Shown one piece after another: positions 1 to 64,000 of a DNA stretch of 64,000 nt. The notes under the pieces were generated by a model. The model searched no databases. It had not been told where the DNA came from and worked only from the letters and a program-made list of their open reading frames with translations. The first letter of the stretch is position 1. Every line of letters starts with the position of its first letter. Made by a program: the position numbers and the translations under genes. The stretch is taken from assembly GCF_007050985.1 (NCBI RefSeq), contig NZ_VHSF01000002.1:186001-250000 (forward strand), written 5' to 3'. Source of the DNA: Christiangramia sabulilitoris (GTDB lineage Bacteria > Bacteroidota > Bacteroidia > Flavobacteriales > Flavobacteriaceae).

Positions 1-1
1 G

Positions 2-547
2 TTCAGACAGGTATACAACGAACAGGGGCAGCCAATAGAAGGTGCTTATGTAGATGTGAACGGTGATAATCAAATCACAGAAAGTGACAGGCAGCCTTAT
101 AAAAAGGCCACTCCAGATTACTTTATGGGTCTTACCAATTCCATGAACTATAAGAACCTGGATTTTAGCTTCACCTTCAGAGGAAGTTTTGGAAACTATA
201 TTTATAACAATACTCAATCTGCAAATGGATTTGTAGAGGCAGGAACAAATACTCCTTCAGACTACTATTCTAACTTAAACGCAAATGTTCTGGAAACAGG
301 ATTTGAGAACAGTCAATTCTTCTCAGATTATTATTTAAATGCAGCAGATTTCGTTAAATTAGACAACGTTAGTATCGGGTACACGGTACCGGGAGAGAAA
401 GTAGACTTCAGAGCCTCTCTTACGGCAACGAATGTCCTAACAATTACAGATTACGAAGGTTTAGATCCCGAAGTATTTGGAGGAATAGACAATAACTTCT
501 ACCCGAGATCAAGAAGATTTGTTTTAGGGTTTAACCTTTCATTTTAA
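2..547 (+). CDS. SusC/RagA-family TonB-dependent outer-membrane transporter, C-terminal end (5' truncated by window)
   Basis: The reading frame is open from base 2, so the first ATG at 56 is internal and the gene starts outside the window. The 181 visible residues are the end of the beta-barrel. They include the sequence IEGAYVDVNGDNQIT just before the last strands, which is typical of SusC proteins, and the chain ends on an aromatic residue (LGFNLSF), as outer-membrane barrels do. Family knowledge: SusC forms the TonB-powered channel that imports oligosaccharides with a SusD lid. The SusD gene starts 25 bases downstream, so the pair is certain. The substrate is inferred to be an alpha-glucan from the GH13 enzyme encoded downstream. 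Confidence 0.93.
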   Translation, partial: FRQVYNEQGQPIEGAYVDVNGDNQITESDRQPYKKATPDYFMGLTNSMNYKNLDFSFTFRGSFGNYIYNNTQSANGFVEAGTNTPSDYYSNLNANVLETGFENSQFFSDYYLNAADFVKLDNVSIGYTVPGEKVDFRASLTATNVLTITDYEGLDPEVFGGIDNNFYPRSRRFVLGFNLSF

Positions 548-572
548 TAACAAATAGAAAAATTATAAGACT

Positions 573-2183
573 ATGTTTAATAAGATAAAATCAATTTTCC
601 TGGTTTTCTTCAGCCTGACCCTTTTCTGGTCCTGCGAGAGTGAATTAGATCTTCAACCAGAAGATAATCGGGAGACAGCTGCTTCAGCTTTTGATGACCC
701 TGAAGCTTATAAGCAGTTCCTTGCCAAGCTGTATGCCGGTTTTGCAATTAGCGGGCAGGACGGTCCTGCAGGTGACCCGGATCTTTCAGGTCTGGACGAA
801 GGTTTCTCTCAATACATGAGATTATACTGGAAGATGCAGGAATTAACTACAGATGAAGCGGTTATTGGATGGAATGACGGTACTATTAAAGATCTTCATT
901 CTCAAAACTGGACTTCTGGTAATGAATTTATCAGAACCATGTATTCCAGGATCATGTACCAGATTGCTCAGTCTAATGAATTTTTGAGACAGACGACTCC
1001 AGAGAAACTTGATTCCCGTGGAGTGGATGCAAGTCTTCAGTCTGAGATCGCAGTATTCAGAGCTGAAGCCAGGTTCCTTAGAGCACTAAGCTACTGGCAT
1101 GCCCTTGACCTTTTTGGAAATCCTCCGTTTGTGACCGAAGAAGATGCGGTTGGAGCTTTCCTTCCAAGACAGATCAACAGCCCGGAATTATTCAGCTATA
1201 TCGAAAGTGAATTACTGGCTGTAGAAAGCGAACTAAAAGCACCCCGTAGTAACGAATATGGGCGTGCAGACCAGGGAGCGCTATGGATGTTATTGTCTAA
1301 ACTTTACCTGAACGCAGAAAAGTATAGCGGTACCTCACGATATAATGAAGTTGTTACTTATACAGAAAAAGTGATCAATTCAAACTACGGGCTGGTAGAA
1401 GATTACCAGAAACTATTCCTTGCAGATAATGATACAAATGGTGCACAGGATGAGATCATTTTCCCAATAACTTTTGACGGCCTTAACACACAGGCTTACG
1501 GTGGTATGACCTTTATAATTCATGCTGCTGTAGGGGGTGATATGGATCCTGATGATTTTGGTATTAATGGTGGTTGGGCAGGATTGCGAACTACTTCTGC
1601 ACTAGTTAATAAATTTTTAGACGATAATGATGATCCTATTGAAGAGGTTGAAGATGACAGAGCTTTATTCTTTACTGATGGCCAGACTAAAGAGATAAAC
1701 GATATATCCAGTTTTACAGATGGTTATGCCGTAACCAAATTCAAGAATGTTGATGTAAACGGTAACGCAGGGTCAGATCCTACCGGAGATTTCCCTGATA
1801 CAGATTTTCCTATGTTCCGTTTAGCAGATGCATATCTTATGTATGCTGAAGCTGTATTAAGAGGTGGCGGCGGAAGCCAGGCCGATGCAGTTAGCTATGT
1901 AAACGAACTAAGAGAACGAGCATTTGGAGATACCAGTAACAATATATCTTCCGGAGATCTTACTTTAGATTTTATCATCAATGAGAGAGCCAGAGAATTA
2001 TACTGGGAAGCTCACCGAAGAACAGATCTTATAAGATTCGGACAATTTTCTGACGGTGGAATATGGCCGTTCAAAGGTGGGGTACCTCAGGGTGCAACCA
2101 CAGAATCATTCAGGGATCTAATGCCAATACCGGCTTCAGACCTAGGTGTGAATACCAATTTAGTACAAAATCCAGGATATTAA
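573..2183 (+). CDS. SusD/RagB-family glycan-binding outer-membrane lipoprotein
   Basis: A 536-residue protein with a lipoprotein signal peptide: a hydrophobic segment ending in FWSC, with lipidated Cys21, followed by acidic residues. Family landmarks are the helix RAEARFLRALSYWHALDLFG (about 165-184), the TPR-like helices around ADAYLMYAEAVLRGG, and the C-terminal FIINERARELYWEAHRRTDL, all diagnostic of RagB/SusD. Family knowledge: it caps the SusC barrel on the cell surface and binds the glycan. It sits between the SusC and SusE-like genes, with 25- and 18-base gaps, as in classical polysaccharide utilization loci. Its length is normal. Specificity cannot be read directly, but the GH13 neighbour suggests maltodextrin or starch. 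Confidence 0.95.
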   Translation: MFNKIKSIFLVFFSLTLFWSCESELDLQPEDNRETAASAFDDPEAYKQFLAKLYAGFAISGQDGPAGDPDLSGLDEGFSQYMRLYWKMQELTTDEAVIGWNDGTIKDLHSQNWTSGNEFIRTMYSRIMYQIAQSNEFLRQTTPEKLDSRGVDASLQSEIAVFRAEARFLRALSYWHALDLFGNPPFVTEEDAVGAFLPRQINSPELFSYIESELLAVESELKAPRSNEYGRADQGALWMLLSKLYLNAEKYSGTSRYNEVVTYTEKVINSNYGLVEDYQKLFLADNDTNGAQDEIIFPITFDGLNTQAYGGMTFIIHAAVGGDMDPDDFGINGGWAGLRTTSALVNKFLDDNDDPIEEVEDDRALFFTDGQTKEINDISSFTDGYAVTKFKNVDVNGNAGSDPTGDFPDTDFPMFRLADAYLMYAEAVLRGGGGSQADAVSYVNELRERAFGDTSNNISSGDLTLDFIINERARELYWEAHRRTDLIRFGQFSDGGIWPFKGGVPQGATTESFRDLMPIPASDLGVNTNLVQNPGY

Positions 2184-2201
2184 TATAACAATAGATTAAA
2201 A

Positions 2202-3341
2202 ATGAAAAAGCTTTCAATTTTCTTATTAATGATAATCACCTTTGCAGGATTTACTTCCTGTGAGCAGGATGATGATGTAGTATTCGTTGCTCAGCCAGAT
2301 CCGGATGGGGTAATGTTTGTTAATGCTACAGCAGAATCTTATACACTTACTAATCAAACTGCCAACAACCTGGCAGAACGTTTTGTATGGAATGAAGTTG
2401 ATTTTGCTGCTCCAACCACGGTAACCTATGAATTACAGGGTTCTTCAGTATCAGATTTCTCAACTTTTACTACTATAGGTACTACCGGAGACAATAATCT
2501 GGGAGTAACTGTTAGACAAATGATGAGCCTGGCGATGGAAGCAGGACTGGATAATGATCCTGAAACTGAAATGCCTAATACCGGCCAGATCTACTTTAGA
2601 GTACGTGCTTATGCAGGAACTGATGGTTCTAACGGTTTAAATGCTGTTTCTGAAGCCATGTCCCTTAATGTTATTCTTCCGGAAGCTGAAGAAGAAACAG
2701 GTCCTGAACTTCCAAAGATCTATGTAACGGGTAACTTTGCTGTTGCCAGTGGATATGAAGCAGACTGGACCCCGGAAGCAGGAATCCCTCTAGCCGCTGC
2801 CGCAGATGGCCAGACGAATTATGAAGGTTTTATCTACATGAACGTAGATACACCAAACTACAAGTTCCTGCCTACTAATGAAGGTTGGGATGGTAACTGG
2901 GGTGATGCCGGTGATGCCGATGGTGCATATACAGAAGTTTTAGAATCTCCGGGTGTGAATGCAGGTACTCCTGATGGAACTGGTGGATACTTTTTAGTGA
3001 AAGCAGATACAGAGGCCCTTACCTATTCTCTAACCGAAACTAACTGGGGAGTAATTGGTAATGCCACTCCTACAGGATGGGATTCTGATACAGATATGGT
3101 CTATGATGCCGATAACAAGATATGGACTCTAACTCTTGATCTTACTCAGCAGGAAGCACCAGATAATGGAATTAAATTCCGTGCAAACGACGCCTGGGAT
3201 CTTAACATTGGTGATAATGATGCTGATGGCACCATGGAATTCAATGGTCAGAATATTGGAGTTCCGGAATCAGGAAACTATACTATTACTCTTGATCTAA
3301 GTAATCCAAGAATGTATACCTATACTCTTACCAAGAATTAG
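2202..3341 (+). CDS. SusE-like surface glycan-binding lipoprotein
   Basis: A 379-residue protein with a lipoprotein signal (FAGFTSC, Cys20) followed by Glu-Gln-Asp-Asp-Asp, an acidic stretch typical of surface-exported Bacteroidota lipoproteins. The N-terminal half has the SusE immunoglobulin-like pattern (TYELQGSSVSDFSTFTTIG, then IYFRVRAYAG). The C-terminal half contains two tandem starch-binding-like modules, one starting IYVTGNFAVASGYEADW and one starting WGVIGNATPTGWDSDT, each rich in Trp and Asp. Family knowledge: SusE/SusF proteins hold starch at the surface and lack catalytic activity. It directly follows SusD and is the last gene before a strong terminator, so it closes the susCDE transcript. 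Confidence 0.88.
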   Translation: MKKLSIFLLMIITFAGFTSCEQDDDVVFVAQPDPDGVMFVNATAESYTLTNQTANNLAERFVWNEVDFAAPTTVTYELQGSSVSDFSTFTTIGTTGDNNLGVTVRQMMSLAMEAGLDNDPETEMPNTGQIYFRVRAYAGTDGSNGLNAVSEAMSLNVILPEAEEETGPELPKIYVTGNFAVASGYEADWTPEAGIPLAAAADGQTNYEGFIYMNVDTPNYKFLPTNEGWDGNWGDAGDADGAYTEVLESPGVNAGTPDGTGGYFLVKADTEALTYSLTETNWGVIGNATPTGWDSDTDMVYDADNKIWTLTLDLTQQEAPDNGIKFRANDAWDLNIGDNDADGTMEFNGQNIGVPESGNYTITLDLSNPRMYTYTLTKN

Positions 3342-3356
3342 GGAATATCATAAGGT

Positions 3357-3388
3357 AAAGGGGCTATTTAATCATAGCCCCTTTTTTT
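3357..3388 (+). terminator. Rho-independent terminator after susCDE
   Basis: A perfect hairpin with arms GGGGCTA/TAGCCCC, extended by A/T pairs and with an 8-base loop, is followed by a run of T. It lies 15 bases after the SusE-like stop codon and 14 bases before the GH13 start, so the GH13 gene probably depends on read-through or on its own start signal. Confidence 0.85.
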
Positions 3389-3401
3389 ATAAAAAAATTA
3401 T

Positions 3402-6400
3402 ATGAAAAATCAATTACTTTTTCCCTGGTTGTGCCTGTTGGGGCTGCTACAAACAGCTACAGCTCAGATACAAACAGCTACAGTAGAGGTTAACCCCCAT
3501 CCTTTTGGAGAAAATGATACGGTAACCCTTACATTTTCAGATATTGATCTTAGCCAATGGGGCGTAAATGATGCCTACTTATGGGCATGGAGCTATAATA
3601 ATGCAGGTGTACAACAGGATGCTCCGAATAACGGGAGCTGGGATAATTCTAATGAAGCGCATAAACTTCAGGAAGTAAATGGAAAATTAAGCATCAGCTT
3701 TAAAGTCTCTGAATTTTTTGGTCGAACCGGTATAACCAGAATTGGCTTTCTTGTAAAAGCCAAAGATGGAACGGGAGACAAAAAAACTCAGGATTTTATC
3801 GAAGATGTAGGGACATTCGAACTAACCATAAATAATCCAACTTCAGGGTTTACTTTATTAGAAAACGGGAATACTTTGTCTATTTCTGCCACATCCAGTG
3901 TAAATGCCCTTTTCGAACTATATGTTGACGGTACATTAGTAAACTCGACGAATACCCCATCACTTAACTATTCATATTCTTTAACTATTTCAGATTACAG
4001 CGAGATTACGCTAAAGGCTCTCGATGGTGACGACGTCCAGTCTAATGTATTTTATGCTGCTCCAAAAGCTGATGTGCCCGCTGCCCCGGTTCCGGCCGGT
4101 CTTAAGGACGGGATCAACTATGACCCGGCCAATCCCGGAAGGGCCACTTTTGTTTTCCATGCACCTGGAAAGCAGGTAGTACACTGGATAGGATCGCTTA
4201 ATAACTGGGAAATTTCCAATGATTATCTAATGAATTATGATTCGGCTTCAGAACGCTTCTGGATTGAATTATCAGGATTACAGGCTAACAGTGATATTCT
4301 TTACCAATATAAAGTCGATTATTCCTTAGCAGTGGCAGATCCCTATTCTCACCTGATCATTGATCCCTGGAATGATCAATATATTGATGATAATACTTTT
4401 GCCGGCATCCCCTCCTACCCTACCGGTAAAACATCCAATGCCATTACCTGGTTTCAAACGAAAACCACTACCTACAACTGGGGAGATTCCGGATATGAAA
4501 AACCGGCCAAAGAAGACCTGGTTATTTATGAACTTCTACTAAGGGATTTTGATGAAGATCATTCTTACCAGGCTTTAATAGCCCGCCTGGACTACCTGGA
4601 AACACTCGGGGTTAATGCGATCGAACTTATGCCCGTTAACGAATTTGACGGTAATGAGAGCTGGGGATATAACCCATCATTCCATATGGCTACAGACAAA
4701 TACTATGGTTCCCCCGAAATGCTGAAAAAACTGATCGATGAAAGTCATCAACGTGGGATTGCCGTAATAGCCGATATCGTGTTTAACCATGCGACCGGGC
4801 AAAACCCATATTTCAGGATGTATAATACCTCTAATGGAGATACCGGCGGGAGTCCATCCAGTGATAACCCGTTTTTCAACCAGTCTGCTAAACATGCCTA
4901 TTCGGTATTTTATGATTTTAATCATCAATATCAGGGCACCCAGGATTACGTGAAAAGGATTGTCCAGTATTGGATCGAAGAATTCAAATTTGACGGTTTC
5001 AGATGGGACCTTACCAAAGGATTTACACAAAATTGCACTTCCAATGATGAAGGTTGTACCGGTTCTTACCAGGCAGACAGAGTGGAACTTCTTAAAAAAT
5101 ACGCAGATTTCCAGTGGGCCGTAGATGATGATTCCTATGTGATCTTTGAGCATTTGGGAGGAAATAATGAAGAAAGCGAATGGGCTAATTACCGCCTTGA
5201 TGAAGGTAAAGGTATCATGCTATGGAGTAATTTGAACGGTCCGTATAGCGAAGCCGCTATGGGTTATAATGATAACAGAAAATCTGATTTTGAATGGGCC
5301 TCCTATAAGAACCGTGGCTGGGAAGAACCCCGTAATGTGGTTTATATGGAAAGTCATGATGAAGAAAGACTTATGTTCCGCGCTTTGGAATACGGAAACT
5401 CGTCTGGTAGTTATTCAACAAAAACATTGGGAACTGCTCTGGACAGAATGGGTCTGGATGCAGCCTTTTTCTTTACCATACCGGGTCCTAAAATGATCTG
5501 GCAATTTGGTGAATTAGGTTATGACTTTTCTATAGATTACAACGGAAGGATTGGGAATAAACCGATTCGCTGGGACTACTTTAATGACCCGGACAGGAAA
5601 GACCTTTACGAAACCTATTCTAAACTGATCGCCCTGCGTAACTCTGAAGTTATTTTTGATACTGATGATTTCACAATTAATGCGGGTAATTCTAACGGAA
5701 TTAAAACTATTCACCTGAATACTTCTGCACCTGGTAATATCTCAAATATGTTGATAGTAGGTAATTTTGGAGTTACCTCCAAATCTGTCCAGGTTGAGTT
5801 CCAGAAAACCGGTGTATGGTATGACCTCTTTAATAATAATAAGAAGAAAACGATTAGCGAAACAACCACGACACTAACGTTGCAACCCGGAGAATGGCAC
5901 ATTTATGCAGACCAGCCTTCGGAGCTTTTCCCTAACGATAATTTTCCCGATGCAGACGAGGATGGTGTACCAGATTCTGATGATAATTGCCCGGAAACTC
6001 CATTAGGAGATACCGTAAATCTCGAAGGCTGTACTGTATTCACCTTACCTGCTGATGCTTTTAGCGTAAAATCTGTTGGTTCAAGTTGCAATGGTGAGAA
6101 TAATGGAAAAATTGAAATAAGTACTTCAGTTCAGGATCATACCTACCTCGTTTCTATGAATGGGGAAGATCCTATTAAATTGAATACCGGTAACGGTCAT
6201 TCCGCAAGTTTTCTTGATCTGGCGCCTGGCATTTATAATATCTGCATAAAAGTAGAGGGCCGGGATGATTTTGAACGATGCTACGAAATACAGATCACCG
6301 AACCAGAAACTTTTACTACCAGTACTGTGGTTAACCAGGCCAGGAACCAGGTCACTCTCAAACTGGATGGTGCTGAGACCTACTATATTAATTTAAACGA

Positions 6401-6764
6401 AAAGTTCTATGTCACTACAGAATCTGAATTTCAACTGGATCTTGAAAGTGGTTCAAACCGAATCTCGGTAAGCACAGATCTGGATTGTCAGGGTAGTTAT
6501 TTCGAGGAAATATTTGTAAGTGAAGAGGTAGCGTATTATCCAAATCCTACAAAAGGTTACCTACAGGTATATGTCTCTGGAACAGATTCCAAGGTAAAGG
6601 TTGAAATATTTGGAAGTACCGGTAACCTACTCTCCCAGAAATCTATGGAAGTATTCGAGAACAGAGTGATTAAACTTGATATCAATTATCGAAGCTCTGG
6701 TCTTTATATGGTTCGCATTAAAGGAGAAACGGTAGATAAAACATTTAAAGTGATTAAAGAATAA
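3402..6764 (+). CDS. Secreted multidomain GH13 alpha-amylase-family enzyme with type IX secretion signal
   Basis: 1120 residues with a Sec signal peptide (cleaved near TATA-QIQ). Ig/CBM-like domains occupy the first ~330 residues, including GKQVVHWIGSLNNWEIS, a CBM48/E-set-like strand. The GH13 barrel spans about 365-760 and all four signatures are visible: DIVFNHATG; FDGFRWDLTKG with nucleophile Asp536; VIFEHLGG with acid/base Glu583; MESHDEER with Asp653. A thrombospondin type-3 calcium segment (DADEDGVPDSDDNCPETP, about 848-870) and a linker domain follow. The C-terminus (about 1043-1120, starting YYPNPTKGYLQV and ending TFKVIKE) is a type A T9SS sorting domain. Unlike SusG it is not a lipoprotein, so it is probably exported by T9SS and anchored at or released from the surface. 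It likely hydrolyses alpha-1,4-glucans; linkage preference is not readable. Confidence 0.93.
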   Translation: MKNQLLFPWLCLLGLLQTATAQIQTATVEVNPHPFGENDTVTLTFSDIDLSQWGVNDAYLWAWSYNNAGVQQDAPNNGSWDNSNEAHKLQEVNGKLSISFKVSEFFGRTGITRIGFLVKAKDGTGDKKTQDFIEDVGTFELTINNPTSGFTLLENGNTLSISATSSVNALFELYVDGTLVNSTNTPSLNYSYSLTISDYSEITLKALDGDDVQSNVFYAAPKADVPAAPVPAGLKDGINYDPANPGRATFVFHAPGKQVVHWIGSLNNWEISNDYLMNYDSASERFWIELSGLQANSDILYQYKVDYSLAVADPYSHLIIDPWNDQYIDDNTFAGIPSYPTGKTSNAITWFQTKTTTYNWGDSGYEKPAKEDLVIYELLLRDFDEDHSYQALIARLDYLETLGVNAIELMPVNEFDGNESWGYNPSFHMATDKYYGSPEMLKKLIDESHQRGIAVIADIVFNHATGQNPYFRMYNTSNGDTGGSPSSDNPFFNQSAKHAYSVFYDFNHQYQGTQDYVKRIVQYWIEEFKFDGFRWDLTKGFTQNCTSNDEGCTGSYQADRVELLKKYADFQWAVDDDSYVIFEHLGGNNEESEWANYRLDEGKGIMLWSNLNGPYSEAAMGYNDNRKSDFEWASYKNRGWEEPRNVVYMESHDEERLMFRALEYGNSSGSYSTKTLGTALDRMGLDAAFFFTIPGPKMIWQFGELGYDFSIDYNGRIGNKPIRWDYFNDPDRKDLYETYSKLIALRNSEVIFDTDDFTINAGNSNGIKTIHLNTSAPGNISNMLIVGNFGVTSKSVQVEFQKTGVWYDLFNNNKKKTISETTTTLTLQPGEWHIYADQPSELFPNDNFPDADEDGVPDSDDNCPETPLGDTVNLEGCTVFTLPADAFSVKSVGSSCNGENNGKIEISTSVQDHTYLVSMNGEDPIKLNTGNGHSASFLDLAPGIYNICIKVEGRDDFERCYEIQITEPETFTTSTVVNQARNQVTLKLDGAETYYINLNEKFYVTTESEFQLDLESGSNRISVSTDLDCQGSYFEEIFVSEEVAYYPNPTKGYLQVYVSGTDSKVKVEIFGSTGNLLSQKSMEVFENRVIKLDINYRSSGLYMVRIKGETVDKTFKVIKE

Positions 6765-6767
6765 AAG

Positions 6768-7481
6768 ATGAAAAAGATATTGGCTATATATGTATTAGGA
6801 TTTTTATTGATCACCTCCTGTGACAGTGATTCTCCTCCGGCTCCCACACCCGAACCGGATGTAAAAGCCCCATCAGAAGCGAATTTAAGCTTACCTGAAA
6901 ACAATAAAGAATGCGAACAGGGTGAGATAAACGGAAATAATGCCGTTGTAGAATTTCGCTGGCAAGCCTCGGCAGATACAGATAACTATGATTTGAAGGT
7001 TACTAATTTAGACAGTAATGTTAATACGGTAAAAGCCGGTCTCACCTCAACGGTAGCTGAAGTAAGCCTTGAAAGAGGACATCCTTACTCATGGCAGGTT
7101 ACCTCAAAAAACAGTGGGGCTATATCGAACAATTCCAGTACATGGCGATTTTACCTGGCAGGTGATGGAGAATCCAACTTTGCACCATTCCCGTCAAATG
7201 CTGTATCTCCAACGCCGGGAGCAACTGTAAATCCAGACAATGGCAAGGTATCCTTAATATGGGAAGATGTTCAGGATCCAGATGGTGATTCAGTTACTTA
7301 CACTATATATGTGGATACTACCGACGGTTATCAAACAACTAAGCCAGAATGGAGCAACATTTCCGGGACAAGTTTAGAGATATCTGTTGAGACAAATACA
7401 GTTTATTACTGGCGAGTATTATCCAGCGATGGAAATAATTCAGCATCCACAGGTGTTTTCACCTTTAAAACATCCGGATAA
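6768..7481 (+). CDS. Lipoprotein with two fibronectin type III-like domains
   Basis: A 237-residue protein starting 3 bases after the GH13 stop, so translationally linked to it. The signal peptide ends LLITSC (Cys18), followed by a Ser/Asp/Pro-rich tether. Two repeats of about 100 residues follow: VVEFRWQASADTDNYDLKV with YSWQVTSKNSG, and VSLIWEDVQDPDGDSVTYTI with YYWRVLSSDGN. The W...D...Y...YYWRV pattern is that of Fn3 or Ig-like domains in Bacteroidota surface lipoproteins. No catalytic motif is visible. By position it may take the SusF slot, or help hold the GH13 enzyme or glycan at the surface. Function unproven. Confidence 0.75.
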   Translation: MKKILAIYVLGFLLITSCDSDSPPAPTPEPDVKAPSEANLSLPENNKECEQGEINGNNAVVEFRWQASADTDNYDLKVTNLDSNVNTVKAGLTSTVAEVSLERGHPYSWQVTSKNSGAISNNSSTWRFYLAGDGESNFAPFPSNAVSPTPGATVNPDNGKVSLIWEDVQDPDGDSVTYTIYVDTTDGYQTTKPEWSNISGTSLEISVETNTVYYWRVLSSDGNNSASTGVFTFKTSG

Positions 7482-7850
7482 GTTTTAAAAAAGGTTTTTA
7501 TAAATTTTGTATACACTTCTAATTGAAGCAGTTAAATCTAAATTTTATGTAAACTAAGATCGGCCGGACAGGCTGAACGAAAAAGTTTTTTAATAAAGCT
7601 TGAAAATGCTTGCTATAATTAGAAAGAAAAGAAATATTATCTATATTAGCTTCCCTTACAGCAGTATGCTTGCTGTAAACTAAAATTGAAATATGTAGCC
7701 CTTTAATTTAAGATGCTGCTAAAAATATAACCCTACCTCCTTTTGGAAATGGAGTGGATCAAAAATGGTAACCATTTTGGAATAATCAACATTGGTCTGT
7801 CAAGGATAAACACTTTTATTTTTGGATTTTCATAGGTGTTAATTCAAGGA
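7482..7850. other. 369-base non-coding stretch ending in a terminator; possible trailer or small RNA
   Basis: No long reading frame is present. The longest plus-strand ATG frame that I traced is 28 codons (7749-7835, beginning MEWIKNGNHF) with no recognisable relative or ribosome-binding site. The stretch ends at a strong terminator, so it is transcribed, either as a long 3' tail of the glucan operon or as an independent small RNA. The only distinctive base composition is a short GC-rich patch (ATCGGCCGGACAGGC) near 7559-7573 in otherwise AT-rich DNA. Confidence 0.35.
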
Positions 7851-7882
7851 AGGCTCCGCTATCAGCGGGGCCTCTTTTTTTT
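7851..7882 (+). terminator. Rho-independent terminator closing the glucan locus
   Basis: Arms AGGCTCCGC and GCGGGGCCT pair over nine positions, with one G-T wobble, around a TATCA loop. A tract of eight T follows immediately. It lies 370 bases beyond the last protein gene. Confidence 0.85.
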
Positions 7883-8174
7883 CTGAATTTTTAGTTCCAC
7901 AACATAATATACTGAAGAAATTTTTCTACTTTTAAAGTTCTTCGTTAGTATATTTCCCGTATTCCATATTTGCGAACACATATTCAAATAAGAAAAAATA
8001 AATTTTCATTATTTGTCAACTTTTCATTGTTAGTAAATTTTTATTACATTGAAAATCAGCTTATTAACAGTTTTTATTTGATAACTTTTTCTAAAGGAAT
8101 TGTTAATAGTCTCATTTCTTTGTTTAGTTTTATACCACTCTAAAACAGAATTCTAACCTAAAAATCTCATTTAT
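7883..8174. other. AT-rich leader/promoter region of the ribonucleotide reductase gene
   Basis: 292 bases, strongly AT-rich. Because the reductase is cobalamin-dependent I looked for a cobalamin riboswitch (a B12-box such as GCCACTG) and found none. No exact TAnnTTTG box was found here, so the promoter is not pinned down. Confidence 0.4.
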
Positions 8175-10730
8175 ATGCCTGTAGAAGAAAAACCCGTTGT
8201 TCCACAAACCTACACCCAGGATCAGGCTTATGAAGCATCCCTGAAATATTTCAAAGGCGATGATCTGGCCGCCAGAGTTTGGGTAAATAAATATGCCCTT
8301 AAAGACTCCGATGGAAATATCTATGAACTTACTCCAGATGATATGCACAGACGTATCGCCAGGGAAATTTCCAGGGTAGAAAAGAAATACCCTAATCCAA
8401 TGAGCGAGGATGAAGTTTTTGACCTTATCAAAAATTTTAAATACATCGTGCCCCAGGGAAGTCCAATGGCAGGAATTGGCAACCCTTACCAGGTAGGGTC
8501 CCTATCCAACTGTTTTGTGATTGGGAACAATGGTGATTCAGACTCTTATGGCGGGATCATGAAGATCGACCAGGAGCAGGTACAGTTAATGAAGCGCCGG
8601 GGCGGAGTTGGTCATGACCTTTCGCACATTAGACCCAAGAGTTCTGCCGTAAAGAATTCGGCTTTAACCTCTACGGGAATTGTTCCTTTTATGGAGCGTT
8701 ATTCCAACTCTACCAGGGAAGTTGCCCAGGATGGCAGACGTGGAGCTTTGATGCTTTCTGTATCCATTAATCACCCGGATGCTGAAGATTTTATCGATGC
8801 TAAAATGGAACAGGGGAAAGTGACCGGCGCCAATGTTTCGGTTAGAATTGATGATGAATTTATGAAAGCTGTCAAAAACGACAGTAATTACACTCAAAAA
8901 TACCCGGTATTTAGCGAGAAGCCTAAATTCCAGAAAGATATTGAAGCGAACAAGCTTTGGAAAAAGATTGTTCACAACGCATGGAAATCGGCTGAACCCG
9001 GAATTCTTTTCTGGGACACTGTGATCAACGAATCTGTACCAGATTGTTATGCAGATCTTGGATACAAAACGGTTTCTACGAACCCGTGTGGTGAGATCCC
9101 GCTTTGTCCCTATGACTCATGTCGTCTTCTTGCGATCAACCTTTATTCTTATGTAGAAGATCCATTTACAGATAAGGCTAAATTCAATTTTGAGCTGTTT
9201 AAGAAACATATCGGGGCTGCACAAAGGATCATGGATGATATCATTGATCTTGAATTGGAAAAGATCGATAATATCCTTGCCAAAATAGATTCAGACCCTG
9301 AAAATGAAGAGATCAAAGCTGTAGAGAAAAACCTATGGTTAAATATCCGTCAGAAAGCATATGAAGGTCGTAGAACCGGAATCGGCATCACTGCTGAAGG
9401 TGATATGCTGGCCGGGCTCGGCATTAAATATGGTAGCAAGGAAGGGATAGACTTTTCTGTAGATATCCACAAGAATATCGCTTTAGCGGCTTACAGGGCT
9501 TCTGTTGATACCGCTAAAGAAAGAGGAGCATTCTCTATTTTCGATTCAGAAAGAGAAAAGAACAATCCTTTTATCCTGAGACTTAAGGAAGCTGATGAAA
9601 AGCTTTATTACGATATGCTGGAATATGGAAGAAGAAACATTGCTCTTCTTACCATCGCTCCTACCGGGACTACCAGTTTAATGACCCAGACAACCTCAGG
9701 TATCGAGCCTGTTTTCCTCCCCGTTTATAAGCGCAGAAGAAAAGTGAATCCAAATGATAAGAATGCGAGAGTAGATTTCGTTGACGAAGTTGGGGATTCA
9801 TGGGAAGAATATGTGGTTTTCCACCACCGTTTCAAGGAATGGATGAGTGCAAAAGGATATGATACCGATAAAAATTACAGCCAGGAAGAACTGGATAAAC
9901 TTGTAAAATTATCTCCATATTACCAGGCTACTTCCAACGATGTAGACTGGCTTAGTAAAGTACAAATGCAGGGAGCAGTGCAAAAATGGATCGACCATTC
10001 TATTAGTGTGACCATTAATCTGCCGAATGATGTAAGTGAAGATCTGGTTGGCAAACTATATCTTGAAGCCTGGGAAGCCGGTTGCAAGGGAGTAACTGTT
10101 TACCGTGATGGTTCAAGATCTGGAGTACTTATTTCCAACGAAGAGAAAAAAGACGAAGAGGCTGAGGAAACCGGTGGATCCTTCCCTCTTAAAAGACCGG
10201 AAGTATTAACTGCAGATGTTGTGCGTTTCCAGAATAATAAGGACAAATGGATCGCCTTTATAGGACTTGTAGATGGTCGCCCTTATGAGATCTTTACAGG
10301 TTTCGCCGATGATGAAGAAGGAATTCTTATCCCACGCTGGGTTAATGAAGGATATATCATCAAGGCCAGAAATGATGACGGAACTTCGCGTTACGATTTC
10401 CAGTATGAGAATAAGCGTGGATACAAAACTACCATCGAGGGTCTTTCGCATAAGTTCAATCCGGAGTTCTGGAACTACGCGAAACTTATCTCCAGTACGC
10501 TTCGTCATGGTATGTCTATAGATAACGTGGTAGACCTCATTAACAGCCTTCAGCTTGATAGTGAATCTATCAACACCTGGAAGAATGGTGTGGTAAGAGC
10601 TCTTAAGCGCTATATCGCAGACGGTACTGTTGCTAAAAAGGAAAAGTGCAGCAATTGTAGCTCTTCAAATCTTATCTATCAGGAAGGATGCTTAACCTGT
10701 AAGGATTGTGGTTCTTCCAAGTGTGGTTAA
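8175..10730 (+). CDS. nrdJ: Adenosylcobalamin-dependent (class II) ribonucleoside-diphosphate reductase
   Basis: 851 residues. It reduces ribonucleotides to deoxyribonucleotides using a thiyl radical generated by adenosylcobalamin, and needs no oxygen. Visible active-site features match class II enzymes: the redox Cys113 (GSLSNCFVIG), the NPCGE motif with radical Cys305 (Asn303, Glu307), and Cys316 eleven residues later (CPYDSC) as the second redox cysteine. The sequences IAPTGTTSLM and TTSGIEPVF form the substrate phosphate loops. The C-terminal tail contains CxxC pairs (CSNC, CKDC, ending KCG) that reload the active site. It is a single gene flanked by terminators. No nrdR or cobalamin gene is adjacent. 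Confidence 0.96.
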   Translation: MPVEEKPVVPQTYTQDQAYEASLKYFKGDDLAARVWVNKYALKDSDGNIYELTPDDMHRRIAREISRVEKKYPNPMSEDEVFDLIKNFKYIVPQGSPMAGIGNPYQVGSLSNCFVIGNNGDSDSYGGIMKIDQEQVQLMKRRGGVGHDLSHIRPKSSAVKNSALTSTGIVPFMERYSNSTREVAQDGRRGALMLSVSINHPDAEDFIDAKMEQGKVTGANVSVRIDDEFMKAVKNDSNYTQKYPVFSEKPKFQKDIEANKLWKKIVHNAWKSAEPGILFWDTVINESVPDCYADLGYKTVSTNPCGEIPLCPYDSCRLLAINLYSYVEDPFTDKAKFNFELFKKHIGAAQRIMDDIIDLELEKIDNILAKIDSDPENEEIKAVEKNLWLNIRQKAYEGRRTGIGITAEGDMLAGLGIKYGSKEGIDFSVDIHKNIALAAYRASVDTAKERGAFSIFDSEREKNNPFILRLKEADEKLYYDMLEYGRRNIALLTIAPTGTTSLMTQTTSGIEPVFLPVYKRRRKVNPNDKNARVDFVDEVGDSWEEYVVFHHRFKEWMSAKGYDTDKNYSQEELDKLVKLSPYYQATSNDVDWLSKVQMQGAVQKWIDHSISVTINLPNDVSEDLVGKLYLEAWEAGCKGVTVYRDGSRSGVLISNEEKKDEEAEETGGSFPLKRPEVLTADVVRFQNNKDKWIAFIGLVDGRPYEIFTGFADDEEGILIPRWVNEGYIIKARNDDGTSRYDFQYENKRGYKTTIEGLSHKFNPEFWNYAKLISSTLRHGMSIDNVVDLINSLQLDSESINTWKNGVVRALKRYIADGTVAKKEKCSNCSSSNLIYQEGCLTCKDCGSSKCG

Positions 10731-10748
10731 ATTACTGATATAACTTCT

Positions 10749-10784
10749 AAAAAAGGTCCTGGCATTTAGCGGGACCTTTTTTGT
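10749..10784 (+). terminator. Rho-independent terminator after nrdJ
   Basis: Six A, then GGTCCTG pairing with CGGGACC (one wobble) across a short loop, then six T. It sits 19 bases past the nrdJ stop codon. Confidence 0.85.
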
Positions 10785-10799
10785 TGTGGTAATTATTGT

Positions 10800-10877
10800 T
10801 AGAATATTTTAAAAAGTATTCTACGGCAAGTTCTAAAATAGAGAACTTTAATTATCTTTGTTCTAGATTTTTTAGAA
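10800..10877 (+). promoter_or_regulatory. higBA promoter with three inverted repeats (candidate autoregulatory operators)
   Basis: An exact Bacteroidota -7 box, TATCTTTG, lies at 10853-10860, 16 bases before the higB ATG. Around it are three inverted repeats built on TTCTA/TAGAA: TAGAATA-N10-TATTCTA at 10800-10823, AAGTTCT-N7-AGAACTT at 10828-10848, and TTCTA-N7-TAGAA at 10861-10877. Antitoxins of this class are known to repress their own promoter, so these are the likely HigA sites; that is inferred from position and symmetry. Confidence 0.7.
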
Positions 10878-11173
10878 TGAAAAGAATAGTTTCAAAAAAG
10901 ACATTAAGAGAATTCTGGGAGAAACATTCTGATTCAGAACAGTATTTAAAAACCTGGTACGAAACAGCTAAAACTGCCAATTGGAATTCTCCGAATGATT
11001 TAAAGAAAACTTATATAAATGCCAGCATTTTAAAAGATAGTAGAGTCGTTTTCAACATAAAAGGAAACTCATATAGACTAATCGTAAAATTTAATTACGA
11101 TAGACAATGGGCCTTTATAAGATTTGTTGGAACACACGCAGAATATGATAAAATAGATGCTGAAACAATTTAA
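10877..11173 (+). CDS. higB: HigB-type toxin (ribosome-dependent mRNA interferase)
   Basis: 98 residues. The start chosen is the ATG at 10877 because it gives the usual HigB beginning (MKRIVSKKTLREFWEKH) and lies just downstream of the promoter box; an in-frame TTG upstream at 10796 would precede the promoter. The body matches the HigB family: KTYINASILKDSRVVFNIKG, then RLIVKFNYDRQWAFIRFVGTH, with the basic and aromatic residues expected of RelE-fold nucleases and the terminal HAEYDKID typical of the family. Family knowledge: it cleaves mRNA on the ribosome. The antitoxin gene follows 11 bases later. Intact, with no frameshift. Confidence 0.92.
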   Translation: MKRIVSKKTLREFWEKHSDSEQYLKTWYETAKTANWNSPNDLKKTYINASILKDSRVVFNIKGNSYRLIVKFNYDRQWAFIRFVGTHAEYDKIDAETI

Positions 11174-11184
11174 AAATTAGAGTT

Positions 11185-11553
11185 ATGAATATTAAACCTT
11201 TAAAAAATGAACAAGATTACGACAAAGCTTTAGAAAGGCTTGAGGTAATATTTGATGCTCCAGCTAATTCACCAGAAGGAGACGAGGCAGAAATTCTCTC
11301 AATGTTAATAGATAATTACGAAAATGAAAATTATCCTATAGAAGCTCCAGATCCAATTGAAGCTATCAAAATCAGGATGGAGGAAATGAACCTAAAACAA
11401 AAAGATTTAGTTGGTATAATTGGCGGAAAAAGCAGAGTTTCAGAAATCTTGAATAAAAAGAAAAGATTGACCGTAGACATGATTAGAGAATTGGAAAGAA
11501 TTCTACACATCTCTGCTTCAGTATTGGTAACGAATTACCAGTTATCGAAGTAA
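11185..11553 (+). CDS. higA: HigA-type antitoxin with XRE helix-turn-helix
   Basis: 122 residues. The N-terminal part (NEQDYDKALERLEVIFDAP) is the acidic helical region that masks HigB in this family. The C-terminal part carries the DNA-binding domain: IKIRMEEMNLKQKDLVGIIG, then KSRVSEILNKKKRLTVDMIR, a canonical Cro/C1 helix-turn-helix. It neutralises the toxin and represses the shared promoter (family knowledge). Toxin-first order is the normal HigBA arrangement. No terminator was identified directly after it; repeat-rich intergenic DNA follows. Confidence 0.92.
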   Translation: MNIKPLKNEQDYDKALERLEVIFDAPANSPEGDEAEILSMLIDNYENENYPIEAPDPIEAIKIRMEEMNLKQKDLVGIIGGKSRVSEILNKKKRLTVDMIRELERILHISASVLVTNYQLSK

Positions 11554-11747
11554 AGAAATAGCAAATAATAATGGTTCATTACTAATAAGAGGCACCATTA
11601 TTAAGATACAAATTAACCTGACCAACAATCCAATTCTAAGCCGACTCCAGATTCATCGAGATATCTCCCTTTTTTGGCCAACTGGCGATAACCTAGATCG
11701 ATAAATCGTTCTGATAATCCTCAAACTACATTCGTATCAACGACCAT

Positions 11748-11813
11748 AGACCCTGAAATAAATTCAGAGTGACGGTGACTTTTTTCGTCATGCTGAAGTA
11801 GTTTCAGCATCTT
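11748..11813. repeat. Dispersed inverted repeat, CTGAA/TTCAG type
   Basis: The left arm (AGACCCTGAAATAAATTCAG then AGTGACG) is an imperfect reverse complement of the right arm (CGTCATGCTGAAGTAGTTTC then AGCATCTT). A related copy occurs at 31047-31131, so this is a repeat family rather than a single hairpin. Confidence 0.7.
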
Positions 11814-11940
11814 ATCAATCATCAAAATCTTAACTACCTGGGAAGTAAGAAATCTAACCCAAAAACATACTTTCTATCATTCAATGCGAAACGTAGTAAA
11901 GCGAAAAACCTTAAAACAACAATACCCTACCTAAAACTGG

Positions 11941-12008
11941 AGATTCCTCCTATCGTCGGAACGACAGCCGATTCGTACAGAGCGAAACGTAGTGAAGAGA
12001 AGAATCTT
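11941..12008. repeat. Dispersed inverted repeat, GATTCCTCC...GAAGAATCT type, copy 1
   Basis: The left arm AGATTCCTCCTATCGTCGGA and the right arm ending AGTGAAGAGAAGAATCT form an imperfect inverted repeat around ACGACAGCCGATTCGTACAGAGCG. It is about 80% alike to the copy at 12037-12106, by eye. Confidence 0.75.
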
Positions 12009-12036
12009 TACAAAAATAACTTTATTCTTTCCAGTG

Positions 12037-12106
12037 GAGATTCCTCCTGCCGTCGGAATGACAACCATTTGTCATTCAGAGCGAAGCGCAGTGTAGCGAA
12101 GAATCT
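12037..12106. repeat. Dispersed inverted repeat, GATTCCTCC...GAAGAATCT type, copy 2
   Basis: The outer arms GAGATTC and GAATCTC are perfect; the inner segments GGAATGACA and TGTCATTC also pair. The architecture is the same as in copy 1, with 28 bases between the copies. I know similar GAGATTCCTC...GAATCTC elements from flavobacterial intergenic regions; no transposase is attached. Confidence 0.78.
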
Positions 12107-12146
12107 CTTGCAGATTGATTATTGCTCATTGATCATTGTTACTGTA

Positions 12147-14729
12147 TTATTGAATCCTCACACTTCTGATGCCAACAGCATGCGGCTGCTGAAGTTGCTC
12201 CTCTTCTAATCCCGGTCCTATGGAAAACTGGATCGCTTCTACCTCCTCCATTTTTAGACCACCTTTATAGGAATGATCAAAGTAATAAGGCAGAAATCCG
12301 GGATATGGTCGCGGCAACGTAACCGTTCTTACCGGTTCGAGATCTTTAAGATCGACCTTTATTTCCTGTAATTCTTCTGAAAGTTCAATGGTCTTTCCAA
12401 AGGCCGCTCCGTTTCTCATTATCAAAGCTACCTGGATTTTACCAGAGGCATCTGCCAGGCTTCTCGCCTCAAGAATCAGTTTATTTTTATCTGATATTGA
12501 TCTTGCTTGCAGTTTATCTAAAAAGTTATACCTGAAGGAATAATCGTCAACAGGATCTGCATGCAGGTTTTCAATATCCTCCTCGAATAACTTATCCATT
12601 CTAACCTGGAATTCCGCTTCATTAGGACCTACCGGGACTACATTATTCCCCCTGTTCCATCCCCTTACTACATTACCTGAATCTGTGGCCGCGTTAAAAA
12701 GATTGACCGGAATTCCTTGATCCAGAATAGCAGTTTCAAATTGCAGATCTGAATGGAAGTCCCAGTCGTCAGGGCTACCTTTTACTCCTCCTGGAAAAGT
12801 AAAATTTCCAGCGGTGGTAGAAACGATGATCCTGTATTTCAGGAAACCATTGTTCAGCATACTTTCGGGCACTTGTGCAGAATAATCATAATTGTTTTCG
12901 GCTTGCAATTCTATAGACTCATAATTATTCCCATTCTGTAACCAGGCTTCAACTTTAGTGACAGGATCTTTAGAAACCAAGGTCGCTTTGATCCTGATAG
13001 GTGTGCCCTCTGTAATTGTGGTCCCCGGTTCGTGAACCAGGTAGGTCTTGTCTACCGTGCTTTTCTGCGCCTCGAAGACTGACAGGTCGTAATTTTTATC
13101 GTGATCGTACGCGGAAATTTCAAATTCTATCCCTTCAGCTTTCAGCAAATATGTGCCTGGAGCGACTTCAAATTGTTTTCCTTGCGCCTGGATCGAAGTA
13201 TTATTTCCTTCATTTAATCCTGAAACCTCGAAATTTTCAGCCAGGTCTTTAAGGTGCAGCTCCATCTTATTTTCTTTCCAGCTAATCACCGAAACAGTTT
13301 TCTCCAGACTATTGCTGCCAAACGGATTTCTAATAAGAATTGGGTCTGGCATTACTTCTAACCTCCATACTCCATCTTCCAGTTTATCCAGGAAATAAGC
13401 ACCTTTACCTTCATACTTTGCAATTTCAGAATTTCCATGTCCCGCGATTTGCATTAATTCAGAAACCTGCTTTGGTTCAACTCCAGTTGAATTCGTGTAA
13501 ATAAATTTTTCTCCGGAATTATAAGTGGCAACATCGCCTTGATAACTGATCTTAAAATCCCCAAATTCAAGATTTTCAGGATAAGTTCCAAGATCCTCAT
13601 TCATAGGAACCTTATGAAAGATCTCTGAAGCGATCATCAGCGCCAGCGCCTTGTGCGGAGTATAATTCAGGTTCATATAATGCGTATTGTACTCGGTATT
13701 GGCATAGGCTAGAAACGTTGGATCATAGGCAAAATGTGTTGCCAGCTGTATTCCGGCTTCCCTGAAACTCCTCGCCATTGCCGGATACATATAAGATCTA
13801 TTCACATCTGCTGCATCGAACTCATACACCAGTTTGGCCTTATTATTTTCTTCGATAACACCGTCAAACGGAATATTATAATCATTCACATTTGGCAAAA
13901 GATTACCCTGCAATTCCTTCTGAAAACCAAGCCCCGTGGGATACCACTGGAAGGTTCCCCCATCTATTTCTGAAGTGAAATAAGTTTCGGTAAGATGTAC
14001 GCTATGGCTCACATTATAAAAGATCGGCTTTTTCGTACCGGTACTTCTCATCGCCCTAACCATTTTATTGATGAACGATTTCACCTCCTCTGGAGTCCCG
14101 CGGTGATGCGGTTCATTACTGATCTCAAAGGCAATCAGATTCGGTTCGTTCTTATAGGCAACACCAGTGTAAGGGTTCACATGCTCAAGAAACTGACTCA
14201 GATAATTCTCCTGTGCCTTGATGGCTTCAGGATCGATAAGACTATTTTCTTTTCCATATTTGTTGGAAAATCCCGGAGTATCTTCATCAGGCTCGGGCCA
14301 GCCGTTTCCCCAGTAGGCAATGGGGGTGATCACATAATTGATGTCGCGCTTCTTTAATTCGTTCAGCAAATAATCGAAGGCCTCTAAATGCTCATTTTCG
14401 ATCAGATTTCCCTTTTCATCACTTATTTCGGTATCCCAGACATGAAGGCGGTACAGGTCAAAGTTCAACCGGGTGAAATGATAGATATCCTTATTCATTT
14501 CAGCTTTGATATCTAAACCTTTCTTTTCTGCCGATCTATAAGCATGTGCAAAGGGCGAAGAATAATTTACCCCGAAACCATGAACTTCTTCGTCGTTATG
14601 ACCCCATCTCATGATGCCGGAATCATCTACATAAACATCTCCCTTTTGTTGATTTTGTGCGCTTAATCCGGTTAGAGCCATGATTAAACTAAGAGTCCAA
14701 AGGTAAAAATTCAATTTTAGTTTTGTCAT
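12147..14729 (-). CDS. Secreted glycoside hydrolase, GH5-like clan A enzyme
   Basis: 860 residues with a Sec signal peptide (cleavage near LSA-QNQ). The catalytic barrel covers about 35-400: YRLHVWDTEISD, ITPIAYWGNGW, then FEISNEPHHRG with candidate acid/base Glu206 in an NEP motif, and KLVYEFDAADVNRS with candidate nucleophile Glu303. The rest is beta-rich (Ig-like TLVSKDPVTKVEAWLQNG and a jelly-roll-like tail), suggesting accessory binding modules. No lipoprotein cysteine and no T9SS tail are visible, so it is periplasmic or released. It follows the TIM-barrel gene by 17 bases in one transcript next to the galactose genes. Substrate is unknown; a beta-galactoside or mannoside is inferred from context only. 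Confidence 0.75.
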   Translation of the reverse strand: MTKLKLNFYLWTLSLIMALTGLSAQNQQKGDVYVDDSGIMRWGHNDEEVHGFGVNYSSPFAHAYRSAEKKGLDIKAEMNKDIYHFTRLNFDLYRLHVWDTEISDEKGNLIENEHLEAFDYLLNELKKRDINYVITPIAYWGNGWPEPDEDTPGFSNKYGKENSLIDPEAIKAQENYLSQFLEHVNPYTGVAYKNEPNLIAFEISNEPHHRGTPEEVKSFINKMVRAMRSTGTKKPIFYNVSHSVHLTETYFTSEIDGGTFQWYPTGLGFQKELQGNLLPNVNDYNIPFDGVIEENNKAKLVYEFDAADVNRSYMYPAMARSFREAGIQLATHFAYDPTFLAYANTEYNTHYMNLNYTPHKALALMIASEIFHKVPMNEDLGTYPENLEFGDFKISYQGDVATYNSGEKFIYTNSTGVEPKQVSELMQIAGHGNSEIAKYEGKGAYFLDKLEDGVWRLEVMPDPILIRNPFGSNSLEKTVSVISWKENKMELHLKDLAENFEVSGLNEGNNTSIQAQGKQFEVAPGTYLLKAEGIEFEISAYDHDKNYDLSVFEAQKSTVDKTYLVHEPGTTITEGTPIRIKATLVSKDPVTKVEAWLQNGNNYESIELQAENNYDYSAQVPESMLNNGFLKYRIIVSTTAGNFTFPGGVKGSPDDWDFHSDLQFETAILDQGIPVNLFNAATDSGNVVRGWNRGNNVVPVGPNEAEFQVRMDKLFEEDIENLHADPVDDYSFRYNFLDKLQARSISDKNKLILEARSLADASGKIQVALIMRNGAAFGKTIELSEELQEIKVDLKDLEPVRTVTLPRPYPGFLPYYFDHSYKGGLKMEEVEAIQFSIGPGLEEEQLQQPHAVGIRSVRIQ

Positions 14730-14746
14730 TCGAGGTGAGTATTCAA

Positions 14747-15646
14747 TTAAATATCACAGATCTGTATGCCTTCACGAAGAGCCGCTAGCTTATCATCATA
14801 AGTTGGAATAAATTCCTGAGCTACAAATCCGTCAAACCCGGTAGCATGAATAGCTTCCATAATGGCGGGATAATTCAATTCCTGGGAATCATTTATCTCG
14901 TTCCTGCCGGGCACTCCCCCGGTATGATAATGATTTATGTATTGGTAATTTTCCCGGATGGTTCTAATCACATCCCCTTCCATGATCTGCATATGATAAA
15001 TATCGTAGAGCAGTTTAAAGTTAGGTTTGTTCAGCCTTTTAGCCAGTTTCACTCCCCAATCTGTGTGATCGCACATATAATCTTTGTGGTCTACTTTACT
15101 GTTGAGCAGTTCCATGACCAGATTTACATTTAGTTCCCGGGCATAGTCCAGTAAAGGAGTAAGGCCTTTTACACAATTGGTAATTCCAGTCGCCTCGTCC
15201 ATCCCATTTCGATTTCCCGAAAAGCAAATGACATTCCTGATTTTACGTTCCGAAGCCTTTTTAATAAGACCTCTATACTTTTCCTGAAGGACAGCGTGAT
15301 TCTTCAGATCGTTAAAACCTTCGGTTATACTGGCAAATACATCTGTAGCCATAGTACACACCAGGCCTTCTTTTTCTACGGTATCCCATTCAGATGGCTT
15401 TAAAAGATCAATGCCCTTTAGTCCCATTTTCGCACAGGCTTTGGCAAACTTTTCAAGCGGGATATCTTGGTAACACCACCTGCAAACCGAATGGTTAATT
15501 TTTCCCGAAATGGAATAAGGAATCCATACCTCAGTCTTTGAATTTAGTTCTGAGGCAAAAACACCTGAAATACCGGGAACACTTAGAATCCCTGCACCCA
15601 GGCTAAGATTCTTAAGCAATTTTCTTCTGTTCAATCGATCTGCCAT
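14747..15646 (-). CDS. Exported xylose-isomerase-like TIM-barrel protein (hydroxypyruvate isomerase family)
   Basis: 299 residues. The N-terminus NRRKLLKNLSLGAG (Arg7-Arg8) is a twin-arginine-type signal followed by a hydrophobic stretch ending VFASEL. The body is an AP-endonuclease-2/xylose-isomerase-like barrel: MGLKGIDLLKPSEWD, NVNLVMELLNSKVDHKDYMC, KLLYDIYHMQIMEGD, YHTGGVPGRNEI, and GFDGFVAQEFIP near the end. The conserved Glu, Asp and His of these segments are the usual metal and substrate ligands. It is first in a two-gene operon with the GH5-like hydrolase and carries the shared palindrome 28 bases upstream of its start. It may isomerise or epimerise a sugar released by the hydrolase; unproven. 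Confidence 0.82.
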   Translation of the reverse strand: MADRLNRRKLLKNLSLGAGILSVPGISGVFASELNSKTEVWIPYSISGKINHSVCRWCYQDIPLEKFAKACAKMGLKGIDLLKPSEWDTVEKEGLVCTMATDVFASITEGFNDLKNHAVLQEKYRGLIKKASERKIRNVICFSGNRNGMDEATGITNCVKGLTPLLDYARELNVNLVMELLNSKVDHKDYMCDHTDWGVKLAKRLNKPNFKLLYDIYHMQIMEGDVIRTIRENYQYINHYHTGGVPGRNEINDSQELNYPAIMEAIHATGFDGFVAQEFIPTYDDKLAALREGIQICDI

Positions 15647-15673
15647 GGCATATATTTTTCTAAAATTAAGAAT

Positions 15674-15692
15674 AAATGTAAATATTACAATT
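15674..15692 (-). promoter_or_regulatory. Candidate NUDIX-regulator operator upstream of the TIM-barrel/GH5 operon
   Basis: AAATGTA-AATAT-TACAATT is a 19-base inverted repeat with one mismatch, the same form as the site at 16485-16503. It lies 28 bases before the TIM-barrel start. A near-consensus -7 box on the reverse strand (TAATTTTA, 15661-15668) lies directly downstream in the direction of transcription, so binding here would block the promoter. Confidence 0.6.
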
Positions 15693-15722
15693 ATTATTCA
15701 GAAAAATAATACCAGGTAAAGA

Positions 15723-16427
15723 TCAGGCTATTTCGAAGTTGTATCCCGATTTTAAAAGTTTCTGATAATTCTCGTAATTGAATTTGTATAAAAAGGCGCC
15801 TCTTTTACTTGTGGACTTATCTTTCTCGTCCAGTTTTTCCAAGACATTAAATGAAAAAACCTTTTTCCTGAAATTTCTTGGGTCGAGTTCTTTCTGGTAG
15901 ATCGCTTCGTATAATAACTGTAGCTGCGGGATGGTGAATTTCTCCGGCAGTAATTCGAATCCAATGGGCTGATACCTGGCATTTTGCCTTAATTGTCTTA
16001 ACGCGTCCTGTACCATAAGATCATGATCCAGAATTAAAGCAGGCAGATCATCAATTTCGAACCATTTAGCACCATGTTCTTCTACTACCTGTTCATTATA
16101 ATCATCGATCCTGATCAAAGCATATTGGGCTACTGAAATACAGCGATAACCGGGATCCCTGTCCTTTTTGCCATAACTTTTTAATTGCTGCATAAATACA
16201 TTCTCGAGCCCGGTAGCTTCATGCAATACCCTTTGTCCTGCTACCTCAAGGTCTTCGTCCAGCCGAACAAAACTCCCTATCAGGGACCACTCTCCGCTTA
16301 AAGGTTCTACTTTCCTCTTAAATACCAGAAGTTTTAATTTACCTTGGTGTAAACCGAAAATGATACAATCTGTGGCCACATACATTTTCTCTTTCACCTG
16401 ATAGAAATCCGGGGTATTTTGAGTCAT
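15723..16427 (-). CDS. NUDIX-fold transcriptional regulator (NrtR/AraR-like), probable galactoside regulator
   Basis: 234 residues. An N-terminal NUDIX domain (CIIFGLHQGKLKLLVFKR, then EWSLIGSFVRLDE) is joined to a C-terminal winged helix with the NrtR-type segment FTIPQLQLLYEAIYQKELD and RNFRKKVF. The NUDIX box is degenerate: at residues 66-71 the catalytic RExxEE reads RVLHEA, so hydrolysis is probably lost and the domain likely serves as a ligand sensor. Family knowledge: B. thetaiotaomicron AraR is such a protein and controls arabinose genes. Here the gene lies between the GH5-like operon and divergent galK-galT, and a shared palindrome precedes both. It is therefore inferred to control galactose or galactoside use. 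Confidence 0.88.
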   Translation of the reverse strand: MTQNTPDFYQVKEKMYVATDCIIFGLHQGKLKLLVFKRKVEPLSGEWSLIGSFVRLDEDLEVAGQRVLHEATGLENVFMQQLKSYGKKDRDPGYRCISVAQYALIRIDDYNEQVVEEHGAKWFEIDDLPALILDHDLMVQDALRQLRQNARYQPIGFELLPEKFTIPQLQLLYEAIYQKELDPRNFRKKVFSFNVLEKLDEKDKSTSKRGAFLYKFNYENYQKLLKSGYNFEIA

Positions 16428-16484
16428 TTTTAAATTTAAATTTTGATAAAGATAGAGATTTCAAAATTTTTCAAAAATCATATT

Positions 16485-16513
16485 AAATGTATATTTTACA
16501 TTTATTACCTTTG
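16485..16513 (+). promoter_or_regulatory. galK promoter with overlapping perfect palindrome (candidate NUDIX-regulator operator)
   Basis: AAATGTA-TATTT-TACATTT (16485-16503) is a perfect 7-5-7 inverted repeat. Two bases later comes an exact -7 box, TACCTTTG (16506-16513). The palindrome covers the -10 to -35 area, a repressor-like position. It is also 57 bases upstream of the divergent regulator gene, so autoregulation is possible. Confidence 0.72.
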
Positions 16514-16535
16514 AGTTGATATCAAAAAAAATATT

Positions 16536-17699
16536 TTGAAGAATATCACATCTTTTACTAAAAAACCTAAGGATCATGAGAACAATGATTTCGAACTCAT
16601 AGTATTCTCACCGGGCCGTATCAACCTTATTGGGGAGCATACAGACTACAACAACGGTTTTGTGATGCCTACTGCAATCGACAAGAAGATCATCCTAAAG
16701 TTTAAGAAGAATGGAACGAAAGACTTCTGCCGAATCTTTAGTAAAACCTTTCAAAAAGGATTTGAATTTCACCTGGATAAAACTATAGAAAAAGGCAAGG
16801 GTTGGGAAAATTATATACTTGGTGTGGTACAGGAGATCATCAGTAATGATCTAAAACCTGAAGGTTTTGACTGCCTTATCGAAAGCAAATTACCGGTGGG
16901 TGCCGGCATAAGCTCCTCTGCAGCCCTGGAATGTGGTGTCGCCAGTGGAATTAACGCTCTTTTTGATCTGGGACTAACCGATCTCGAGATCGTGAAATTG
17001 TCTCAAAAGGCTGAAAATGAATTCGTAGGATCCAACTGCGGAATCATGGATCAGTTCGCCTCGGTTATGAGCAGGAAAGGAACAATTATAAAACTTGATT
17101 GTCTAAATCTTGAACCTGAATATATTCCTGCAGATTTCAAAAACTGTAAATTATTATTGTTGAATACCAATGTTTCTCATAACCTGGCCGACAGCGACTA
17201 TAATTCACGGCGTGAAGAATGTGAAACGGCCGTGAAGATCATTCAGAACGAATTTCCTGAAATAGCATCCCTAAGGGATGTTAACTTTGAAATACTGAAG
17301 AATTTCAAAAATAAACTCTCTGCGAAGATGTATGATCGCTGTCTGTACGTTCTTAAGGAAAATGAGCGCGTTTTAGCTGCGGCCAATGAACTTAAGTCTG
17401 GTAACCTGAAAAGCTTCGGAGAGCTCATGTATGCTTCTCACGAAGGTCTTCAAAATCAATATGAAGTTAGTTGTAAAGAGTTGGATTTCCTGGTAGATCA
17501 TTCCAGGAATAAAGATTTCATTTACGGCTCCCGTATGATGGGCGGCGGTTTTGGTGGCTGTACCATCAACCTTATTGAAGAAGATCGAATAGATTCCTAT
17601 ATCCAGGAAGTTTCAGAAGCATATTTACAGGAATTCAATATCAAACTGGATGCGATTAGTGTGCTACCAGACCAGGGCACTCAGATTTTGAAAAATTAA
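16536..17699 (+). CDS. galK: Galactokinase
   Basis: 387 residues, a normal length. The start is TTG at 16536; no in-frame ATG precedes the first signature, and the promoter box ends 22 bases upstream. It phosphorylates galactose to galactose-1-phosphate, the first Leloir step. GHMP-kinase motifs are intact: SPGRINLIGEHTDYNNG (25-41), LPVGAGISSSAALECG (119-134) for ATP binding, the catalytic Asp172 in GIMDQFAS, and GSRMMGGGFGGCTINLI near the C-terminus. It is followed 4 bases later by galT. Regulation is probably through the palindrome overlapping its promoter. Confidence 0.96.
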   Translation: MKNITSFTKKPKDHENNDFELIVFSPGRINLIGEHTDYNNGFVMPTAIDKKIILKFKKNGTKDFCRIFSKTFQKGFEFHLDKTIEKGKGWENYILGVVQEIISNDLKPEGFDCLIESKLPVGAGISSSAALECGVASGINALFDLGLTDLEIVKLSQKAENEFVGSNCGIMDQFASVMSRKGTIIKLDCLNLEPEYIPADFKNCKLLLLNTNVSHNLADSDYNSRREECETAVKIIQNEFPEIASLRDVNFEILKNFKNKLSAKMYDRCLYVLKENERVLAAANELKSGNLKSFGELMYASHEGLQNQYEVSCKELDFLVDHSRNKDFIYGSRMMGGGFGGCTINLIEEDRIDSYIQEVSEAYLQEFNIKLDAISVLPDQGTQILKN

Positions 17700-17703
17700 T
17701 ACC

Positions 17704-18744
17704 ATGAATAGCGAGCTGAATAATATTCCGCATAAAAGATATAATATACTTACCGGGGAATGGATCCTGGTTTCCCCGCATAGAACTAAAAGACCATGGC
17801 AGGGAAAAACCGAAGAAAATAAATCTCATAAAAAAGAAACTTATGATCCATCCTGCTATTTGTGCCCAGGAAATACGCGGGCAAGCGGAGAAACAAATCC
17901 AGACTATAAAGAACCCTATTCGTTCATAAACGATTTTTCATCCTTACTCCCAGATTCACCTGAGATAAATTTCCAGGAAGGTTTGCTAAAGGCGGAAAGC
18001 GAAAGAGGTATCTGCAAAGTGGTCTGCTTTTCTCCAGATCATTCGCATACTTTACCACTCATGGAAGTTGAAGATATCACCAGGGTTGTACAGACCTGGA
18101 AAAAAGAATATCTGGAATTAGGCGCGGAAGAGGATATAAACTATGTGCAGATCTTTGAAAACAAAGGGGCGATCATGGGTTGCAGCAACCCACATCCTCA
18201 CGGACAGATCTGGTCACAATCTTCCATACCTACCGAGATCCTGAAAAAATCTTCAAAATTCAGGGAATACTGGGAGCAGCATAAGAAAAGTATTTTATCA
18301 GATTATTTAGAGCAGGAACTCGAAGCCGGTGAAAGGATCCTGGATGAAAATGAGCATTTTGTAAGCCTTATTCCTTACTGGGCGGTCTGGCCTTTTGAAG
18401 CGATGATCATCCCGAAAAGACATCTTCAGCATATTGGCCAGTTAAATGAAGCCGAAGAAGAAGCATATGCCGAGATCATTAAAAAACTCACTATTAAATA
18501 TGATAATCTTTTTGAGACCTTTTTCCCCTACTCTTCAGGAATTCACCAGATTCCAACAGACGGGAAAGATTATCCAGAATGGCATTTTCATATGAGCTTT
18601 TACCCGCCATTACTTAGATCTGCTACCGTAAAAAAATTCATGGTCGGCTATGAAATGTTCGCAGGACCACAACGGGATATCACAGCAGAGCAGGCAGCTG
18701 CCAGGTTGAACGATTTATCGCCAATACATTATTCCTTACAGTAA
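17704..18744 (+). CDS. galT: Galactose-1-phosphate uridylyltransferase
   Basis: 346 residues. It exchanges UMP between UDP-glucose and galactose-1-phosphate, the second Leloir step. The active-site motif NPHPHGQIW holds nucleophile His166. The zinc ligands Cys51, Cys54, His115 and His164 correspond to Cys52/Cys55/His115/His164 of the E. coli enzyme. The second domain contains IPYWAVWPFEAMIIPKRH and HQIPTDGKDYPEWHFH. It is co-transcribed with galK (4-base gap) and ends at a bidirectional terminator. No galE lies in the window, so the epimerase must be encoded elsewhere. Confidence 0.96.
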   Translation: MNSELNNIPHKRYNILTGEWILVSPHRTKRPWQGKTEENKSHKKETYDPSCYLCPGNTRASGETNPDYKEPYSFINDFSSLLPDSPEINFQEGLLKAESERGICKVVCFSPDHSHTLPLMEVEDITRVVQTWKKEYLELGAEEDINYVQIFENKGAIMGCSNPHPHGQIWSQSSIPTEILKKSSKFREYWEQHKKSILSDYLEQELEAGERILDENEHFVSLIPYWAVWPFEAMIIPKRHLQHIGQLNEAEEEAYAEIIKKLTIKYDNLFETFFPYSSGIHQIPTDGKDYPEWHFHMSFYPPLLRSATVKKFMVGYEMFAGPQRDITAEQAAARLNDLSPIHYSLQ

Positions 18745-18807
18745 AAAAGAATTCATAATTTTCAGGGATATACTAGAACATCCAGCCAGGTTATACCAAT
18801 TAAACAT

Positions 18808-18842
18808 AAAAAAACCGGGATTTTAGATTACCCGGTTTTTTA
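18808..18842. terminator. Bidirectional terminator between galT and the symporter gene
   Basis: AAAAAACCGGG and CCCGGTTTTTT form a perfect hairpin with an 11-base loop. A runs upstream and T runs downstream let it work on both strands, serving the two convergent operons. Confidence 0.9.
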
Positions 18843-18864
18843 ATCTTACTATATTTTAAGTTGA

Positions 18865-20514
18865 CTATGCGAAATATGCATAGATCCCGATCACAATTAC
18901 TATGATCATAACTCCTACTGGTTTAACGTATTTCCATGGCTTAATATCCACCTGCTTGGTATGCTCCTGTAAATAAGGCACCTCTCTGGGCCATATCTTT
19001 CCAATAATCAACATAATTGCAACATTCAGAACAAATAGGATCGCCATCACGTCTAAGAAGTGAGGATAGGCACTCGCTTCTACCGCGGCTAGTTCTGCAA
19101 CCCCGGACACCCCGTTAGCCTTAGCATCTGCAACGGCCTGATCCTGGAAATATGGCTGCAGCACGAATTGGCTGATTATATATAAAACAGAACCAGAAAC
19201 CACCCCAATTTTAGCTGCGATCGCAGGTACAAATCTGGTTAAATAACCAACCACAATGATCGTAAGGATTGGAATACTGTAAATACCATTCACCTCCTGT
19301 AAATAAGCAAAAAGACTACCCGCATCTGCAATAAATGGAGCGATGAACATCGCAGCGATCGCCAAAAATGTTCCGAATATCTTACCATATTTTACTACTG
19401 TTTTCTCTGTCGCTTCCTTATTTATATGTTGCTTGTAAATATCGATCCCAAAAAGTGTGACCGAACTGTTAAGTACACTATTAAATGAACTTAGTATCGC
19501 TCCAAAAATTACTGCGGCAAAGAAACCTATCAGGGTACTTGGCATTACTCTGTTCACTAATAATGGATAAGCTTCATCGGCATTTTCAAGATCTGCTCCA
19601 AAAATATGGAAGGCAATGATTCCCGGTAACACAACGATAATTGGACCTAAAATTTTAATAAATGAAGCAAGCATTAAACCTTTCTGACCTTCTTTCAGGT
19701 TCTTTGCGGCCAGGGCTCGCTGGATGATCTGTTGATTAGTACCCCAGTAAAATAACTGTACCAGCATCATCCCTGTAAATAGAGTATGGAATGGTACCGG
19801 GCTGGTTTCTGCTCCCATAGACTGAAATTTCTCAGGGTTAGATTCCATTAACGTAGTAATACCTTCAAAGAAATTTCCGTCGCCTATGATGATCAATCCA
19901 AAGATTGGTACAAGAACACCTCCTACTAGAAGGCCAATTGCATTAATACTATCAGAAACTGCTACCGCTTTTAAACCTCCAAAAACGGCGTATATAGAAC
20001 CTACAATTCCAATTCCCCAAACACAGATCTTTATGGCGGCATCATCTGATACATTTAACAGGGAAGGCACATCAAACATACCGCTGATAGCGACAGACCC
20101 CGAATACAGGATAATTGGCAATAATACAACCACGTAGCCGGTTAGGAACAGGGCTGATGTTATTGTCTTGGTGGTAACATCATAACGCTCTGCCAGAAAT
20201 TGAGGCACTGTAGTAAGTCCGCCCTTGAGATATCTGGGCAGTAAAAAAATTGCCGTTACGACAATCGCAATTGCGGCCAGGGTTTCCCAGGCCATAACAG
20301 ACAGGCCATTGGCATAAGAACTTCCGTTTAGTCCAACGATCTGTTCTGTAGAAAGGTTTGTTAATAATAAGGATCCGGCAATTACCCCGGCTGTAAGACT
20401 CCTACCCCCCAAAAAATAACCGTCACTGGTAGATTCATCTGTTTTTCTGGTAGCGAAGTAGGCAATTATGGCAACAAGCACCGTAAAGCCCACAAAAGAT
20501 AGAATTCCAATCAT
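18865..20514 (-). CDS. Sodium:solute symporter (SSS/SGLT family), probable sugar transporter
   Basis: 549 residues with about 13-14 predicted membrane segments. The first is IGILSFVGFTVLVAIIAYFA. SSS hallmarks follow: GYFLGGRSLTAGVIAGSLLL, NLSTEQIVGLNGSSYANGLS (the SGLT core), ATRKTDESTSDG, and FFAAVIFGAILSSFNSVLNS with the Ser residues of the sodium site. Family knowledge: it imports a sugar together with sodium. It is last in a reverse-strand operon behind galactose mutarotase (38-base gap) and convergent with galT, so galactose is the likely substrate. The sequence alone does not prove specificity. Confidence 0.92.
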   Translation of the reverse strand: MIGILSFVGFTVLVAIIAYFATRKTDESTSDGYFLGGRSLTAGVIAGSLLLTNLSTEQIVGLNGSSYANGLSVMAWETLAAIAIVVTAIFLLPRYLKGGLTTVPQFLAERYDVTTKTITSALFLTGYVVVLLPIILYSGSVAISGMFDVPSLLNVSDDAAIKICVWGIGIVGSIYAVFGGLKAVAVSDSINAIGLLVGGVLVPIFGLIIIGDGNFFEGITTLMESNPEKFQSMGAETSPVPFHTLFTGMMLVQLFYWGTNQQIIQRALAAKNLKEGQKGLMLASFIKILGPIIVVLPGIIAFHIFGADLENADEAYPLLVNRVMPSTLIGFFAAVIFGAILSSFNSVLNSSVTLFGIDIYKQHINKEATEKTVVKYGKIFGTFLAIAAMFIAPFIADAGSLFAYLQEVNGIYSIPILTIIVVGYLTRFVPAIAAKIGVVSGSVLYIISQFVLQPYFQDQAVADAKANGVSGVAELAAVEASAYPHFLDVMAILFVLNVAIMLIIGKIWPREVPYLQEHTKQVDIKPWKYVKPVGVMIIVIVIGIYAYFA

Positions 20515-20552
20515 AATGTTTTCTTAAAATTTTTCGGTTAAATATAGAATTA

Positions 20553-21551
20553 TTATTTCACAGAAAAAGCAAAAGTGATATTGTTTTCATAGATATCACC
20601 GGGCTTTACCAAACTTGATGGAAAATTCCTAAAGTTTGGAGCATCGGGATAATTTTGAGCTTCCAGGGCCACAGCGGGATATTTTTTATCAATATTACTA
20701 AGATATGTCCAGGTTTCCGGTAAGCTTTCTGGCGAATATACCACCAGAACCGGCTGATTGCTGGAGACTTTCATTTTGATTCCGCTTAACGGGGAAAACA
20801 ACTGCGCCTGTACCTCATCTTCCTGGACGTCCAAAATATAAACATCGTCCAGCTCGCGGTTACCCAGCAACTTATTCTCACTATAATCTTTAGCATGCTC
20901 CTTCAATTTAGTGAGATTGCCCGTTGGCAGGTTATTTTCATCCAGCTCGAGAATTTTAGAGGCATGAAGCTGCATAAAATGATCGCTCACACTGCCTGAG
21001 CCATTTAGATTAAAATAAGAATGATTGGTTAGGTTTACTATAGTAGCCCTATCTGTTTTTGCGGTATACCTTATCCTAATCTCGTTATCTTCAGTAAGCG
21101 TAAAGGTGGCGCGAACTTCCAGGTTACCCGGGTAGCCTTCTTCCAGGTGTTCACTTCTATATGACAGAGTCACCGATGGATTTTTACCTTCATGAACATT
21201 CTCAAAATTCCAGAATTTATATTGAAATCCGTATTTGCCACCATGTAAATGGACGCCATCGGTATTATGTTCCAGAATATATTCCTTTTCTGAAATATGG
21301 AATTTACCCCCCGAGATCCTTCCGGCAAACCTGCCAATAGTAGCTCCAAAACATTTATTTTGATCGTGATAGGCAGGCGTTAAATATTCTTCTGCAGATC
21401 TGGGACCTACCACTACATCGATTAGTTCATTCCTTTTATTACGCGTTTTAAAGCTGAAAATCGCAGCCCCGTAATTCATTATTTGCAACTTGCTATTGCC
21501 AGAATTTACAAGGTCTACGACCTTAAGTTCAGATGTCTGGGTCTCATTCAA
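20553..21551 (-). CDS. galM: Galactose mutarotase (aldose 1-epimerase)
   Basis: 332 residues, with a TTG start at 21551 placed 2 bases after the previous stop; no in-frame ATG is nearby. It interconverts beta- and alpha-galactose, preparing the substrate of galactokinase. Catalytic landmarks are visible: GVHLHGGKYGFQYKFW with His103, NLTNHSYFNLNG with His177, and VALEAQNYPDAPNF with catalytic Glu297. There is no signal peptide, so the enzyme is cytoplasmic. It is between a DUF885 peptidase gene and the symporter gene, probably in one transcript. Together with galK, galT and the symporter it completes galactose uptake and entry. Confidence 0.93.
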   Translation of the reverse strand: MNETQTSELKVVDLVNSGNSKLQIMNYGAAIFSFKTRNKRNELIDVVVGPRSAEEYLTPAYHDQNKCFGATIGRFAGRISGGKFHISEKEYILEHNTDGVHLHGGKYGFQYKFWNFENVHEGKNPSVTLSYRSEHLEEGYPGNLEVRATFTLTEDNEIRIRYTAKTDRATIVNLTNHSYFNLNGSGSVSDHFMQLHASKILELDENNLPTGNLTKLKEHAKDYSENKLLGNRELDDVYILDVQEDEVQAQLFSPLSGIKMKVSSNQPVLVVYSPESLPETWTYLSNIDKKYPAVALEAQNYPDAPNFRNFPSSLVKPGDIYENNITFAFSVK

Positions 21552-21553
21552 GA

Positions 21554-23377
21554 TTATCTGTTTTTTGATTTAATCCATGAATCCACCCTAGATTCCAGAA
21601 TCGTTAACGGTAACGCTCCATCGGTAAGGATAACATCATGAAATTGCCTGATATCAAACTTCTCACCCAGTCTTGTTTTCGCTTTCTCCCTGAGCTCAAG
21701 GATCTTATTCATCCCTATCTTATAGGCCGTTGCCTGTCCCGGCATTACAATATGGCGTTCTACCATTTTAACACAGGCACTTTCCGCGGCGGGGGTATTT
21801 TCTTTATAATAATCGATCCCTTCCTGCCTGGTCCACTTTTTAGCGTGAATTCCGGTATCTACCACAAGCCTGCATGACCTCCAGAGTTCCATAGAGAGTC
21901 TTCCAAAATCTGAATACGGATCTTTATAAAAACCTATCTCTTTCGGTACATATTCACTGTAGAGTCCCCAGCCCTCTACATAGGCCGTAAAAAAGCTGAA
22001 TTTTCTAAATTCAGGAATACTGTCCAGCTCCTGGGCGATAGCGATCTGCATATGATGCCCGGGAATACCTTCATGGTAAGCCAGTGCCTCCATTTCGTAT
22101 TTCGGCATGGCAGCCATGTCATAAAGATTGGCATAATAGGTGCCGGGCCTGGAACCATCTATAGCTGGTTGCTGATAAAAAGCTTTTCCGGCACTTTTTT
22201 CCCGGAAAGGTTCCACAGCTTTCACCACGATATCTGCTTCGGGCCTGGTATTAAAAAGCTCCGGAAGCATTTGCTCCATATTATTAATAATCTGTTTTGC
22301 TTTCTTTAGATAAGCCGCTTTACCTTCTTCTGTATCTTCATAATAGAACTGCCGGTCATTTTTCATAAATTCAAAAAAGTCCTGCAGGCTGCCTTCAAAT
22401 CCTACTTCTTCCATGATCTTTTCCATCTCACCATGGATCCTTGCCACTTCTTTTAATCCGATCTCGTGGATCTCATCGGGAGAAAGATTGGTGGTAGTTA
22501 CCCTTTTAAGAGTAATATTATAAAATTCATCTCCTTTAGGGAATTTCCAAACTCCAGCCTCTTCTGTAGCTCTTTTTTCCTGATTCTCGAGAAAATCTAT
22601 CAAGCCTTCATAAGCCGGTTTCAGATGGTCTACCAGTGCTTTTTCTGCCTCGTTCTTGAGCTTCGTTTTTTCTCCTTCGGGGATCATCAGTTTATCAACC
22701 TTGGAGGAGAAGTCTTCCATAAGGGTGCTGGATTCCATGGATTTTGCAAATGGTTTTCCTTTGATGAGATTTCGGGAAGCATCCAGGGTTCGCTCAAAAA
22801 CAAATTTTGGTGGAATAATCCCGTTTTGCTCACGTAGTTTCAATTGCTCAATGATATCTGCCATTACCTTTTCCAAACCAACCAGTCTGGAAATATACGC
22901 CCGGGCATCTGCCACAGAATCTATTTTATGCATATTAATTAAAAATGCCGGTAATTCTGCATGCAGCCCATGCATCTGTTCTATCGGGTAAGAATAGAAA
23001 CGATACTCATAATCATCGATCTCATTCTCTACCTGTCGCTTGTAAAGCTGAAAACTCAATTTAGTTTCTTCATCCAACGTATTGGTATCTATCTTTTCCA
23101 GATACTCAAGCCGCTTTTTAGCTTTCTCGAGATCTTCAGCATATTTTAAATTGGAGTAATCGTCCCACTTGTCATAATTGGTTTTCATCCCTCGCCGGGT
23201 TTGAGTTTCCGGTACGTCTTCTACATCCTTTTGATATTCTTTAGCAAAATACTCGTTGAGTTCTGCTGAAGCACTTTTACGAACTTCTGCAGAAACTTCA
23301 TCATCCTTTTGGTCGGTGCCGCAGGAAATTATGGTCATCCCCAGCAAAACCGGTAGTATATACTTCTTAAATCTCAT
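21554..23377 (-). CDS. DUF885-family lipoprotein, probable zinc metallopeptidase
   Basis: 607 residues with a lipoprotein signal (MTIISC, Cys19). The family motif YHEGIPGHHMQ, an HExxxHH-type zinc site, is present, as are YVEGWGLYSEYVPKEIG and VMPGQATAYKIGMNKILELR near the C-terminus, where the Gln/Tyr pair is conserved. Family knowledge: DUF885 proteins resemble gluzincin peptidases and several act on short or unusual peptides; the exact substrate is not known here. Its start overlaps the end of the upstream CocE-like gene by 11 bases and its stop is 2 bases before galM. It is therefore translationally coupled to both, an unexpected company for galactose genes. Confidence 0.88.
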   Translation of the reverse strand: MRFKKYILPVLLGMTIISCGTDQKDDEVSAEVRKSASAELNEYFAKEYQKDVEDVPETQTRRGMKTNYDKWDDYSNLKYAEDLEKAKKRLEYLEKIDTNTLDEETKLSFQLYKRQVENEIDDYEYRFYSYPIEQMHGLHAELPAFLINMHKIDSVADARAYISRLVGLEKVMADIIEQLKLREQNGIIPPKFVFERTLDASRNLIKGKPFAKSMESSTLMEDFSSKVDKLMIPEGEKTKLKNEAEKALVDHLKPAYEGLIDFLENQEKRATEEAGVWKFPKGDEFYNITLKRVTTTNLSPDEIHEIGLKEVARIHGEMEKIMEEVGFEGSLQDFFEFMKNDRQFYYEDTEEGKAAYLKKAKQIINNMEQMLPELFNTRPEADIVVKAVEPFREKSAGKAFYQQPAIDGSRPGTYYANLYDMAAMPKYEMEALAYHEGIPGHHMQIAIAQELDSIPEFRKFSFFTAYVEGWGLYSEYVPKEIGFYKDPYSDFGRLSMELWRSCRLVVDTGIHAKKWTRQEGIDYYKENTPAAESACVKMVERHIVMPGQATAYKIGMNKILELREKAKTRLGEKFDIRQFHDVILTDGALPLTILESRVDSWIKSKNR

Positions 23378-25238
23378 CTTTTTTCTCTTCTAGAACACTA
23401 AACCTGATTGCTGAATCTCCATAAACAGTATGGGTTTGTTTCTGAAAATCTTTTTCTTCCGCTTCAAAGATATTGTCCACATAGGTCTGCGGATTTCTAT
23501 CGATCAAAGGAAACCAGGTACTTTGAACCTGCACCTGCAGTTTATGCCCTTTTTTAAAGGTATGATTTATTCCCTGTAATTTAATGTTTACATCTGTTTT
23601 GGTATTAGGTTCAAAAGGTTGTGGATCATCAAAACCGTTCCTGAACCTGCCGCGCATCACCTCGCTTCTTACCATCATATGATAATTGCTCATTTTAAGG
23701 TGTGGCATGGTTTCTTCATAATTCTCGGCATCTGGCGGATATACATCGATTACTTTTATCACCCAGTCTCCTGCAGTTCCGGTTGTAGCCACCTTTAGCA
23801 TTGCTTCTATAGGCCCCACGATCTTCATATCTTCCTCGAGAACTTCAGTTTCAAAAACCAGTACATCTGGCCTTCTGGCGGCAAAACGCTGGTCACCCGT
23901 CATATATTCACGCGGTGTAAACACCATTTTGATCTCATTGTTATAAGAAACAGGCTTATCAGGATCACTAACATATTCTTCCTTATTGTCTGTAGGATCT
24001 TCTGTAAATCCCTGGCCATCTCCCAGGTACCAGGTTTTGGAAGTGGTGTTTTTTGGAGGCCATTCAGTATAATCATTCCATTGCCTCAACCCGGTATCAT
24101 AAATATGAGCTTCAGCAAGTCTTAACTGGTCTTTGGTCTTTTTCTTCAGAAAATGATTAAAGAACTCAGTTTCATAATCTTTCTGAAAATGTGTGGAAAT
24201 ACTGTCTCCAAAATAGACATTGCCAACTCCCTGTCTTCCGGTTTCCCTGGCCCAGTCACCGTGACTCCAGGGTCCAAATACAATACTATTATAATTATCA
24301 CTGTGCCCCTCTATACTTTTATAAATGGCAAAAGGACCATACAGATCTTCAGCATCAAATAATCCACCAACGATCATAACCGCAGGTTTGATATCTTTCA
24401 TATGCTGAACAATCCCTCTTTTTTGCCAGAAATCGTCATAATTTGGATGCTCCTTTAATTGCTGCCAGAATTCATTATCTTCTTTATAATATTTATCCAG
24501 ATTGCTCAAAGGGCCTGCATCCATAAAGAACTGGTACTGGTCTTCGGTATTCAATTTTGGAAAATCATACCATGCAGTATCTGTTGGCTTATCTTTTTGA
24601 TACCCGAATACGGCTGTAGCTCTCCAGTAGCTTAAAAGGTATGCTCCGTTATGATGAAAATCGTCAAAAAAGAAATCACCAATACTAGCCTGTGGAGAAA
24701 CCGCTTTTAGTGCCGGGTGCCCGCTAAGAAGTGAATAGGTAGCATAAAAGCCGGGGTAAGAAATTCCCCAGGTGCCTACCCTGCCATTATTATTTTCCAC
24801 ATTATTAACCAGCCACTCAATAGTATCATAAGTATCGCTGGCTTCGTCTACCTGTTTTCCTTTTTTATTAGGGATATAAGCTCGCATGTTGTCATATTTG
24901 CCTTCGCTCATCCATCTCCCACGCACATCCTGATAAACGATGATATTTCCCTGTTTCATAAGGAACTCATTCGGTCCTATCTTAGAACGAAATTGATCCT
25001 CCCCATACGGCCTGCTGCTATAAGGAGTTCTTTGCATCAAAATTGGATATTCCTGTGAAGTGTCTTTAGGCGAATAGATCGTAGTGTGAAGTTTCACACC
25101 ATCCCTCATGGGGATATCCACCTCCATTTTATGGTAATTTTCTTTTACCTTATATTCTGAAGTAGTCTGAGCAAAAACGGGATTAAGCGCAAGGAGGAAT
25201 AATAAAGTAAAAAAGGAGCAATTATAAATTTTCATCAA
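23367..25238 (-). CDS. Secreted CocE/NonD-family hydrolase (X-Pro dipeptidyl-peptidase, S15-like)
   Basis: 623 residues with a Sec signal peptide (NPVFA-QTT). The alpha/beta hydrolase part has the start typical of the family (MEVDIPMRDGVKLHTTIYSP) and the nucleophile Ser160 in TWGISYPGFYA. Candidate Asp295 or Asp298 lies in GGLFDAEDLYG, and His326 in VFGPWSHGDW. The C-terminal jelly-roll (X-Pro dipeptidyl-peptidase C-terminal domain) covers the last ~220 residues. Family members cleave X-Pro peptides, acyl esters or beta-lactam-like amides. It is first in the operon running into DUF885, galM and the symporter. A peptidase role is likelier than esterase given the DUF885 partner, but that is inference. 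Confidence 0.9.
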   Translation of the reverse strand: MMKIYNCSFFTLLFLLALNPVFAQTTSEYKVKENYHKMEVDIPMRDGVKLHTTIYSPKDTSQEYPILMQRTPYSSRPYGEDQFRSKIGPNEFLMKQGNIIVYQDVRGRWMSEGKYDNMRAYIPNKKGKQVDEASDTYDTIEWLVNNVENNNGRVGTWGISYPGFYATYSLLSGHPALKAVSPQASIGDFFFDDFHHNGAYLLSYWRATAVFGYQKDKPTDTAWYDFPKLNTEDQYQFFMDAGPLSNLDKYYKEDNEFWQQLKEHPNYDDFWQKRGIVQHMKDIKPAVMIVGGLFDAEDLYGPFAIYKSIEGHSDNYNSIVFGPWSHGDWARETGRQGVGNVYFGDSISTHFQKDYETEFFNHFLKKKTKDQLRLAEAHIYDTGLRQWNDYTEWPPKNTTSKTWYLGDGQGFTEDPTDNKEEYVSDPDKPVSYNNEIKMVFTPREYMTGDQRFAARRPDVLVFETEVLEEDMKIVGPIEAMLKVATTGTAGDWVIKVIDVYPPDAENYEETMPHLKMSNYHMMVRSEVMRGRFRNGFDDPQPFEPNTKTDVNIKLQGINHTFKKGHKLQVQVQSTWFPLIDRNPQTYVDNIFEAEEKDFQKQTHTVYGDSAIRFSVLEEKKDEI

Positions 25239-25349
25239 TAGGATTTTTTAAAACGCCTAAAGATAGAAATTAGGCTTTTAAACCTAAAAAATTTTAAACC
25301 TTTATGTTATCGGGTAACTTTTGAATTTTTAATAGCCAGGGGAACCCGA

Positions 25350-26663
25350 TTACGAAATACAAATCTTCAGTATCCTGCCATCATTTTCTTCTACGGCAAA
25401 CCGGTTATCTGCCCTGTGGTTGATGATCCAGACTATTTCATTATCTGAACATAGTATCCAGACATGTTCTTTTTCTGGAAGGGAGAATTTCTCATCCTTA
25501 AAAAAATCGCTTAGTTTTTTTCTCCCGTTCATCCCAAAAGGATAGAAATAATCTCCTTTTTTCCACTTTCTTATAACCAGCGGAAATTTTAGTTTATGCT
25601 CAGGAACATAAATACAACTTTTAGAAGCAGCCCCAAGTTTATCGGTTTCATTGAAGTGAAAAGTACCCAGCTCTGGTATCATCACCAGATCTTCCTCCCG
25701 TTCCAAACTGTATTCCTTACCCACAGAATTTTCCTGATGTTCGGTAAGCAAAAGCTTATTCCTGTCCTTAATAAGCCGATGAGAGTCAGACAAGACCATC
25801 TTGCCGGTTTGAGCGTCCAAAAGATTATAAACATCATTCCATTCAGTAAAACCGAAGGATTTCAAAAGCTGATAAAGGACCTGCTTTTGATTGGGGACTT
25901 TTTTTAAAAATCCGATATCTATGGCATATCCATAAGTTACTTTTTGGACCAGTTTGGGATAAAGCAAACTAATATAGTCCTCAACCAAATCCAGGCTTTC
26001 CTGTAAATGCTGCTGGGTCTTAGCAAAGCTATCCAGGAAATGAGGATTTATCTCTTCAAGTACAGGTACGATATTATGCCTTATTTTATTCCGCATGTAT
26101 TTATCAGAAGAATTGCTGCTGTCTTCCCGCCACTTATAATTCTTTTTTCGTGCAAAATCTTCTATTTCAGACCTTTTGAATTCCAGCAATGGTCTTATCA
26201 CTTTATTACTGTCTTTTTTAATACCGGTAAGACCTTCAGGGCCGGTTCCCCGGATAAGGTTTATAAGAAAGGTTTCCAGATTATCATTTGCATGGTGGGC
26301 GGTAAGCGTATAATCAAACTGCGCAGAATTGCTTAGTTCAGAAAACCACTCATATCTCAGTTCCCTAGCTGCCATCTGGACAGACAACCCATTATTTTCA
26401 GCATATTGTAACGTATCAAAACTTTCTGTATATACCTCAACCTCGAGAAAATCTGCCAGGTCTACCACAAATTTTTCATCACCGTCACTTTCATCCCCTC
26501 TTAAATTAAAATTACAATGGGCAATGGCAAAATCCAGTTTTGCCGTATGGCACAAATGAGCCAGCACCACACTGTCAACACCTCCACTAACCGCGAGCAG
26601 TAACTTACTTCCGCATAAATAAGGATAGTCAGATTTTACAAGATTTTTGAAGGATTTTTCCAT
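25350..26663 (-). CDS. tilS: tRNA(Ile)-lysidine synthase
   Basis: 437 residues from the ATG at 26663. A GTG two codons upstream is less likely because an exact reverse-strand -7 box (TATCTTTG, 26671-26678) would place the transcript start at about 26664. It converts C34 of the AUA-reading tRNA-Ile to lysidine using ATP, and is essential for decoding AUA. The PP-loop LAVSGGVDSVVLAH (SGGVDS) is intact, as are AHCNFNLRGDESDGDE, TAHHANDNLETFLINLIRGT, the following TGIKKDSNKVIRPLLEF and REDSSNSSDKYMRNKIRHN. The C-terminal TilS domain includes GMNGRKKLSDFFKDEKF. Confidence 0.96.
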   Translation of the reverse strand: MEKSFKNLVKSDYPYLCGSKLLLAVSGGVDSVVLAHLCHTAKLDFAIAHCNFNLRGDESDGDEKFVVDLADFLEVEVYTESFDTLQYAENNGLSVQMAARELRYEWFSELSNSAQFDYTLTAHHANDNLETFLINLIRGTGPEGLTGIKKDSNKVIRPLLEFKRSEIEDFARKKNYKWREDSSNSSDKYMRNKIRHNIVPVLEEINPHFLDSFAKTQQHLQESLDLVEDYISLLYPKLVQKVTYGYAIDIGFLKKVPNQKQVLYQLLKSFGFTEWNDVYNLLDAQTGKMVLSDSHRLIKDRNKLLLTEHQENSVGKEYSLEREEDLVMIPELGTFHFNETDKLGAASKSCIYVPEHKLKFPLVIRKWKKGDYFYPFGMNGRKKLSDFFKDEKFSLPEKEHVWILCSDNEIVWIINHRADNRFAVEENDGRILKICIS

Positions 26664-26670
26664 AGTCACT

Positions 26671-26678
26671 CAAAGATA
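26671..26678 (-). promoter_or_regulatory. -7 promoter box of tilS
   Basis: Read on the reverse strand it is TATCTTTG, an exact match to TAnnTTTG. It lies 7 bases from the tilS ATG, which implies a nearly leaderless mRNA. No clear TTG -33 element was seen at the right spacing. Confidence 0.6.
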
Positions 26679-26760
26679 CAAAGGCACCATTTAAATCTTC
26701 CCGCTATGAACAGACTTTTTTCTGCTATTTAAAATTTTAAAATCGCAAGCTTTGGGAAAC

Positions 26761-28053
26761 TTATAAATTAGCGAGTACTTCCCGCATAGCCTTAGCTTTG
26801 AGCAGGCATTCCTCATATTCCTTCTCCGGGGTAGATTTAGCCGTAATCGCACCTCCCACAGAGAATGAAAGATATTTATTTTTAGAATTGTAGAGGATAC
26901 TTCTTATCACAACATTGAAGTCAAAATCCCCCTCTGGGGAAAAATAACCAACTGCACCGCTGTAAAGCCCACGTTTGGATTCTTCCAGATCCTCTATGAT
27001 CTTCATTGCAGAAATTTTAGGAGCTCCGGTCATGCTACCCATGGGAAAGCTGGTTCTTAAGGCTTCCACCGGCGGAATATCAACTGCAATTTCAGCCGTA
27101 ACGCTGGAGATCATCTGGTGTACCTGCTTAAAGGTGTAAACCTTACAGAGTTCATCGACTTTTACGCTTCCCTTTTTAGCGATCCTTGAGAGATCATTTC
27201 TTACCAGGTCCACGATCATCACGTTTTCAGACTGTTCCTTGGGATCATTAGCAAGGTCTTCTGCGATCTGACGATCTTCCACGGGATCTGCAGATCTCCT
27301 GGCCGTACCTTTTATTGGCTGGGTCAATAATATATCCCCTTTCTTCTTTAAGTATCGCTCAGGTGAAGCTGATATAAGATTAAAATGCTCCAGTTTAAGG
27401 TACGCAGCAAAAGGCGGCGTAGAAATTTCATTTAGAGACCTGTAAATATTGAAAGGATCTATATGTACATTTTCAGAATAATATTCCTGGCAAAAATTTG
27501 CTTCATAGATGTCGCCACGATGTATATGATGAAGCATCAGGCCTATCTTATTCAAATATTCATCTTTCGGGATGCGGGCCTGGGCCTCAACCGCGCGGTG
27601 GTTAAATTCTATCTGATATTCAAAATCCTGGATCTCATGGAAATCATCTTCAATTTCATCATCGACCATTCTCAGGTAATGAAACTCGACTTCGCTGCCT
27701 TTTATGAATATCAGTTTTTGTGGTTGAAAAAAGTACAGGTCTGGAAATTGTAAACCATCAAAATTAGCAGATTTCAAATTTTCCACATCGTTCTTAAGGT
27801 CATAACTTAAATACCCAAAAATCCAATCGGCAGTGGTTTCCTGATATTCCTTTAATTTATCGAATGCCTGGACATAATCTGTTTTTATGGCAGTAAAGGC
27901 TTCTGCTGCAAGAACCGCTTCATATTCTCCCGCTGCCGAATCATCCTCATTGCTATCCAGCCAGGCAATTTCCTGAAACTGGCAACTCCAGGACAGCAAT
28001 CTTTTCTTAAAATTTTGTGGTTCTTCTACTGAAAAAACTCTCGTTGTCCGCAC
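26761..28053 (-). CDS. pabB: Anthranilate/aminodeoxychorismate synthase component I family (PabB-like)
   Basis: 430 residues, GTG start at 28053 directly abutting the preceding stop codon. It is a chorismate-using enzyme; PabB makes 4-amino-4-deoxychorismate for folate. Family motifs are present: FHRAVEAQARIPKDEYLNKI-type N-terminal barrel, PIKGTARRSADPVEDRQIA, MIVDLVRNDLSRIAKKGSV, FPMGSMTGAPKISAMKIIED, and SGAVGYFSPEGDFDFNVVIR. The PIKGT form, rather than PIAGT, points to aminodeoxychorismate synthase over TrpE. No glutamine amidotransferase subunit (pabA/trpG) or trp gene is nearby, which also argues against anthranilate synthase. It lies downstream of the FMN reductase gene in a two-gene operon. 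Confidence 0.9.
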   Translation of the reverse strand: MRTTRVFSVEEPQNFKKRLLSWSCQFQEIAWLDSNEDDSAAGEYEAVLAAEAFTAIKTDYVQAFDKLKEYQETTADWIFGYLSYDLKNDVENLKSANFDGLQFPDLYFFQPQKLIFIKGSEVEFHYLRMVDDEIEDDFHEIQDFEYQIEFNHRAVEAQARIPKDEYLNKIGLMLHHIHRGDIYEANFCQEYYSENVHIDPFNIYRSLNEISTPPFAAYLKLEHFNLISASPERYLKKKGDILLTQPIKGTARRSADPVEDRQIAEDLANDPKEQSENVMIVDLVRNDLSRIAKKGSVKVDELCKVYTFKQVHQMISSVTAEIAVDIPPVEALRTSFPMGSMTGAPKISAMKIIEDLEESKRGLYSGAVGYFSPEGDFDFNVVIRSILYNSKNKYLSFSVGGAITAKSTPEKEYEECLLKAKAMREVLANL

Positions 28054-28590
28054 TTAATTCTCAATTTGATGCGCAAAGGTAGTAAGCACATCTTCAATTC
28101 CCATATCCAGAACTTCGTTTATCACTTTTCCGTCGTCAAAATTGTCTTTAAAAGAAGGGAAGCTAAAACTCTCCACCACTTCTCCACCAAATCTTCCAAA
28201 GATATTTCTGGTATACTCCAGCGAAGACTGGGCGCCTCTCTTACCGGGTGAGGTACTCATTAGCAATATCTTTTTGTCCTCAAGAAAATTTTTATTTATC
28301 CGGGACAACCAGTCTATAATATTTTTAAAAAAGGCAGAAGGTCCTCCGTTATGCTCATTAACAGAAATTATCAAAGCGTCATTTTCCAGAATTAAATTCT
28401 TGATGATTGTAGCATTGATAGGAAAACCTTCATTTTTCTCAATATCCTCGCTGAATATAGGAAGCGGGTAATCGGTAAGATTTATCTCTTTGATCTCGTG
28501 GCTGCGGATTCTCCCAAGGACATTGTCCAGCAATTGTTGATTAATGGAAGTACTGCTATTGGAACCGGCGAAGGCTAATATTTTTTTCAT
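28054..28590 (-). CDS. NAD(P)H-dependent FMN reductase family protein (flavodoxin fold)
   Basis: 178 residues. The N-terminal KKILAFAGSNSSTSINQQLL is the flavin-phosphate loop of the family (GSxSxxSxN type). DYPLPIFSEDIEKNEGFP follows, then ALIISVNEHNGGPSAFFKN as the isoalloxazine-contacting loop and LLMSTSPGKRGAQSS after it. Family members reduce FMN, azo dyes or quinones with NAD(P)H in the cytoplasm. The gene's stop codon touches the GTG start of the PabB-like gene, so the two are translationally coupled. The natural substrate is not known. Confidence 0.9.
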   Translation of the reverse strand: MKKILAFAGSNSSTSINQQLLDNVLGRIRSHEIKEINLTDYPLPIFSEDIEKNEGFPINATIIKNLILENDALIISVNEHNGGPSAFFKNIIDWLSRINKNFLEDKKILLMSTSPGKRGAQSSLEYTRNIFGRFGGEVVESFSFPSFKDNFDDGKVINEVLDMGIEDVLTTFAHQIEN

Positions 28591-28692
28591 CAGGTCAATT
28601 TTCAGCTAAAAATACCGAAAATTAATCAGCAATGCATAACTAAGCCGTCCACTCTTCCTTGTTTTCGTAATTTTATTCCAAAATCTGAAATA

Positions 28693-29571
28693 TTGAAAAA
28701 GCATAGTATAGAAAATGAATTCCTGAAAATAACCGTACAGGAGACCGGCGCTGAACTTGGCAGCATTTTTAATAAGGATAACCAAAAAGAATACCTCTGG
28801 CAGGCAGATCCCGAAATATGGGGAAGCCATGCTCCAAACCTTTTCCCGATCATTGGCGTGATCAAAGATGGAATATATAAGTATGAGGGAAAAGAATACA
28901 GTGTACCAAAGCATGGTTTTATTAGACATAATGAAAAGATCAGGCTTAAAGAGAGAACTGAACATCAGTTGGTTTTCGAATTACTATATTCTGAAGAGAC
29001 ACTGGAGATGTATCCTTTCAAATTTGATTTCAGGATCGCTTTTACCCTCATCGGAAAGTCACTGGAAGTGAATCATCAAATTATCAACCTCGATGAAAAA
29101 CCTATACTTTTCTCATTAGGAGGTCATCCCGCCTTCAATATCCTGCATTTTGAAGGTGAAAAGATCGAAGACTATTTCCTGGAATTTGATAAAAAAAAGG
29201 ACCTGGACACCTATCTTCTTAATGAAGACGGCCTGATTAGTTCAAAAACAGAAAATGTTCTGAAAAATGACAATAAGATCCAGCTCACAGAACATTTATT
29301 TGATCACGATGCCCTTATTTTTAAGGATATCAAGTCTAAAAAGGTGGACCTGGTAAGCGTCAAAAACGGCAGGATCCTTAGTGTTGAATATAAAGATTTC
29401 AAAAACCTGGGCATCTGGGCTAAGCCGGGTGCTCCTTACGTATGCATAGAACCATGGCTTGGAATTGCAGATGTTGAAGGTACAGACCAGAACCTTGAGA
29501 ATAAGGAAGGAATCTTGAAACTTTCAGCAGAAAATGAATTCAATGCAGACTATACGATAAACATCAGCTGA
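28693..29571 (+). CDS. Aldose 1-epimerase family protein (YeaD/LacX-like)
   Basis: 292 residues with a TTG start at 28693; no in-frame ATG is available nearby. The fold is galactose-mutarotase-like: NEFLKITVQETGAELGSIF, then EYLWQADPEIWGSHAPNLFP, the catalytic-type GKEYSVPKHGFIRH, FSLGGHPAFNI and CIEPWLGIADVEG. These match the LacX/YeaD branch, distinct from the GalM encoded at 20.6 kb. Family members act on hexose-6-phosphates or unknown sugars. It is divergent from the FMN reductase gene and stands alone. The precise substrate cannot be assigned. Confidence 0.87.
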   Translation: MKKHSIENEFLKITVQETGAELGSIFNKDNQKEYLWQADPEIWGSHAPNLFPIIGVIKDGIYKYEGKEYSVPKHGFIRHNEKIRLKERTEHQLVFELLYSEETLEMYPFKFDFRIAFTLIGKSLEVNHQIINLDEKPILFSLGGHPAFNILHFEGEKIEDYFLEFDKKKDLDTYLLNEDGLISSKTENVLKNDNKIQLTEHLFDHDALIFKDIKSKKVDLVSVKNGRILSVEYKDFKNLGIWAKPGAPYVCIEPWLGIADVEGTDQNLENKEGILKLSAENEFNADYTINIS

Positions 29572-29614
29572 GTTTTACTTGAGAAAAGCAGGTAATACTT
29601 TGGGTTTCATGCCG

Positions 29615-29622
29615 TACCTTTG
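29615..29622 (+). promoter_or_regulatory. -7 promoter box of the DEAD-box helicase gene
   Basis: TACCTTTG is an exact TAnnTTTG match. It contains the TTG at 29620 that could otherwise be taken as a start, so translation must begin downstream, at the TTG at 29644. Confidence 0.65.
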
Positions 29623-29643
29623 CACGAAATTAAAATACGCATT

Positions 29644-30987
29644 TTGAGTTTTCAGGAATTAAATTTAAATACCCCGTTACGCAATGCTCTGGAAGATCTG
29701 AATTTCCAGACTCCCACTCCTATCCAGGAACAGGCATTTTCATCTATCATGTCTGGAAGAGACGTGGTGGGAATCGCGCAAACGGGAACAGGTAAGACCT
29801 TCGCATATCTTTTGCCTCTTCTAAGAATGCTTAAATACTCAGAACAAAAGAATCCGCGTATTTTAATCCTGGTGCCTACGAGGGAACTGGTGGTACAGGT
29901 AGTTGAAGAGATAGAAAAAGTAGCCAAGTATATCAATGTTCGTGTTTCCGGGATTTATGGCGGAGTAAACATAAATACGCAGCACCAGGATCTAATGCAG
30001 GGACAGGACATTCTTGTGGCAACACCCAGAAGGCTTTATGACCTGGTTTTAAGAAGAGCGGTACAGCTGAAGTCTATCCAGAAATTCGTGATAGATGAAG
30101 TAGATGTGATGCTGGATCTTGGTTTTAAATTCCAGGTTAACAACATCCTGGAATTGCTTCCACCAAACAGACAAAGTATCATGTTCTCTGCGACCATGAC
30201 CGAAACTGTGGAGGAAATGATCGATGCGAATTTTAAGGCTCCGGAAAAAATATCTGTTGCCGTTAGTGGTACCCCATTGGAAAATATTGAACAGCGAGCC
30301 TATAAGATCGAAAACTTTAATACCAAAGCTAACCTTATGGTAGAGCTTTTCCAGGATGAGGAAGAATACCGGAAAGTGCTCATTTTTACCAGCGACAAAA
30401 GATTTGCCGATAAGCTTTTTGAAATACTGGATGATATCTTTACCAGGGATGTTAGCCTGGTGCATACAGGGAAAAGTCAGAACAGCAGACTCAACAGTGT
30501 AGCTGAGTTTGCCGAAGGCCGAACCCGCATTATGATCGCCACAGATGTGATGGCACGTGGTCTGGATATCGAAAATGTTTCACACGTTATTAACCTGGAC
30601 ACTCCGCATTACCCTGAAAATTACATGCACAGGATTGGTAGAACCGGTCGTGCAGAGAAAAAAGGGGTTGCTATTATTTTCAAGACTGAAAAGGACGAGG
30701 AGAATTTTGATAAGATCGAAGCACTCATGGGCATGGAGATTCCTGAGTTTGAAATCCCTGAAAATGTAAGTATTTCCAATGTTCTTATTGATGAAGAAAA
30801 GCCACGGGCAATAGAGATCAATAACCCGCATTCAGATTCTGTGGAAGCCGGACCGGCCTTTCATGAAAAGAAGGAAAAAAATAAAAAGGTAAATCTTGGT
30901 GGCTCGTATCGTCGGGAAATTGCCAAAAAATATAAAAAACCAAAAACGCGTGGCGACAAGAACGCCAACCGAAGAAGGAAAAAATAA
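29644..30987 (+). CDS. DEAD-box RNA helicase
   Basis: 447 residues from the TTG at 29644, giving the usual helicase beginning MSFQELNLN; an earlier in-frame TTG lies inside the promoter box. It unwinds RNA with ATP, probably in ribosome assembly or mRNA turnover. Motifs in order are the Q motif (PTPIQEQA), Walker A AQTGTGKT (45-52), PTRELVVQV, the Walker B variant DEVD (151-154) in place of DEAD, SAT (FSATMTETVEEM), ARGLDI and HRIGRTGR. The C-terminal tail is strongly basic (YRREIAKKYKKPKTRGDKN), typical of RNA-binding RhlE-like bacterial helicases. It is monocistronic and ends at a strong terminator. Confidence 0.94.
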   Translation: MSFQELNLNTPLRNALEDLNFQTPTPIQEQAFSSIMSGRDVVGIAQTGTGKTFAYLLPLLRMLKYSEQKNPRILILVPTRELVVQVVEEIEKVAKYINVRVSGIYGGVNINTQHQDLMQGQDILVATPRRLYDLVLRRAVQLKSIQKFVIDEVDVMLDLGFKFQVNNILELLPPNRQSIMFSATMTETVEEMIDANFKAPEKISVAVSGTPLENIEQRAYKIENFNTKANLMVELFQDEEEYRKVLIFTSDKRFADKLFEILDDIFTRDVSLVHTGKSQNSRLNSVAEFAEGRTRIMIATDVMARGLDIENVSHVINLDTPHYPENYMHRIGRTGRAEKKGVAIIFKTEKDEENFDKIEALMGMEIPEFEIPENVSISNVLIDEEKPRAIEINNPHSDSVEAGPAFHEKKEKNKKVNLGGSYRREIAKKYKKPKTRGDKNANRRRKK

Positions 30988-30993
30988 AGAAGC

Positions 30994-31024
30994 AAAAAAA
31001 GGAGCGCCACGGCGCTCCTTTTGG
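30994..31024. terminator. Rho-independent terminator after the helicase gene
   Basis: AAAAGGAGCGC and GCGCTCCTTTT pair perfectly around a CACG loop. The A and T runs on either side could allow bidirectional use. Confidence 0.9.
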
Positions 31025-31046
31025 TTTTATTAATCTTAGTATGCAG

Positions 31047-31131
31047 GTCATCCTGAATTCATTTCAGGATCTCGAATAATTGATATTAATATGAGAAGCT
31101 GAAACTGCCGAAGAATCGGGACAGCTTGACG
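31047..31131. repeat. Dispersed inverted repeat, CTGAA/TTCAG type, second copy
   Basis: The left arm (GTCATCCTGAATTCATTTCA then GGATCTC) is close to the 11784-11812 arm of the first copy, with about 19 of 25 positions alike by eye. The right arm (GAGAAGCTGAAACTGCC... ACAGCTTGACGG) is its diverged inverse. It lies between a terminator and a small reverse-strand gene. Confidence 0.65.
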
Positions 31132-31161
31132 GAAGCAATAAGGTTTATTTTACCTCTTTTA

Positions 31162-31269
31162 CTAAGTTCTATTTTTCTTCTTTGCTGCTTTCGCTGCACG
31201 CTTCTCTTTTAAGCTCAATACCGGCTCTTTTTTTGCCGAATTCTTGGAAGGTGATTTTTCTTTAGACAT
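31162..31269 (-). CDS. Very small basic protein (35 residues), hypothetical
   Basis: ATG at 31269 to TAG at 31162. The product begins MSKEKSPSKNSAKKEPV and ends LKEKRAAKAAKKKNRT; about 40% of the residues are Lys or Arg. The ending LKEKRAxKxAKK is one I recognise from short hypothetical proteins in Bacteroidota, although I cannot confirm conservation here. It is predicted to be cytoplasmic and to bind nucleic acid or ribosomes by charge alone, without a known domain. It is an isolated gene in an otherwise gene-free gap of 414 bases between the helicase and TPR genes. Confidence 0.62.
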   Translation of the reverse strand: MSKEKSPSKNSAKKEPVLSLKEKRAAKAAKKKNRT

Positions 31270-31401
31270 GATTTCTAGGTTTAGAATTAACAGTTAAATG
31301 TAGTGATTGTTCTAATGCAAATCAGATATTTTTTCCATTCTAAATCATTAAATTTATATAGAGATTTCTCCCCGGTTTTTTCCTGACCAAAATTAAACAT
31401 C

Positions 31402-33123
31402 ATGAAAGCTAAATTTTTTTTGTTTCTGCTGTTCATTGTTTTTTCCTGTAAAAATTCAGAAAAGGAGCCGGAGGTGATCAGCGTTAATGAAACTCCGCAA
31501 AGCAAATACGGCTGTGCCCCTACCCTAACAGATCAGGAATGGTATCAAGGTGACAATAAAGCACCGCTTTTTGAAGGTCTGAATGCTGTCAACTATCCCG
31601 TTCAAACAACGAATCCTGAAGCCCAGAGGTATTTTAATCAGGGACTCGTGCTCGCCTATGGATTTAATCATGCTGAAGCCGCAAGGTCTTTTTACTATGC
31701 AACTAAACTGGATCCTCAATGTGCCATGTGCTACTGGGGATTCGCCTACGTACTTGGCCCTAACTACAATGCCGGCATGGAGGATGATAATTATGAAAGA
31801 GCTTATGATGCTATACAGAAAGCTAAGGAAGTTGGCTCATCTTCAAAAAAAGAAATGGATCTTATCAACGCCATGGCCAAGCGTTATGTAAAAGAACCTG
31901 TCGAAGACAGAAGTGATCTGGATGTAGCTTACAGCAAGGCCATGCACGACCTTCATAAAAAATATCTTCAGGATGAAGAGATCGCTGCAATTTATGCTGA
32001 ATCTCTTTTGGACATGCATCCATGGGACCTTTTTGATAAACAGGGACAACCAAAAGAATGGACCCCGGAAATTGTAAGTCTGCTGGAAAATATTTTAAGA
32101 CAGAATCCTAAACATCCCGGTGCCAATCATTTCTATATTCATGCGGTAGAAGCTTCAAATACCCCGGAAAGGGCAAATGCTTCCGCTAAAATTTTTGATG
32201 ACGGGTTGGTTCCGGGTGCGGGACACCTGGTGCATATGCCTTCTCATGTCTACATACGCACGGGGGAATACCATAAAGGAACTCTTGCAAATATACGCGC
32301 CGTAGAGGCAGACAGTGCTTACGTTACCCAGTGTCACGCCCAGGGCGCCTATCCTCTTGCCTATTATCCCCATAATTACCACTTTCTTGCTGCAACCGCA
32401 ACTCTTCAAGGAAATGCTGAATGGGCGATGATTGGAGCTCAAAAACTTTCAGATCATGTGCATCCCGATATCATGAAAGAACCTGGTTGGGGTACACTTC
32501 AACATTATTATTCTATTCCTCTGTATGTTCAGGTAAAATTAGGCCGGTGGGATGAAATCATAAATTCTGAATTCAACACCTATGACCTACCTTATTTGAA
32601 GGCGGTAAAACATTATGCCCGGGGTATGGCTTATATGGCAAATAATGATCTGGTTCAAGCCAGATCTGAACTGGCAGACCTGGAACAATTGGCGGATGAT
32701 AAAAGTCTTGAAGACGTTACGATCTGGGATATTAATTCGGTTTCAACTTTAATGCAAATTGCCAAAAGGGTTTTAAAAGCAGAGATCCTGGCCAATGAGG
32801 GAAAATATGATGAAAGCCTTGCGCTACTTAACGAAGCCGTAGAGATCGAAGATTCTTTAAATTATGATGAACCGCCAGACTGGTTCTTTTCAGTGAGGCA
32901 TCATTTAGGTGCGGTACAGATTGAAGCTGGAAAATATAAGGATGCGATCGCGACTTATGAAGAAGATCTTAAGAAACTTCCAAAGAACGGGTGGGCACAA
33001 CATGGAATGCGCCTGGCTTATGAAAATCTGAATGATGATGCCAATGTTCAGAAGATAAATCAGCAAATAAAGCAAAGCTGGAAAGGAGCAGATATCGAAA
33101 TTAACTCATCCAGGATTAAATAA
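31402..33123 (+). CDS. Tetratricopeptide-repeat lipoprotein
   Basis: 573 residues with a lipoprotein signal (FIVFSC, Cys16). TPR-like helix pairs run through much of the chain: AQRYFNQGLVLAYGFNHAEA with ARSFYYATKLDPQCAMCYWG, a middle all-helical region (NPKHPGANHFYIHAVEAS), and YDESLALLNEAVEIEDSLNY with YKDAIATYEEDLKKLPKNG near the end. A CAMC pair sits in the first repeat, and several conserved His residues (HMPSHVYIRTGEYH, YYPHNYHFLAA) suggest a possible metal or haem contact. Family members are widespread single-gene hypothetical lipoproteins. No enzyme role is evident. A terminator follows. Confidence 0.85.
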   Translation: MKAKFFLFLLFIVFSCKNSEKEPEVISVNETPQSKYGCAPTLTDQEWYQGDNKAPLFEGLNAVNYPVQTTNPEAQRYFNQGLVLAYGFNHAEAARSFYYATKLDPQCAMCYWGFAYVLGPNYNAGMEDDNYERAYDAIQKAKEVGSSSKKEMDLINAMAKRYVKEPVEDRSDLDVAYSKAMHDLHKKYLQDEEIAAIYAESLLDMHPWDLFDKQGQPKEWTPEIVSLLENILRQNPKHPGANHFYIHAVEASNTPERANASAKIFDDGLVPGAGHLVHMPSHVYIRTGEYHKGTLANIRAVEADSAYVTQCHAQGAYPLAYYPHNYHFLAATATLQGNAEWAMIGAQKLSDHVHPDIMKEPGWGTLQHYYSIPLYVQVKLGRWDEIINSEFNTYDLPYLKAVKHYARGMAYMANNDLVQARSELADLEQLADDKSLEDVTIWDINSVSTLMQIAKRVLKAEILANEGKYDESLALLNEAVEIEDSLNYDEPPDWFFSVRHHLGAVQIEAGKYKDAIATYEEDLKKLPKNGWAQHGMRLAYENLNDDANVQKINQQIKQSWKGADIEINSSRIK

Positions 33124-33149
33124 ATACTGAGGAGATAGTTTGAAAATAA

Positions 33150-33174
33150 AAAGCCCCGCTTTCAGCGAGGCTTT
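33150..33174. terminator. Bidirectional terminator between the TPR gene and lpd
   Basis: AAAGCCCCGCT pairs with AGCGAGGCTTT, with one mismatch and a 3-base loop. It lies between two convergent genes, so it serves both. Confidence 0.8.
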
Positions 33175-33197
33175 AATTTATTTTCTAACTTATATAA

Positions 33198-34601
33198 TTA
33201 AATATGTAAAGGTCTGTTCTCTGTTGCTGCAAGAGCCGCTTCTTTAACCGCTTCCGCATAAGTTGGGTGAGCATGACTCATTCTTGAAATATCCTCAGCA
33301 GACGCTCTGAATTCCATCGCAGTCACCGCTTCAGCGATAAGATCTGCTGTTCTGGCTCCAATCATATGAACTCCTAGAACCTCATCGGTCTTTTCATCTG
33401 CAAGAATTTTGATCAATCCGTCAATGTCACCACTGGCTCTTGAACGTCCAAGTGCACGCATTGGGAATTTACCTTCTTTATATTTTACTCCTGCTTCTTT
33501 TAATTGCTCTTCAGTTTTCCCTACCGAAGCAACTTCAGGCCAGGTATACACCACATTAGGAATTAGGTTATAATCGATATGAGGCTTTTGACCTGCGATC
33601 AATTCTGCCACCATGGTTCCTTCTTCTTCAGCTTTGTGAGCAAGCATAGCTCCGCGAACCACATCCCCGATCGCATAGATATTATCTACGTTCGTTTGAA
33701 GATGATCGTTCACTTTTACTCTTCCTTTATCATCAAGTTCTACTCCGGCAGCTTCAGCATTCAACCCATCAGTGTAAGGACGACGACCAACTGAAACAAG
33801 ACAGTAATCACCTTTAAATTCGATCTCTTTATCTTTCTTATCATCAGCTTTGATGATGATCTCATCTCCATTTCTCTCAACCGACTTTACTTTCGTGCTA
33901 GTATGGAACTTAACTCCCTGTTTCTTCAAAACTTTCTGAAGTTCTTTTGAAAGAGCGCTATCCATAGTTGGGATAATCCTGTCAAGGAATTCCACCACAG
34001 TAACCTCTGCACCAAGACGACGGTAAACCTGACCAAGCTCAAGACCAATCACTCCACCACCAATTACGATCATGTGTTTTGGAACTTCCTTCAGCGTTAA
34101 AGCCTCGGTAGAAGTGATCACTCGCTCCTTATCAAGTTCAATGAACGGAAGATTCGCAGGCTTGGAACCGGTTGCGATAATTGTCTTTTTCGCTTCGATC
34201 GTTTTGGTCTCACCATCTTTTTCAATATTGATGTGAGTCTTGTCCTTGAAAGAACCAACACCTTCAATTACATCGATCTTGTTTTTATCCATTAGGAACT
34301 TCACCCCGTCGCAAGTCTGACTTACCACAGAAGATTTACGTTCCATCATTTTTTCAAGATTAAGTTTTACTTCACCAGGAATTTCAATTCCGTGTTCCTC
34401 AAAATGCGTGATCGCATCATGAAAATGGTGAGAAGAATCTAAAAGTGCCTTACTTGGGATACATCCAACATTAAGACAGGTTCCACCAAGAGTGGAATAT
34501 TTTTCTATGATTGCAGTTTTCATACCCAACTGGGCGCAACGAATGGCGGCTACATATCCACCGGGTCCTGATCCTATAACTGCAACATCATATGTACTCA
34601 T
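33198..34601 (-). CDS. lpdA: Dihydrolipoyl dehydrogenase (E3)
   Basis: 467 residues, a typical length. It reoxidises dihydrolipoamide with NAD+ in pyruvate, 2-oxoglutarate and branched-chain dehydrogenase complexes, and in glycine cleavage. Features in order are the FAD loop VAVIGSGPGGYVAAIRCAQ, the redox disulfide Cys42/Cys47 in GGTCLNVGCIPSKAL, the NAD loop VIGGGVIGLELGQVYRRLG, the second FAD contact IYAIGDVVRGAMLAHKAEEE, and the C-terminal HAHPTYAE with catalytic His445 and Glu450. No E1 or E2 genes are adjacent, so it is a shared stand-alone E3. It converges on the TPR gene. Confidence 0.97.
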   Translation of the reverse strand: MSTYDVAVIGSGPGGYVAAIRCAQLGMKTAIIEKYSTLGGTCLNVGCIPSKALLDSSHHFHDAITHFEEHGIEIPGEVKLNLEKMMERKSSVVSQTCDGVKFLMDKNKIDVIEGVGSFKDKTHINIEKDGETKTIEAKKTIIATGSKPANLPFIELDKERVITSTEALTLKEVPKHMIVIGGGVIGLELGQVYRRLGAEVTVVEFLDRIIPTMDSALSKELQKVLKKQGVKFHTSTKVKSVERNGDEIIIKADDKKDKEIEFKGDYCLVSVGRRPYTDGLNAEAAGVELDDKGRVKVNDHLQTNVDNIYAIGDVVRGAMLAHKAEEEGTMVAELIAGQKPHIDYNLIPNVVYTWPEVASVGKTEEQLKEAGVKYKEGKFPMRALGRSRASGDIDGLIKILADEKTDEVLGVHMIGARTADLIAEAVTAMEFRASAEDISRMSHAHPTYAEAVKEAALAATENRPLHI

Positions 34602-34921
34602 AATTGTTTGTTTTTTTGTTTTTCAAAAATCGATCGTAAAAGTACAACTATTCTCTGCAATGACCAATACTCAGTTAGCAGTTAGAATTCAATTAAAGTT
34701 TAAAATCTAAACAGTTATAATAATTGGCTTTCTTATATTCTTACAAAAATAGATACCCTTCTTAAAACCAAAAATCTCCGGAATTTTTTCGAGCCTGAGA
34801 TAACCCGGCGAAATAATCTCATCTTAGGAAAGTTCAACCTTTGCTAATTTAGGTTTCCATGTATGTAGAAGTGATCATGCCTGAGAAAATCAAATCTGAG
34901 CCTTTAATTTCTGATGAAAAA
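34602..34921. other. 320-base gene-poor region between lpd and the Lrp gene
   Basis: No confident gene. A plus-strand ATG frame of 48 codons (34859-35005) exists, but it runs 84 bases antisense into the Lrp gene and resembles nothing known. The segment CCTGAGATAACCCGG (34793-34807) recalls one short part of a TPP riboswitch, but the other conserved parts are absent. The stretch should hold the lpd promoter on the reverse strand; no exact TAnnTTTG box was found. Confidence 0.4.
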
Positions 34922-35380
34922 CTACAAACTAATCACCGTACTTTGTTTCACTTTATTGATCGTAAAAATACTTTGTGTACTACCAATATGATCCAGGATC
35001 GTTAATTTAGTTACCAGGAATTCGCGGTATGCATCCATATCTTTCACCAGTACTTTCAGCATATAGTCAAATCCCCCACTTACATGAAGACATTCAATTA
35101 CCTCAGGCAGGCTGGTAACTTCCTTTTCAAATTTGGTAAGAAAATCTTTTTTATGCTGCACCAGTTTGATCTGGCATAATACCATAAACCCTTTATCCAC
35201 GGCTTCCGGATTAATTAAAGCAACGTAGCCCGAAATAACACCAGCTCTTTCCAGCTTTCTAATTCTTTCATAGATAGCGGTAACCGACAGCTTCAGGTCA
35301 TTAGCAATCTCTTTATTAGTCTTTTTACTATCCTTCTGTAAATGCTGGAGTATTTTTTTATCTATCTCATCAATTTTCAT
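34922..35380 (-). CDS. Lrp/AsnC-family transcriptional regulator
   Basis: 152 residues. The N-terminal helix-turn-helix is clear: MKIDEIDKKILQHLQKDSKK, then TNKEIANDLKLSVTAIYERI and RKLERAGVISGYVALINPE. The C-terminal RAM (amino-acid-binding) domain contains VIECLHVSGGFDYMLKVLVK and HIGSTQSIFTINKVKQST. Family knowledge: these proteins form octamers and respond to amino acids such as leucine, methionine or lysine. It is divergent from the Cys/Met PLP lyase gene across 156 AT-rich bases. That pairing suggests that it controls the lyase in response to a sulfur or branched amino acid; this is inference. Confidence 0.95.
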   Translation of the reverse strand: MKIDEIDKKILQHLQKDSKKTNKEIANDLKLSVTAIYERIRKLERAGVISGYVALINPEAVDKGFMVLCQIKLVQHKKDFLTKFEKEVTSLPEVIECLHVSGGFDYMLKVLVKDMDAYREFLVTKLTILDHIGSTQSIFTINKVKQSTVISL

Positions 35381-35536
35381 AAACTATTTTTTTTCATCTA
35401 TTTTAGATTTTATGCCTGAAATATAGTTTTTAAATCAACCATAATTAAATTTATTAGTTTTATTTTCTACCAAAACTGATATCCATTGTGTTTAAAACTA
35501 TAATTTAGGAATTTTGAAATATTAAACCAATATATC

Positions 35537-36751
35537 ATGAAATACAAACCGGCAGATCGCATCCAGGATTTACAATACTTTGGCGAATTTGGAGGAGTGA
35601 ACCCTTCAATTTCAGATTCTTCAACCTATACATTTCTGTCTGCAAAGACGATGTTCGATACCTTTGAGGGTAATGCAGAGGGTTGCTATTTATACTCCCG
35701 CCACTCCTCCCCATCCAATCTATATTTAGGAGAGGCACTGGCAGCAATGGAAGGAACTGAAGCTGCCAATGTTGCTGCTTCAGGAATGGGCGCGATCACC
35801 TCGGTTCTCATGCAATTATGCAATGCCGGGGATCATATTGTGTGTAGCAGAACTGTATATGGTGGCACCTATGCTTTTCTTAAAAACTTTGCCCCCAAGT
35901 TCGGCATCACCACAACTTTCGTAGATATAACAAAACCACTGGCGGTTAACGAAGCAGTCCGGAAAAACACTAAAGTTCTTTATTGCGAGTCTGTAAGCAA
36001 TCCATTACTGGAAGTGGCAGATATAGAAGCAATGTCCAATATTTCAAAAGTTCATAATTTAAAATTGGTGGTGGATAATACTTTTTCGCCACTTTCTATT
36101 AGTCCGGCGAAACTGGGAGCAGATGTGGTGATCCACAGCCTTACAAAATTTATCAACGGAAGCAGTGATACTGTAGGTGGCGTGGTTTGTGGAACTACAG
36201 AGTTCATCAATGACCTCAGAAATGTTAATGACGGGGCCGCCATGTTGCTTGGCCCAACGATGGACAGTTTGAGAGCCGCATCTATTCTTAAGAATTTGAG
36301 GACACTGCATATAAGGATGAAGCAGCACAGCCACAATGCCATGTACCTGGCACATAAATTTGAGCAGGACGGATTTAAAACAGTTTATCCCGGCCTGGAT
36401 TCTCATCCCGGTCATGAATCCTTTAGAAAGATGATGAATGAATCCTATGGTTTTGGAGGTATGCTTACCATAGACGTTGGATTTTTGGATAAAGCGAATG
36501 AACTAATGGAATTAATGCAGGAGAAAAATCTGGGATACCTGGCGGTAAGTTTAGGATTCTATAAGACCCTGTTCAGCGCACCCGGAACATCTACCTCTTC
36601 TGAGATTCCTTTGGAAGAGCAAAAAGAGATGGGACTTAGTGACGGATTGATCCGTTTTTCCATTGGCCTCGATAATGATATTGCAAGAACTTATGAGATG
36701 ATGAAAGAGTGTATGCTGCAAGTTGGGGTGCTGGATACTGAAATGGTCTAA
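35537..36751 (+). CDS. Cys/Met metabolism PLP-dependent lyase (methionine gamma-lyase/cystathionine lyase type)
   Basis: 404 residues, fold type I PLP enzyme. Landmarks: Tyr53-Ser-Arg55 for the neighbour-subunit phosphate contact, ASGMGAITSVLMQLCNAGDH, Asp180 in LVVDNTFSPL contacting the PLP ring, and Lys204 in IHSLTKFINGSSDTVGG forming the Schiff base. In the loop where P. putida methionine gamma-lyase has Cys116 (YGCTFAF), this protein reads YGGTYAF (Gly110), so it lacks that specificity cysteine. It may be a methionine, homocysteine or cystathionine gamma-lyase. The divergent Lrp-family regulator and downstream NhaC exchanger do not settle which. Confidence 0.88.
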   Translation: MKYKPADRIQDLQYFGEFGGVNPSISDSSTYTFLSAKTMFDTFEGNAEGCYLYSRHSSPSNLYLGEALAAMEGTEAANVAASGMGAITSVLMQLCNAGDHIVCSRTVYGGTYAFLKNFAPKFGITTTFVDITKPLAVNEAVRKNTKVLYCESVSNPLLEVADIEAMSNISKVHNLKLVVDNTFSPLSISPAKLGADVVIHSLTKFINGSSDTVGGVVCGTTEFINDLRNVNDGAAMLLGPTMDSLRAASILKNLRTLHIRMKQHSHNAMYLAHKFEQDGFKTVYPGLDSHPGHESFRKMMNESYGFGGMLTIDVGFLDKANELMELMQEKNLGYLAVSLGFYKTLFSAPGTSTSSEIPLEEQKEMGLSDGLIRFSIGLDNDIARTYEMMKECMLQVGVLDTEMV

Positions 36752-36910
36752 ATTTTTGCAGGATTAAGCCGAATGTCGTAAAATTACGATCAGAAAAAAA
36801 TGATCAAAATTAACGACCGGATTTAAATTTATAGGCCTCAGGGTAGATCTGATTAATTTCAGGCTTATCCTGAGGCTTTATTTTTTCCGGATATAAAGCA
36901 CAAAACCTTA

Positions 36911-38365
36911 ATGGAAAACCCTGCGGCCAGTCCTGAAAACGAAAATATTGTAAAGAATAGAGAGCTAAATATCTGGGAAGCCTTAATACCTGTTGTAATT
37001 TTAATGGCATTACTAGCTTATAACATATTTTTTGCTGATGGGGTATGGCTTGGTGAATATAGCAATCAACTTATTCTACTTACCGGTGGCCTGATTGCTA
37101 TGGTAGTAGGTTTATTCAACAAAACTGCTTTTTCCACGATGCTAGCTGAAATCTGGGAAAATTTAAAAAGTGTTTTTATTCCAATTTTAATCCTTTTACT
37201 GGTTGGAGCCTTGGCAGGATCCTGGCTGATAAGTGGAGTGATTCCGGCAATGGTGTATTATGGTTTACAGGTCTTAAACCCATCGATATTTTTACCTGCG
37301 TCAGTCATAATAGCCGCTTTAATTTCCATTGCCACAGGAAGTTCCTGGACCACATCAGCAACTGTAGGTATAGCCCTGGTAGGTATAGGAAATGCCATTG
37401 GCGTACCGGCAGGTATGATTGCTGGTGCTGTAATTTCCGGAGCTTATTTTGGCGACAAAATGTCTCCTTTGAGTGATACAACAAACCTGGCACCAGCAAT
37501 GGCAGGTACAGACCTTTTTACCCATATACGCTACATGGCCTTCACCACTGGCCCTTCAATTCTTATAACTCTTGTTGTTTTTGGAATCCTGAGCTACACT
37601 ACAGATGTTGCCGGAAAAACCGATATTGCCGGATTTTTAAATAGTATCGATCAAACCTTTACCATAACACCATGGCTTTTTATAGTGCCGATTATAGTGA
37701 TTGCTTTAATTCTTTTAAAATCACATCCTCTCATCGCGCTTGGTGCAGGTATCGTTTCAGCAATTATTTGCGGTCTGATATTTCAACCGGAAGTACTAAA
37801 CTCAATTAACTCATCTTTATTCTCTTCTATTAGCCAGGCAGTTTTTACCGATGTAGCAATTAAAACTGACAATGAAAGTTTAAATGAACTATTTTCATCT
37901 GGTGGAATGCTGGGAATGGTGTGGACTATCCTTCTTATTATATCGGCAATGGTTTTTGGCGGGATAATGGATGGAATTGGAGCCCTGGCTAGAATTACCA
38001 AGTCCTTATTAAAAATGGCTAAAGGTATCTTTGGATTGTTCGCAAGTACAGTAGTAAGTTGTCTTGGTCTAAATATTATTGCCTCAGACCAGTACCTCGC
38101 AATAGTAATTCCAGGAAAAATGTTTAAACAGGCTTATGAAGATAAAAATCTGGCACCTGAAAACCTTTCCAGGACTCTTGAAGATAGTGGAACAGTAACC
38201 TCTGTCCTAATCCCCTGGAATACATGCGGAGCATATCAAAGCAGTGTATTAGGTGTGAGCGTTGCAGATTATTTTGTTTATGCAATTTTCAATTATGTAA
38301 GTCCATTTATGACCTTACTTTTTGCCGGATTAAGTATAAAGATTAGAAAACTTACCAAAAAGTAA
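36911..38365 (+). CDS. nhaC: NhaC-family Na+/H+ antiporter
   Basis: 484 residues with about 11-12 membrane helices, starting WEALIPVVILMALLAYNIFF. The NhaC signature ISGAYFGDKMSPLSDTTNLA followed by PAMAGTDLFTHIRYM is present, together with a second inverted-half equivalent around LEDSGTVTSVLIPWNTCGAY, and GSSWTTSATVGIALVGIG. It exports sodium in exchange for protons across the inner membrane. NhaC homologues near amino-acid lyases sometimes act as amino-acid or malate/lactate exchangers, so a role with the upstream lyase (159-base gap) is possible but unproven. Confidence 0.92.
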   Translation: MENPAASPENENIVKNRELNIWEALIPVVILMALLAYNIFFADGVWLGEYSNQLILLTGGLIAMVVGLFNKTAFSTMLAEIWENLKSVFIPILILLLVGALAGSWLISGVIPAMVYYGLQVLNPSIFLPASVIIAALISIATGSSWTTSATVGIALVGIGNAIGVPAGMIAGAVISGAYFGDKMSPLSDTTNLAPAMAGTDLFTHIRYMAFTTGPSILITLVVFGILSYTTDVAGKTDIAGFLNSIDQTFTITPWLFIVPIIVIALILLKSHPLIALGAGIVSAIICGLIFQPEVLNSINSSLFSSISQAVFTDVAIKTDNESLNELFSSGGMLGMVWTILLIISAMVFGGIMDGIGALARITKSLLKMAKGIFGLFASTVVSCLGLNIIASDQYLAIVIPGKMFKQAYEDKNLAPENLSRTLEDSGTVTSVLIPWNTCGAYQSSVLGVSVADYFVYAIFNYVSPFMTLLFAGLSIKIRKLTKK

Positions 38366-38492
38366 ACCTGAGATATACTCATTAATCAAGTTAAATAATT
38401 GACAACTTGACAATTATAAATCTTGCCTATTGGTTTTAATTGAATCGATAAAGGAAACCTATCACGGGATAAAATTTAAAAATTTTCAGAGG

Positions 38493-38522
38493 TTGAAAAA
38501 GAGGTTCCAGTTCTTAAATTTG
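38493..38522 (+). promoter_or_regulatory. Promoter of the ahpC-trx operon
   Basis: The -33 element TTG (38493-38495) and the exact -7 box TAAATTTG (38515-38522) are separated by 19 bases, the spacing known for the Bacteroidota housekeeping sigma factor. It is the most complete promoter in the window and lies 46 bases before the ahpC start. Confidence 0.78.
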
Positions 38523-38568
38523 CACCTGTAAATGAAGAAATTTTTTAACCAATAAATAATATTTTAAT

Positions 38569-39207
38569 ATGGCATTAGTAGGAAAAAAATTCCCGAATCT
38601 TAGTGTAGACGCAATGGATGAAATGGGAGATACTTTCAAATTAAATATCCTGGAAGAGGCTCAGAAGAACAACAAAAAAGTATTGCTTTTCTGGTACCCT
38701 AAAGATTTCACCTTTGTTTGCCCCACAGAATTACACGCTTTTCAGAATGCGATGGAAGAATTCGAAAAGAGAAATGTAATGGTAGTTGGAGCATCATGTG
38801 ATACTCCAGAAGTACATTTCGCCTGGTTGAACACTCCAAAGGATAATGGAGGTATCGAAGGTGTTAAATACCCAATCCTTGCAGACTCTAACCGTAATTT
38901 GAGTTCAAGACTTGATATTCTTGATATCATGAGTGAAACCTATGACGACGAAACCGGAGCGATCACTTTAGAAGGAGATAATGTTACTTACAGAGCTACT
39001 TACCTAATAGACGAGGAAGGAACTGTATTTCATGAAGGTATTAACCATATGCCACTTGGAAGAAATGTAAATGAATTCTTAAGATTGATCGATGCTTATA
39101 CGCACGTACAGGAAAAAGGTGAAGTTTGCCCGGCGAATTGGGAAGAAGGTAAAGAAGCTATGAATGCTAACCGTGAAGGAGTTGCATCTTACCTTAGCCT
39201 AAACTAA
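38569..39207 (+). CDS. ahpC: Typical 2-Cys peroxiredoxin (AhpC/Prx1 type)
   Basis: 212 residues. It reduces hydrogen peroxide and organic peroxides with cysteine chemistry. The peroxidatic Cys51 is in DFTFVCPTELHAF, Thr48 and the later Arg (YRATYLIDEEG) complete the site, and the resolving Cys187 is in GEVCPANWEEGKEA. The long insert DIMSETYDDETGAITLEGDN is seen in Prx1-type enzymes of Bacteroidota. No ahpF is adjacent. Instead a thioredoxin gene follows 41 bases downstream, so that thioredoxin is the probable electron donor. Confidence 0.95.
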   Translation: MALVGKKFPNLSVDAMDEMGDTFKLNILEEAQKNNKKVLLFWYPKDFTFVCPTELHAFQNAMEEFEKRNVMVVGASCDTPEVHFAWLNTPKDNGGIEGVKYPILADSNRNLSSRLDILDIMSETYDDETGAITLEGDNVTYRATYLIDEEGTVFHEGINHMPLGRNVNEFLRLIDAYTHVQEKGEVCPANWEEGKEAMNANREGVASYLSLN

Positions 39208-39248
39208 AAAAACATATAGCTTAAATTAAGAATCTATAAAAAATTGCT

Positions 39249-39563
39249 ATGATTAAAGAATTAGATCAGGATAACTTAAGCGAAGTGGTTAAGAACAACG
39301 ACACGGTCGTGGTACAATACATGGCTGGATGGTGTGGTAACTGCAGGTTAATGAAGCCAAAGTTTAAAAAACTGGCTTCAGAAAATGAAAATGCTCAATT
39401 TGTGATGGTGGATGCTGAGAAGTTTCCGGAATCAAGAAAACTGGCTACTGTAGACAACCTTCCAACCTTCGCGACTTTCAAAAATGGAAGTTTTAAGAAT
39501 CAGGTGCAAACAAACAAGTTTGACCAATTAAAAAACTTAGTTGATGAAGTTACCAGTAATTAA
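39249..39563 (+). CDS. Thioredoxin-family protein with CGNC active site
   Basis: 104 residues, one thioredoxin domain without a signal peptide. The active site is AGWCGNCRLMKPKF (Cys29, Cys32): Asn replaces the usual Pro of CGPC, which alters redox potential. The cis-proline loop is seen at VDNLPTFATFKNG. By position it should reduce the AhpC encoded immediately upstream. Its last 20 bases overlap the next small gene, so translation is coupled. Confidence 0.92.
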   Translation: MIKELDQDNLSEVVKNNDTVVVQYMAGWCGNCRLMKPKFKKLASENENAQFVMVDAEKFPESRKLATVDNLPTFATFKNGSFKNQVQTNKFDQLKNLVDEVTSN

Positions 39564-39792
39564 ACACTTACAGAAGAACAACGAGGTTGAAAAGCTGGAG
39601 AACACAATAGATGTTCTTGAAAGTTTCACCGAGCACCGTTCTGTTTCTGAACAGGAAATGGATGTGATTGGTGAACTACTTACCAACCTCTGCGGAGCTG
39701 TAGAAGTTCATAAAATGATCCAGGATGGTGTTCCGGAAAGGGACGCTGCCAACAATTTTGTAAAGAAAGTATTAGGTTCAATAGACAAATAA
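39544..39792 (+). CDS. Small helical protein partnered with thioredoxin (DUF6952-like)
   Basis: 82 residues from the ATG at 39544; a TTG one codon earlier is a poorer choice. The sequence is helical and charged: MKLPVIKHLQKNNEVEKLEN, TIDVLESFTEHRSVSEQEMD and GELLTNLCGAVEVHKMIQDG, with a single Cys. It overlaps the thioredoxin gene by 20 bases. I associate this ~80-residue protein with the DUF6952 family that follows thioredoxin in flavobacteria, though I cannot verify the accession. Function unknown; a thioredoxin- or peroxiredoxin-binding role is a guess from gene order. Confidence 0.78.
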   Translation: MKLPVIKHLQKNNEVEKLENTIDVLESFTEHRSVSEQEMDVIGELLTNLCGAVEVHKMIQDGVPERDAANNFVKKVLGSIDK

Positions 39793-39812
39793 TCTTTCTT
39801 ACAATTCATTTC

Positions 39813-39850
39813 ACAGGGGCTGTTTTCATTAGGAAACAGCCCCTGTTGTT
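39813..39850 (+). terminator. Rho-independent terminator of the ahpC-trx operon
   Basis: ACAGGGGCTGTTT and AAACAGCCCCTGT form a perfect 13-bp stem with an 8-base loop, followed by TGTTTTA. Confidence 0.88.
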
Positions 39851-39909
39851 TTATGATAATTTTAGTAATAACCGAATGACAATCTTATAAATTTATAAAA
39901 AAAGTAAGC

Positions 39910-40410
39910 ATGGCAAAGATTCAACTCGGTGATCAAATGGTCACAACCTATGGTAACCTTCCCGCTCTAGATGAAAAAGCACCACATTTTGAACTTATAA
40001 AATCAGATCTTTCCATTGGTACCCTGGAAGAATTTAAAGGAAAAAGGGTAATCATGAATATTTTTCCAAGCATAGATACGGGAGTTTGCGCTACCTCTGT
40101 TCGCAATTTCAATGAGAAAGCTACAGGTTTAAAAAATACCGTTGTCTTGTGCATCTCCAGGGATCTGCCATTTGCACAACAACGATTTGTGAGCGATGAA
40201 GGTTTGGAGAATGTGACTAATCTATCAGATTTCAGAGACCGCAATTTTGGCAAGGATTACGGTGTGGAAATGATAGACGGAGCATTCGAGGGATTGCTTT
40301 CCCGGGCAGTACTTGTATTAGATGAAAACGGGCACGTAATACATTCTCAACAGGTTTCCAGCATCGACGAAGAACCGAATTATCTCGCCGCCCTGAAAAC
40401 GCTATTATAA
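39910..40410 (+). CDS. tpx: Thiol peroxidase (Tpx), atypical: resolving cysteine absent
   Basis: 166 residues, Tpx-type peroxiredoxin. The peroxidatic Cys60 lies in FPSIDTGVCATSVRNFNE, with the usual Thr57 and a downstream Arg in SRAVLVLDENGHV. E. coli Tpx has its resolving Cys95 in RFCGAEGL; here the equivalent segment reads RFVSDEGL (Val94), so the normal disulfide partner is missing. Cys81 (VVLCISRDLPF), matching the non-essential Cys82 of E. coli, is the only other cysteine. It probably works as a one-Cys enzyme or uses Cys81. The stop overlaps the dgkA start (TAATG). Confidence 0.93.
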   Translation: MAKIQLGDQMVTTYGNLPALDEKAPHFELIKSDLSIGTLEEFKGKRVIMNIFPSIDTGVCATSVRNFNEKATGLKNTVVLCISRDLPFAQQRFVSDEGLENVTNLSDFRDRNFGKDYGVEMIDGAFEGLLSRAVLVLDENGHVIHSQQVSSIDEEPNYLAALKTLL

Positions 40411-40772
40411 TGAAAAACAGTTTCCTCGGGAAAAGAATAAGAGGAGGTGGATATGCCATTAAAGGTGCATGGCTGCTATTAAAGCACGAACCTAGTATTC
40501 AGGTGCAATTCATCATTTCAATATTTGTATGTCTAACTGGCTGGTATTTTGATATTACCAGATCTGAATGGATCTTCCAGTTTCTGGCAATAGGGCTGGT
40601 GATGGCCGCAGAGGGATTAAATACCGCTTTGGAAGCTATGGCAGATTTTGTTCACCCCGATTTTCACAGCAAAATAGGTCATATAAAAGATGTGGCAGCT
40701 GGTGCTGTTTTTATAGCCGCTCTCATCGCTGTAATTATTGCCGCTTTCATATATATTCCCTATATATTTTAG
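40410..40772 (+). CDS. dgkA: Diacylglycerol kinase / undecaprenol kinase family membrane protein
   Basis: 120 residues. Its start shares one base with the tpx stop. It is a small membrane enzyme with three helices (for example IQVQFIISIFVCLTGWYF and VAAGAVFIAALIAVIIAAFI). The DgkA signature AAEGLNTALEAMADFVHPD (ExxNTAxE) is intact, and HSKIGHIKDVAAGAV holds the conserved Lys-Asp pair. It phosphorylates diacylglycerol or undecaprenol at the inner membrane, recycling lipid carriers; in Gram-positive relatives the substrate is undecaprenol. Coupling to tpx is typical of flavobacterial gene order but not obviously functional. Confidence 0.92.
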   Translation: MKNSFLGKRIRGGGYAIKGAWLLLKHEPSIQVQFIISIFVCLTGWYFDITRSEWIFQFLAIGLVMAAEGLNTALEAMADFVHPDFHSKIGHIKDVAAGAVFIAALIAVIIAAFIYIPYIF

Positions 40773-40851
40773 TCCTTCCCATACTTTAATATCTTTCATA
40801 TCTAATTTTTATTTATTGAGGTCCGGTTTTATTTGTTACAGCAAACCGTAA

Positions 40852-40859
40852 TAAATTTG
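40852..40859 (+). promoter_or_regulatory. -7 promoter box of the T9SS surface-protein gene
   Basis: TAAATTTG, an exact TAnnTTTG match, lies 47 bases before the TTG start. A TTTG at 40832-40835 is 16 bases upstream, slightly too close for an ideal -33 element. Confidence 0.55.
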
Positions 40860-40906
40860 AGGTTTTTTTATACTTTGGCCGGCTTTAACCGGTAGATCAA
40901 TACTTC

Positions 40907-42823
40907 TTGAAAAAAATCGCTCTAATAAGCATTATTTGGCTTATTCAATCTATTACCTACTCTCAAAACCATGATTCTGACTGGATCATTTGCCATGACC
41001 ACCGTAATGGATCAATGACTTTTGATCTTCAGGAAAAAAATGATGAAATTCTCGGAAACCGAAATCCATCAGATTTTTCAATATCCTTTTACCAAACAGA
41101 ATACGAGGCGAGAATTAAAGCTTCTCCCATTACTGAACCAGTACCGGTCGCTCCTGAAAGCGATAAAACAATTTTTTATAGACTGGAAGAAGTTAACGAT
41201 CCGGATGCCTATGAGTTGGGCAGCTATCTTTTAAAAGTGATACGTACAGAAGTAAGAAAAGATGAAGGTTTTTATTGCGGAAATGCAGAAGGATATTATC
41301 AGTTCAAATTAGCAGATCTGGACGACGGGATGTTAAATCATCAGGATCCTAACAATGGTCAGGATCCTTCAATTCATGAAGTAACTTACTATTTAACCGA
41401 AGATGATGCAGAAAACCAGGTAAACCGGTTAGACAAAACGAACTGGACCAATACCATTCCGGGCTTTCAAACTATTTACGTTCGTGTCCAGCGAACTGAT
41501 GATTATCCCTGCTTTCACGTTAAATTCTATGTTCTCTATATTCCCAGAACTCTCGATAACCCAGAAGCACAGGATGAGACATTTTGCATTGAAGGCAATC
41601 CTTCTGAGTTCAATTACGATCTTAACAATAAAGATCCTGAGATTCTGAACGGCGCAAATGCTGAACATTTCAATATTTTATATTTCGATTCTGAAGCAGA
41701 CGCTTTAAGCCGGAGCTCGGAGATTACCCAGATTAATGGATCTCAGGCACCTAAGACAGTCTATTTTAGAGTGGAGGATAGTTCATTTCGAGACTGTTTT
41801 GAAACAGGTAGTTTTGAATTGGACTTTCAAAATGGTGTTCAGGCAAAAGAACCGGAACCATTAATGGCATGTGATACCGAAGAGACCGGCAGCTATATTT
41901 TTGATCTTTCCCTGAAAGATGCCGAGATCCTCAACGGACAAAATACGCAAGACTATAGTGTTTCTTATTTCCATAAGCAGGATGACGCCCGGCAGGATTT
42001 AAATACTATAGAAAAGCAAAATTATCGCTCCATGGCAGGAAACACCATCCTGTACGCCAAACTTTCACCCAGGGATGAGGGCTGCTCCAGCATTGTACCA
42101 TTAGAAATTCAAGTTGCCGCCCTTCCACAACCAGAACTAGCCCAATCATACTATTTATGTGAGGACAATCCTTATCTCGAACTGGACGGGGGCGATTTTA
42201 ACTCCTGGGAATGGCTTGGTGAAAATTATGAAACTATTGGCGACGAAAGAAATATTAAAATCACAGAACCAGGAGAATACGCTCTCTCTGTAACCAAAAA
42301 CAATAATGGTTTGGTTTGCCAAAACACTATTTTTTTCCTTGTTGAAAATGCAGGCAGTATTGGGGAAATAGATTATTCCATTAATGGTCCAGATAATAAC
42401 CGAAATTTAAACATAAGTACTGCCAACAATGCAGATCTCGAGTACTCTATAGATGGCATAAATTTTCAAGACTCTAATGTATTCCCAATTAATGAAGGCA
42501 ATTACACTGTTTATGTAAGAGATAAGAACGGTTGTAAAGAGACTTTTATAGAGATCATCGTTCCGGGATATCAAACTTTTTTCACACCTAACGGCGATGG
42601 TATCCACGATAACTGGGAGATCATAGTAACCGAAGATGGCGAATTTCTGGACGTTCTTATTTATGACAGGTATGGCAAATTACTGGCTCAGATCCTAAGC
42701 GGGAAAAATGGCTGGGATGGAACATATAATGGAAAACCAATGCCCTCTAACGATTACTGGTTTAGTGTGGAATATTCTAACGGAGAAATTTTAACCGGAC
42801 ATTTTTCACTGGTTAGAAGTTGA
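40907..42823 (+). CDS. Secreted repeat protein with type B T9SS (gliding-motility) C-terminal domain
   Basis: 638 residues, TTG start giving the signal peptide KKIALISIIWLIQSITYSQ. Four internal repeats of about 95-110 residues follow. Each contains a block like FSISFYQTEYEARIKAS, VTYYLTEDDAENQVNRL, FNILYFDSEADALSRSS or YSVSYFHKQDDARQDLN, and ends near an IYVRVQ/VYFRVE strand. The C-terminal domain (about 555-638; TPNGDGIHDNWEI, LIYDRYGKLLAQ, NGWDGTYNGKPMPSNDYWF) is the CHU_C/gliding-associated sorting domain recognised by the type IX secretion system. It is therefore exported to the cell surface. The repeats look adhesive; the ligand is unknown. Confidence 0.88.
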   Translation: MKKIALISIIWLIQSITYSQNHDSDWIICHDHRNGSMTFDLQEKNDEILGNRNPSDFSISFYQTEYEARIKASPITEPVPVAPESDKTIFYRLEEVNDPDAYELGSYLLKVIRTEVRKDEGFYCGNAEGYYQFKLADLDDGMLNHQDPNNGQDPSIHEVTYYLTEDDAENQVNRLDKTNWTNTIPGFQTIYVRVQRTDDYPCFHVKFYVLYIPRTLDNPEAQDETFCIEGNPSEFNYDLNNKDPEILNGANAEHFNILYFDSEADALSRSSEITQINGSQAPKTVYFRVEDSSFRDCFETGSFELDFQNGVQAKEPEPLMACDTEETGSYIFDLSLKDAEILNGQNTQDYSVSYFHKQDDARQDLNTIEKQNYRSMAGNTILYAKLSPRDEGCSSIVPLEIQVAALPQPELAQSYYLCEDNPYLELDGGDFNSWEWLGENYETIGDERNIKITEPGEYALSVTKNNNGLVCQNTIFFLVENAGSIGEIDYSINGPDNNRNLNISTANNADLEYSIDGINFQDSNVFPINEGNYTVYVRDKNGCKETFIEIIVPGYQTFFTPNGDGIHDNWEIIVTEDGEFLDVLIYDRYGKLLAQILSGKNGWDGTYNGKPMPSNDYWFSVEYSNGEILTGHFSLVRS

Positions 42824-42893
42824 TATAATTTTAGCCTTTCACACAATTTTTAGTTTCTAAATACATTTATTTATTTTAATAGTCTCTTATTTG

Positions 42894-42901
42894 TATTTTT
42901 G
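42894..42901 (+). promoter_or_regulatory. -7 promoter box of the ftsK operon
   Basis: TATTTTTG, an exact TAnnTTTG match. It contains the TTG at 42899 that might be taken as an upstream start, which argues for the ATG at 42923. Confidence 0.62.
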
Positions 42902-42922
42902 CTGAAATCCGTTAACCTACCT

Positions 42923-45307
42923 ATGGCTAAAAAGAAAGCTAAAACCAAGAAATCCCCTACTAAATCACGCAATATATCGCTAAAGCTCAACAGGCAGCAA
43001 AAAGTGGTTTTTGGAAGTTTCCTGATGCTTTTTGGCCTCGCCCTTATCGTAGCCTTTATATCCTTTCTATTCAACTGGCAGGCAGATCAAAGCGTATTGC
43101 AGGAATTTGCCAACCGGGAGATCGAAGCAAAGAACTGGTTGAGCAAATTTGGAGCGGGAATTAGTGATTTCTTTATCTATAAAGGATTTGGCCTCGCCTC
43201 TTTCTCTATCGCATTTTTAATATTGTTAAGCGGTATCTATTTGTTTTTCGGTTTTAATAGTTCTAATCTTAGGAAATTCTGGTTCTGGGGTGTGCTCGTG
43301 ATGATCTGGATTTCTGTATTTCTGGGATTTTTCGCAGATACCAATGCTCTTCTTGGTGGCCGTATAGGATTTGAAACCAATGATTTTATCCAGGACTATT
43401 TAGGCTTTTTTGGCACTGTCCTTTTACTCACATTTCTATTAATCGCCTATCTGGCCATTCGTTTAAAGGTGACTCCTGAAATGGTTGCAGGATATTTCAA
43501 ATCAGGTAAAAGGGAATTACAGGATGCGATGAAAGAACATAGGTCTGATATTTCAGAAACAGATGAAGAGAAAGACTGGAAGGAAACGGTAGTTATCCCT
43601 GAAAAAGAAGAGAAAAAAGAGGTAGAGACACCAAAAAGCATAGACCTTTTTAATGAAACTTCAGAGGTGAAAACCAACCCACAAGCTTCTCCTAAAATGG
43701 ATATTACCACTCCTCCTGCCGAGGAAGTAGCTATGGAAGTGGAAGCAGCTCCAGAAGAGGAAGAAGATGATAACCTCAGCAAAAAACTGGTTAAAGATTT
43801 CGGTGAATTCGATCCTACGCTGGAACTTAAAAATTATAAATTTCCTACCATAGAACTGCTCAAGGATTACGGAGGAACCATTACCATAGATCAACAGGAA
43901 CTAGAAGAGAATAAAAACCGTATTGTAGACACCCTCAAAAACTATAAGATCGAGATTGCTCAAATCAAAGCAACGGTGGGACCTACAGTGACTTTATATG
44001 AAATTGTGCCAGAAGCGGGAATACGCATCTCCAAGATCAAGAACCTGGAAGATGATATTGCACTTTCACTATCGGCGCTGGGCATCAGGATCATCGCTCC
44101 AATCCCTGGAAGAGGAACCATTGGGATCGAAGTACCTAATAAAAATGCCAGTATAGTTTCCATGCGTTCGGTAATATCTTCGGCAAAATTTCAGAATGCC
44201 GAAATGGAACTACCCCTGGCCCTTGGGAAATCTATTTCTAACGAAACCTTCGTGGTAGATCTGGCGAAAATGCCACATATGCTTATGGCGGGTGCTACCG
44301 GACAGGGAAAATCTGTAGGGTTAAATGCTATTCTTACCTCTCTATTATATAGTAAACATCCCGCAGAAGTCAAATTTGTACTGGTGGATCCCAAAAAGGT
44401 TGAATTAACCTTATTCAATAAGATAGAACGCCACTACCTGGCCAAATTGCCAGATACTGGAGATGCTATTATTACAGACAATACCAAAGTGATAAATACC
44501 CTGAATTCGCTTTGTATAGAAATGGACGATCGTTACGAACTGCTGAAAAATGCCATGTGTCGTAACATTAAAGAATACAACACGAAGTTTAAGGCCAGAA
44601 AGTTAAATCCTAATGAAGGGCATAAATTTCTGCCTTATATCGTACTGGTGGTAGACGAGTTCGCAGATCTTATTATGACTGCCGGTAAAGAAGTTGAAAC
44701 TCCTATCGCCAGGCTTGCGCAGCTCGCCCGTGCCATTGGTATACATTTAATCATCGCCACGCAAAGACCTTCGGTAAATGTGATCACTGGTATTATTAAG
44801 GCTAACTTCCCGGCCAGGGTAGCCTTTAGAGTGACTTCTAAAATAGATTCCAGGACCATCCTGGACAATCAGGGTGCAGACCAGTTAATTGGTCGTGGAG
44901 ACATGTTATTTACCCAGGGGAATGAATTGAAAAGATTGCAGTGTGCTTTTGTAGACACACCTGAGGTTGATAAGATCACCGAGTTCATCGGATCACAAAA
45001 AGCCTATCCGGATGCACATCAATTACCGGCCTATGAAAGTGATGAAAGTGGCACAGGACTTGATATAGATGTGAGCGAGCGGGATAAGTTATTCCGCGAA
45101 GCTGCAGAAGTGATCGTTACAGCCCAGCAGGGCTCTGCTTCACTCCTTCAGAGAAAATTAAAACTTGGTTATAACCGTGCAGGTAGAATCATAGATCAAC
45201 TGGAAGCCGCAGGAATTGTTGGCCCTTTTGAAGGAAGTAAGGCAAGACAGGTTTTAATTACAGATCTAGCAGCTTTAGATCAGCTATTAAATGAACCAGA
45301 CAATTAA
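42923..45307 (+). CDS. ftsK: DNA translocase FtsK
   Basis: 794 residues from the ATG at 42923 (MAKKKAKTKKSPTK); an in-frame TTG eight codons earlier lies inside the promoter box. It pumps chromosomal DNA through the closing septum and activates dimer resolution. Architecture: a basic N-terminus, about four membrane helices (FGSFLMLFGLALIVAFISFL first), an acidic linker, the alpha domain, then the RecA-like motor with Walker A GATGQGKS (457-464) and Walker B VVDEFADLI (Asp578/Glu579). The C-terminal gamma winged helix (RKLKLGYNRAGRIIDQLEAA) reads KOPS-type DNA sites. It is followed 9 bases later by lolA. Confidence 0.96.
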   Translation: MAKKKAKTKKSPTKSRNISLKLNRQQKVVFGSFLMLFGLALIVAFISFLFNWQADQSVLQEFANREIEAKNWLSKFGAGISDFFIYKGFGLASFSIAFLILLSGIYLFFGFNSSNLRKFWFWGVLVMIWISVFLGFFADTNALLGGRIGFETNDFIQDYLGFFGTVLLLTFLLIAYLAIRLKVTPEMVAGYFKSGKRELQDAMKEHRSDISETDEEKDWKETVVIPEKEEKKEVETPKSIDLFNETSEVKTNPQASPKMDITTPPAEEVAMEVEAAPEEEEDDNLSKKLVKDFGEFDPTLELKNYKFPTIELLKDYGGTITIDQQELEENKNRIVDTLKNYKIEIAQIKATVGPTVTLYEIVPEAGIRISKIKNLEDDIALSLSALGIRIIAPIPGRGTIGIEVPNKNASIVSMRSVISSAKFQNAEMELPLALGKSISNETFVVDLAKMPHMLMAGATGQGKSVGLNAILTSLLYSKHPAEVKFVLVDPKKVELTLFNKIERHYLAKLPDTGDAIITDNTKVINTLNSLCIEMDDRYELLKNAMCRNIKEYNTKFKARKLNPNEGHKFLPYIVLVVDEFADLIMTAGKEVETPIARLAQLARAIGIHLIIATQRPSVNVITGIIKANFPARVAFRVTSKIDSRTILDNQGADQLIGRGDMLFTQGNELKRLQCAFVDTPEVDKITEFIGSQKAYPDAHQLPAYESDESGTGLDIDVSERDKLFREAAEVIVTAQQGSASLLQRKLKLGYNRAGRIIDQLEAAGIVGPFEGSKARQVLITDLAALDQLLNEPDN

Positions 45308-45316
45308 AAATTCAAA

Positions 45317-45958
45317 ATGAAAAAATTAGTCTTTATCCTGGCCGCGATCCTGGCCTTAAATGTACAGGCTCAAAGTTCTCAACAAGCAGAAAAATTACTT
45401 AACGAGGTTTCTTCGAAAGTGAAGAACTACGAAAACATGGTGATCGAATTTAAGTATGCACTGGAGAATCAGACAGAAAACGTAAACCAGGAAACGAGAG
45501 GAGACGTTAGTATCCAAGGGGAAAAGTATATTCTAAACCTTATGGGTACCACGCAAATGTTCGACGGTAAGAAGATTTATACTATTATTCCGGAAGATGA
45601 GGAAATCAATATTTCAAATTATGTAGAGGAAGATAGTAATAGTATTACTCCATCTAAAATGTTCACGTTTTACCAGGATGGTTATAACTATAAAATGGAT
45701 ATCACCCAGAATGTTAAGGGACGTGAGATACAATATGTAAAACTTACGCCTATAGACAGTGATGCTGAGATCAAGAACATCCTGCTTGGAATAGACAGCC
45801 AGACCAAGCATATTTACAATCTTATCCAGACGCAGGAAAATGGGACCAAAGTGACCATCACCGTAAAAACCTTTAAGACAGATCAACCGCTGGCAAAAAA
45901 CCTGTTTACTTTTAACGAAGATCGTTACAGTGATTTTTACATCAACAGATTAGACTAA
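45317..45958 (+). CDS. lolA: LolA-like outer-membrane lipoprotein carrier protein
   Basis: 213 residues with a Sec signal peptide (LALNVQA-QSS). It is a periplasmic chaperone that carries lipoproteins from the inner to the outer membrane. The body has the LolA pattern: LLNEVSSKVKNYENMVIEFK, TRGDVSIQGEKYILNLMGTT, MFDGKKIYTIIPEDEEINIS and TVKTFKTDQPLAKNLFTFNE. It is between ftsK and the LptG-type permease gene (9- and 1-base gaps), so envelope transport genes are grouped. LolA is divergent in this phylum, yet the gene order supports the call. Confidence 0.9.
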   Translation: MKKLVFILAAILALNVQAQSSQQAEKLLNEVSSKVKNYENMVIEFKYALENQTENVNQETRGDVSIQGEKYILNLMGTTQMFDGKKIYTIIPEDEEINISNYVEEDSNSITPSKMFTFYQDGYNYKMDITQNVKGREIQYVKLTPIDSDAEIKNILLGIDSQTKHIYNLIQTQENGTKVTITVKTFKTDQPLAKNLFTFNEDRYSDFYINRLD

Positions 45959-45959
45959 A

Positions 45960-47408
45960 TTGAAAATACTCGACCGGTACATACTCACCAGTTTTTTAAA
46001 AACTTTTTTTTCGGTCTTTATCATTCTCATGTTCATCTTTGTACTCCAGACCATCTGGTTATACATAGGTGAACTTGCCGGTAAAGACCTGGATGCAGAA
46101 GTGATCCTGAAATTCTTATTGTATTTCTCTCCAAAACTGGTTCCGCTGGTATTACCGCTCACCATACTGCTTACCTCCATAATGACCTTTGGGGCGTTTG
46201 CTGAAAATTATGAATTTGCCGCGATGAAATCATCCGGAATATCTTTAGGCCGTGCTATGCGTGGCCTAACTGTTTTTATAGTATTTATAAGTCTCATTGC
46301 TTTCTTTTTTGCCAATAATGTTATTCCCGCAGCTGAATTTAAATCTATCAACCTGCGAAAAAATATCGCCCAGTTAAAACCGGCGATGGCAATTTCTGAA
46401 GGGATCTTTAATGATATTGGCACCTTCAATATAAAAGTTGAAGAAAAAAGTGGAGAAAATGACCAGTATTTAACCGATGTGATCATACACCAGAAGAAAA
46501 AAACAGGTGGGAATAATACTGTGATCAAGGCTAAAGAAGGGGAACTGGTGGGAAGTACAGATTCTGATGTACTTTCTCTGATTTTGAAAGAAGGGAATTA
46601 TTACGACGAGGTTGAACCAAGCGATTATAAGAAGCGAAAACGAAAACCCTTTACCAAAAGTTACTTTGATGAATATGTCATCAACATAGATCTGTCAGAT
46701 TTTAATAATGTAGACCTGGAGGATGAAACTTATAATTCTACTCATGGTATGCTTAAGATCTCTGAACTTGATGAAAGTATAGATTCCTTCTCTGTTTCTT
46801 ACAACAAACGAATGGCAGAGTTTCGTGAGACGATGTACAATCGTTCAGGAATCCCTAATTTAAATATCAATTACAAAGCAAAAGACACTGTTTTTGAAAA
46901 GGATAAAGAACTTCTGGCCTATTTTGATACTTACGATGCGGCCCAGATCTCCAATCTGGCTTTGGGTACTGTAAATTCTGCACTCGCCCACCTGGCTATG
47001 AAAAAGCAGGAATTTAAAGTAAGCATTGTCCAGATTAATAAGTTTGAGATTGCCCTGCATGAAAAATATGCCTTGAGTATTGCCTGTATCGTGCTATTTT
47101 TTGTGGGTGCGCCTCTAGGTGCAATCATTAGAAAAGGTGGTATGGGTCTGCCAATTGTGGTAGCCATATTATTATTCCTTACCTATCACTTTATTGGGAT
47201 ATTTGCCAAAAATTCTGCCGAAAACGGTAGTATTCCTCCTTTTATCGCTACCTGGCTTTCTACATGGATCATGTTGCCATTGGGGGTATTTTTAACTTAC
47301 AGGGCTACGACAGACCAGGGATTATTCGTATTCGATAATTTTATAGAGCCTTTCAGGAAACTCTTCAAAAAAGCAGGCCTTTTCAAGGACAAAAGTAAAT
47401 CAGAATAA
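45960..47408 (+). CDS. LptF/LptG-family lipopolysaccharide export permease
   Basis: 482 residues with a TTG start at 45960, one base after the lolA stop. Six membrane helices are expected: three in the first ~130 residues (FFSVFIILMFIFVLQTIWLY; LVPLVLPLTILLTSIMTFG; LTVFIVFISLIAFFFANNV), a periplasmic beta-jellyroll in the middle, and three near the end (LSIACIVLFFVGAPLGAII; LPIVVAILLFLTYHFIGIF; TWLSTWIMLPLGVFLTYRA). The YjgP/YjgQ signature GAFAENYEFAAMKSSGIS is intact. It lifts lipopolysaccharide out of the inner membrane together with LptB2 and LptC. It may be LptF or LptG; the two are not separable by eye. Confidence 0.93.
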   Translation: MKILDRYILTSFLKTFFSVFIILMFIFVLQTIWLYIGELAGKDLDAEVILKFLLYFSPKLVPLVLPLTILLTSIMTFGAFAENYEFAAMKSSGISLGRAMRGLTVFIVFISLIAFFFANNVIPAAEFKSINLRKNIAQLKPAMAISEGIFNDIGTFNIKVEEKSGENDQYLTDVIIHQKKKTGGNNTVIKAKEGELVGSTDSDVLSLILKEGNYYDEVEPSDYKKRKRKPFTKSYFDEYVINIDLSDFNNVDLEDETYNSTHGMLKISELDESIDSFSVSYNKRMAEFRETMYNRSGIPNLNINYKAKDTVFEKDKELLAYFDTYDAAQISNLALGTVNSALAHLAMKKQEFKVSIVQINKFEIALHEKYALSIACIVLFFVGAPLGAIIRKGGMGLPIVVAILLFLTYHFIGIFAKNSAENGSIPPFIATWLSTWIMLPLGVFLTYRATTDQGLFVFDNFIEPFRKLFKKAGLFKDKSKSE

Positions 47409-47409
47409 A

Positions 47410-47417
47410 TATCTTTG
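47410..47417 (+). promoter_or_regulatory. -7 promoter box of ribBA
   Basis: TATCTTTG, an exact TAnnTTTG match, begins one base after the stop codon of the permease gene and 28 bases before the ribBA ATG. It implies that ribBA is transcribed on its own. No FMN riboswitch fits in the 29-base gap. Confidence 0.65.
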
Positions 47418-47437
47418 CAGCCAGAAAACAAGATCTT

Positions 47438-48586
47438 ATGGCTCAGGTGGAGAACAATCAATATTCAGTAAAACTTGATACTATTCAGGAGGCTATCGAT
47501 GATATTCGTGCCGGAAAGGTAATTATTGTCGTAGATGATATTGATCGTGAGAATGAAGGAGACTTTTTAGCTGCCGCTGAAAAGGTGACGCCGGAAATGA
47601 TCAATTTCATGGCCACCCATGGCCGTGGTCTTATCTGTGCCCCGCTTACCGAAGAAAGGTGTAATGAATTAAAGCTGGAAATGATGGTTGGTAATAATAC
47701 CGACCCTATGGAAACGGCTTTTACGATCTCAGTAGATCTTCGGGGTAAAGGAGTGACTACAGGAATTTCAGCTTCAGATCGTGCCAAAACGATTGAATCT
47801 CTAATCGATCCTGAAACAAAACCCCAGGACCTTAACCGTCCCGGACATATTTTTCCGCTAAAAGCCAAAGAAGGCGGAGTATTAAGAAGAACAGGCCATA
47901 CTGAAGCTGCCATCGACTTTGCAAGACTTGCCGGATTCGCACCGGCAGGGGTTATCGTTGAGATCATGAACGAAGATGGAACCATGGCCAGACTACCCCA
48001 GCTAATGGAAGTTGCCAAAAAGTTTGATCTAAAAGTAGTTTCTATAGAAGACCTGGTTGCTTACAGAATGCAGCATGATTCCCTTATCGAGAAAAAAGAG
48101 GATTTTGAACTGGATACAAGATTTGGCAGATACCGTTTAAGGGCATATAAACAAACTACCAACGCGCAGATTCATATCGCCCTTACAAAAGGAAGCTGGA
48201 AGCCTAATGAAGAGATTATGGTGAGGGTAAATTCAACTAGGGTAAATAATGATATTTTAGGCACACTTACCAATAATCTGGACAAGAAGCTGGATGGAAT
48301 GTTCCAGGCGATCAATGAAGAAGGCCGCGGTGCAATCGTTTTCATTAATCCTGCTAATCAATCTCCAAACTTATTGAACAGGCTTACGGAATTAAAAGAA
48401 AGTCAGAAAAAAGGTGAAATAAAAGCGCCTCCGGTAAAAATGGATAATAAGGATTTTGGTATTGGAGCTCAGATCCTTCATGACCTGGAGATCCATAAAA
48501 TTAAACTCCTTTCTAACTCCCAGCAAACCAAACGTGTTGGAATGATTGGATATGGGCTGGAAATTACCGAATACGTAAATTACTAA
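47438..48586 (+). CDS. ribBA: 3,4-dihydroxy-2-butanone 4-phosphate synthase with degenerate GTP cyclohydrolase II domain
   Basis: 382 residues. The RibB domain (about 12-210) is intact: [73 protein letters not shown]. It makes the four-carbon unit of riboflavin. The RibA-like domain (about 210-382) has lost the zinc site. Where GTP cyclohydrolase II has HSECLTGD...RCDCG, this protein reads NSTRVNND...TNNLD, placing Arg268, Asn279 and Leu281 at the three cysteine positions. It is therefore unlikely to open the GTP ring, and another RibA must exist elsewhere. The reading frame is intact, so the fold may have been kept for structure or regulation. Confidence 0.93.
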
Positions 48587-49215
48587 TCGATCTCGATGAC
48601 CACCTCATCCAGAGGTCTTCTCACCTTTTTAAAATTAGAAAATTCATCATCTTCAGCTCTGTAACCAACGGGAAGAACGAGCACAGATCTAAGGTTTTGC
48701 TCATTCAGATTTAGGAATTCATCATATTTCCCGGGCTCGAAACCTTCCATGGGGCAGGCATCTATCTCTTCTGCTGCACATACCGTCAGCAAAGTACCCA
48801 AAGCGAGGTAAGCCTGGTTGATCGCCCATGCTTCAATTTCCTTTACTTCCTTTGTTTTAAAATCATCTACCAGAAATTCATGAAACGGTTTTAAAATTTC
48901 TTCGGGAGTGTCCCTTACATGTTTAACAAGTCTGAAATAGTTGGTAATAAACTCTTCATCTATCCTGTTTTCAATACAAATTACCAAAACATGAGAAGCG
49001 GTGTCCACCTGCTGCTGACCGAATGAGAAATTTTTCAATTCAGACTGCAACTTTTTATTTGAAATTACCAGCATCTTTAAAGGCTGCAGACCGTAAGAAG
49101 TTGCGGTAAGATTAAAAGCTTGTTTCAGAACCTCAATTTTATCCTCTGAAAGCATTTTTGAATCATCAAACTTCTTCGTGGCGTAACGCCAGTTCAGGGC
49201 TTTTATATTACTCAT
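48583..49215 (-). CDS. NAD(P)H-dependent nitroreductase family protein (NfsB-like)
   Basis: 210 residues from the ATG at 49215 (MSNIKALNWRYATKKFDD). A longer frame beginning at 49332 would start upstream of the promoter box and adds residues not expected in the family. It binds FMN: the N-terminal WRYATKKFDDSKMLSEDKIE, ATSYGLQPLKMLVISNKKLQ, and the C-terminal CAAEEIDACPMEGFEPGKYD plus LPVGYRAEDDEF are typical of the NfsB/dihydropteridine-reductase group. It reduces quinones, nitro compounds or flavins. Its stop overlaps that of ribBA by 4 bases, convergent. A palindrome on its promoter suggests a dedicated repressor. Confidence 0.92.
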   Translation of the reverse strand: MSNIKALNWRYATKKFDDSKMLSEDKIEVLKQAFNLTATSYGLQPLKMLVISNKKLQSELKNFSFGQQQVDTASHVLVICIENRIDEEFITNYFRLVKHVRDTPEEILKPFHEFLVDDFKTKEVKEIEAWAINQAYLALGTLLTVCAAEEIDACPMEGFEPGKYDEFLNLNEQNLRSVLVLPVGYRAEDDEFSNFKKVRRPLDEVVIEID

Positions 49216-49238
49216 AATTTGGATTAAATAATATTTTA

Positions 49239-49258
49239 CAAATGTACACAATGTGTAC
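49239..49258 (-). promoter_or_regulatory. Nitroreductase promoter overlapped by a palindromic candidate operator
   Basis: On the reverse strand 49239-49246 is TACATTTG, an exact -7 box, 23 bases upstream of the ATG. Overlapping it, GTACAC-AAT-GTGTAC (49244-49258) is a perfect palindrome. Its location on the box fits a repressor-controlled, stress-inducible gene. Confidence 0.65.
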
Positions 49259-49341
49259 GGCAACCCTTGCGTTAGCGCATAAATTAATCTGATACATCCA
49301 AATATTATGGCTATCTTCGATAAGACTTTCATCTCTCACTA

Positions 49342-49980
49342 ATGCGTAGACTCAAGAAATTCATCCTGTTTTCGGTGATTGGTCTTGTACTGATCATCTT
49401 TGTAATACTGGGTATAGAGGCTATCTTTAAGAGAAACACTCAGGATCTTATCTACAGAGATATTTCTGAGCTCCCTAATTCGAAAACAGTTATAATTTTG
49501 GGCGCGAGTGTACATGCCGATGGTAAGCTTTCACCCATTCTCCAGGATCGTGTAGATACGGCTATTAAGCTTTTTCGGGAAGGTAAGGTTGAGGATTTTC
49601 TGGTTACAGGAGACCATCGTAGCGATGATTATAATGAAGTTGCAGCAATGGTGAGTTACCTGGAAGCTAAGGGCATAAATAAAGACCTTATCACTTCAGA
49701 TCATGCCGGGCTAGATACCTATGACAGTATGTACCGCGCAGGAAAATTATTTGAAATTGATGATGCTGTAGTGGTCACGCAGGAATTTCATTTACCCCGG
49801 GCGCTGTTCATTGCAAGAAATTTAGGGTATAACTACACAGGTTTTCCAGCAGATCAACGGGCCTACCAGACTGAATACCGTCTGAAGCAAAGAGAGAAGC
49901 TGGCAAATTTAAAGGCTTTATGGGAAGTACTTTTAAAGAAGGAGCCTAAGACTCTCGAAGCCCGCCTTAGCAATAACTAA
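49342..49980 (+). CDS. SanA/YdcF-like DUF218 membrane-anchored protein
   Basis: 212 residues. One N-terminal helix (FSVIGLVLIIFVILGIEAIF) anchors a periplasmic DUF218 domain. Motifs: TVIILGASVHADGKLSPILQ (the conserved GxxxxxxxxxS start of the domain), FLVTGDHRSDDYNEVAAM, HAGLDTYDSMYRAGKLF and VVVTQEFHLPRALFIARNLG. These match the SanA branch, known in E. coli for keeping large antibiotics such as vancomycin out at high temperature. The biochemical function of the family is uncertain, though relatives bind nucleotide- or sugar-like compounds. It is monocistronic and divergent from the nitroreductase gene. Confidence 0.9.
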   Translation: MRRLKKFILFSVIGLVLIIFVILGIEAIFKRNTQDLIYRDISELPNSKTVIILGASVHADGKLSPILQDRVDTAIKLFREGKVEDFLVTGDHRSDDYNEVAAMVSYLEAKGINKDLITSDHAGLDTYDSMYRAGKLFEIDDAVVVTQEFHLPRALFIARNLGYNYTGFPADQRAYQTEYRLKQREKLANLKALWEVLLKKEPKTLEARLSNN

Positions 49981-50005
49981 CAAGCCCGCACCGGCCCCGG
50001 TAAAC

Positions 50006-50024
50006 GCCAACTGGTGGAGTTGGC
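50006..50024. terminator. Hairpin between convergent genes, possible weak bidirectional terminator
   Basis: GCCAACT-GGTGG-AGTTGGC is a perfect 7-bp stem. Flanking AAAC and ATTTAAA are only modest T tracts, so termination strength is doubtful. Confidence 0.5.
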
Positions 50025-50026
50025 AT

Positions 50027-50344
50027 TTAAACTTGAATTTGTAACCCATTAAGCAGTAACATTTCAGCTGATAGTATAATTAAAAGGCTTAAGATCGATC
50101 TTCTAAATCTGGTAGCCTTCTGAAATAGTACTCCACACAAAATAATAGAAATTACGCACAATATTATACTGACTATTAGAATCCAGTAAGCATTAGTTAT
50201 AGGATAAAAAATACTCATAAAATGTTCTTTCCTTTCTGCCTGGGCACTGAATTTCTTGAAAGAAAAGTACCAGAAGATTTGAATTGATAAGGGTATCAAG
50301 ACAGAGAAACTCGCGATTACATATTTTGCTCTTAGGTTACCCAT
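50027..50344 (-). CDS. Small hypothetical membrane protein (three helices)
   Basis: 105 residues with three likely membrane segments: YVIASFSVLIPLSIQIFWYF, AYWILIVSIILCVISIILCG, and SILSLLIILSAEMLLLNGL. The loop between the first two carries basic and aromatic residues (SFKKFSAQAERKEHF); a second basic cluster KATRFRRS precedes the last helix. No family recognised. The regular hydrophobic/loop alternation, an ATG start and a tidy position behind a hairpin support a real gene. It is unconnected to the genes on either side by strand. Confidence 0.55.
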   Translation of the reverse strand: MGNLRAKYVIASFSVLIPLSIQIFWYFSFKKFSAQAERKEHFMSIFYPITNAYWILIVSIILCVISIILCGVLFQKATRFRRSILSLLIILSAEMLLLNGLQIQV

Positions 50345-50568
50345 TTAATCTTCAGAAATTGAATTTTGTTTTTGCTCAACAATTTGATTCAATTTAACTG
50401 TTATAAATTTAATTGAAAATTCAATGATTAAAGCTTCAAAATTAGGTGATCTTCTAAAGTAATATTTTAGGATTAACCAATCTCATTTCGTAGTTCATAT
50501 CTTTCTGAAGCTTGCATACATGTTCTTTTTAAGTATCTTAGAGTACTTCCAACCTCAAAACAATCATT

Positions 50569-50925
50569 ATGTTACAATGGTTAATTCATATCCTTGTAGA
50601 TGCCGCGGTACTACTTATCGCCGCAAAATTACTCTCAACGGTTCATATAAAAGGATTTAGCACTGCACTGCTGGTAGCACTTATAATTGGTGTGCTCAGT
50701 TTTCTTTTGAGCTGGCTGCTCACAGCTATTCTAACCTTTGCCACGTTGGGAATATTCTATTTTCTGGGAATAGGATTTATCACCCGTATCATTGCTTTTG
50801 CCATCGTCATTGAGATCGCAGATAAGCTGACTTCAGATTTCAAGACCGATGGATTCATGGCCTCGATCTGGCTGGCTGTATTCATCGCACTTGCCGGCGG
50901 AATTCTAGACGCAATCCTGTTTTAA
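50569..50925 (+). CDS. Phage-holin-4-family small membrane protein
   Basis: 118 residues, almost wholly hydrophobic with four membrane segments (LIHILVDAAVLLIAAKLLS; ALLVALIIGVLSFLLSWLLT; FATLGIFYFLGIGFITRIIA; SIWLAVFIALAGGILDAILF). The layout matches the Phage_holin_4_2 / YvlD family of bacterial envelope proteins, which despite the name are mostly chromosomal and linked to envelope stress. No phage genes surround it. A short cytoplasmic piece EIADKLTSDFKTDGF separates the last two helices. Function in this host unknown. Confidence 0.85.
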   Translation: MLQWLIHILVDAAVLLIAAKLLSTVHIKGFSTALLVALIIGVLSFLLSWLLTAILTFATLGIFYFLGIGFITRIIAFAIVIEIADKLTSDFKTDGFMASIWLAVFIALAGGILDAILF

Positions 50926-51005
50926 TTATTCTGAACAATAAGGTATGACTATAGAGGTAGTGATAAATTTAACCTCTTATTAATCCTGCAGAAACTGCTA
51001 TCGGT

Positions 51006-51013
51006 TACTTTTG
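51006..51013 (+). promoter_or_regulatory. -7 promoter box of the HAD phosphatase gene
   Basis: TACTTTTG, an exact TAnnTTTG match, 20 bases before the ATG. No TTG at ideal -33 spacing was found. Confidence 0.58.
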
Positions 51014-51032
51014 TCCGCTTAAAGAGAAATCT

Positions 51033-51827
51033 ATGATCAAGCTTATTGTAACCGATGTTGATGGAACGCTTTTAAATGATAATCATGAGCTTCATCCCGA
51101 TTTCTGGAAGGTGGAGGAACAGCTTACCAAAAAAGGCATTCTATTTTCAATAGCAAGCGGCAGGCAGTTCTACAACCTTGAAACAAAGTTTAATAAAATT
51201 AAAGACCGAACTATGTTCTTTGCTGAAAATGGGACTTATGTATCGCATAAAGGCAAAGAACTATATGTTAACCCAATAGAAAAAACCGCTGCGAGGGAAT
51301 TTATTGCGTTGGGCAGAAAACTCGAAAATACCCACCTGGTTTTATGCGGAAAAGATTCAGCCTATATTGAAACTAACGATGATAGTTTTAAAAACGAGAT
51401 CTCTAAATTTTATGAAAGATTAAAAGTGGTAGATGATCTTACTAAAGTTGAAGACACTTATTTAAAGGTTACCCTATGTAATTTCAACGGAGTGGAAGAT
51501 CATACTTTTCCTCATTTCAAAGATTACAGTGACCGCTACAAAATAGCCATAGCTGCGAGAGTTTTTATCGATATTACGGCGCTGGATGCAAATAAAGGAA
51601 ATGCGATAAAGGGTATTCAAAAGGAATTAAATATTACCCCTGAAGAAACCCTGGTTTTTGGAGATTACCTCAATGACCTTGAAATGATGAAGGTGGCAAA
51701 GCATAGTTATGCCATGAAAAACGCTCATCCCGATATTTTAAAGGCAAGCAATTTCGTGACTAGCCACGATAATAATGATAATGGTGTGCTGCGTACCATC
51801 GAGGCCCTGGGACTTTTGAACGTTTAA
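51033..51827 (+). CDS. Cof-type HAD phosphatase
   Basis: 264 residues, a HAD superfamily IIB hydrolase. Motif I is VTDVDGTLLNDN with nucleophile Asp8 and Asp10, motif II is FSIASGRQFYNL (Ser/Thr position), motif III is the Lys in ALDANKGNAIKG, and motif IV is VFGDYLNDLEMMKVAKHSYA. The cap domain sits between about 80 and 190. Family members dephosphorylate sugar phosphates, FMN or pyridoxal phosphate in the cytoplasm; the substrate cannot be read from sequence. The stop overlaps by 4 bases with that of the convergent next gene. It has its own promoter. Confidence 0.94.
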   Translation: MIKLIVTDVDGTLLNDNHELHPDFWKVEEQLTKKGILFSIASGRQFYNLETKFNKIKDRTMFFAENGTYVSHKGKELYVNPIEKTAAREFIALGRKLENTHLVLCGKDSAYIETNDDSFKNEISKFYERLKVVDDLTKVEDTYLKVTLCNFNGVEDHTFPHFKDYSDRYKIAIAARVFIDITALDANKGNAIKGIQKELNITPEETLVFGDYLNDLEMMKVAKHSYAMKNAHPDILKASNFVTSHDNNDNGVLRTIEALGLLNV

Positions 51828-52588
51828 TTAATAATGATATTTGTTTTATCCACTCCGGTGTTTCCGGTTAGGGGATCATAAGCATATATCAAAAGTTCGT
51901 ACAGCCCCTTCTCCAGATTTACCTCTGCAGTGAAAGTACTCGCCTTTTCTTTTTGTTCTAATTCTATTTCTTTTTTTGAATCATTCTGTCCGGTTATTAC
52001 CGCTTTGACCTCATACTGGTGTGCGTCCCATATTCCATCTTCGGTTACGGGACATCCACACATCATGACCACATTAGCGGCTAACTTAATCTTTGCTGAA
52101 GCGTCAATTCTTTCATGTGTTTGCGGAGACAAAATATCAACTATAAAACCCGGTATTTCGAGAACAATACCATCTCCCGTAATATTTTTTCCAGGTATTA
52201 CCCATAACTGAGTACTGCTGAGCACCACCGCCTGTTTCTTGTTCACTGGACCAAAAACTTCCACCGTAACAAATTTAGGTTCATCAATTTCCAGTTTAGC
52301 CAGAAAGCCGGCCGTTTCATTATCTGAAAGATCAACTCCACGTTTGTGATCCAACTTCATGATTTTTTCTGTGTTACCAGTACTCCCGGTAGTAATTCCT
52401 TCGGCAAGTATCTTCCCGGTGAGGGTTTCCTTCACGAGTACTTTCGCCCCACCTATGGATGAACCAATGAATTTAGCATCCTTAGCTTTAGCCCTTATCA
52501 TTACTGAAGTTTCTTGTGAAAATGCCTGGGTTGGCAGGTACAGAAAACTTAAAATAAAAAGAAGCCGGTAAATTCTAATACCTTTCAT
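51824..52588 (-). CDS. Secreted hypothetical protein with beta-sandwich-like repeats
   Basis: 254 residues with a Sec signal peptide (LYLPTQAFS-QETSV). Three segments look like Ig-type beta domains: VMIRAKAKDAKFIGSSIGGA, IVDILSPQTHERIDASAKIK and ASTFTAEVNLEKGLYELLIY. A CGCPVTEDGIWDAHQYEVKA segment holds a close cysteine pair. The C-terminal part resembles YtkA-like or CopC-like sandwich strands, but I do not recognise a named family with confidence. It probably acts in the periplasm. It lies 43 bases downstream of the L,D-transpeptidase gene on the same strand, so co-transcription is possible. Confidence 0.7.
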   Translation of the reverse strand: MKGIRIYRLLFILSFLYLPTQAFSQETSVMIRAKAKDAKFIGSSIGGAKVLVKETLTGKILAEGITTGSTGNTEKIMKLDHKRGVDLSDNETAGFLAKLEIDEPKFVTVEVFGPVNKKQAVVLSSTQLWVIPGKNITGDGIVLEIPGFIVDILSPQTHERIDASAKIKLAANVVMMCGCPVTEDGIWDAHQYEVKAVITGQNDSKKEIELEQKEKASTFTAEVNLEKGLYELLIYAYDPLTGNTGVDKTNIIIN

Positions 52589-52631
52589 AGTAGTGATATT
52601 TACCGGCTAATTTAATTAAAAAGAATCTCAA

Positions 52632-53567
52632 TTAAGCTTTGGCTAATTCTGCCTCCATTTCTTTGGAAGCAATATTATGGTAGTTCTTAGGATCTTCCTG
52701 GTATCGTTTAACGTAATCCTCTAAAGTATTTATTTCTTCCTGGGTAAGGTCATTTGCCTTCATATTTTGCGAAAGATTCAACCATGGTTTTTCAGAATTA
52801 TAATCATACTCTCCAAAAACCATAAAAGGTGTACCGTTTCTTTCAATCTGAGAACCGTCCAGGTCCCACATATTTGCCCAGTCAAAAATATATCTTGCAT
52901 CATCCATATATAACCTAACACAACCATGGCTGGCCGGATAACCTGGTAACTCATATTGATGTACTCCTACCCCTTCAAAATTCATGAAATTAAAATAGTA
53001 TGGCAGGATCCACGAAGGATCTACAGTACTAACCTTACGCTTTGCCTTATAATTTCCGTAATTAAGTCCGCTTGGTGTTCTGGTTGAACTCTTACCAGTA
53101 CTTACCGGCCCCCATTTGATTAATTCTCCATGCTCATATAAAGCGAAGGCCTGCACTCTTTTTGAAATTAATACGGTTTTAGGAATACAGGATAACAAGC
53201 TCACATTATTTGGAAAGGGACTGTAGGTATTAAGATCTTCAGATAAACAATCTGGAATTATAATTGGTCTCTCTGGTCTTAACCTGTTCTGTTCTACTCG
53301 GTTTAAGGCCAGAATAGTTTGTAATTGACCTTCGGTATAAGTGTTCAGCAGACTGTCTATTTGCTCTTTCGTTTTAAGGGAATCAATTGAGTATTGTATT
53401 TTCTTTCTGTAAACTTTAGGCTCCTTTTTTACCACTGGATTTCTCATACTTAGAGTTTCAGTTTGGTGTAAAGGCTCCACGACCTGTGTGTTGGAATTAC
53501 AGGCGATTAAAAATGCACTACTTATAAATAATAAAAGGGACTTCTTAAAGGTTTTTAAGCGTATCAT
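52632..53567 (-). CDS. L,D-transpeptidase (YkuD domain) lipoprotein
   Basis: 311 residues with a lipoprotein signal (FLIACNSN, Cys23). The YkuD catalytic domain is clear: VQAFALYEHGELIKWGPVST, GVGVHQYELPG with His203, and PASHGCVRLYMDDARYIFDW with nucleophile Cys216 in SHGCVR. It cross-links peptidoglycan by 3-3 bonds or attaches proteins to it, at the periplasmic face. An N-terminal linker with TKEQIDSLLNTYTEGQL and a helical C-terminal tail (TQEEINTLEDYVKRYQEDP) flank the enzyme. Length is within the family's range. Carbapenem-type sensitivity is usual for this class. Confidence 0.94.
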   Translation of the reverse strand: MIRLKTFKKSLLLFISSAFLIACNSNTQVVEPLHQTETLSMRNPVVKKEPKVYRKKIQYSIDSLKTKEQIDSLLNTYTEGQLQTILALNRVEQNRLRPERPIIIPDCLSEDLNTYSPFPNNVSLLSCIPKTVLISKRVQAFALYEHGELIKWGPVSTGKSSTRTPSGLNYGNYKAKRKVSTVDPSWILPYYFNFMNFEGVGVHQYELPGYPASHGCVRLYMDDARYIFDWANMWDLDGSQIERNGTPFMVFGEYDYNSEKPWLNLSQNMKANDLTQEEINTLEDYVKRYQEDPKNYHNIASKEMEAELAKA

Positions 53568-53780
53568 CGTAACAGTAGTTTTGGTTTGATATGATGAAAT
53601 TAGCCCTAGACCGCGAAACCTCCCGCTAACGTAGCGTTAATGCTTTGTTGAAATTATGATAATTAACCAATTTTTAGCAAGACTAGCCTTTTGTTTAGCT
53701 TAAAGTTTTCAGAAAAATTAACCTTTTGTTACAATTCTCATTTTCAATCATTTAATTTTAAGAAGTAAAAAGTATTAAAA

Positions 53781-54857
53781 ATGGCGGGTAGAAGAAATTT
53801 TATCAAAAATACCAGCCTCCTTGCAGTCTCGGGTCTATTCCCCTGGAATTCTCTTAGTTTCTTTAGCAACAAAAAACTTGGAGTTGCATTGGTTGGCCTT
53901 GGATATTACAGCCGGGATCTCTTAGCTCCTGCATTACAGTTAACAGATCACTGCGAACTAAGGGGCATTGTTACCGGTAGTCCTGAAAAAATTCCAATTT
54001 GGCAAAAGAGATACAAAATTGCAGATGCGAATGTATATAACTATGAAAATATGCACCGTATTGCCAATAACAAAGATATAGATGTCATCTATATCGTGCT
54101 GCCCACCGGTCTTCACGCAGAGTATGCCATCAAAGCCGCAAATACCGGGAAGCATGTATGGTGTGAAAAACCAATGGCCAGGACAGCGGCAGAGTGCCGG
54201 GATATCATAGATGCCTGCAATAAGAACAGGGTTAAATTATCTATTGGATATCGCATGCAGCATGAGACAAATACTCAAAAAATCATGAACTGGGCTACAA
54301 CTAAACCTTATGGCGATATTAAAAAGGTTATTTCTGAAGCAGGTTATAATGGCATAACTATAAATCCCTGGAAGCTCAAAAAAGAAATGGGCGGTGGCGC
54401 TATTTATGACATGGGTGTTTATTCCATAAATGCCGCCCGTTATTCTACCGGAATGGAACCTATGGCCGTAACTGCAAAACAAAGTACCCGCCGACCTGAA
54501 ATTTTTAAAGAGGTGGATGAAACCACAAGTTTCAAACTCGAGTTTCCCGGTGGTATAATCGTAGATGGTAAAACCAGCTTTGGAGAAAATCTCAATAATT
54601 TGAAAGTGGATACTACTAAAGGCTGGTATTACCTTAGACCTATGCAAGCCTACTCCGGGGTGCAGGGAAAAACAAGCGACGGATTAATACTGCCTCCTAT
54701 GCAGAAAAACCAACAGGCTAAACAAATGGATGATGATGCATTGGCAATAATCAATGATACCAGGGTCATGGTTCCCGGATCTGATGGAATGAAAGATATC
54801 CATATTGTTGAAAAGATAATTGAAGCCTCTTCTACCGGAGAAAGAATTCTTATTTAA
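53781..54857 (+). CDS. Exported Gfo/Idh/MocA-family oxidoreductase
   Basis: 358 residues. The N-terminus AGRRNFIKNTSLLAVSGLFP has a twin-arginine-type signal (RRNFIK), so the folded enzyme, with its NADP, is probably exported by Tat to the periplasm, like glucose-fructose oxidoreductase. The Rossmann start VALVGLGYYSRDLLAPALQL, DVIYIVLPTGLHAEYAIKAA and the EKP motif HVWCEKPMARTAAECRDIID are typical. The substrate domain contains GGGAIYDMGVYSINAARYST. It likely oxidises or dehydrates a sugar. It stands alone between the L,D-transpeptidase and arsenic genes. Confidence 0.92.
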   Translation: MAGRRNFIKNTSLLAVSGLFPWNSLSFFSNKKLGVALVGLGYYSRDLLAPALQLTDHCELRGIVTGSPEKIPIWQKRYKIADANVYNYENMHRIANNKDIDVIYIVLPTGLHAEYAIKAANTGKHVWCEKPMARTAAECRDIIDACNKNRVKLSIGYRMQHETNTQKIMNWATTKPYGDIKKVISEAGYNGITINPWKLKKEMGGGAIYDMGVYSINAARYSTGMEPMAVTAKQSTRRPEIFKEVDETTSFKLEFPGGIIVDGKTSFGENLNNLKVDTTKGWYYLRPMQAYSGVQGKTSDGLILPPMQKNQQAKQMDDDALAIINDTRVMVPGSDGMKDIHIVEKIIEASSTGERILI

Positions 54858-54902
54858 AACAAATTCTGCATAACTATTTGCCCTGATAATTTATTCATCG
54901 TA

Positions 54903-54914
54903 ATATTGCAATAT
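54903..54914 (+). promoter_or_regulatory. Candidate ArsR operator
   Basis: ATATTGCAATAT is a perfect 12-base palindrome, 16 bases before the arsR ATG. A second symmetrical element ATCGT-N8-ACGAT lies downstream of arsR (55285-55302), ahead of the next gene. ArsR-family proteins bind AT-rich inverted repeats of this sort; assignment is by position. Confidence 0.45.
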
Positions 54915-54930
54915 ATAATTCGAGTACTCA

Positions 54931-55266
54931 ATGGGCCTTACTAAAGCAGATCTTTTTACACCGGAACAAAATGAGCTTGCCTGCCTGGCGAAAGCTTTCG
55001 CCCATCCTGCCCGTGTGGCGATCATTGAACATTTACTCAAATCCAACAGGTGTATTAATGGTGACCTGGTTAATGAACTGGGTCTGGCCCAGGCTACCAT
55101 AAGTCAGCACCTTAAAGAGCTTAAGAATATTGGATTGATTCAGGGTAATATTGAAGGGGTTTCAATGAGCTATTGTATCAATACCAAAAAATGGAACAGC
55201 GTGCAACAACTGTTCAATACTATGTTTGATAGAATCACAAACTGCGGTATCGACGATTGTTGTTAA
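54931..55266 (+). CDS. arsR: ArsR-family arsenic-responsive repressor
   Basis: 111 residues. The winged helix-turn-helix is textbook: CLAKAFAHPARVAIIEHLLK, GDLVNELGLAQATISQHLKE and LKNIGLIQGNIEGVSMSYCI. The usual alpha-3 metal site (ELCVCDL) is absent here (Cys41 in RCINGDLVNEL stands alone). Instead the C-terminus ends NCGIDDCC (Cys105, Cys110, Cys111), a plausible three-thiol As(III) site. That arrangement recalls ArsR of Acidithiobacillus ferrooxidans, whose C-terminal cysteines sense arsenite. It is first in the arsenic operon, which it should repress until arsenite binds. Confidence 0.92.
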   Translation: MGLTKADLFTPEQNELACLAKAFAHPARVAIIEHLLKSNRCINGDLVNELGLAQATISQHLKELKNIGLIQGNIEGVSMSYCINTKKWNSVQQLFNTMFDRITNCGIDDCC

Positions 55267-55317
55267 AAAAAAATTAGAAATCAACATCGTTGATATTACG
55301 ATATAATCAAAAATATT

Positions 55318-55782
55318 ATGAAACTTTCAGAATTTAAGGAACAATTATCTACTCTCAAGGAGATCGCTTTTCAACTTCCCGAAGGAAACCTGGTACCGGA
55401 GCATTTTCATGTCACAGAAGTGGGGAAAATAAGTAAACAATTTATCGATTGTGGCGGTACCTTAAGAGATGAAGTCAAAATATCTTTTCAGTTATGGGAA
55501 GAAAATGACTACAACCATCGCTTACATCCTGAGAAACTGCTGGGAATAATAGACCTGGCCATTAAAAAACTGGAATTACCAGATGCTGAAATCGAGGTAG
55601 AATACCAGGGTCAGAGCATTAATAAATATGCACTCGATTTTGATGGCAACAATTTTCTTCTGGTAAATACACAAACAGCCTGCCTGGCCAAAGAAGCTTG
55701 TGGTATTCCAACTGCTAAGCCAAAAGTAAAATTATCTGAACTTCAGAATTCCGGTTGTACCCCAGAATCGGGCTGTTGTTAA
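55318..55782 (+). CDS. DUF6428-like protein of the arsenic operon
   Basis: 154 residues, cytoplasmic, no signal peptide. The first part is LSEFKEQLSTLKEIAFQLPE with PEHFHVTEVGKISKQFIDCG, the middle LEENDYNHRLHPEKLLG-like and IEVEYQGQSINKYALDFDGN, and the tail GCTPESGCC. I associate this with the DUF6428 proteins that sit between arsR and arsC in flavobacteria; accession not verifiable here. The terminal Cys147, Cys153, Cys154 mirror the Cys-Cys end of the adjacent ArsR. Inference: it may carry arsenite to the pump or the repressor. The next gene starts 10 bases later. Confidence 0.8.
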   Translation: MKLSEFKEQLSTLKEIAFQLPEGNLVPEHFHVTEVGKISKQFIDCGGTLRDEVKISFQLWEENDYNHRLHPEKLLGIIDLAIKKLELPDAEIEVEYQGQSINKYALDFDGNNFLLVNTQTACLAKEACGIPTAKPKVKLSELQNSGCTPESGCC

Positions 55783-55792
55783 TCCCTGATTT

Positions 55793-56410
55793 ATGTCCAG
55801 AATAGAACTTTACCCTGAATTACAGAAAAAGCTGTATGCCCTTAAGGAATTAGAAATTCCGGAAGCACGAAAGGAAATTCTTCAACCTCTAATAGACTAC
55901 ATCCGGGAGAAAAAACGAACTGATAAGGAAATCCGGTTAAATTTTATTTGCACCCACAATTCCAGAAGAAGCCAGTTAGCCCAGGTCTGGGCGCAGGCAA
56001 TTTCAGATCATTTTGGAATCAAAACGGTATGTTTTTCAGGCGGTACCGAAGAAACTGCATTTTTCTCCAGTGCGATAGACGCATTGAGAAGGGCAGGGTT
56101 TAAAATAGATGCCAATAACGATACAAATCCAGAGATCAAAGTTTCATATTCTGAAGAAAGCAATCCACTGATTTGTTATTCTAAAGTTTTCGATTCGCCG
56201 GTAAATCCTTCAGACGGCTTTGCCGCATTAATGACCTGCAGCCATGCAGATGAAAACTGTCCTTTTATCCAAGGTGCTGAAATAAGGATTCCGCTGGATT
56301 ATGAAGATCCCAAGAAATTCGACGGCACCCCTGAGGCAGCCGGGAAATATACTGAAAGAAGCGATCAGATTGCTTCAGAAATGATCTATGTATTTGAAAA
56401 TATAAGGTAG
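55793..56410 (+). CDS. arsC: Arsenate reductase of the low-molecular-weight phosphatase type
   Basis: 205 residues. The N-terminal 45 residues are helical ([20 protein letters not shown]). The phosphatase domain then begins [20 protein letters not shown], with the CX5R loop Cys53-Arg59, which binds arsenate or phosphate. [20 protein letters not shown] and [20 protein letters not shown] supply additional cysteines (Cys-x7-Cys spacing) that could form the relay disulfides of thioredoxin-linked enzymes. It reduces arsenate to arsenite for the Acr3 pump encoded 2 bases downstream. Some databases call this protein a tyrosine phosphatase; operon context favours arsenate. Confidence 0.9.
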
Positions 56411-56411
56411 A

Positions 56412-57458
56412 ATGCCAAAAAAATTAAATTACCTCGATAAGAATCTCACTCTTTGGATCTTCCTGGCGATGGCAATTGGGGTTGGATTCGGATATTTCTT
56501 TCCTTCCATACCAGATAATATCAATTCCTACAGCAGCGGAACCACCAATATCCCTATTGCACTGGGCCTGATATTAATGATGTATCCTCCCCTGGCCAAG
56601 GTTAGATACAGGTTGTTACCAAAAGTCTTTAAAAATGTAAAGATCCTGAGTATTTCCCTGGTACTTAACTGGATCATTGGTCCGTTTTTGATGTTCTTCC
56701 TAGCCATAATTTTTCTCCAGGATCATCCCGAATATATGGTGGGTCTTATTTTAATAGGCCTGGCCAGGTGTATCGCCATGGTACTGGTATGGAATGATCT
56801 TGCCGGTGGCAGCAGCGAATATGGAGCAGGACTGGTGGCACTTAATAGTATATTCCAGGTTTTCGCATACAGTTTTTATGCCTGGTTATTTATAACCTGG
56901 CTTCCACCGTTTTTTGGTTTTGACGGAGCGATCGTAGATATTTCGATTGCCACAATTGCCGAAAGTGTAGCAATTTATCTTGGAATTCCTTTTTTGATGG
57001 GCATATTAAGCCGATTGATCCTGGTTAAGATAAAAGGAATAGAATGGTATGAGAATAAATTCATTCCCATGATCTCCCCGCTTACCCTCATCGCGCTTTT
57101 ATTTACCATCATTCTAATGTTCTCTCTAAAAGGTGAGCTGATCGTTGAGATACCGATGGATGTGGTTAGAATAGCTATACCTCTATTGATCTATTTTAGC
57201 CTGATGTTCCTTATTGGATTCTTCCTAAGTAAAGCCCTGGGTGCTTCTTATGAAAAGAATGCGTCAATTTCTTTTACGGCCGCGGGTAATAACTTCGAAC
57301 TGGCTATTGCAGTGGCAATTGCAGTCTTTGGATTAAATAGCGGGCAGGCCTTTGCGGGAGTGATTGGCCCACTGGTGGAAGTGCCGGCCCTGATCCTTCT
57401 AGTAAGAGTTTCGTTCTGGTTAAAGAAAAAATATTATTTCGCTTTCCAGGGTTCATAA
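56412..57458 (+). CDS. acr3: Arsenite efflux pump Acr3
   Basis: 348 residues with ten membrane helices ([20 protein letters not shown] first). The Acr3 hallmark [20 protein letters not shown] contains the conserved cysteine needed for arsenite transport; the second-half equivalent is [40 protein letters not shown] is also typical. It extrudes As(OH)3 by proton exchange at the inner membrane. Only one base separates it from arsC. It is the last gene of the arsR-DUF6428-arsC-acr3 operon. Length and all helices look intact. Confidence 0.96.
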
Positions 57459-57577
57459 AAGCTTCAGAAATAAATACATTAAAAGGTGAATTTTTAAAAA
57501 CTTTTTACCTGAAATCCAGGTGGAGAATTTTTAAACTATTACTTACTTTGCGCCTCCCTAAATGAGGATGACTTTAA

Positions 57578-58147
57578 ATGGATAACAGTAAAAAAAGAAA
57601 GCGACAGGCCAGGATACTAAGAGGATTCAGGAAGGTACATCGTACCGCCGGCGCGTTTTTATTTATCTTTTTCTTTTTTATTTCTGTCTCTGGAATAATC
57701 CTGGGATGGAAAAAAGATAGTGGCGAGATCATTCTACCAAAATCTTACCGGGGTAGTTCTAATGAGCTGTCAGATTGGCTGCCTTTGGATTCGCTTCATC
57801 AAAAAGCAGTCAGGGTACTGCATGATTCCATTTCGAATGAGCTTTCTGCAAAAATAGACCGGATAGATGTAAGAAAAGAGAAAGGAATGGTGAAGTTTAT
57901 TTTCAAGGAACACTATACAGGTATCCAACTAGATGGCGCAACCGGCGAAGTTCTGAATATTGGCAAACGACATTCAGACCTTATCGAAAATATTCATGAC
58001 GGTTCCATCGTGGATAATTACCTGGGTGGTACGGGTTATTTTAAACTTTTCTATACTTCGGTTATGGGTATCGCGCTTTTAATTTTTACCATTACCGGCT
58101 TTTGGCTATGGTATGGACCAAAACACATGAGAAAATTAAGGAAGTAA
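57578..58147 (+). CDS. PepSY-associated membrane-helix protein
   Basis: 189 residues. An N-terminal basic segment is followed by a membrane helix (HRTAGAFLFIFFFFISVSGI), a periplasmic stretch with one PepSY-like unit (DRIDVRKEKGMVKFIFKEHY, IQLDGATGEVLNIGKRHSDL), and a second helix near the end (SVMGIALLIFTITGFWLWYG). The motif GFWLWYGPKHMRK and the HR near the first helix (KVHRTAG) match the PepSY-TM family, sometimes linked to iron or siderophore reduction. It follows acr3 by 119 bases, so it is probably a separate transcript. No siderophore gene is nearby, so its role is open. Confidence 0.88.
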   Translation: MDNSKKRKRQARILRGFRKVHRTAGAFLFIFFFFISVSGIILGWKKDSGEIILPKSYRGSSNELSDWLPLDSLHQKAVRVLHDSISNELSAKIDRIDVRKEKGMVKFIFKEHYTGIQLDGATGEVLNIGKRHSDLIENIHDGSIVDNYLGGTGYFKLFYTSVMGIALLIFTITGFWLWYGPKHMRKLRK

Positions 58148-58262
58148 AAAAGGCCTCCCAATTGTCACTAAAAATCCAGCTTCCAGGACTTTACTAGCAT
58201 AGAATTTTTAATTAAATTTAAGTAAGATCTTCAGGATCTGACGGAATTTAAATGTTGGTATC

Positions 58263-58763
58263 ATGGAAGAAAAAAGCAAACCAGACTGGAGTTCATTCAC
58301 CGTCAATCAACCCATAGAACGGGAAAAAGAAGAAATTGTAAATGCCTGGTTATGCCAGTCTCAACTTGAAAAGTGGTTCTTAAGACTGGCTGAATTCAAA
58401 ACACCTAAAGGTGAGGTCAGGAAAAGGGAAGAGCAGTTTCACCCCGGCGACCATTATCGCTGGCAATGGCATGGATGGCCTGAAAATGTTGAAGAACATG
58501 GAGAAATACTAAAGCCAACAGATGACGAATTTCTTAGGTTCATTTTTGGAAAAACAGGAACAGTTTCTGTTAAAGTTGTGAAGGAAAATGATCAGAATAT
58601 TTTAAGGTTGACTCAGTCTAATATCCCTGTGGATGAACATTCCAGGATGAATTACTACGTAGGCTGTAAAACCGGCTGGACATTCTATCTTCTTAACCTT
58701 AAATCTATCTTGCAAAACGGACCAGATCTAAGGAATAAGCGCAGCGAATTACAAATGGACTGA
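58263..58763 (+). CDS. SRPBCC/AHSA1-domain protein
   Basis: 166 residues, cytoplasmic. The pattern of the AHSA1 (activator of Hsp90 ATPase homologue 1-like) family is visible: FTVNQPIEREKEEIVNAWLC, EKWFLRLAEFKTPKGEVRKR, GDHYRWQWHGWPENVEEHGE, and MNYYVGCKTGWTFYLLNLKS. In this START-like fold a hydrophobic pocket binds lipids or small ligands; bacterial members are largely uncharacterised. It is monocistronic. No terminator was spotted after it. The ligand cannot be inferred. Confidence 0.87.
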   Translation: MEEKSKPDWSSFTVNQPIEREKEEIVNAWLCQSQLEKWFLRLAEFKTPKGEVRKREEQFHPGDHYRWQWHGWPENVEEHGEILKPTDDEFLRFIFGKTGTVSVKVVKENDQNILRLTQSNIPVDEHSRMNYYVGCKTGWTFYLLNLKSILQNGPDLRNKRSELQMD

Positions 58764-58872
58764 CCTTCCCGAAAAGTTTGGTTTTTTAGATTTTTTATAA
58801 CTTTTTGCATTCCGAAAATATCCTCTAAAATCATAGCTTTAGTCTCCGGAAATTTCATTCGAATCTTAAAGC

Positions 58873-60147
58873 ATGAAAAAAATACTGGCCTCAATTATTT
58901 TCCTTTTGATTATTCTGGTATCACTAACCTACTGGTCTGTTTCCAGCACCGATAAGAACTTCAAAACCTGCGAAATAAAGAATTTTGAGGACATGGAAGC
59001 TATAGATTTTAGTGAACATGATTCTGTATTGGTTGCTCCAAGTACTCTTTACGAAGGTAACCTGGTAAAAGAGTTCATGCAGGGTAAAAATTATCGCGAT
59101 GCCTGGGCTACACCGGTAATGGTACCTATCGCCTTCCTGGACACGCTAAAAGGAGGTCTTGAAGTGATCAAAAAAGGTGGTGGCAAACAAACCCATTCCC
59201 TGAAATTAAGCAGTAAGGACGGTACGGTTTATACTCTGCGGAGTGTCACTAAAGATCCAAAAAAACTTATTCCGGAGATTGCTGAAGATCTTGCACTTGA
59301 AAATATCATTGTTGATGGTATTTCAGCACAGCATCCATTTGGGGCTATCCTCGCTGCAAGACTTGCCGATAAGGCAGGTGTATTGCATACACGGCCAGTT
59401 ATGTATTTTATCCCCAAACAGGAAAAGCTAAAAGGCTACAATAAAAAATATGGTAATCGCCTGTATTTGCTGGAGTACGAAACAGAAAGTGACCGAAACT
59501 GGACCTCACTGTCTAACGTAAATAAGATCATCGAGACTAAACAGCTGCAGGAATTAAAACAAGAACAGGGTAACAACCTTAGCATTGATAAAGCTGCTTT
59601 GATCAAAACCAGGCTGTTCGATCTGCTAATAGGAGACTGGGACAGACATGCAGAGCAATGGGGTTGGGCTTTGCAAAAGTCCGGCGAGAATATTGTCGCC
59701 ATTCCCATCCCTGGGGACAGGGATAATGCGTTTTTTAATCTGGAAGGATTGATCCCTTCAATCATCACTAACCAGAACATAGAACCTCTGGTTAGGCCTT
59801 TTAAAAAAGATATAGACTACATGCCCGGGCTGGTTTATCCCTTTGACCGTTATTTTTTATTGCATACCCCAAAAGAACTGTTCGTAGAACAGGCCAGAGA
59901 ACTTCAAAAATCGCTGACCAATGCTGCGATAGAGGATGCATTCGAGGCATGGCCGGAACAGATCTCCAGACTTGATAAACAAGAAATCAGTGAAAAGATC
60001 AAAAATAGGCGGGATCATTTGGTTGATTACGCCGAAGCATTTTACAATATCATCCAGGAACAGGGCATATTAACGGAACCCCTTAAGGGCTCTGAAGATA
60101 TACACCTGCAGGATTTAGCTTTACTGAATTGCTTTGAATGTAAATAA
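58873..60147 (+). CDS. Membrane-anchored protein with HipA/Fam20-like kinase signatures
   Basis: 424 residues. One N-terminal helix (KKILASIIFLLIILVSLTYW), with the rest expected outside the cytoplasm. The C-terminal half carries LIGDWDRHAEQWGWALQ (Asp257-Arg-His259) and, 25 residues later, PIPGDRDNAFF (Asp284). In HipA/Fam20-type kinases a DxxRH-like catalytic loop and a later D-x-G/D metal site are arranged similarly. YTLRSVTKDPKKLIPEIAED could supply the ATP-binding Lys or Arg. Related sequences occur in larger Bacteroidota proteins joined to phosphoesterase or barrel domains, but this one ends after the kinase-like part. An extracytoplasmic kinase or pseudokinase is an inference. It converges on the PepSY-like gene. 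Confidence 0.6.
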   Translation: MKKILASIIFLLIILVSLTYWSVSSTDKNFKTCEIKNFEDMEAIDFSEHDSVLVAPSTLYEGNLVKEFMQGKNYRDAWATPVMVPIAFLDTLKGGLEVIKKGGGKQTHSLKLSSKDGTVYTLRSVTKDPKKLIPEIAEDLALENIIVDGISAQHPFGAILAARLADKAGVLHTRPVMYFIPKQEKLKGYNKKYGNRLYLLEYETESDRNWTSLSNVNKIIETKQLQELKQEQGNNLSIDKAALIKTRLFDLLIGDWDRHAEQWGWALQKSGENIVAIPIPGDRDNAFFNLEGLIPSIITNQNIEPLVRPFKKDIDYMPGLVYPFDRYFLLHTPKELFVEQARELQKSLTNAAIEDAFEAWPEQISRLDKQEISEKIKNRRDHLVDYAEAFYNIIQEQGILTEPLKGSEDIHLQDLALLNCFECK

Positions 60148-60150
60148 AAA

Positions 60151-60168
60151 GGACCCTGCAAAGGGTCC
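60151..60168. terminator. Terminator hairpin between convergent genes
   Basis: GGACCCT-GCAA-AGGGTCC is a perfect 7-bp stem. On the reverse strand it is followed by a T run (CCTTTTTA), so it mainly ends the PepSY-like gene; forward termination is weaker. Confidence 0.75.
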
Positions 60169-60189
60169 CGATATGATTTCTTTTACAAC

Positions 60190-60933
60190 TTAATCGTCTT
60201 CGTTCTCTTCGTCTTCACCATTCCCGTCTTCTGCACTTTGGAAATTACCCGCGGCATCAAATTCCAATTCTACTCCGTTATTGAGGGTTACCTCGTAACC
60301 ACCATCATCTTCAATTTCAGCTTCTATAATTGTATTATCAGGGTAATTTTCTGAAATATAATCGAGGACGTTTTGTGGCAGGTTTGCCGGGTCGATGTCT
60401 TCATCGTCCTCATCATCATCTTCATTCTCATCTTCAGCCCGGCCAAGAAAGTTCCCGTTAGCATCAAAAATCAATTCCACATCATTCTCTAATTCTATCT
60501 CATAATTACCATTATTCTCCCGCTCGGCTTCATCAATTTCAATGCCCGGAAAGTTTGAATTTATGAAGTCCAGTATATTCTGGGGAATCTCTTCTACAGG
60601 AATATACTCATCATCAAAATCTTCATTCTCATCATCGTCTATTCCCAGAAAGTTGCCGGCGGAATCGAAAATTAATTCCAGGCCATTACTAAGATATATC
60701 TCAAAATTACCGTTATCCTCTAATTCCGCTTCAATAATGGTAAGATCAGGATAATTACTACTAACATAATTAAGAATATCCTGGGACAGACTGGAAACTG
60801 CAACGTGAACATCTGCATTGAAAAAGCGAGCATCTAGATCCACATCATTTTCACGGGTTGTATCGTCATCACTACAAGAAACCAGCAAGGCGATTCCTCC
60901 CAGTAACCATACATATTTTCTCAATTTTATCAT
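60190..60933 (-). CDS. Acidic lipoprotein with three PepSY-like repeats
   Basis: 247 residues with a lipoprotein signal (ALLVSCSDDD, Cys20). Three tandem repeats of about 60 residues are visible: ILNYVSSNYPDLTIIEAELE, ILDFINSNFPGIEIDEAERE and VLDYISENYPDNTIIEAEIE, each followed by a YEVTLNNGVELEFDAAGNF-type strand. This is the PepSY-like (putative beta-lactamase-inhibitor-like, PF11396-type) pattern. Linkers between repeats are almost pure Asp/Glu (EDENEDDDEDDEDID), as is the C-terminus, giving a very acidic protein that probably binds calcium or other cations. The second repeat (EIELENDVELIFDANGNFLG) is the most diverged in its EAE segment. Role unknown. Confidence 0.85.
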   Translation of the reverse strand: MIKLRKYVWLLGGIALLVSCSDDDTTRENDVDLDARFFNADVHVAVSSLSQDILNYVSSNYPDLTIIEAELEDNGNFEIYLSNGLELIFDSAGNFLGIDDDENEDFDDEYIPVEEIPQNILDFINSNFPGIEIDEAERENNGNYEIELENDVELIFDANGNFLGRAEDENEDDDEDDEDIDPANLPQNVLDYISENYPDNTIIEAEIEDDGGYEVTLNNGVELEFDAAGNFQSAEDGNGEDEENEDD

Positions 60934-61080
60934 CGTTCTGTATTTCGATTTTTACTTCCCTTTAAACGTAATATCTGCAACAATATTATTAGTTTCCTAT
61001 ATTAAACCAGGCCTGTTAATTATAAAATTGTTTTTTATTTAAACTTAAGCTTAATTTGACCCTTAGTAAATCAACATTAT

Positions 61081-61893
61081 ATGTCCAGACTATTTTTAAT
61101 CCTCATACTACTGGGAATAACCTTTAATGGTTCGTCGCAAAGCACCGCCTCCGGTAATGTCTCCTTTTTTGAATTAAAGGCCGAAAAACTGGATACGGTC
61201 AAAAGAATTTGGGTCTACCTGCCTGAAACCTATAATGAATTAGACAAGAGGTACCCGGTTATTTATATGCATGACGGGCAGAATTTATTTGACAGAGAAA
61301 CTTCCTATGTAGGCGAATGGCAGGTTGACGAAAGCCTGGATAGCCTTGGCAGTCCAGAGTCTATCATCATTGGTATTGAACATGGAGGGAATAAAAGAAT
61401 TGATGAACTAACTCCCTTTCCGCATAAAAAATATGGAGGAGGAAAAGCAGATGATTATCTGGATTTTATACTCGAGGAATTAAAGCCTATGGTAGACTCA
61501 ACATATCGAACTCTACCAGGTCGTAAAAACACGGGTATTTTTGGATCTTCTCTGGGTGGTCTTATATCTTTTTATGCCGCTTTAAAATACCCGGATACAT
61601 TTGGAATGATTGGGGTTTATTCTCCCTCTTTTTGGTTTAATAAAAAGATCTATGAATTTGCAGAAAAAGCCGAATTGAATAATAATACCAGATTTTATTT
61701 TCTGGCTGGAACTGCCGAATCTAAGGAGACTATACCAGATCTAAAAGAGATGATCTCTCTATTGCAGGATAAGGGTATAAAATCTCAAAATTTTAAGGTG
61801 AAATATGTCGAAGGTGGAAAACATAACGAAAGCATGTGGAGCAGGCATTTTATAGAATCATATCTCTGGCTAATGCAGGAATCATCAAATTAA
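61081..61893 (+). CDS. Secreted esterase-D-like alpha/beta hydrolase
   Basis: 270 residues with a Sec signal peptide (ITFNGSSQ-STAS). The fold is that of the putative esterase family (esterase D/enterochelin esterase): RIWVYLPETYNELDKRYPVI, YMHDGQNLFDRETSYVGEWQ, and the nucleophile elbow GIFGSSLGGLISFYA with Ser157. Catalytic His is in VEGGKHNESMWSRHF; the acid is among the residues near RFYFLAGTAESKE. It hydrolyses an ester, such as a feruloyl, acetyl or siderophore ester, in the periplasm. It is first of a cluster with the NTF2-like and cupin genes (1- and 2-base gaps). Confidence 0.92.
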   Translation: MSRLFLILILLGITFNGSSQSTASGNVSFFELKAEKLDTVKRIWVYLPETYNELDKRYPVIYMHDGQNLFDRETSYVGEWQVDESLDSLGSPESIIIGIEHGGNKRIDELTPFPHKKYGGGKADDYLDFILEELKPMVDSTYRTLPGRKNTGIFGSSLGGLISFYAALKYPDTFGMIGVYSPSFWFNKKIYEFAEKAELNNNTRFYFLAGTAESKETIPDLKEMISLLQDKGIKSQNFKVKYVEGGKHNESMWSRHFIESYLWLMQESSN

Positions 61894-61894
61894 T

Positions 61895-62389
61895 ATGAAG
61901 TATTTTTTTCTGGTTATAATTACAATTCTAGCCTGCGGGAATATTTCGGCGCAGGTGAGCCGCGATTCCGAATTATACCAGCAGTTAAAAGCCCGGGACA
62001 GTTTATTATTCGATGTTGGATTTAACCAATGTAAAATACATGAATTTGAAGATTTTGTAAGTGACGACCTTGAGTTCTATCACGACCAGGGTGGTTTGAG
62101 TACCACCAAAAAGGATTTCCTTGAAGCGATACGTAATAATATTTGCAATAATCCTGAAAAGAAGCCCATTAGAAAATTAGTTGAAGGAAGCATGGAAGTA
62201 TATCCTTTATACGAAAATGGCAAACTATATGGCGCTATTCAGAAAGCAGTTCACGACTTTTACATTAAGGAACCTAAAAAAGAATTATATAAAACGAGTT
62301 CGGCAAAGTTCACCCATGTATGGTTGCTTAAAAATAATACATGGATACTCCAACGTGTTCTAAGCTACGACCATCAAAATCCGGATTAA
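61895..62389 (+). CDS. Secreted NTF2-like protein (DUF4440 type)
   Basis: 164 residues with a Sec signal peptide (LACGNISA-QVSRD). The SnoaL/DUF4440 pattern is seen: LYQQLKARDSLLFDVGFNQC, FEDFVSDDLEFYHDQGG, TTKKDFLEAIRNNICN, and THVWLLKNNTWILQRVLSYD. The NTF2-like cone usually forms a small binding pocket. It starts one base after the esterase stop, so the two are translationally linked and may act on the same compound. Ligand unknown. Confidence 0.88.
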   Translation: MKYFFLVIITILACGNISAQVSRDSELYQQLKARDSLLFDVGFNQCKIHEFEDFVSDDLEFYHDQGGLSTTKKDFLEAIRNNICNNPEKKPIRKLVEGSMEVYPLYENGKLYGAIQKAVHDFYIKEPKKELYKTSSAKFTHVWLLKNNTWILQRVLSYDHQNPD

Positions 62390-62391
62390 TC

Positions 62392-62751
62392 ATGAAGAAA
62401 GTCGACGTCAAGGAAAAGTTCGGTCAGTTTTTAGATCACTGGAATCCCAGGATCGTTGGGGAATTAAATGGCCAACAGGTGAAACTTGCGAAATTAAAAG
62501 GTGATTTCATCTGGCACTCTCATGATGAAGAAGATGAAATGTTTTATATAGTAAAAGGGGTTCTAAAGATCGAATTTCGTGGTCGTACAGTGGAATTGAA
62601 AGAAAATGAATTTCTCATCGTGCCTCGCGGTGTTGAACACCGCCCTGTAGCTGAAGAGGAAGTTTGGGTAATGCTATTCGAACCTGCCACCACTAAACAT
62701 ACCGGAAATGAGCAGCACGACCTTACCAATAACAACCAGGCCTTTTTATAA
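62392..62751 (+). CDS. Cupin-domain protein
   Basis: 119 residues from the ATG at 62392. A longer frame from 62341 would run into the previous gene and gives a non-family N-terminus. The small beta-barrel cupin motifs are GDFIWHSHDEEDEMFYIVKG with His/Glu metal ligands, and FLIVPRGVEHRPVAEEEVWV with the second His. Upstream parts (VGELNGQQVKLAKLKG) match the typical start. Single-domain cupins bind sugars or act as isomerases or dioxygenases; the function here is not assigned. It starts 2 bases after the NTF2-like gene and 12 bases before the MFS gene, so it is in one operon with both. Confidence 0.9.
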   Translation: MKKVDVKEKFGQFLDHWNPRIVGELNGQQVKLAKLKGDFIWHSHDEEDEMFYIVKGVLKIEFRGRTVELKENEFLIVPRGVEHRPVAEEEVWVMLFEPATTKHTGNEQHDLTNNNQAFL

Positions 62752-62763
62752 GCTTTACCAGAT

Positions 62764-63948
62764 TTGAAAATTCCCTCCAGGATCTTACCAATAATTGTTC
62801 TTTCCCAATTTTGCTGTACCTCTTTATGGTTCGCAGGAAATGCAGTAATGCCAGATCTTTTGATGGAATTTTCCCTTGGAGCTGCCTCACTCGGGCACTT
62901 GACTTCTGCTGTACAATTTGGATTTATCCTGGGTACCTTAAGTTTTGCTTTTTTTAGCATAGCAGACAGGTTTTCACCCTCAAAGGTCTTTTTCTTTTGT
63001 GCGCTTCTGGGAGCTATATTTAACCTGGGAACTTTGTTCGAAAACAATAATCTCTTTAGCCTGATCTTTTTCAGATTTTTAACCGGCTACGCTTTGGCCG
63101 GGATATACCCCGTAGGAATGAAGATCGCTTCAGATTACTTTGAAAAAGGCTTGGGAAGGTCACTTGGATACCTTGTGGGAGCCCTGGTATTAGGCACTGC
63201 CTTTCCGCATTTGCTCAAAGCGGTCTCTACCGAAATAGAATTAGCCTGGCGCTGGGTTATTTACAGCACTTCAATTTTAACTTTACTGGGTGGAATATTG
63301 ATCCTGTTCCTGGTTCCAGACGGCCCCTTTCGCACCAGGAGATTAAATAAAGATTTCGGGCTTATTTTCAAGGTCTTTCGGAACACCGATTTTCGGTCTG
63401 CCGCGTTTGGATATTTCGGGCATATGTGGGAGTTATATGCTTTCTGGGCCTTTATCCCGGTTATTTTAAGCTTCTACAAACAAACTAATCCTTCCGCAAA
63501 TTTCAGTATTGCCCTAAGCTCCTTTTTGATCATAGGCCTGGGGGGAGTCGCCTGTATTCTTGGTGGATATGTTTCTGAAATAAAAGGATTAAAAAAAACC
63601 GCAGGTTCAGCCCTGTTTCTATCCGGAATCTGCTGTTGTTTTTCCCCTGTCATATTCTTTCTGGATTCTGAAATTTTATTGATCTGCTTCCTCATCTTCT
63701 GGGGCCTGGTTGTGATTGCAGATTCTCCTTTATTTTCTACTTTGGTGGCCCGGAATGTAGATCCAGATGCTCGGGGAACTGCACTTACGATCGTAAATTG
63801 TATTGGCTTTAGCATAACGATTGTAAGTATACAGTTACTTAATTATATCTCTGCTGAAATTTCCCCTGCGTGGTTATTAATTTTTTTAGCTCCGGGGCCG
63901 GTTTTTGGATTACTGGCGCTATTCAGAAACAAAAATTTAAAGACTTAA
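62764..63948 (+). CDS. Major facilitator superfamily transporter
   Basis: 394 residues with a TTG start (MKIPSRILPIIVLSQFCCTS). Twelve membrane helices are expected, and the sequence shows the MFS layout in two halves: FGFILGTLSFAFFSIADRFS with the loop-2-like RFSPSKVF, TGYALAGIYPVGMKIASDYF (which resembles YPVG-containing helix 5), then LIFWGLVVIADSPLFSTLVA and TIVSIQLLNYISAEISPAWL. Substrate unknown. The 12-base gap to the cupin gene suggests that this is the last gene of the esterase operon, so it may export or import the esterase substrate or product. Confidence 0.9.
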   Translation: MKIPSRILPIIVLSQFCCTSLWFAGNAVMPDLLMEFSLGAASLGHLTSAVQFGFILGTLSFAFFSIADRFSPSKVFFFCALLGAIFNLGTLFENNNLFSLIFFRFLTGYALAGIYPVGMKIASDYFEKGLGRSLGYLVGALVLGTAFPHLLKAVSTEIELAWRWVIYSTSILTLLGGILILFLVPDGPFRTRRLNKDFGLIFKVFRNTDFRSAAFGYFGHMWELYAFWAFIPVILSFYKQTNPSANFSIALSSFLIIGLGGVACILGGYVSEIKGLKKTAGSALFLSGICCCFSPVIFFLDSEILLICFLIFWGLVVIADSPLFSTLVARNVDPDARGTALTIVNCIGFSITIVSIQLLNYISAEISPAWLLIFLAPGPVFGLLALFRNKNLKT

Positions 63949-64000
63949 CTCTTTGTCCAGGGCTTCTGCCGGCTCGATCACCTTCCTCGTATTTTTCAAA
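63937..64000 (-). CDS. Possible C-terminal end of a reverse-strand gene, cut by the window
   Basis: On the reverse strand an open frame runs from the window edge to a TAA at 63937-63939. It encodes LKNTRKVIEPAEALDKELSL. It overlaps the MFS stop by 12 bases. The stretch is too short to name; only its plausible amino-acid composition and the short overlap between convergent genes, as elsewhere in this genome, support it. Confidence 0.35.
   Translation of the reverse strand, partial: LKNTRKVIEPAEALDKELSL

Follow-up and report, generated by a model that had tools for sequence, protein, structure and literature searches.

A regulator derived from a NUDIX enzyme appears to switch galactose genes and two probably exported proteins in Christiangramia sabulilitoris

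We asked how the galactose genes of Christiangramia sabulilitoris are switched, and whether the degenerate NUDIX protein encoded beside them governs both these genes and a neighbouring pair for sugar processing. In the window, by which we mean the whole stretch of 64,000 nucleotides analysed, galT (galactose-1-phosphate uridylyltransferase; 17704..18744, + strand) starts 4 bases after galK (galactokinase; 16536..17699, + strand, with a TTG start in the ORF list), and both products score above their equivalog cut-offs (TIGR00209, 495.7 bits against 102.1, and TIGR00131, 315 bits against 226.65, the latter with Pfam support). The regulator gene (15723..16427, - strand) diverges from galK and encodes 234 amino acids with a degenerate NUDIX domain and an NrtR winged helix (Pfam NUDIX, NrtR_WHD and AraR_C, all above cut-off). 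On the same strand lie the genes for a xylose-isomerase-like TIM-barrel protein (14747..15646; PF01261, E 5e-21) and, 17 bases downstream of it, for a probably exported GH5-like protein of 860 amino acids (12147..14729; PF00150, a marginal 26.1 bits against a cut-off of 23.5). By eye, the N terminus of the TIM-barrel protein is twin-arginine-like (NRRKLLKNLS) and the GH5-like protein has a signal peptide and an NEP motif. The TIM-barrel protein scored under the equivalog cut-offs of its hydroxypyruvate isomerase and psicose epimerase relatives, and the nearest solved relatives (PDB) of the GH5-like protein are GH5 beta-mannanases, which it matches weakly (E 2.1e-6 at best). Elsewhere in the window, inspection by eye found two further features: at 56-7481 a SusD-like gene, the final part of a SusC-like gene and other genes for lipoproteins and large exported proteins, probably a polysaccharide utilisation locus, and at 54931-57458 closely spaced genes for an ArsR-like regulator, an ACR3-like transporter and a phosphatase-like arsenate reductase.

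The motif AAATGTA-N5-TACA(T/A)TT occurs in two exact copies, one upstream of the -7 box of galK-galT and one upstream of that of the TIM-barrel/GH5-like pair. Predicted operator 1 (AAATGTATATTTTACATTT, 16485..16503) is a perfect palindrome between galK and the divergent regulator gene, and the galK promoter has an exact match to the -7 consensus, TAnnTTTG (TACCTTTG, 16506..16513, + strand), 2 bases past it. Predicted operator 2 (AATTGTAATATTTACATTT on the - strand, 15674..15692) lies upstream of the TIM-barrel/GH5-like pair, with a -7-like box one base off the consensus (TAATTTTA, 15661..15668, read from 15668 to 15661 on the - strand) 5 bases past it. The initial annotation had reported both palindromes, these spacings of 2 and 5 bases, and a regulator gene between the palindromes whose NUDIX box REUXEE had become RVLHEA; all of these were confirmed, the palindromes to the base. 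Besides the two operators, the window held no match to the motif with 0-1 mismatch, and the part from 16504 to 26885, where the window's symporter and mutarotase genes lie, held none with up to 2 mismatches.

We dropped the plain motif count as evidence, since it gave no clear excess in the window or in the genome. With up to 3 mismatches, the window held 45 matches against 32.8 +/- 7.3 expected, a number reached by 6 of 100 shuffles, and at 0-1 mismatch the 3.2-Mb genome held 6 and 6 matches on its two strands, at 8 places, against 8 and 11 for the reversed control. Operators 1 and 2 are the only exact matches in those 3.2 Mb. The motif stands above chance because its placement is conserved in relatives, not because of its count.

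The regulator was present in 23 of 24 genomes of the genus (source genome included) at 68-100% identity, the exception being a 67%-complete draft (G020). It adjoins galK in 18 of these, again counting the source, and a palindrome lies upstream of galK in all 18, each scoring so high that no more than 2 of 300 simple Markov resamplings of that sequence matched it. The TIM-barrel gene adjoins the regulator at 21 genus loci, and at 18 of these the palindrome precedes the TIM-barrel gene; in two (L025 and L029) the gene directly follows the regulator, whose own upstream region has the palindrome, and at L019 the TIM-barrel gene lacks a site. In other genera of the family, 15 of 20 loci with adjacent regulator and galK had a canonical site (score of at least 17), 3 had AAAAGT-N7-ACTTTT, and the remaining 2 (L095 and L097) had a site upstream of the regulator, heading an apparent regulator-galK unit. 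Three relatives with galK (L158, L169 and L187) had weak sites only.

Searched with a 17-base core pattern, the 24 genus genomes gave 48 matches, and the control gave 29. Coordinates assigned 17 of the 48 to galK or regulator promoters and placed 1 behind a regulator, ahead of a sulfatase gene; of the remaining 30, 21 fell inside ORFs and 9 between ORFs, 2 of these before galE. The initial annotation would have given up its proposal had the motif been equally common in random intergenic DNA or absent beside orthologous regulators, and the proposal withstood both checks: the motif is found beside these regulators, and the 30 matches beyond the galK/regulator sites compare with 29 control matches in all. 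A large regulon was rejected, since these 30 show no excess over the control. We also rejected galE, the third Leloir gene, as a general member: a clear site was present at 2 of 25 genus galE loci (in G004, and at a second copy in G016), with a third marginal (16.5), the source genome's galE had no clear site (15.5), and the best score among 23 galE loci of other genera was 16.0. These counts suggest occasional capture of galE and no general rule. In G010 and G004 (L043, L044 and L045), the regulator or a 63% identical paralogue adjoins sulfatase-like or sulfatase-modifying-factor-like genes, with a palindrome before the sulfatase gene at 10483-10501 of L043, hinting at sulfated galactans.

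We then considered genomes in which the regulator and galK are apart. galK was sought in 19 regulator-bearing genomes and proved to be adjacent after all in 2, leaving 17 unlinked. Sixteen of the 17 unlinked galK units have a site scoring at least 17.5 of 20, and the other (L119) has one of 17.0. The site lies at galK itself in 13 and ~1 kb upstream in 4, and in L107 and L111 it overlaps a galK start that was extrapolated from the alignment. The four upstream sites, first taken as misses, scored 18 to 20 in L116, L117 and L120 and 17.0 in L119; in L116 and L117 the stretch before galK resembles, by eye, the end of a mutarotase gene. As controls we took the first 20 listed of 224 family genomes with no regulator match at E 1e-60, in which more divergent regulators are possible. 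Fourteen of these 20 have galK, at 16 loci, where the best palindrome within 3.6-4.1 kb scored 14 to 17, so that none of the 16 reached 17.5 and the best control (17.0) ties with the weakest unlinked positive, L119. We attach no formal probability to 16 of 17 versus 0 of 16, because the genomes are related and the controls may hold divergent regulators.

Within the source genome, the regulator is the only protein to match NrtR_WHD. Both PF00293 and PF21906 match above their cut-offs, and the protein has the NUDIX-like N-terminal domain and C-terminal winged helix of the NrtR family. Its best solved relative is BtAraR (PDB 5bs6; E 2.3e-72 over 217 aligned residues), the L-arabinose-responsive regulator of Bacteroides (PMC4666351). 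Its catalytic NUDIX box is impaired, with RVLHEA in place of REUXEE and the first Gly of the box replaced by Ser48, although RVLHEA is not peculiar to this regulator, BtAraR having RVLAEL.

L-arabinopyranose is D-galactopyranose minus C6. As described in the crystallographic report, BtAraR binds L-arabinose through Arg34, Arg86 and His131, in a pocket lined by Tyr5, Phe36, Gly47, Gly48, Phe49, Val92 and Phe129 (PMC4666351). The regulator keeps the three hydrogen-bonding residues and has Val36, Ser48, Cys92 and Leu129 in the lining. We surveyed 142 distinct proteins, 71 of which belong to neither linkage class: residue 48 is Ser, Ala or Asp in 46 of 46 members linked to both galK and galT and Gly in 25 of 25 ara-linked members, and residue 129 is Leu in 44 of the 46. 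Gly48 persists in L159 and L184, members of the galactose group that have at most one of galK and galT. Residue 36 of BtAraR is close to C4 and C5 of the sugar, so that a smaller residue there, together with Ser48, would suit the extra CH2OH of D-galactose. From the gene linkage and these pocket changes suited to C6, we infer that the effector is D-galactose or a close derivative.

The pocket signature alone is no proof of galactose, because subclades with the same pocket adjoin non-galactose genes, and pocket residues as the sole proof were weakened by those beside an hmgA-like (homogentisate-dioxygenase-like) gene. This gene lies beside the regulator in a subclade of six loci, one of which (L083) also has a histidine-utilisation cluster; in four genomes of the subclade, the unlinked galK is still preceded by a palindrome. 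In a second subclade, of five members, the regulator lies behind other genes, which in L087, where the neighbours were scanned, encode an alpha/beta-hydrolase and a PD-(D/E)XK nuclease-like protein; four of the five genomes have the galK palindrome ~1 kb upstream.

The effector could instead be a phosphorylated or nucleotide derivative such as galactose-1-phosphate or UDP-galactose rather than free galactose. The ligand of the Shewanella NrtR is ADP-ribose (PMC4666351), and Val36 and Ala67 of the regulator are smaller than Phe36 and Leu67 of BtAraR, which replace phosphate-binding residues. However, the arginine at position 89 that binds ADP-ribose in SoNrtR (PMC4666351) is replaced by Gly in all the clade members tabulated and in BtAraR, and Tyr5 is retained. 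We regard such a derivative as an unlikely effector, although it is the most probable of the alternatives considered here.

The position of the operator bears on how the regulator would act. We examined 63 galK upstream stretches and dropped 7 in which the 250 bases searched held no site. In 42 of the remaining 56, among which three pairs share identical sites and flanks, TAnnTTTG lies exactly 2 bases past the palindrome; it lies further on in 5 and is missing in 9, several of which had short remaining sequence. Since the operator sits just before the -7 box, a protein bound there would be expected to block RNA polymerase, and repression is suggested by this position and by analogy with BtAraR, which L-arabinose releases from DNA (PMC4666351). 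Inducible sugar genes can also be activated, yet an activating role for this regulator seems very improbable to us, both because a site directly upstream of the -7 box is a polymerase-blocking position and because BtAraR lets go of DNA when it meets its sugar.

We thus consider it highly probable, from comparative evidence, that a NUDIX-derived repressor sits on both predicted operators and is released by D-galactose or a close derivative, freeing the promoters of galK-galT and of the TIM-barrel/GH5-like pair. In the mechanism that we propose, the regulator would be a repressor of the NrtR family, dimeric if it resembles BtAraR, which without galactose would occupy AAA(T/C)GT-N7-AC(A/G)TTT immediately before the -7 box, blocking RNA polymerase at both promoters. 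D-galactose or a close derivative would then bind in the former catalytic pocket and turn the winged helices as in BtAraR, so that both promoters become free. As far as sequences can tell, the comparison supports the fold and family, the operator and where it lies, its joint occurrence with the regulator (linked and unlinked) and a parallel change of operator bases and DNA-reading residues; binding of the regulator to the operators is what we infer from these. galK-galT and two probably exported sugar-processing proteins thus appear to be switched by a regulator descended from a dead NUDIX enzyme. The reading of the initial annotation, a galactoside-responsive cousin of AraR that links external glycan cleavage to the Leloir pathway, is thereby supported in its main lines. 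That the pair cleaves an external galactoside stays conjecture; co-control with the galactose genes suggests that the GH5-like and TIM-barrel proteins may release or convert a galactose-containing sugar outside the cytoplasm.

A further alternative is that the regulator is a plain AraR orthologue, an L-arabinose regulator that lies beside galK by chance. BtAraR is indeed the best solved relative, aligning across nearly the full protein, and all three of its hydrogen-bonding contacts to L-arabinose are retained. However, of the 24 genus genomes 16 lack araA, as does the source genome, whereas 23 have the regulator, and a separate paralogue, 48-49% identical, occurs in seven genus genomes (G002, G003, G004, G006, G007, G008 and G013), all of which have araA; G010 has araA without the paralogue. 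By coordinates, the paralogue lies at most ~18 kb from araA in six of the seven and far apart in G006, and at the one paralogue locus scanned for neighbours these were araA, a class II aldolase, an FGGY kinase and an arabinofuranosidase. In the five genomes read, the paralogues keep the BtAraR pocket residues except Thr92 and keep Lys179, with differences at Lys184, Lys204 and Arg205, and their clearest operator, AAGTGT-N7-ACACTT (two genomes), is of the GTGT type.

The regulator itself departs from AraR in its DNA contacts. Lys179, Arg180, Asn181, Lys184, Lys204 and Arg205 are called absolutely conserved in AraR in the crystallographic report (PMC4666351); here Lys179 is Pro and the other five are kept. 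The operator is ATGT-N7-ACAT rather than the GTGT type found at arabinose genes, and the neighbours (galK, galT, TIM-barrel and GH5-like) are not targets of an NAD-type NrtR. Since araA is absent and residues 48 and 179 together with the operator separate the two types, we hold it to be hardly credible, and largely refuted, that the regulator is AraR. The initial annotation had called the regulator a cousin of AraR, which stands as kinship at the level of the family; it is no orthologue, given the changes at Lys179, Gly48, Phe129 and the operator and the absence of araA.

A tree of 143 proteins (quick LG+G4, no bootstrap, with long-branch warnings; outgroup L053 and a 43% relative linked to xylA/xylB) placed 83 in one group (SH-aLRT 95), which holds 53 members with gal neighbours and none with ara neighbours. 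Four further proteins with a nearby galK homologue were placed among the AraR types. At four loci from Parabacteroides and a Tannerellaceae MAG (L167, L171, L178 and L185), a galK homologue adjoins an AraR-type regulator, with araD-araA-araB also present at L167 and L178; these loci may reflect either joint control by galactose and arabinose or a kinase with another substrate. In the 34% relative at L053 (3641-8719), residue 179 is Asn, the palindrome reads AAGCGT/AAACGT and a mannitol-dehydrogenase-family gene lies nearby; this may be yet another sugar specificity within the family.

The BtAraR-DNA crystal shows Lys179 in contact with the first G of GTGT and Arg180 intercalated at the T-G step that follows (PMC4666351). 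We compared these two residues with 60 confident operators, 11 from Lys179 proteins and 49 from others. The operators of Lys179 proteins have G at both half-sites in 10 cases and at one half-site in 1, whereas those of the other proteins have A at both half-sites in 44, G at both in 3 and a mixture without G in 2. The first three Arg180Gly regulators have AAAAGT-N7-ACTTTT at galK, and a search of their two genera found Arg180Gly in 9 species, namely in 7 of 7 genomes of one genus and 2 of 6 of the other, whose remaining 4 genomes had no match. This T-to-A operator occurs in all 9 species, at both half-sites in 8 and at one only in L298. In 57 operators of Arg180 proteins, by contrast, that A was never found at both half-sites and was found once at one half-site. 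A single change suffices for Arg180Gly on the tree; we rejected a count of two changes, as the second is Pro180 in L052. Independent-pairs tests of protein and operator covariation had 1-3 pairs, with which significance cannot be reached, so the covariation rests on few events. L153, from the Saprospiraceae, combines Ser48 and Leu129 with a retained Lys179, an AAGTGT-N7-ACACTT operator and an adjoining galT, and is an intermediate between the galactose and AraR types.

TGT-N7-ACA-like palindromes are common to several regulator families. Such a palindrome could belong to another regulator, for example a Crp-like one, with the NUDIX protein a bystander, and an AraR-controlled Bacteroides promoter also has a putative Crp-like site (PMC4666351), but this is scarcely tenable, since the site goes with the regulator in unlinked genomes too and is absent from the 16 galK loci of the controls, the half-site spacing is that of the BtAraR crystal operator GT-N7-AC (PMC4666351), and residues 179 and 180 contact the very bases that change.

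On balance, and with moderate confidence, we favour the wider reading of the galactose-responsive repressor as a third sugar specificity, for D-galactose, among the NUDIX-derived NrtR regulators, spread through the Bacteroidota and with its DNA code rewritten at two positions: loss of Lys179 would have turned GTGT into ATGT, and in two genera, where Arg180 has been lost, all galK operators examined show ApG in place of TpG (in one species at a single half-site). The papers cited here describe AraR and XylR as sugar regulators of the NrtR family (PMC4666351, PMC3878776), and our full-text literature search found no galactose regulator of this family among the matches listed. Such a regulator would give many Bacteroidota, marine flavobacteria included, a regulator of the Leloir pathway, and would show how a sugar sensor may move from L-arabinose to D-galactose with few changes in its pocket. 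It would also provide a handle on the two partner proteins co-controlled with the galactose genes and, if the second rewriting is true, a natural series of matched protein/operator pairs with which to probe how the intercalating arginine of the BtAraR-DNA crystal reads sequence.

Compared with known systems, the regulator stands closest to BtAraR (BT0354; PDB 5bs6/5dd4/5ddg/5deq), with which it shares the NUDIX-like and winged-helix layout, a degenerate NUDIX box, Arg34, Arg86, His131, Arg180, Asn181, Lys184, Lys204, Arg205 and the GT-N7-AC operator spacing. It differs in that Phe36, Gly48, Val92, Phe129 and Lys179 are replaced, the half-site is ATGT instead of GTGT, and the neighbourhood is galK-galT in a genome without araA. 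XylR of Bacteroides (BT0791), a predicted xylose regulator, likewise belongs to the NrtR family and serves a sugar pathway (PMC3878776). Unlike the regulator here, the xylA/xylB-linked 43% relative from a genus genome has His34 and Pro180. PDB 3gz5/3gz6, which we take to be SoNrtR, the ADP-ribose-responsive regulator of NAD metabolism from Shewanella, has the same fold and family (E 6.8e-21) but differs in its ligand, its target genes and its ADP-ribose-binding arginine, position 89 being Gly here. In enterobacteria, galK-galT are controlled by GalR/GalS, regulators of the LacI type, which do the same job as that proposed for the regulator here and belong to an unrelated protein family.
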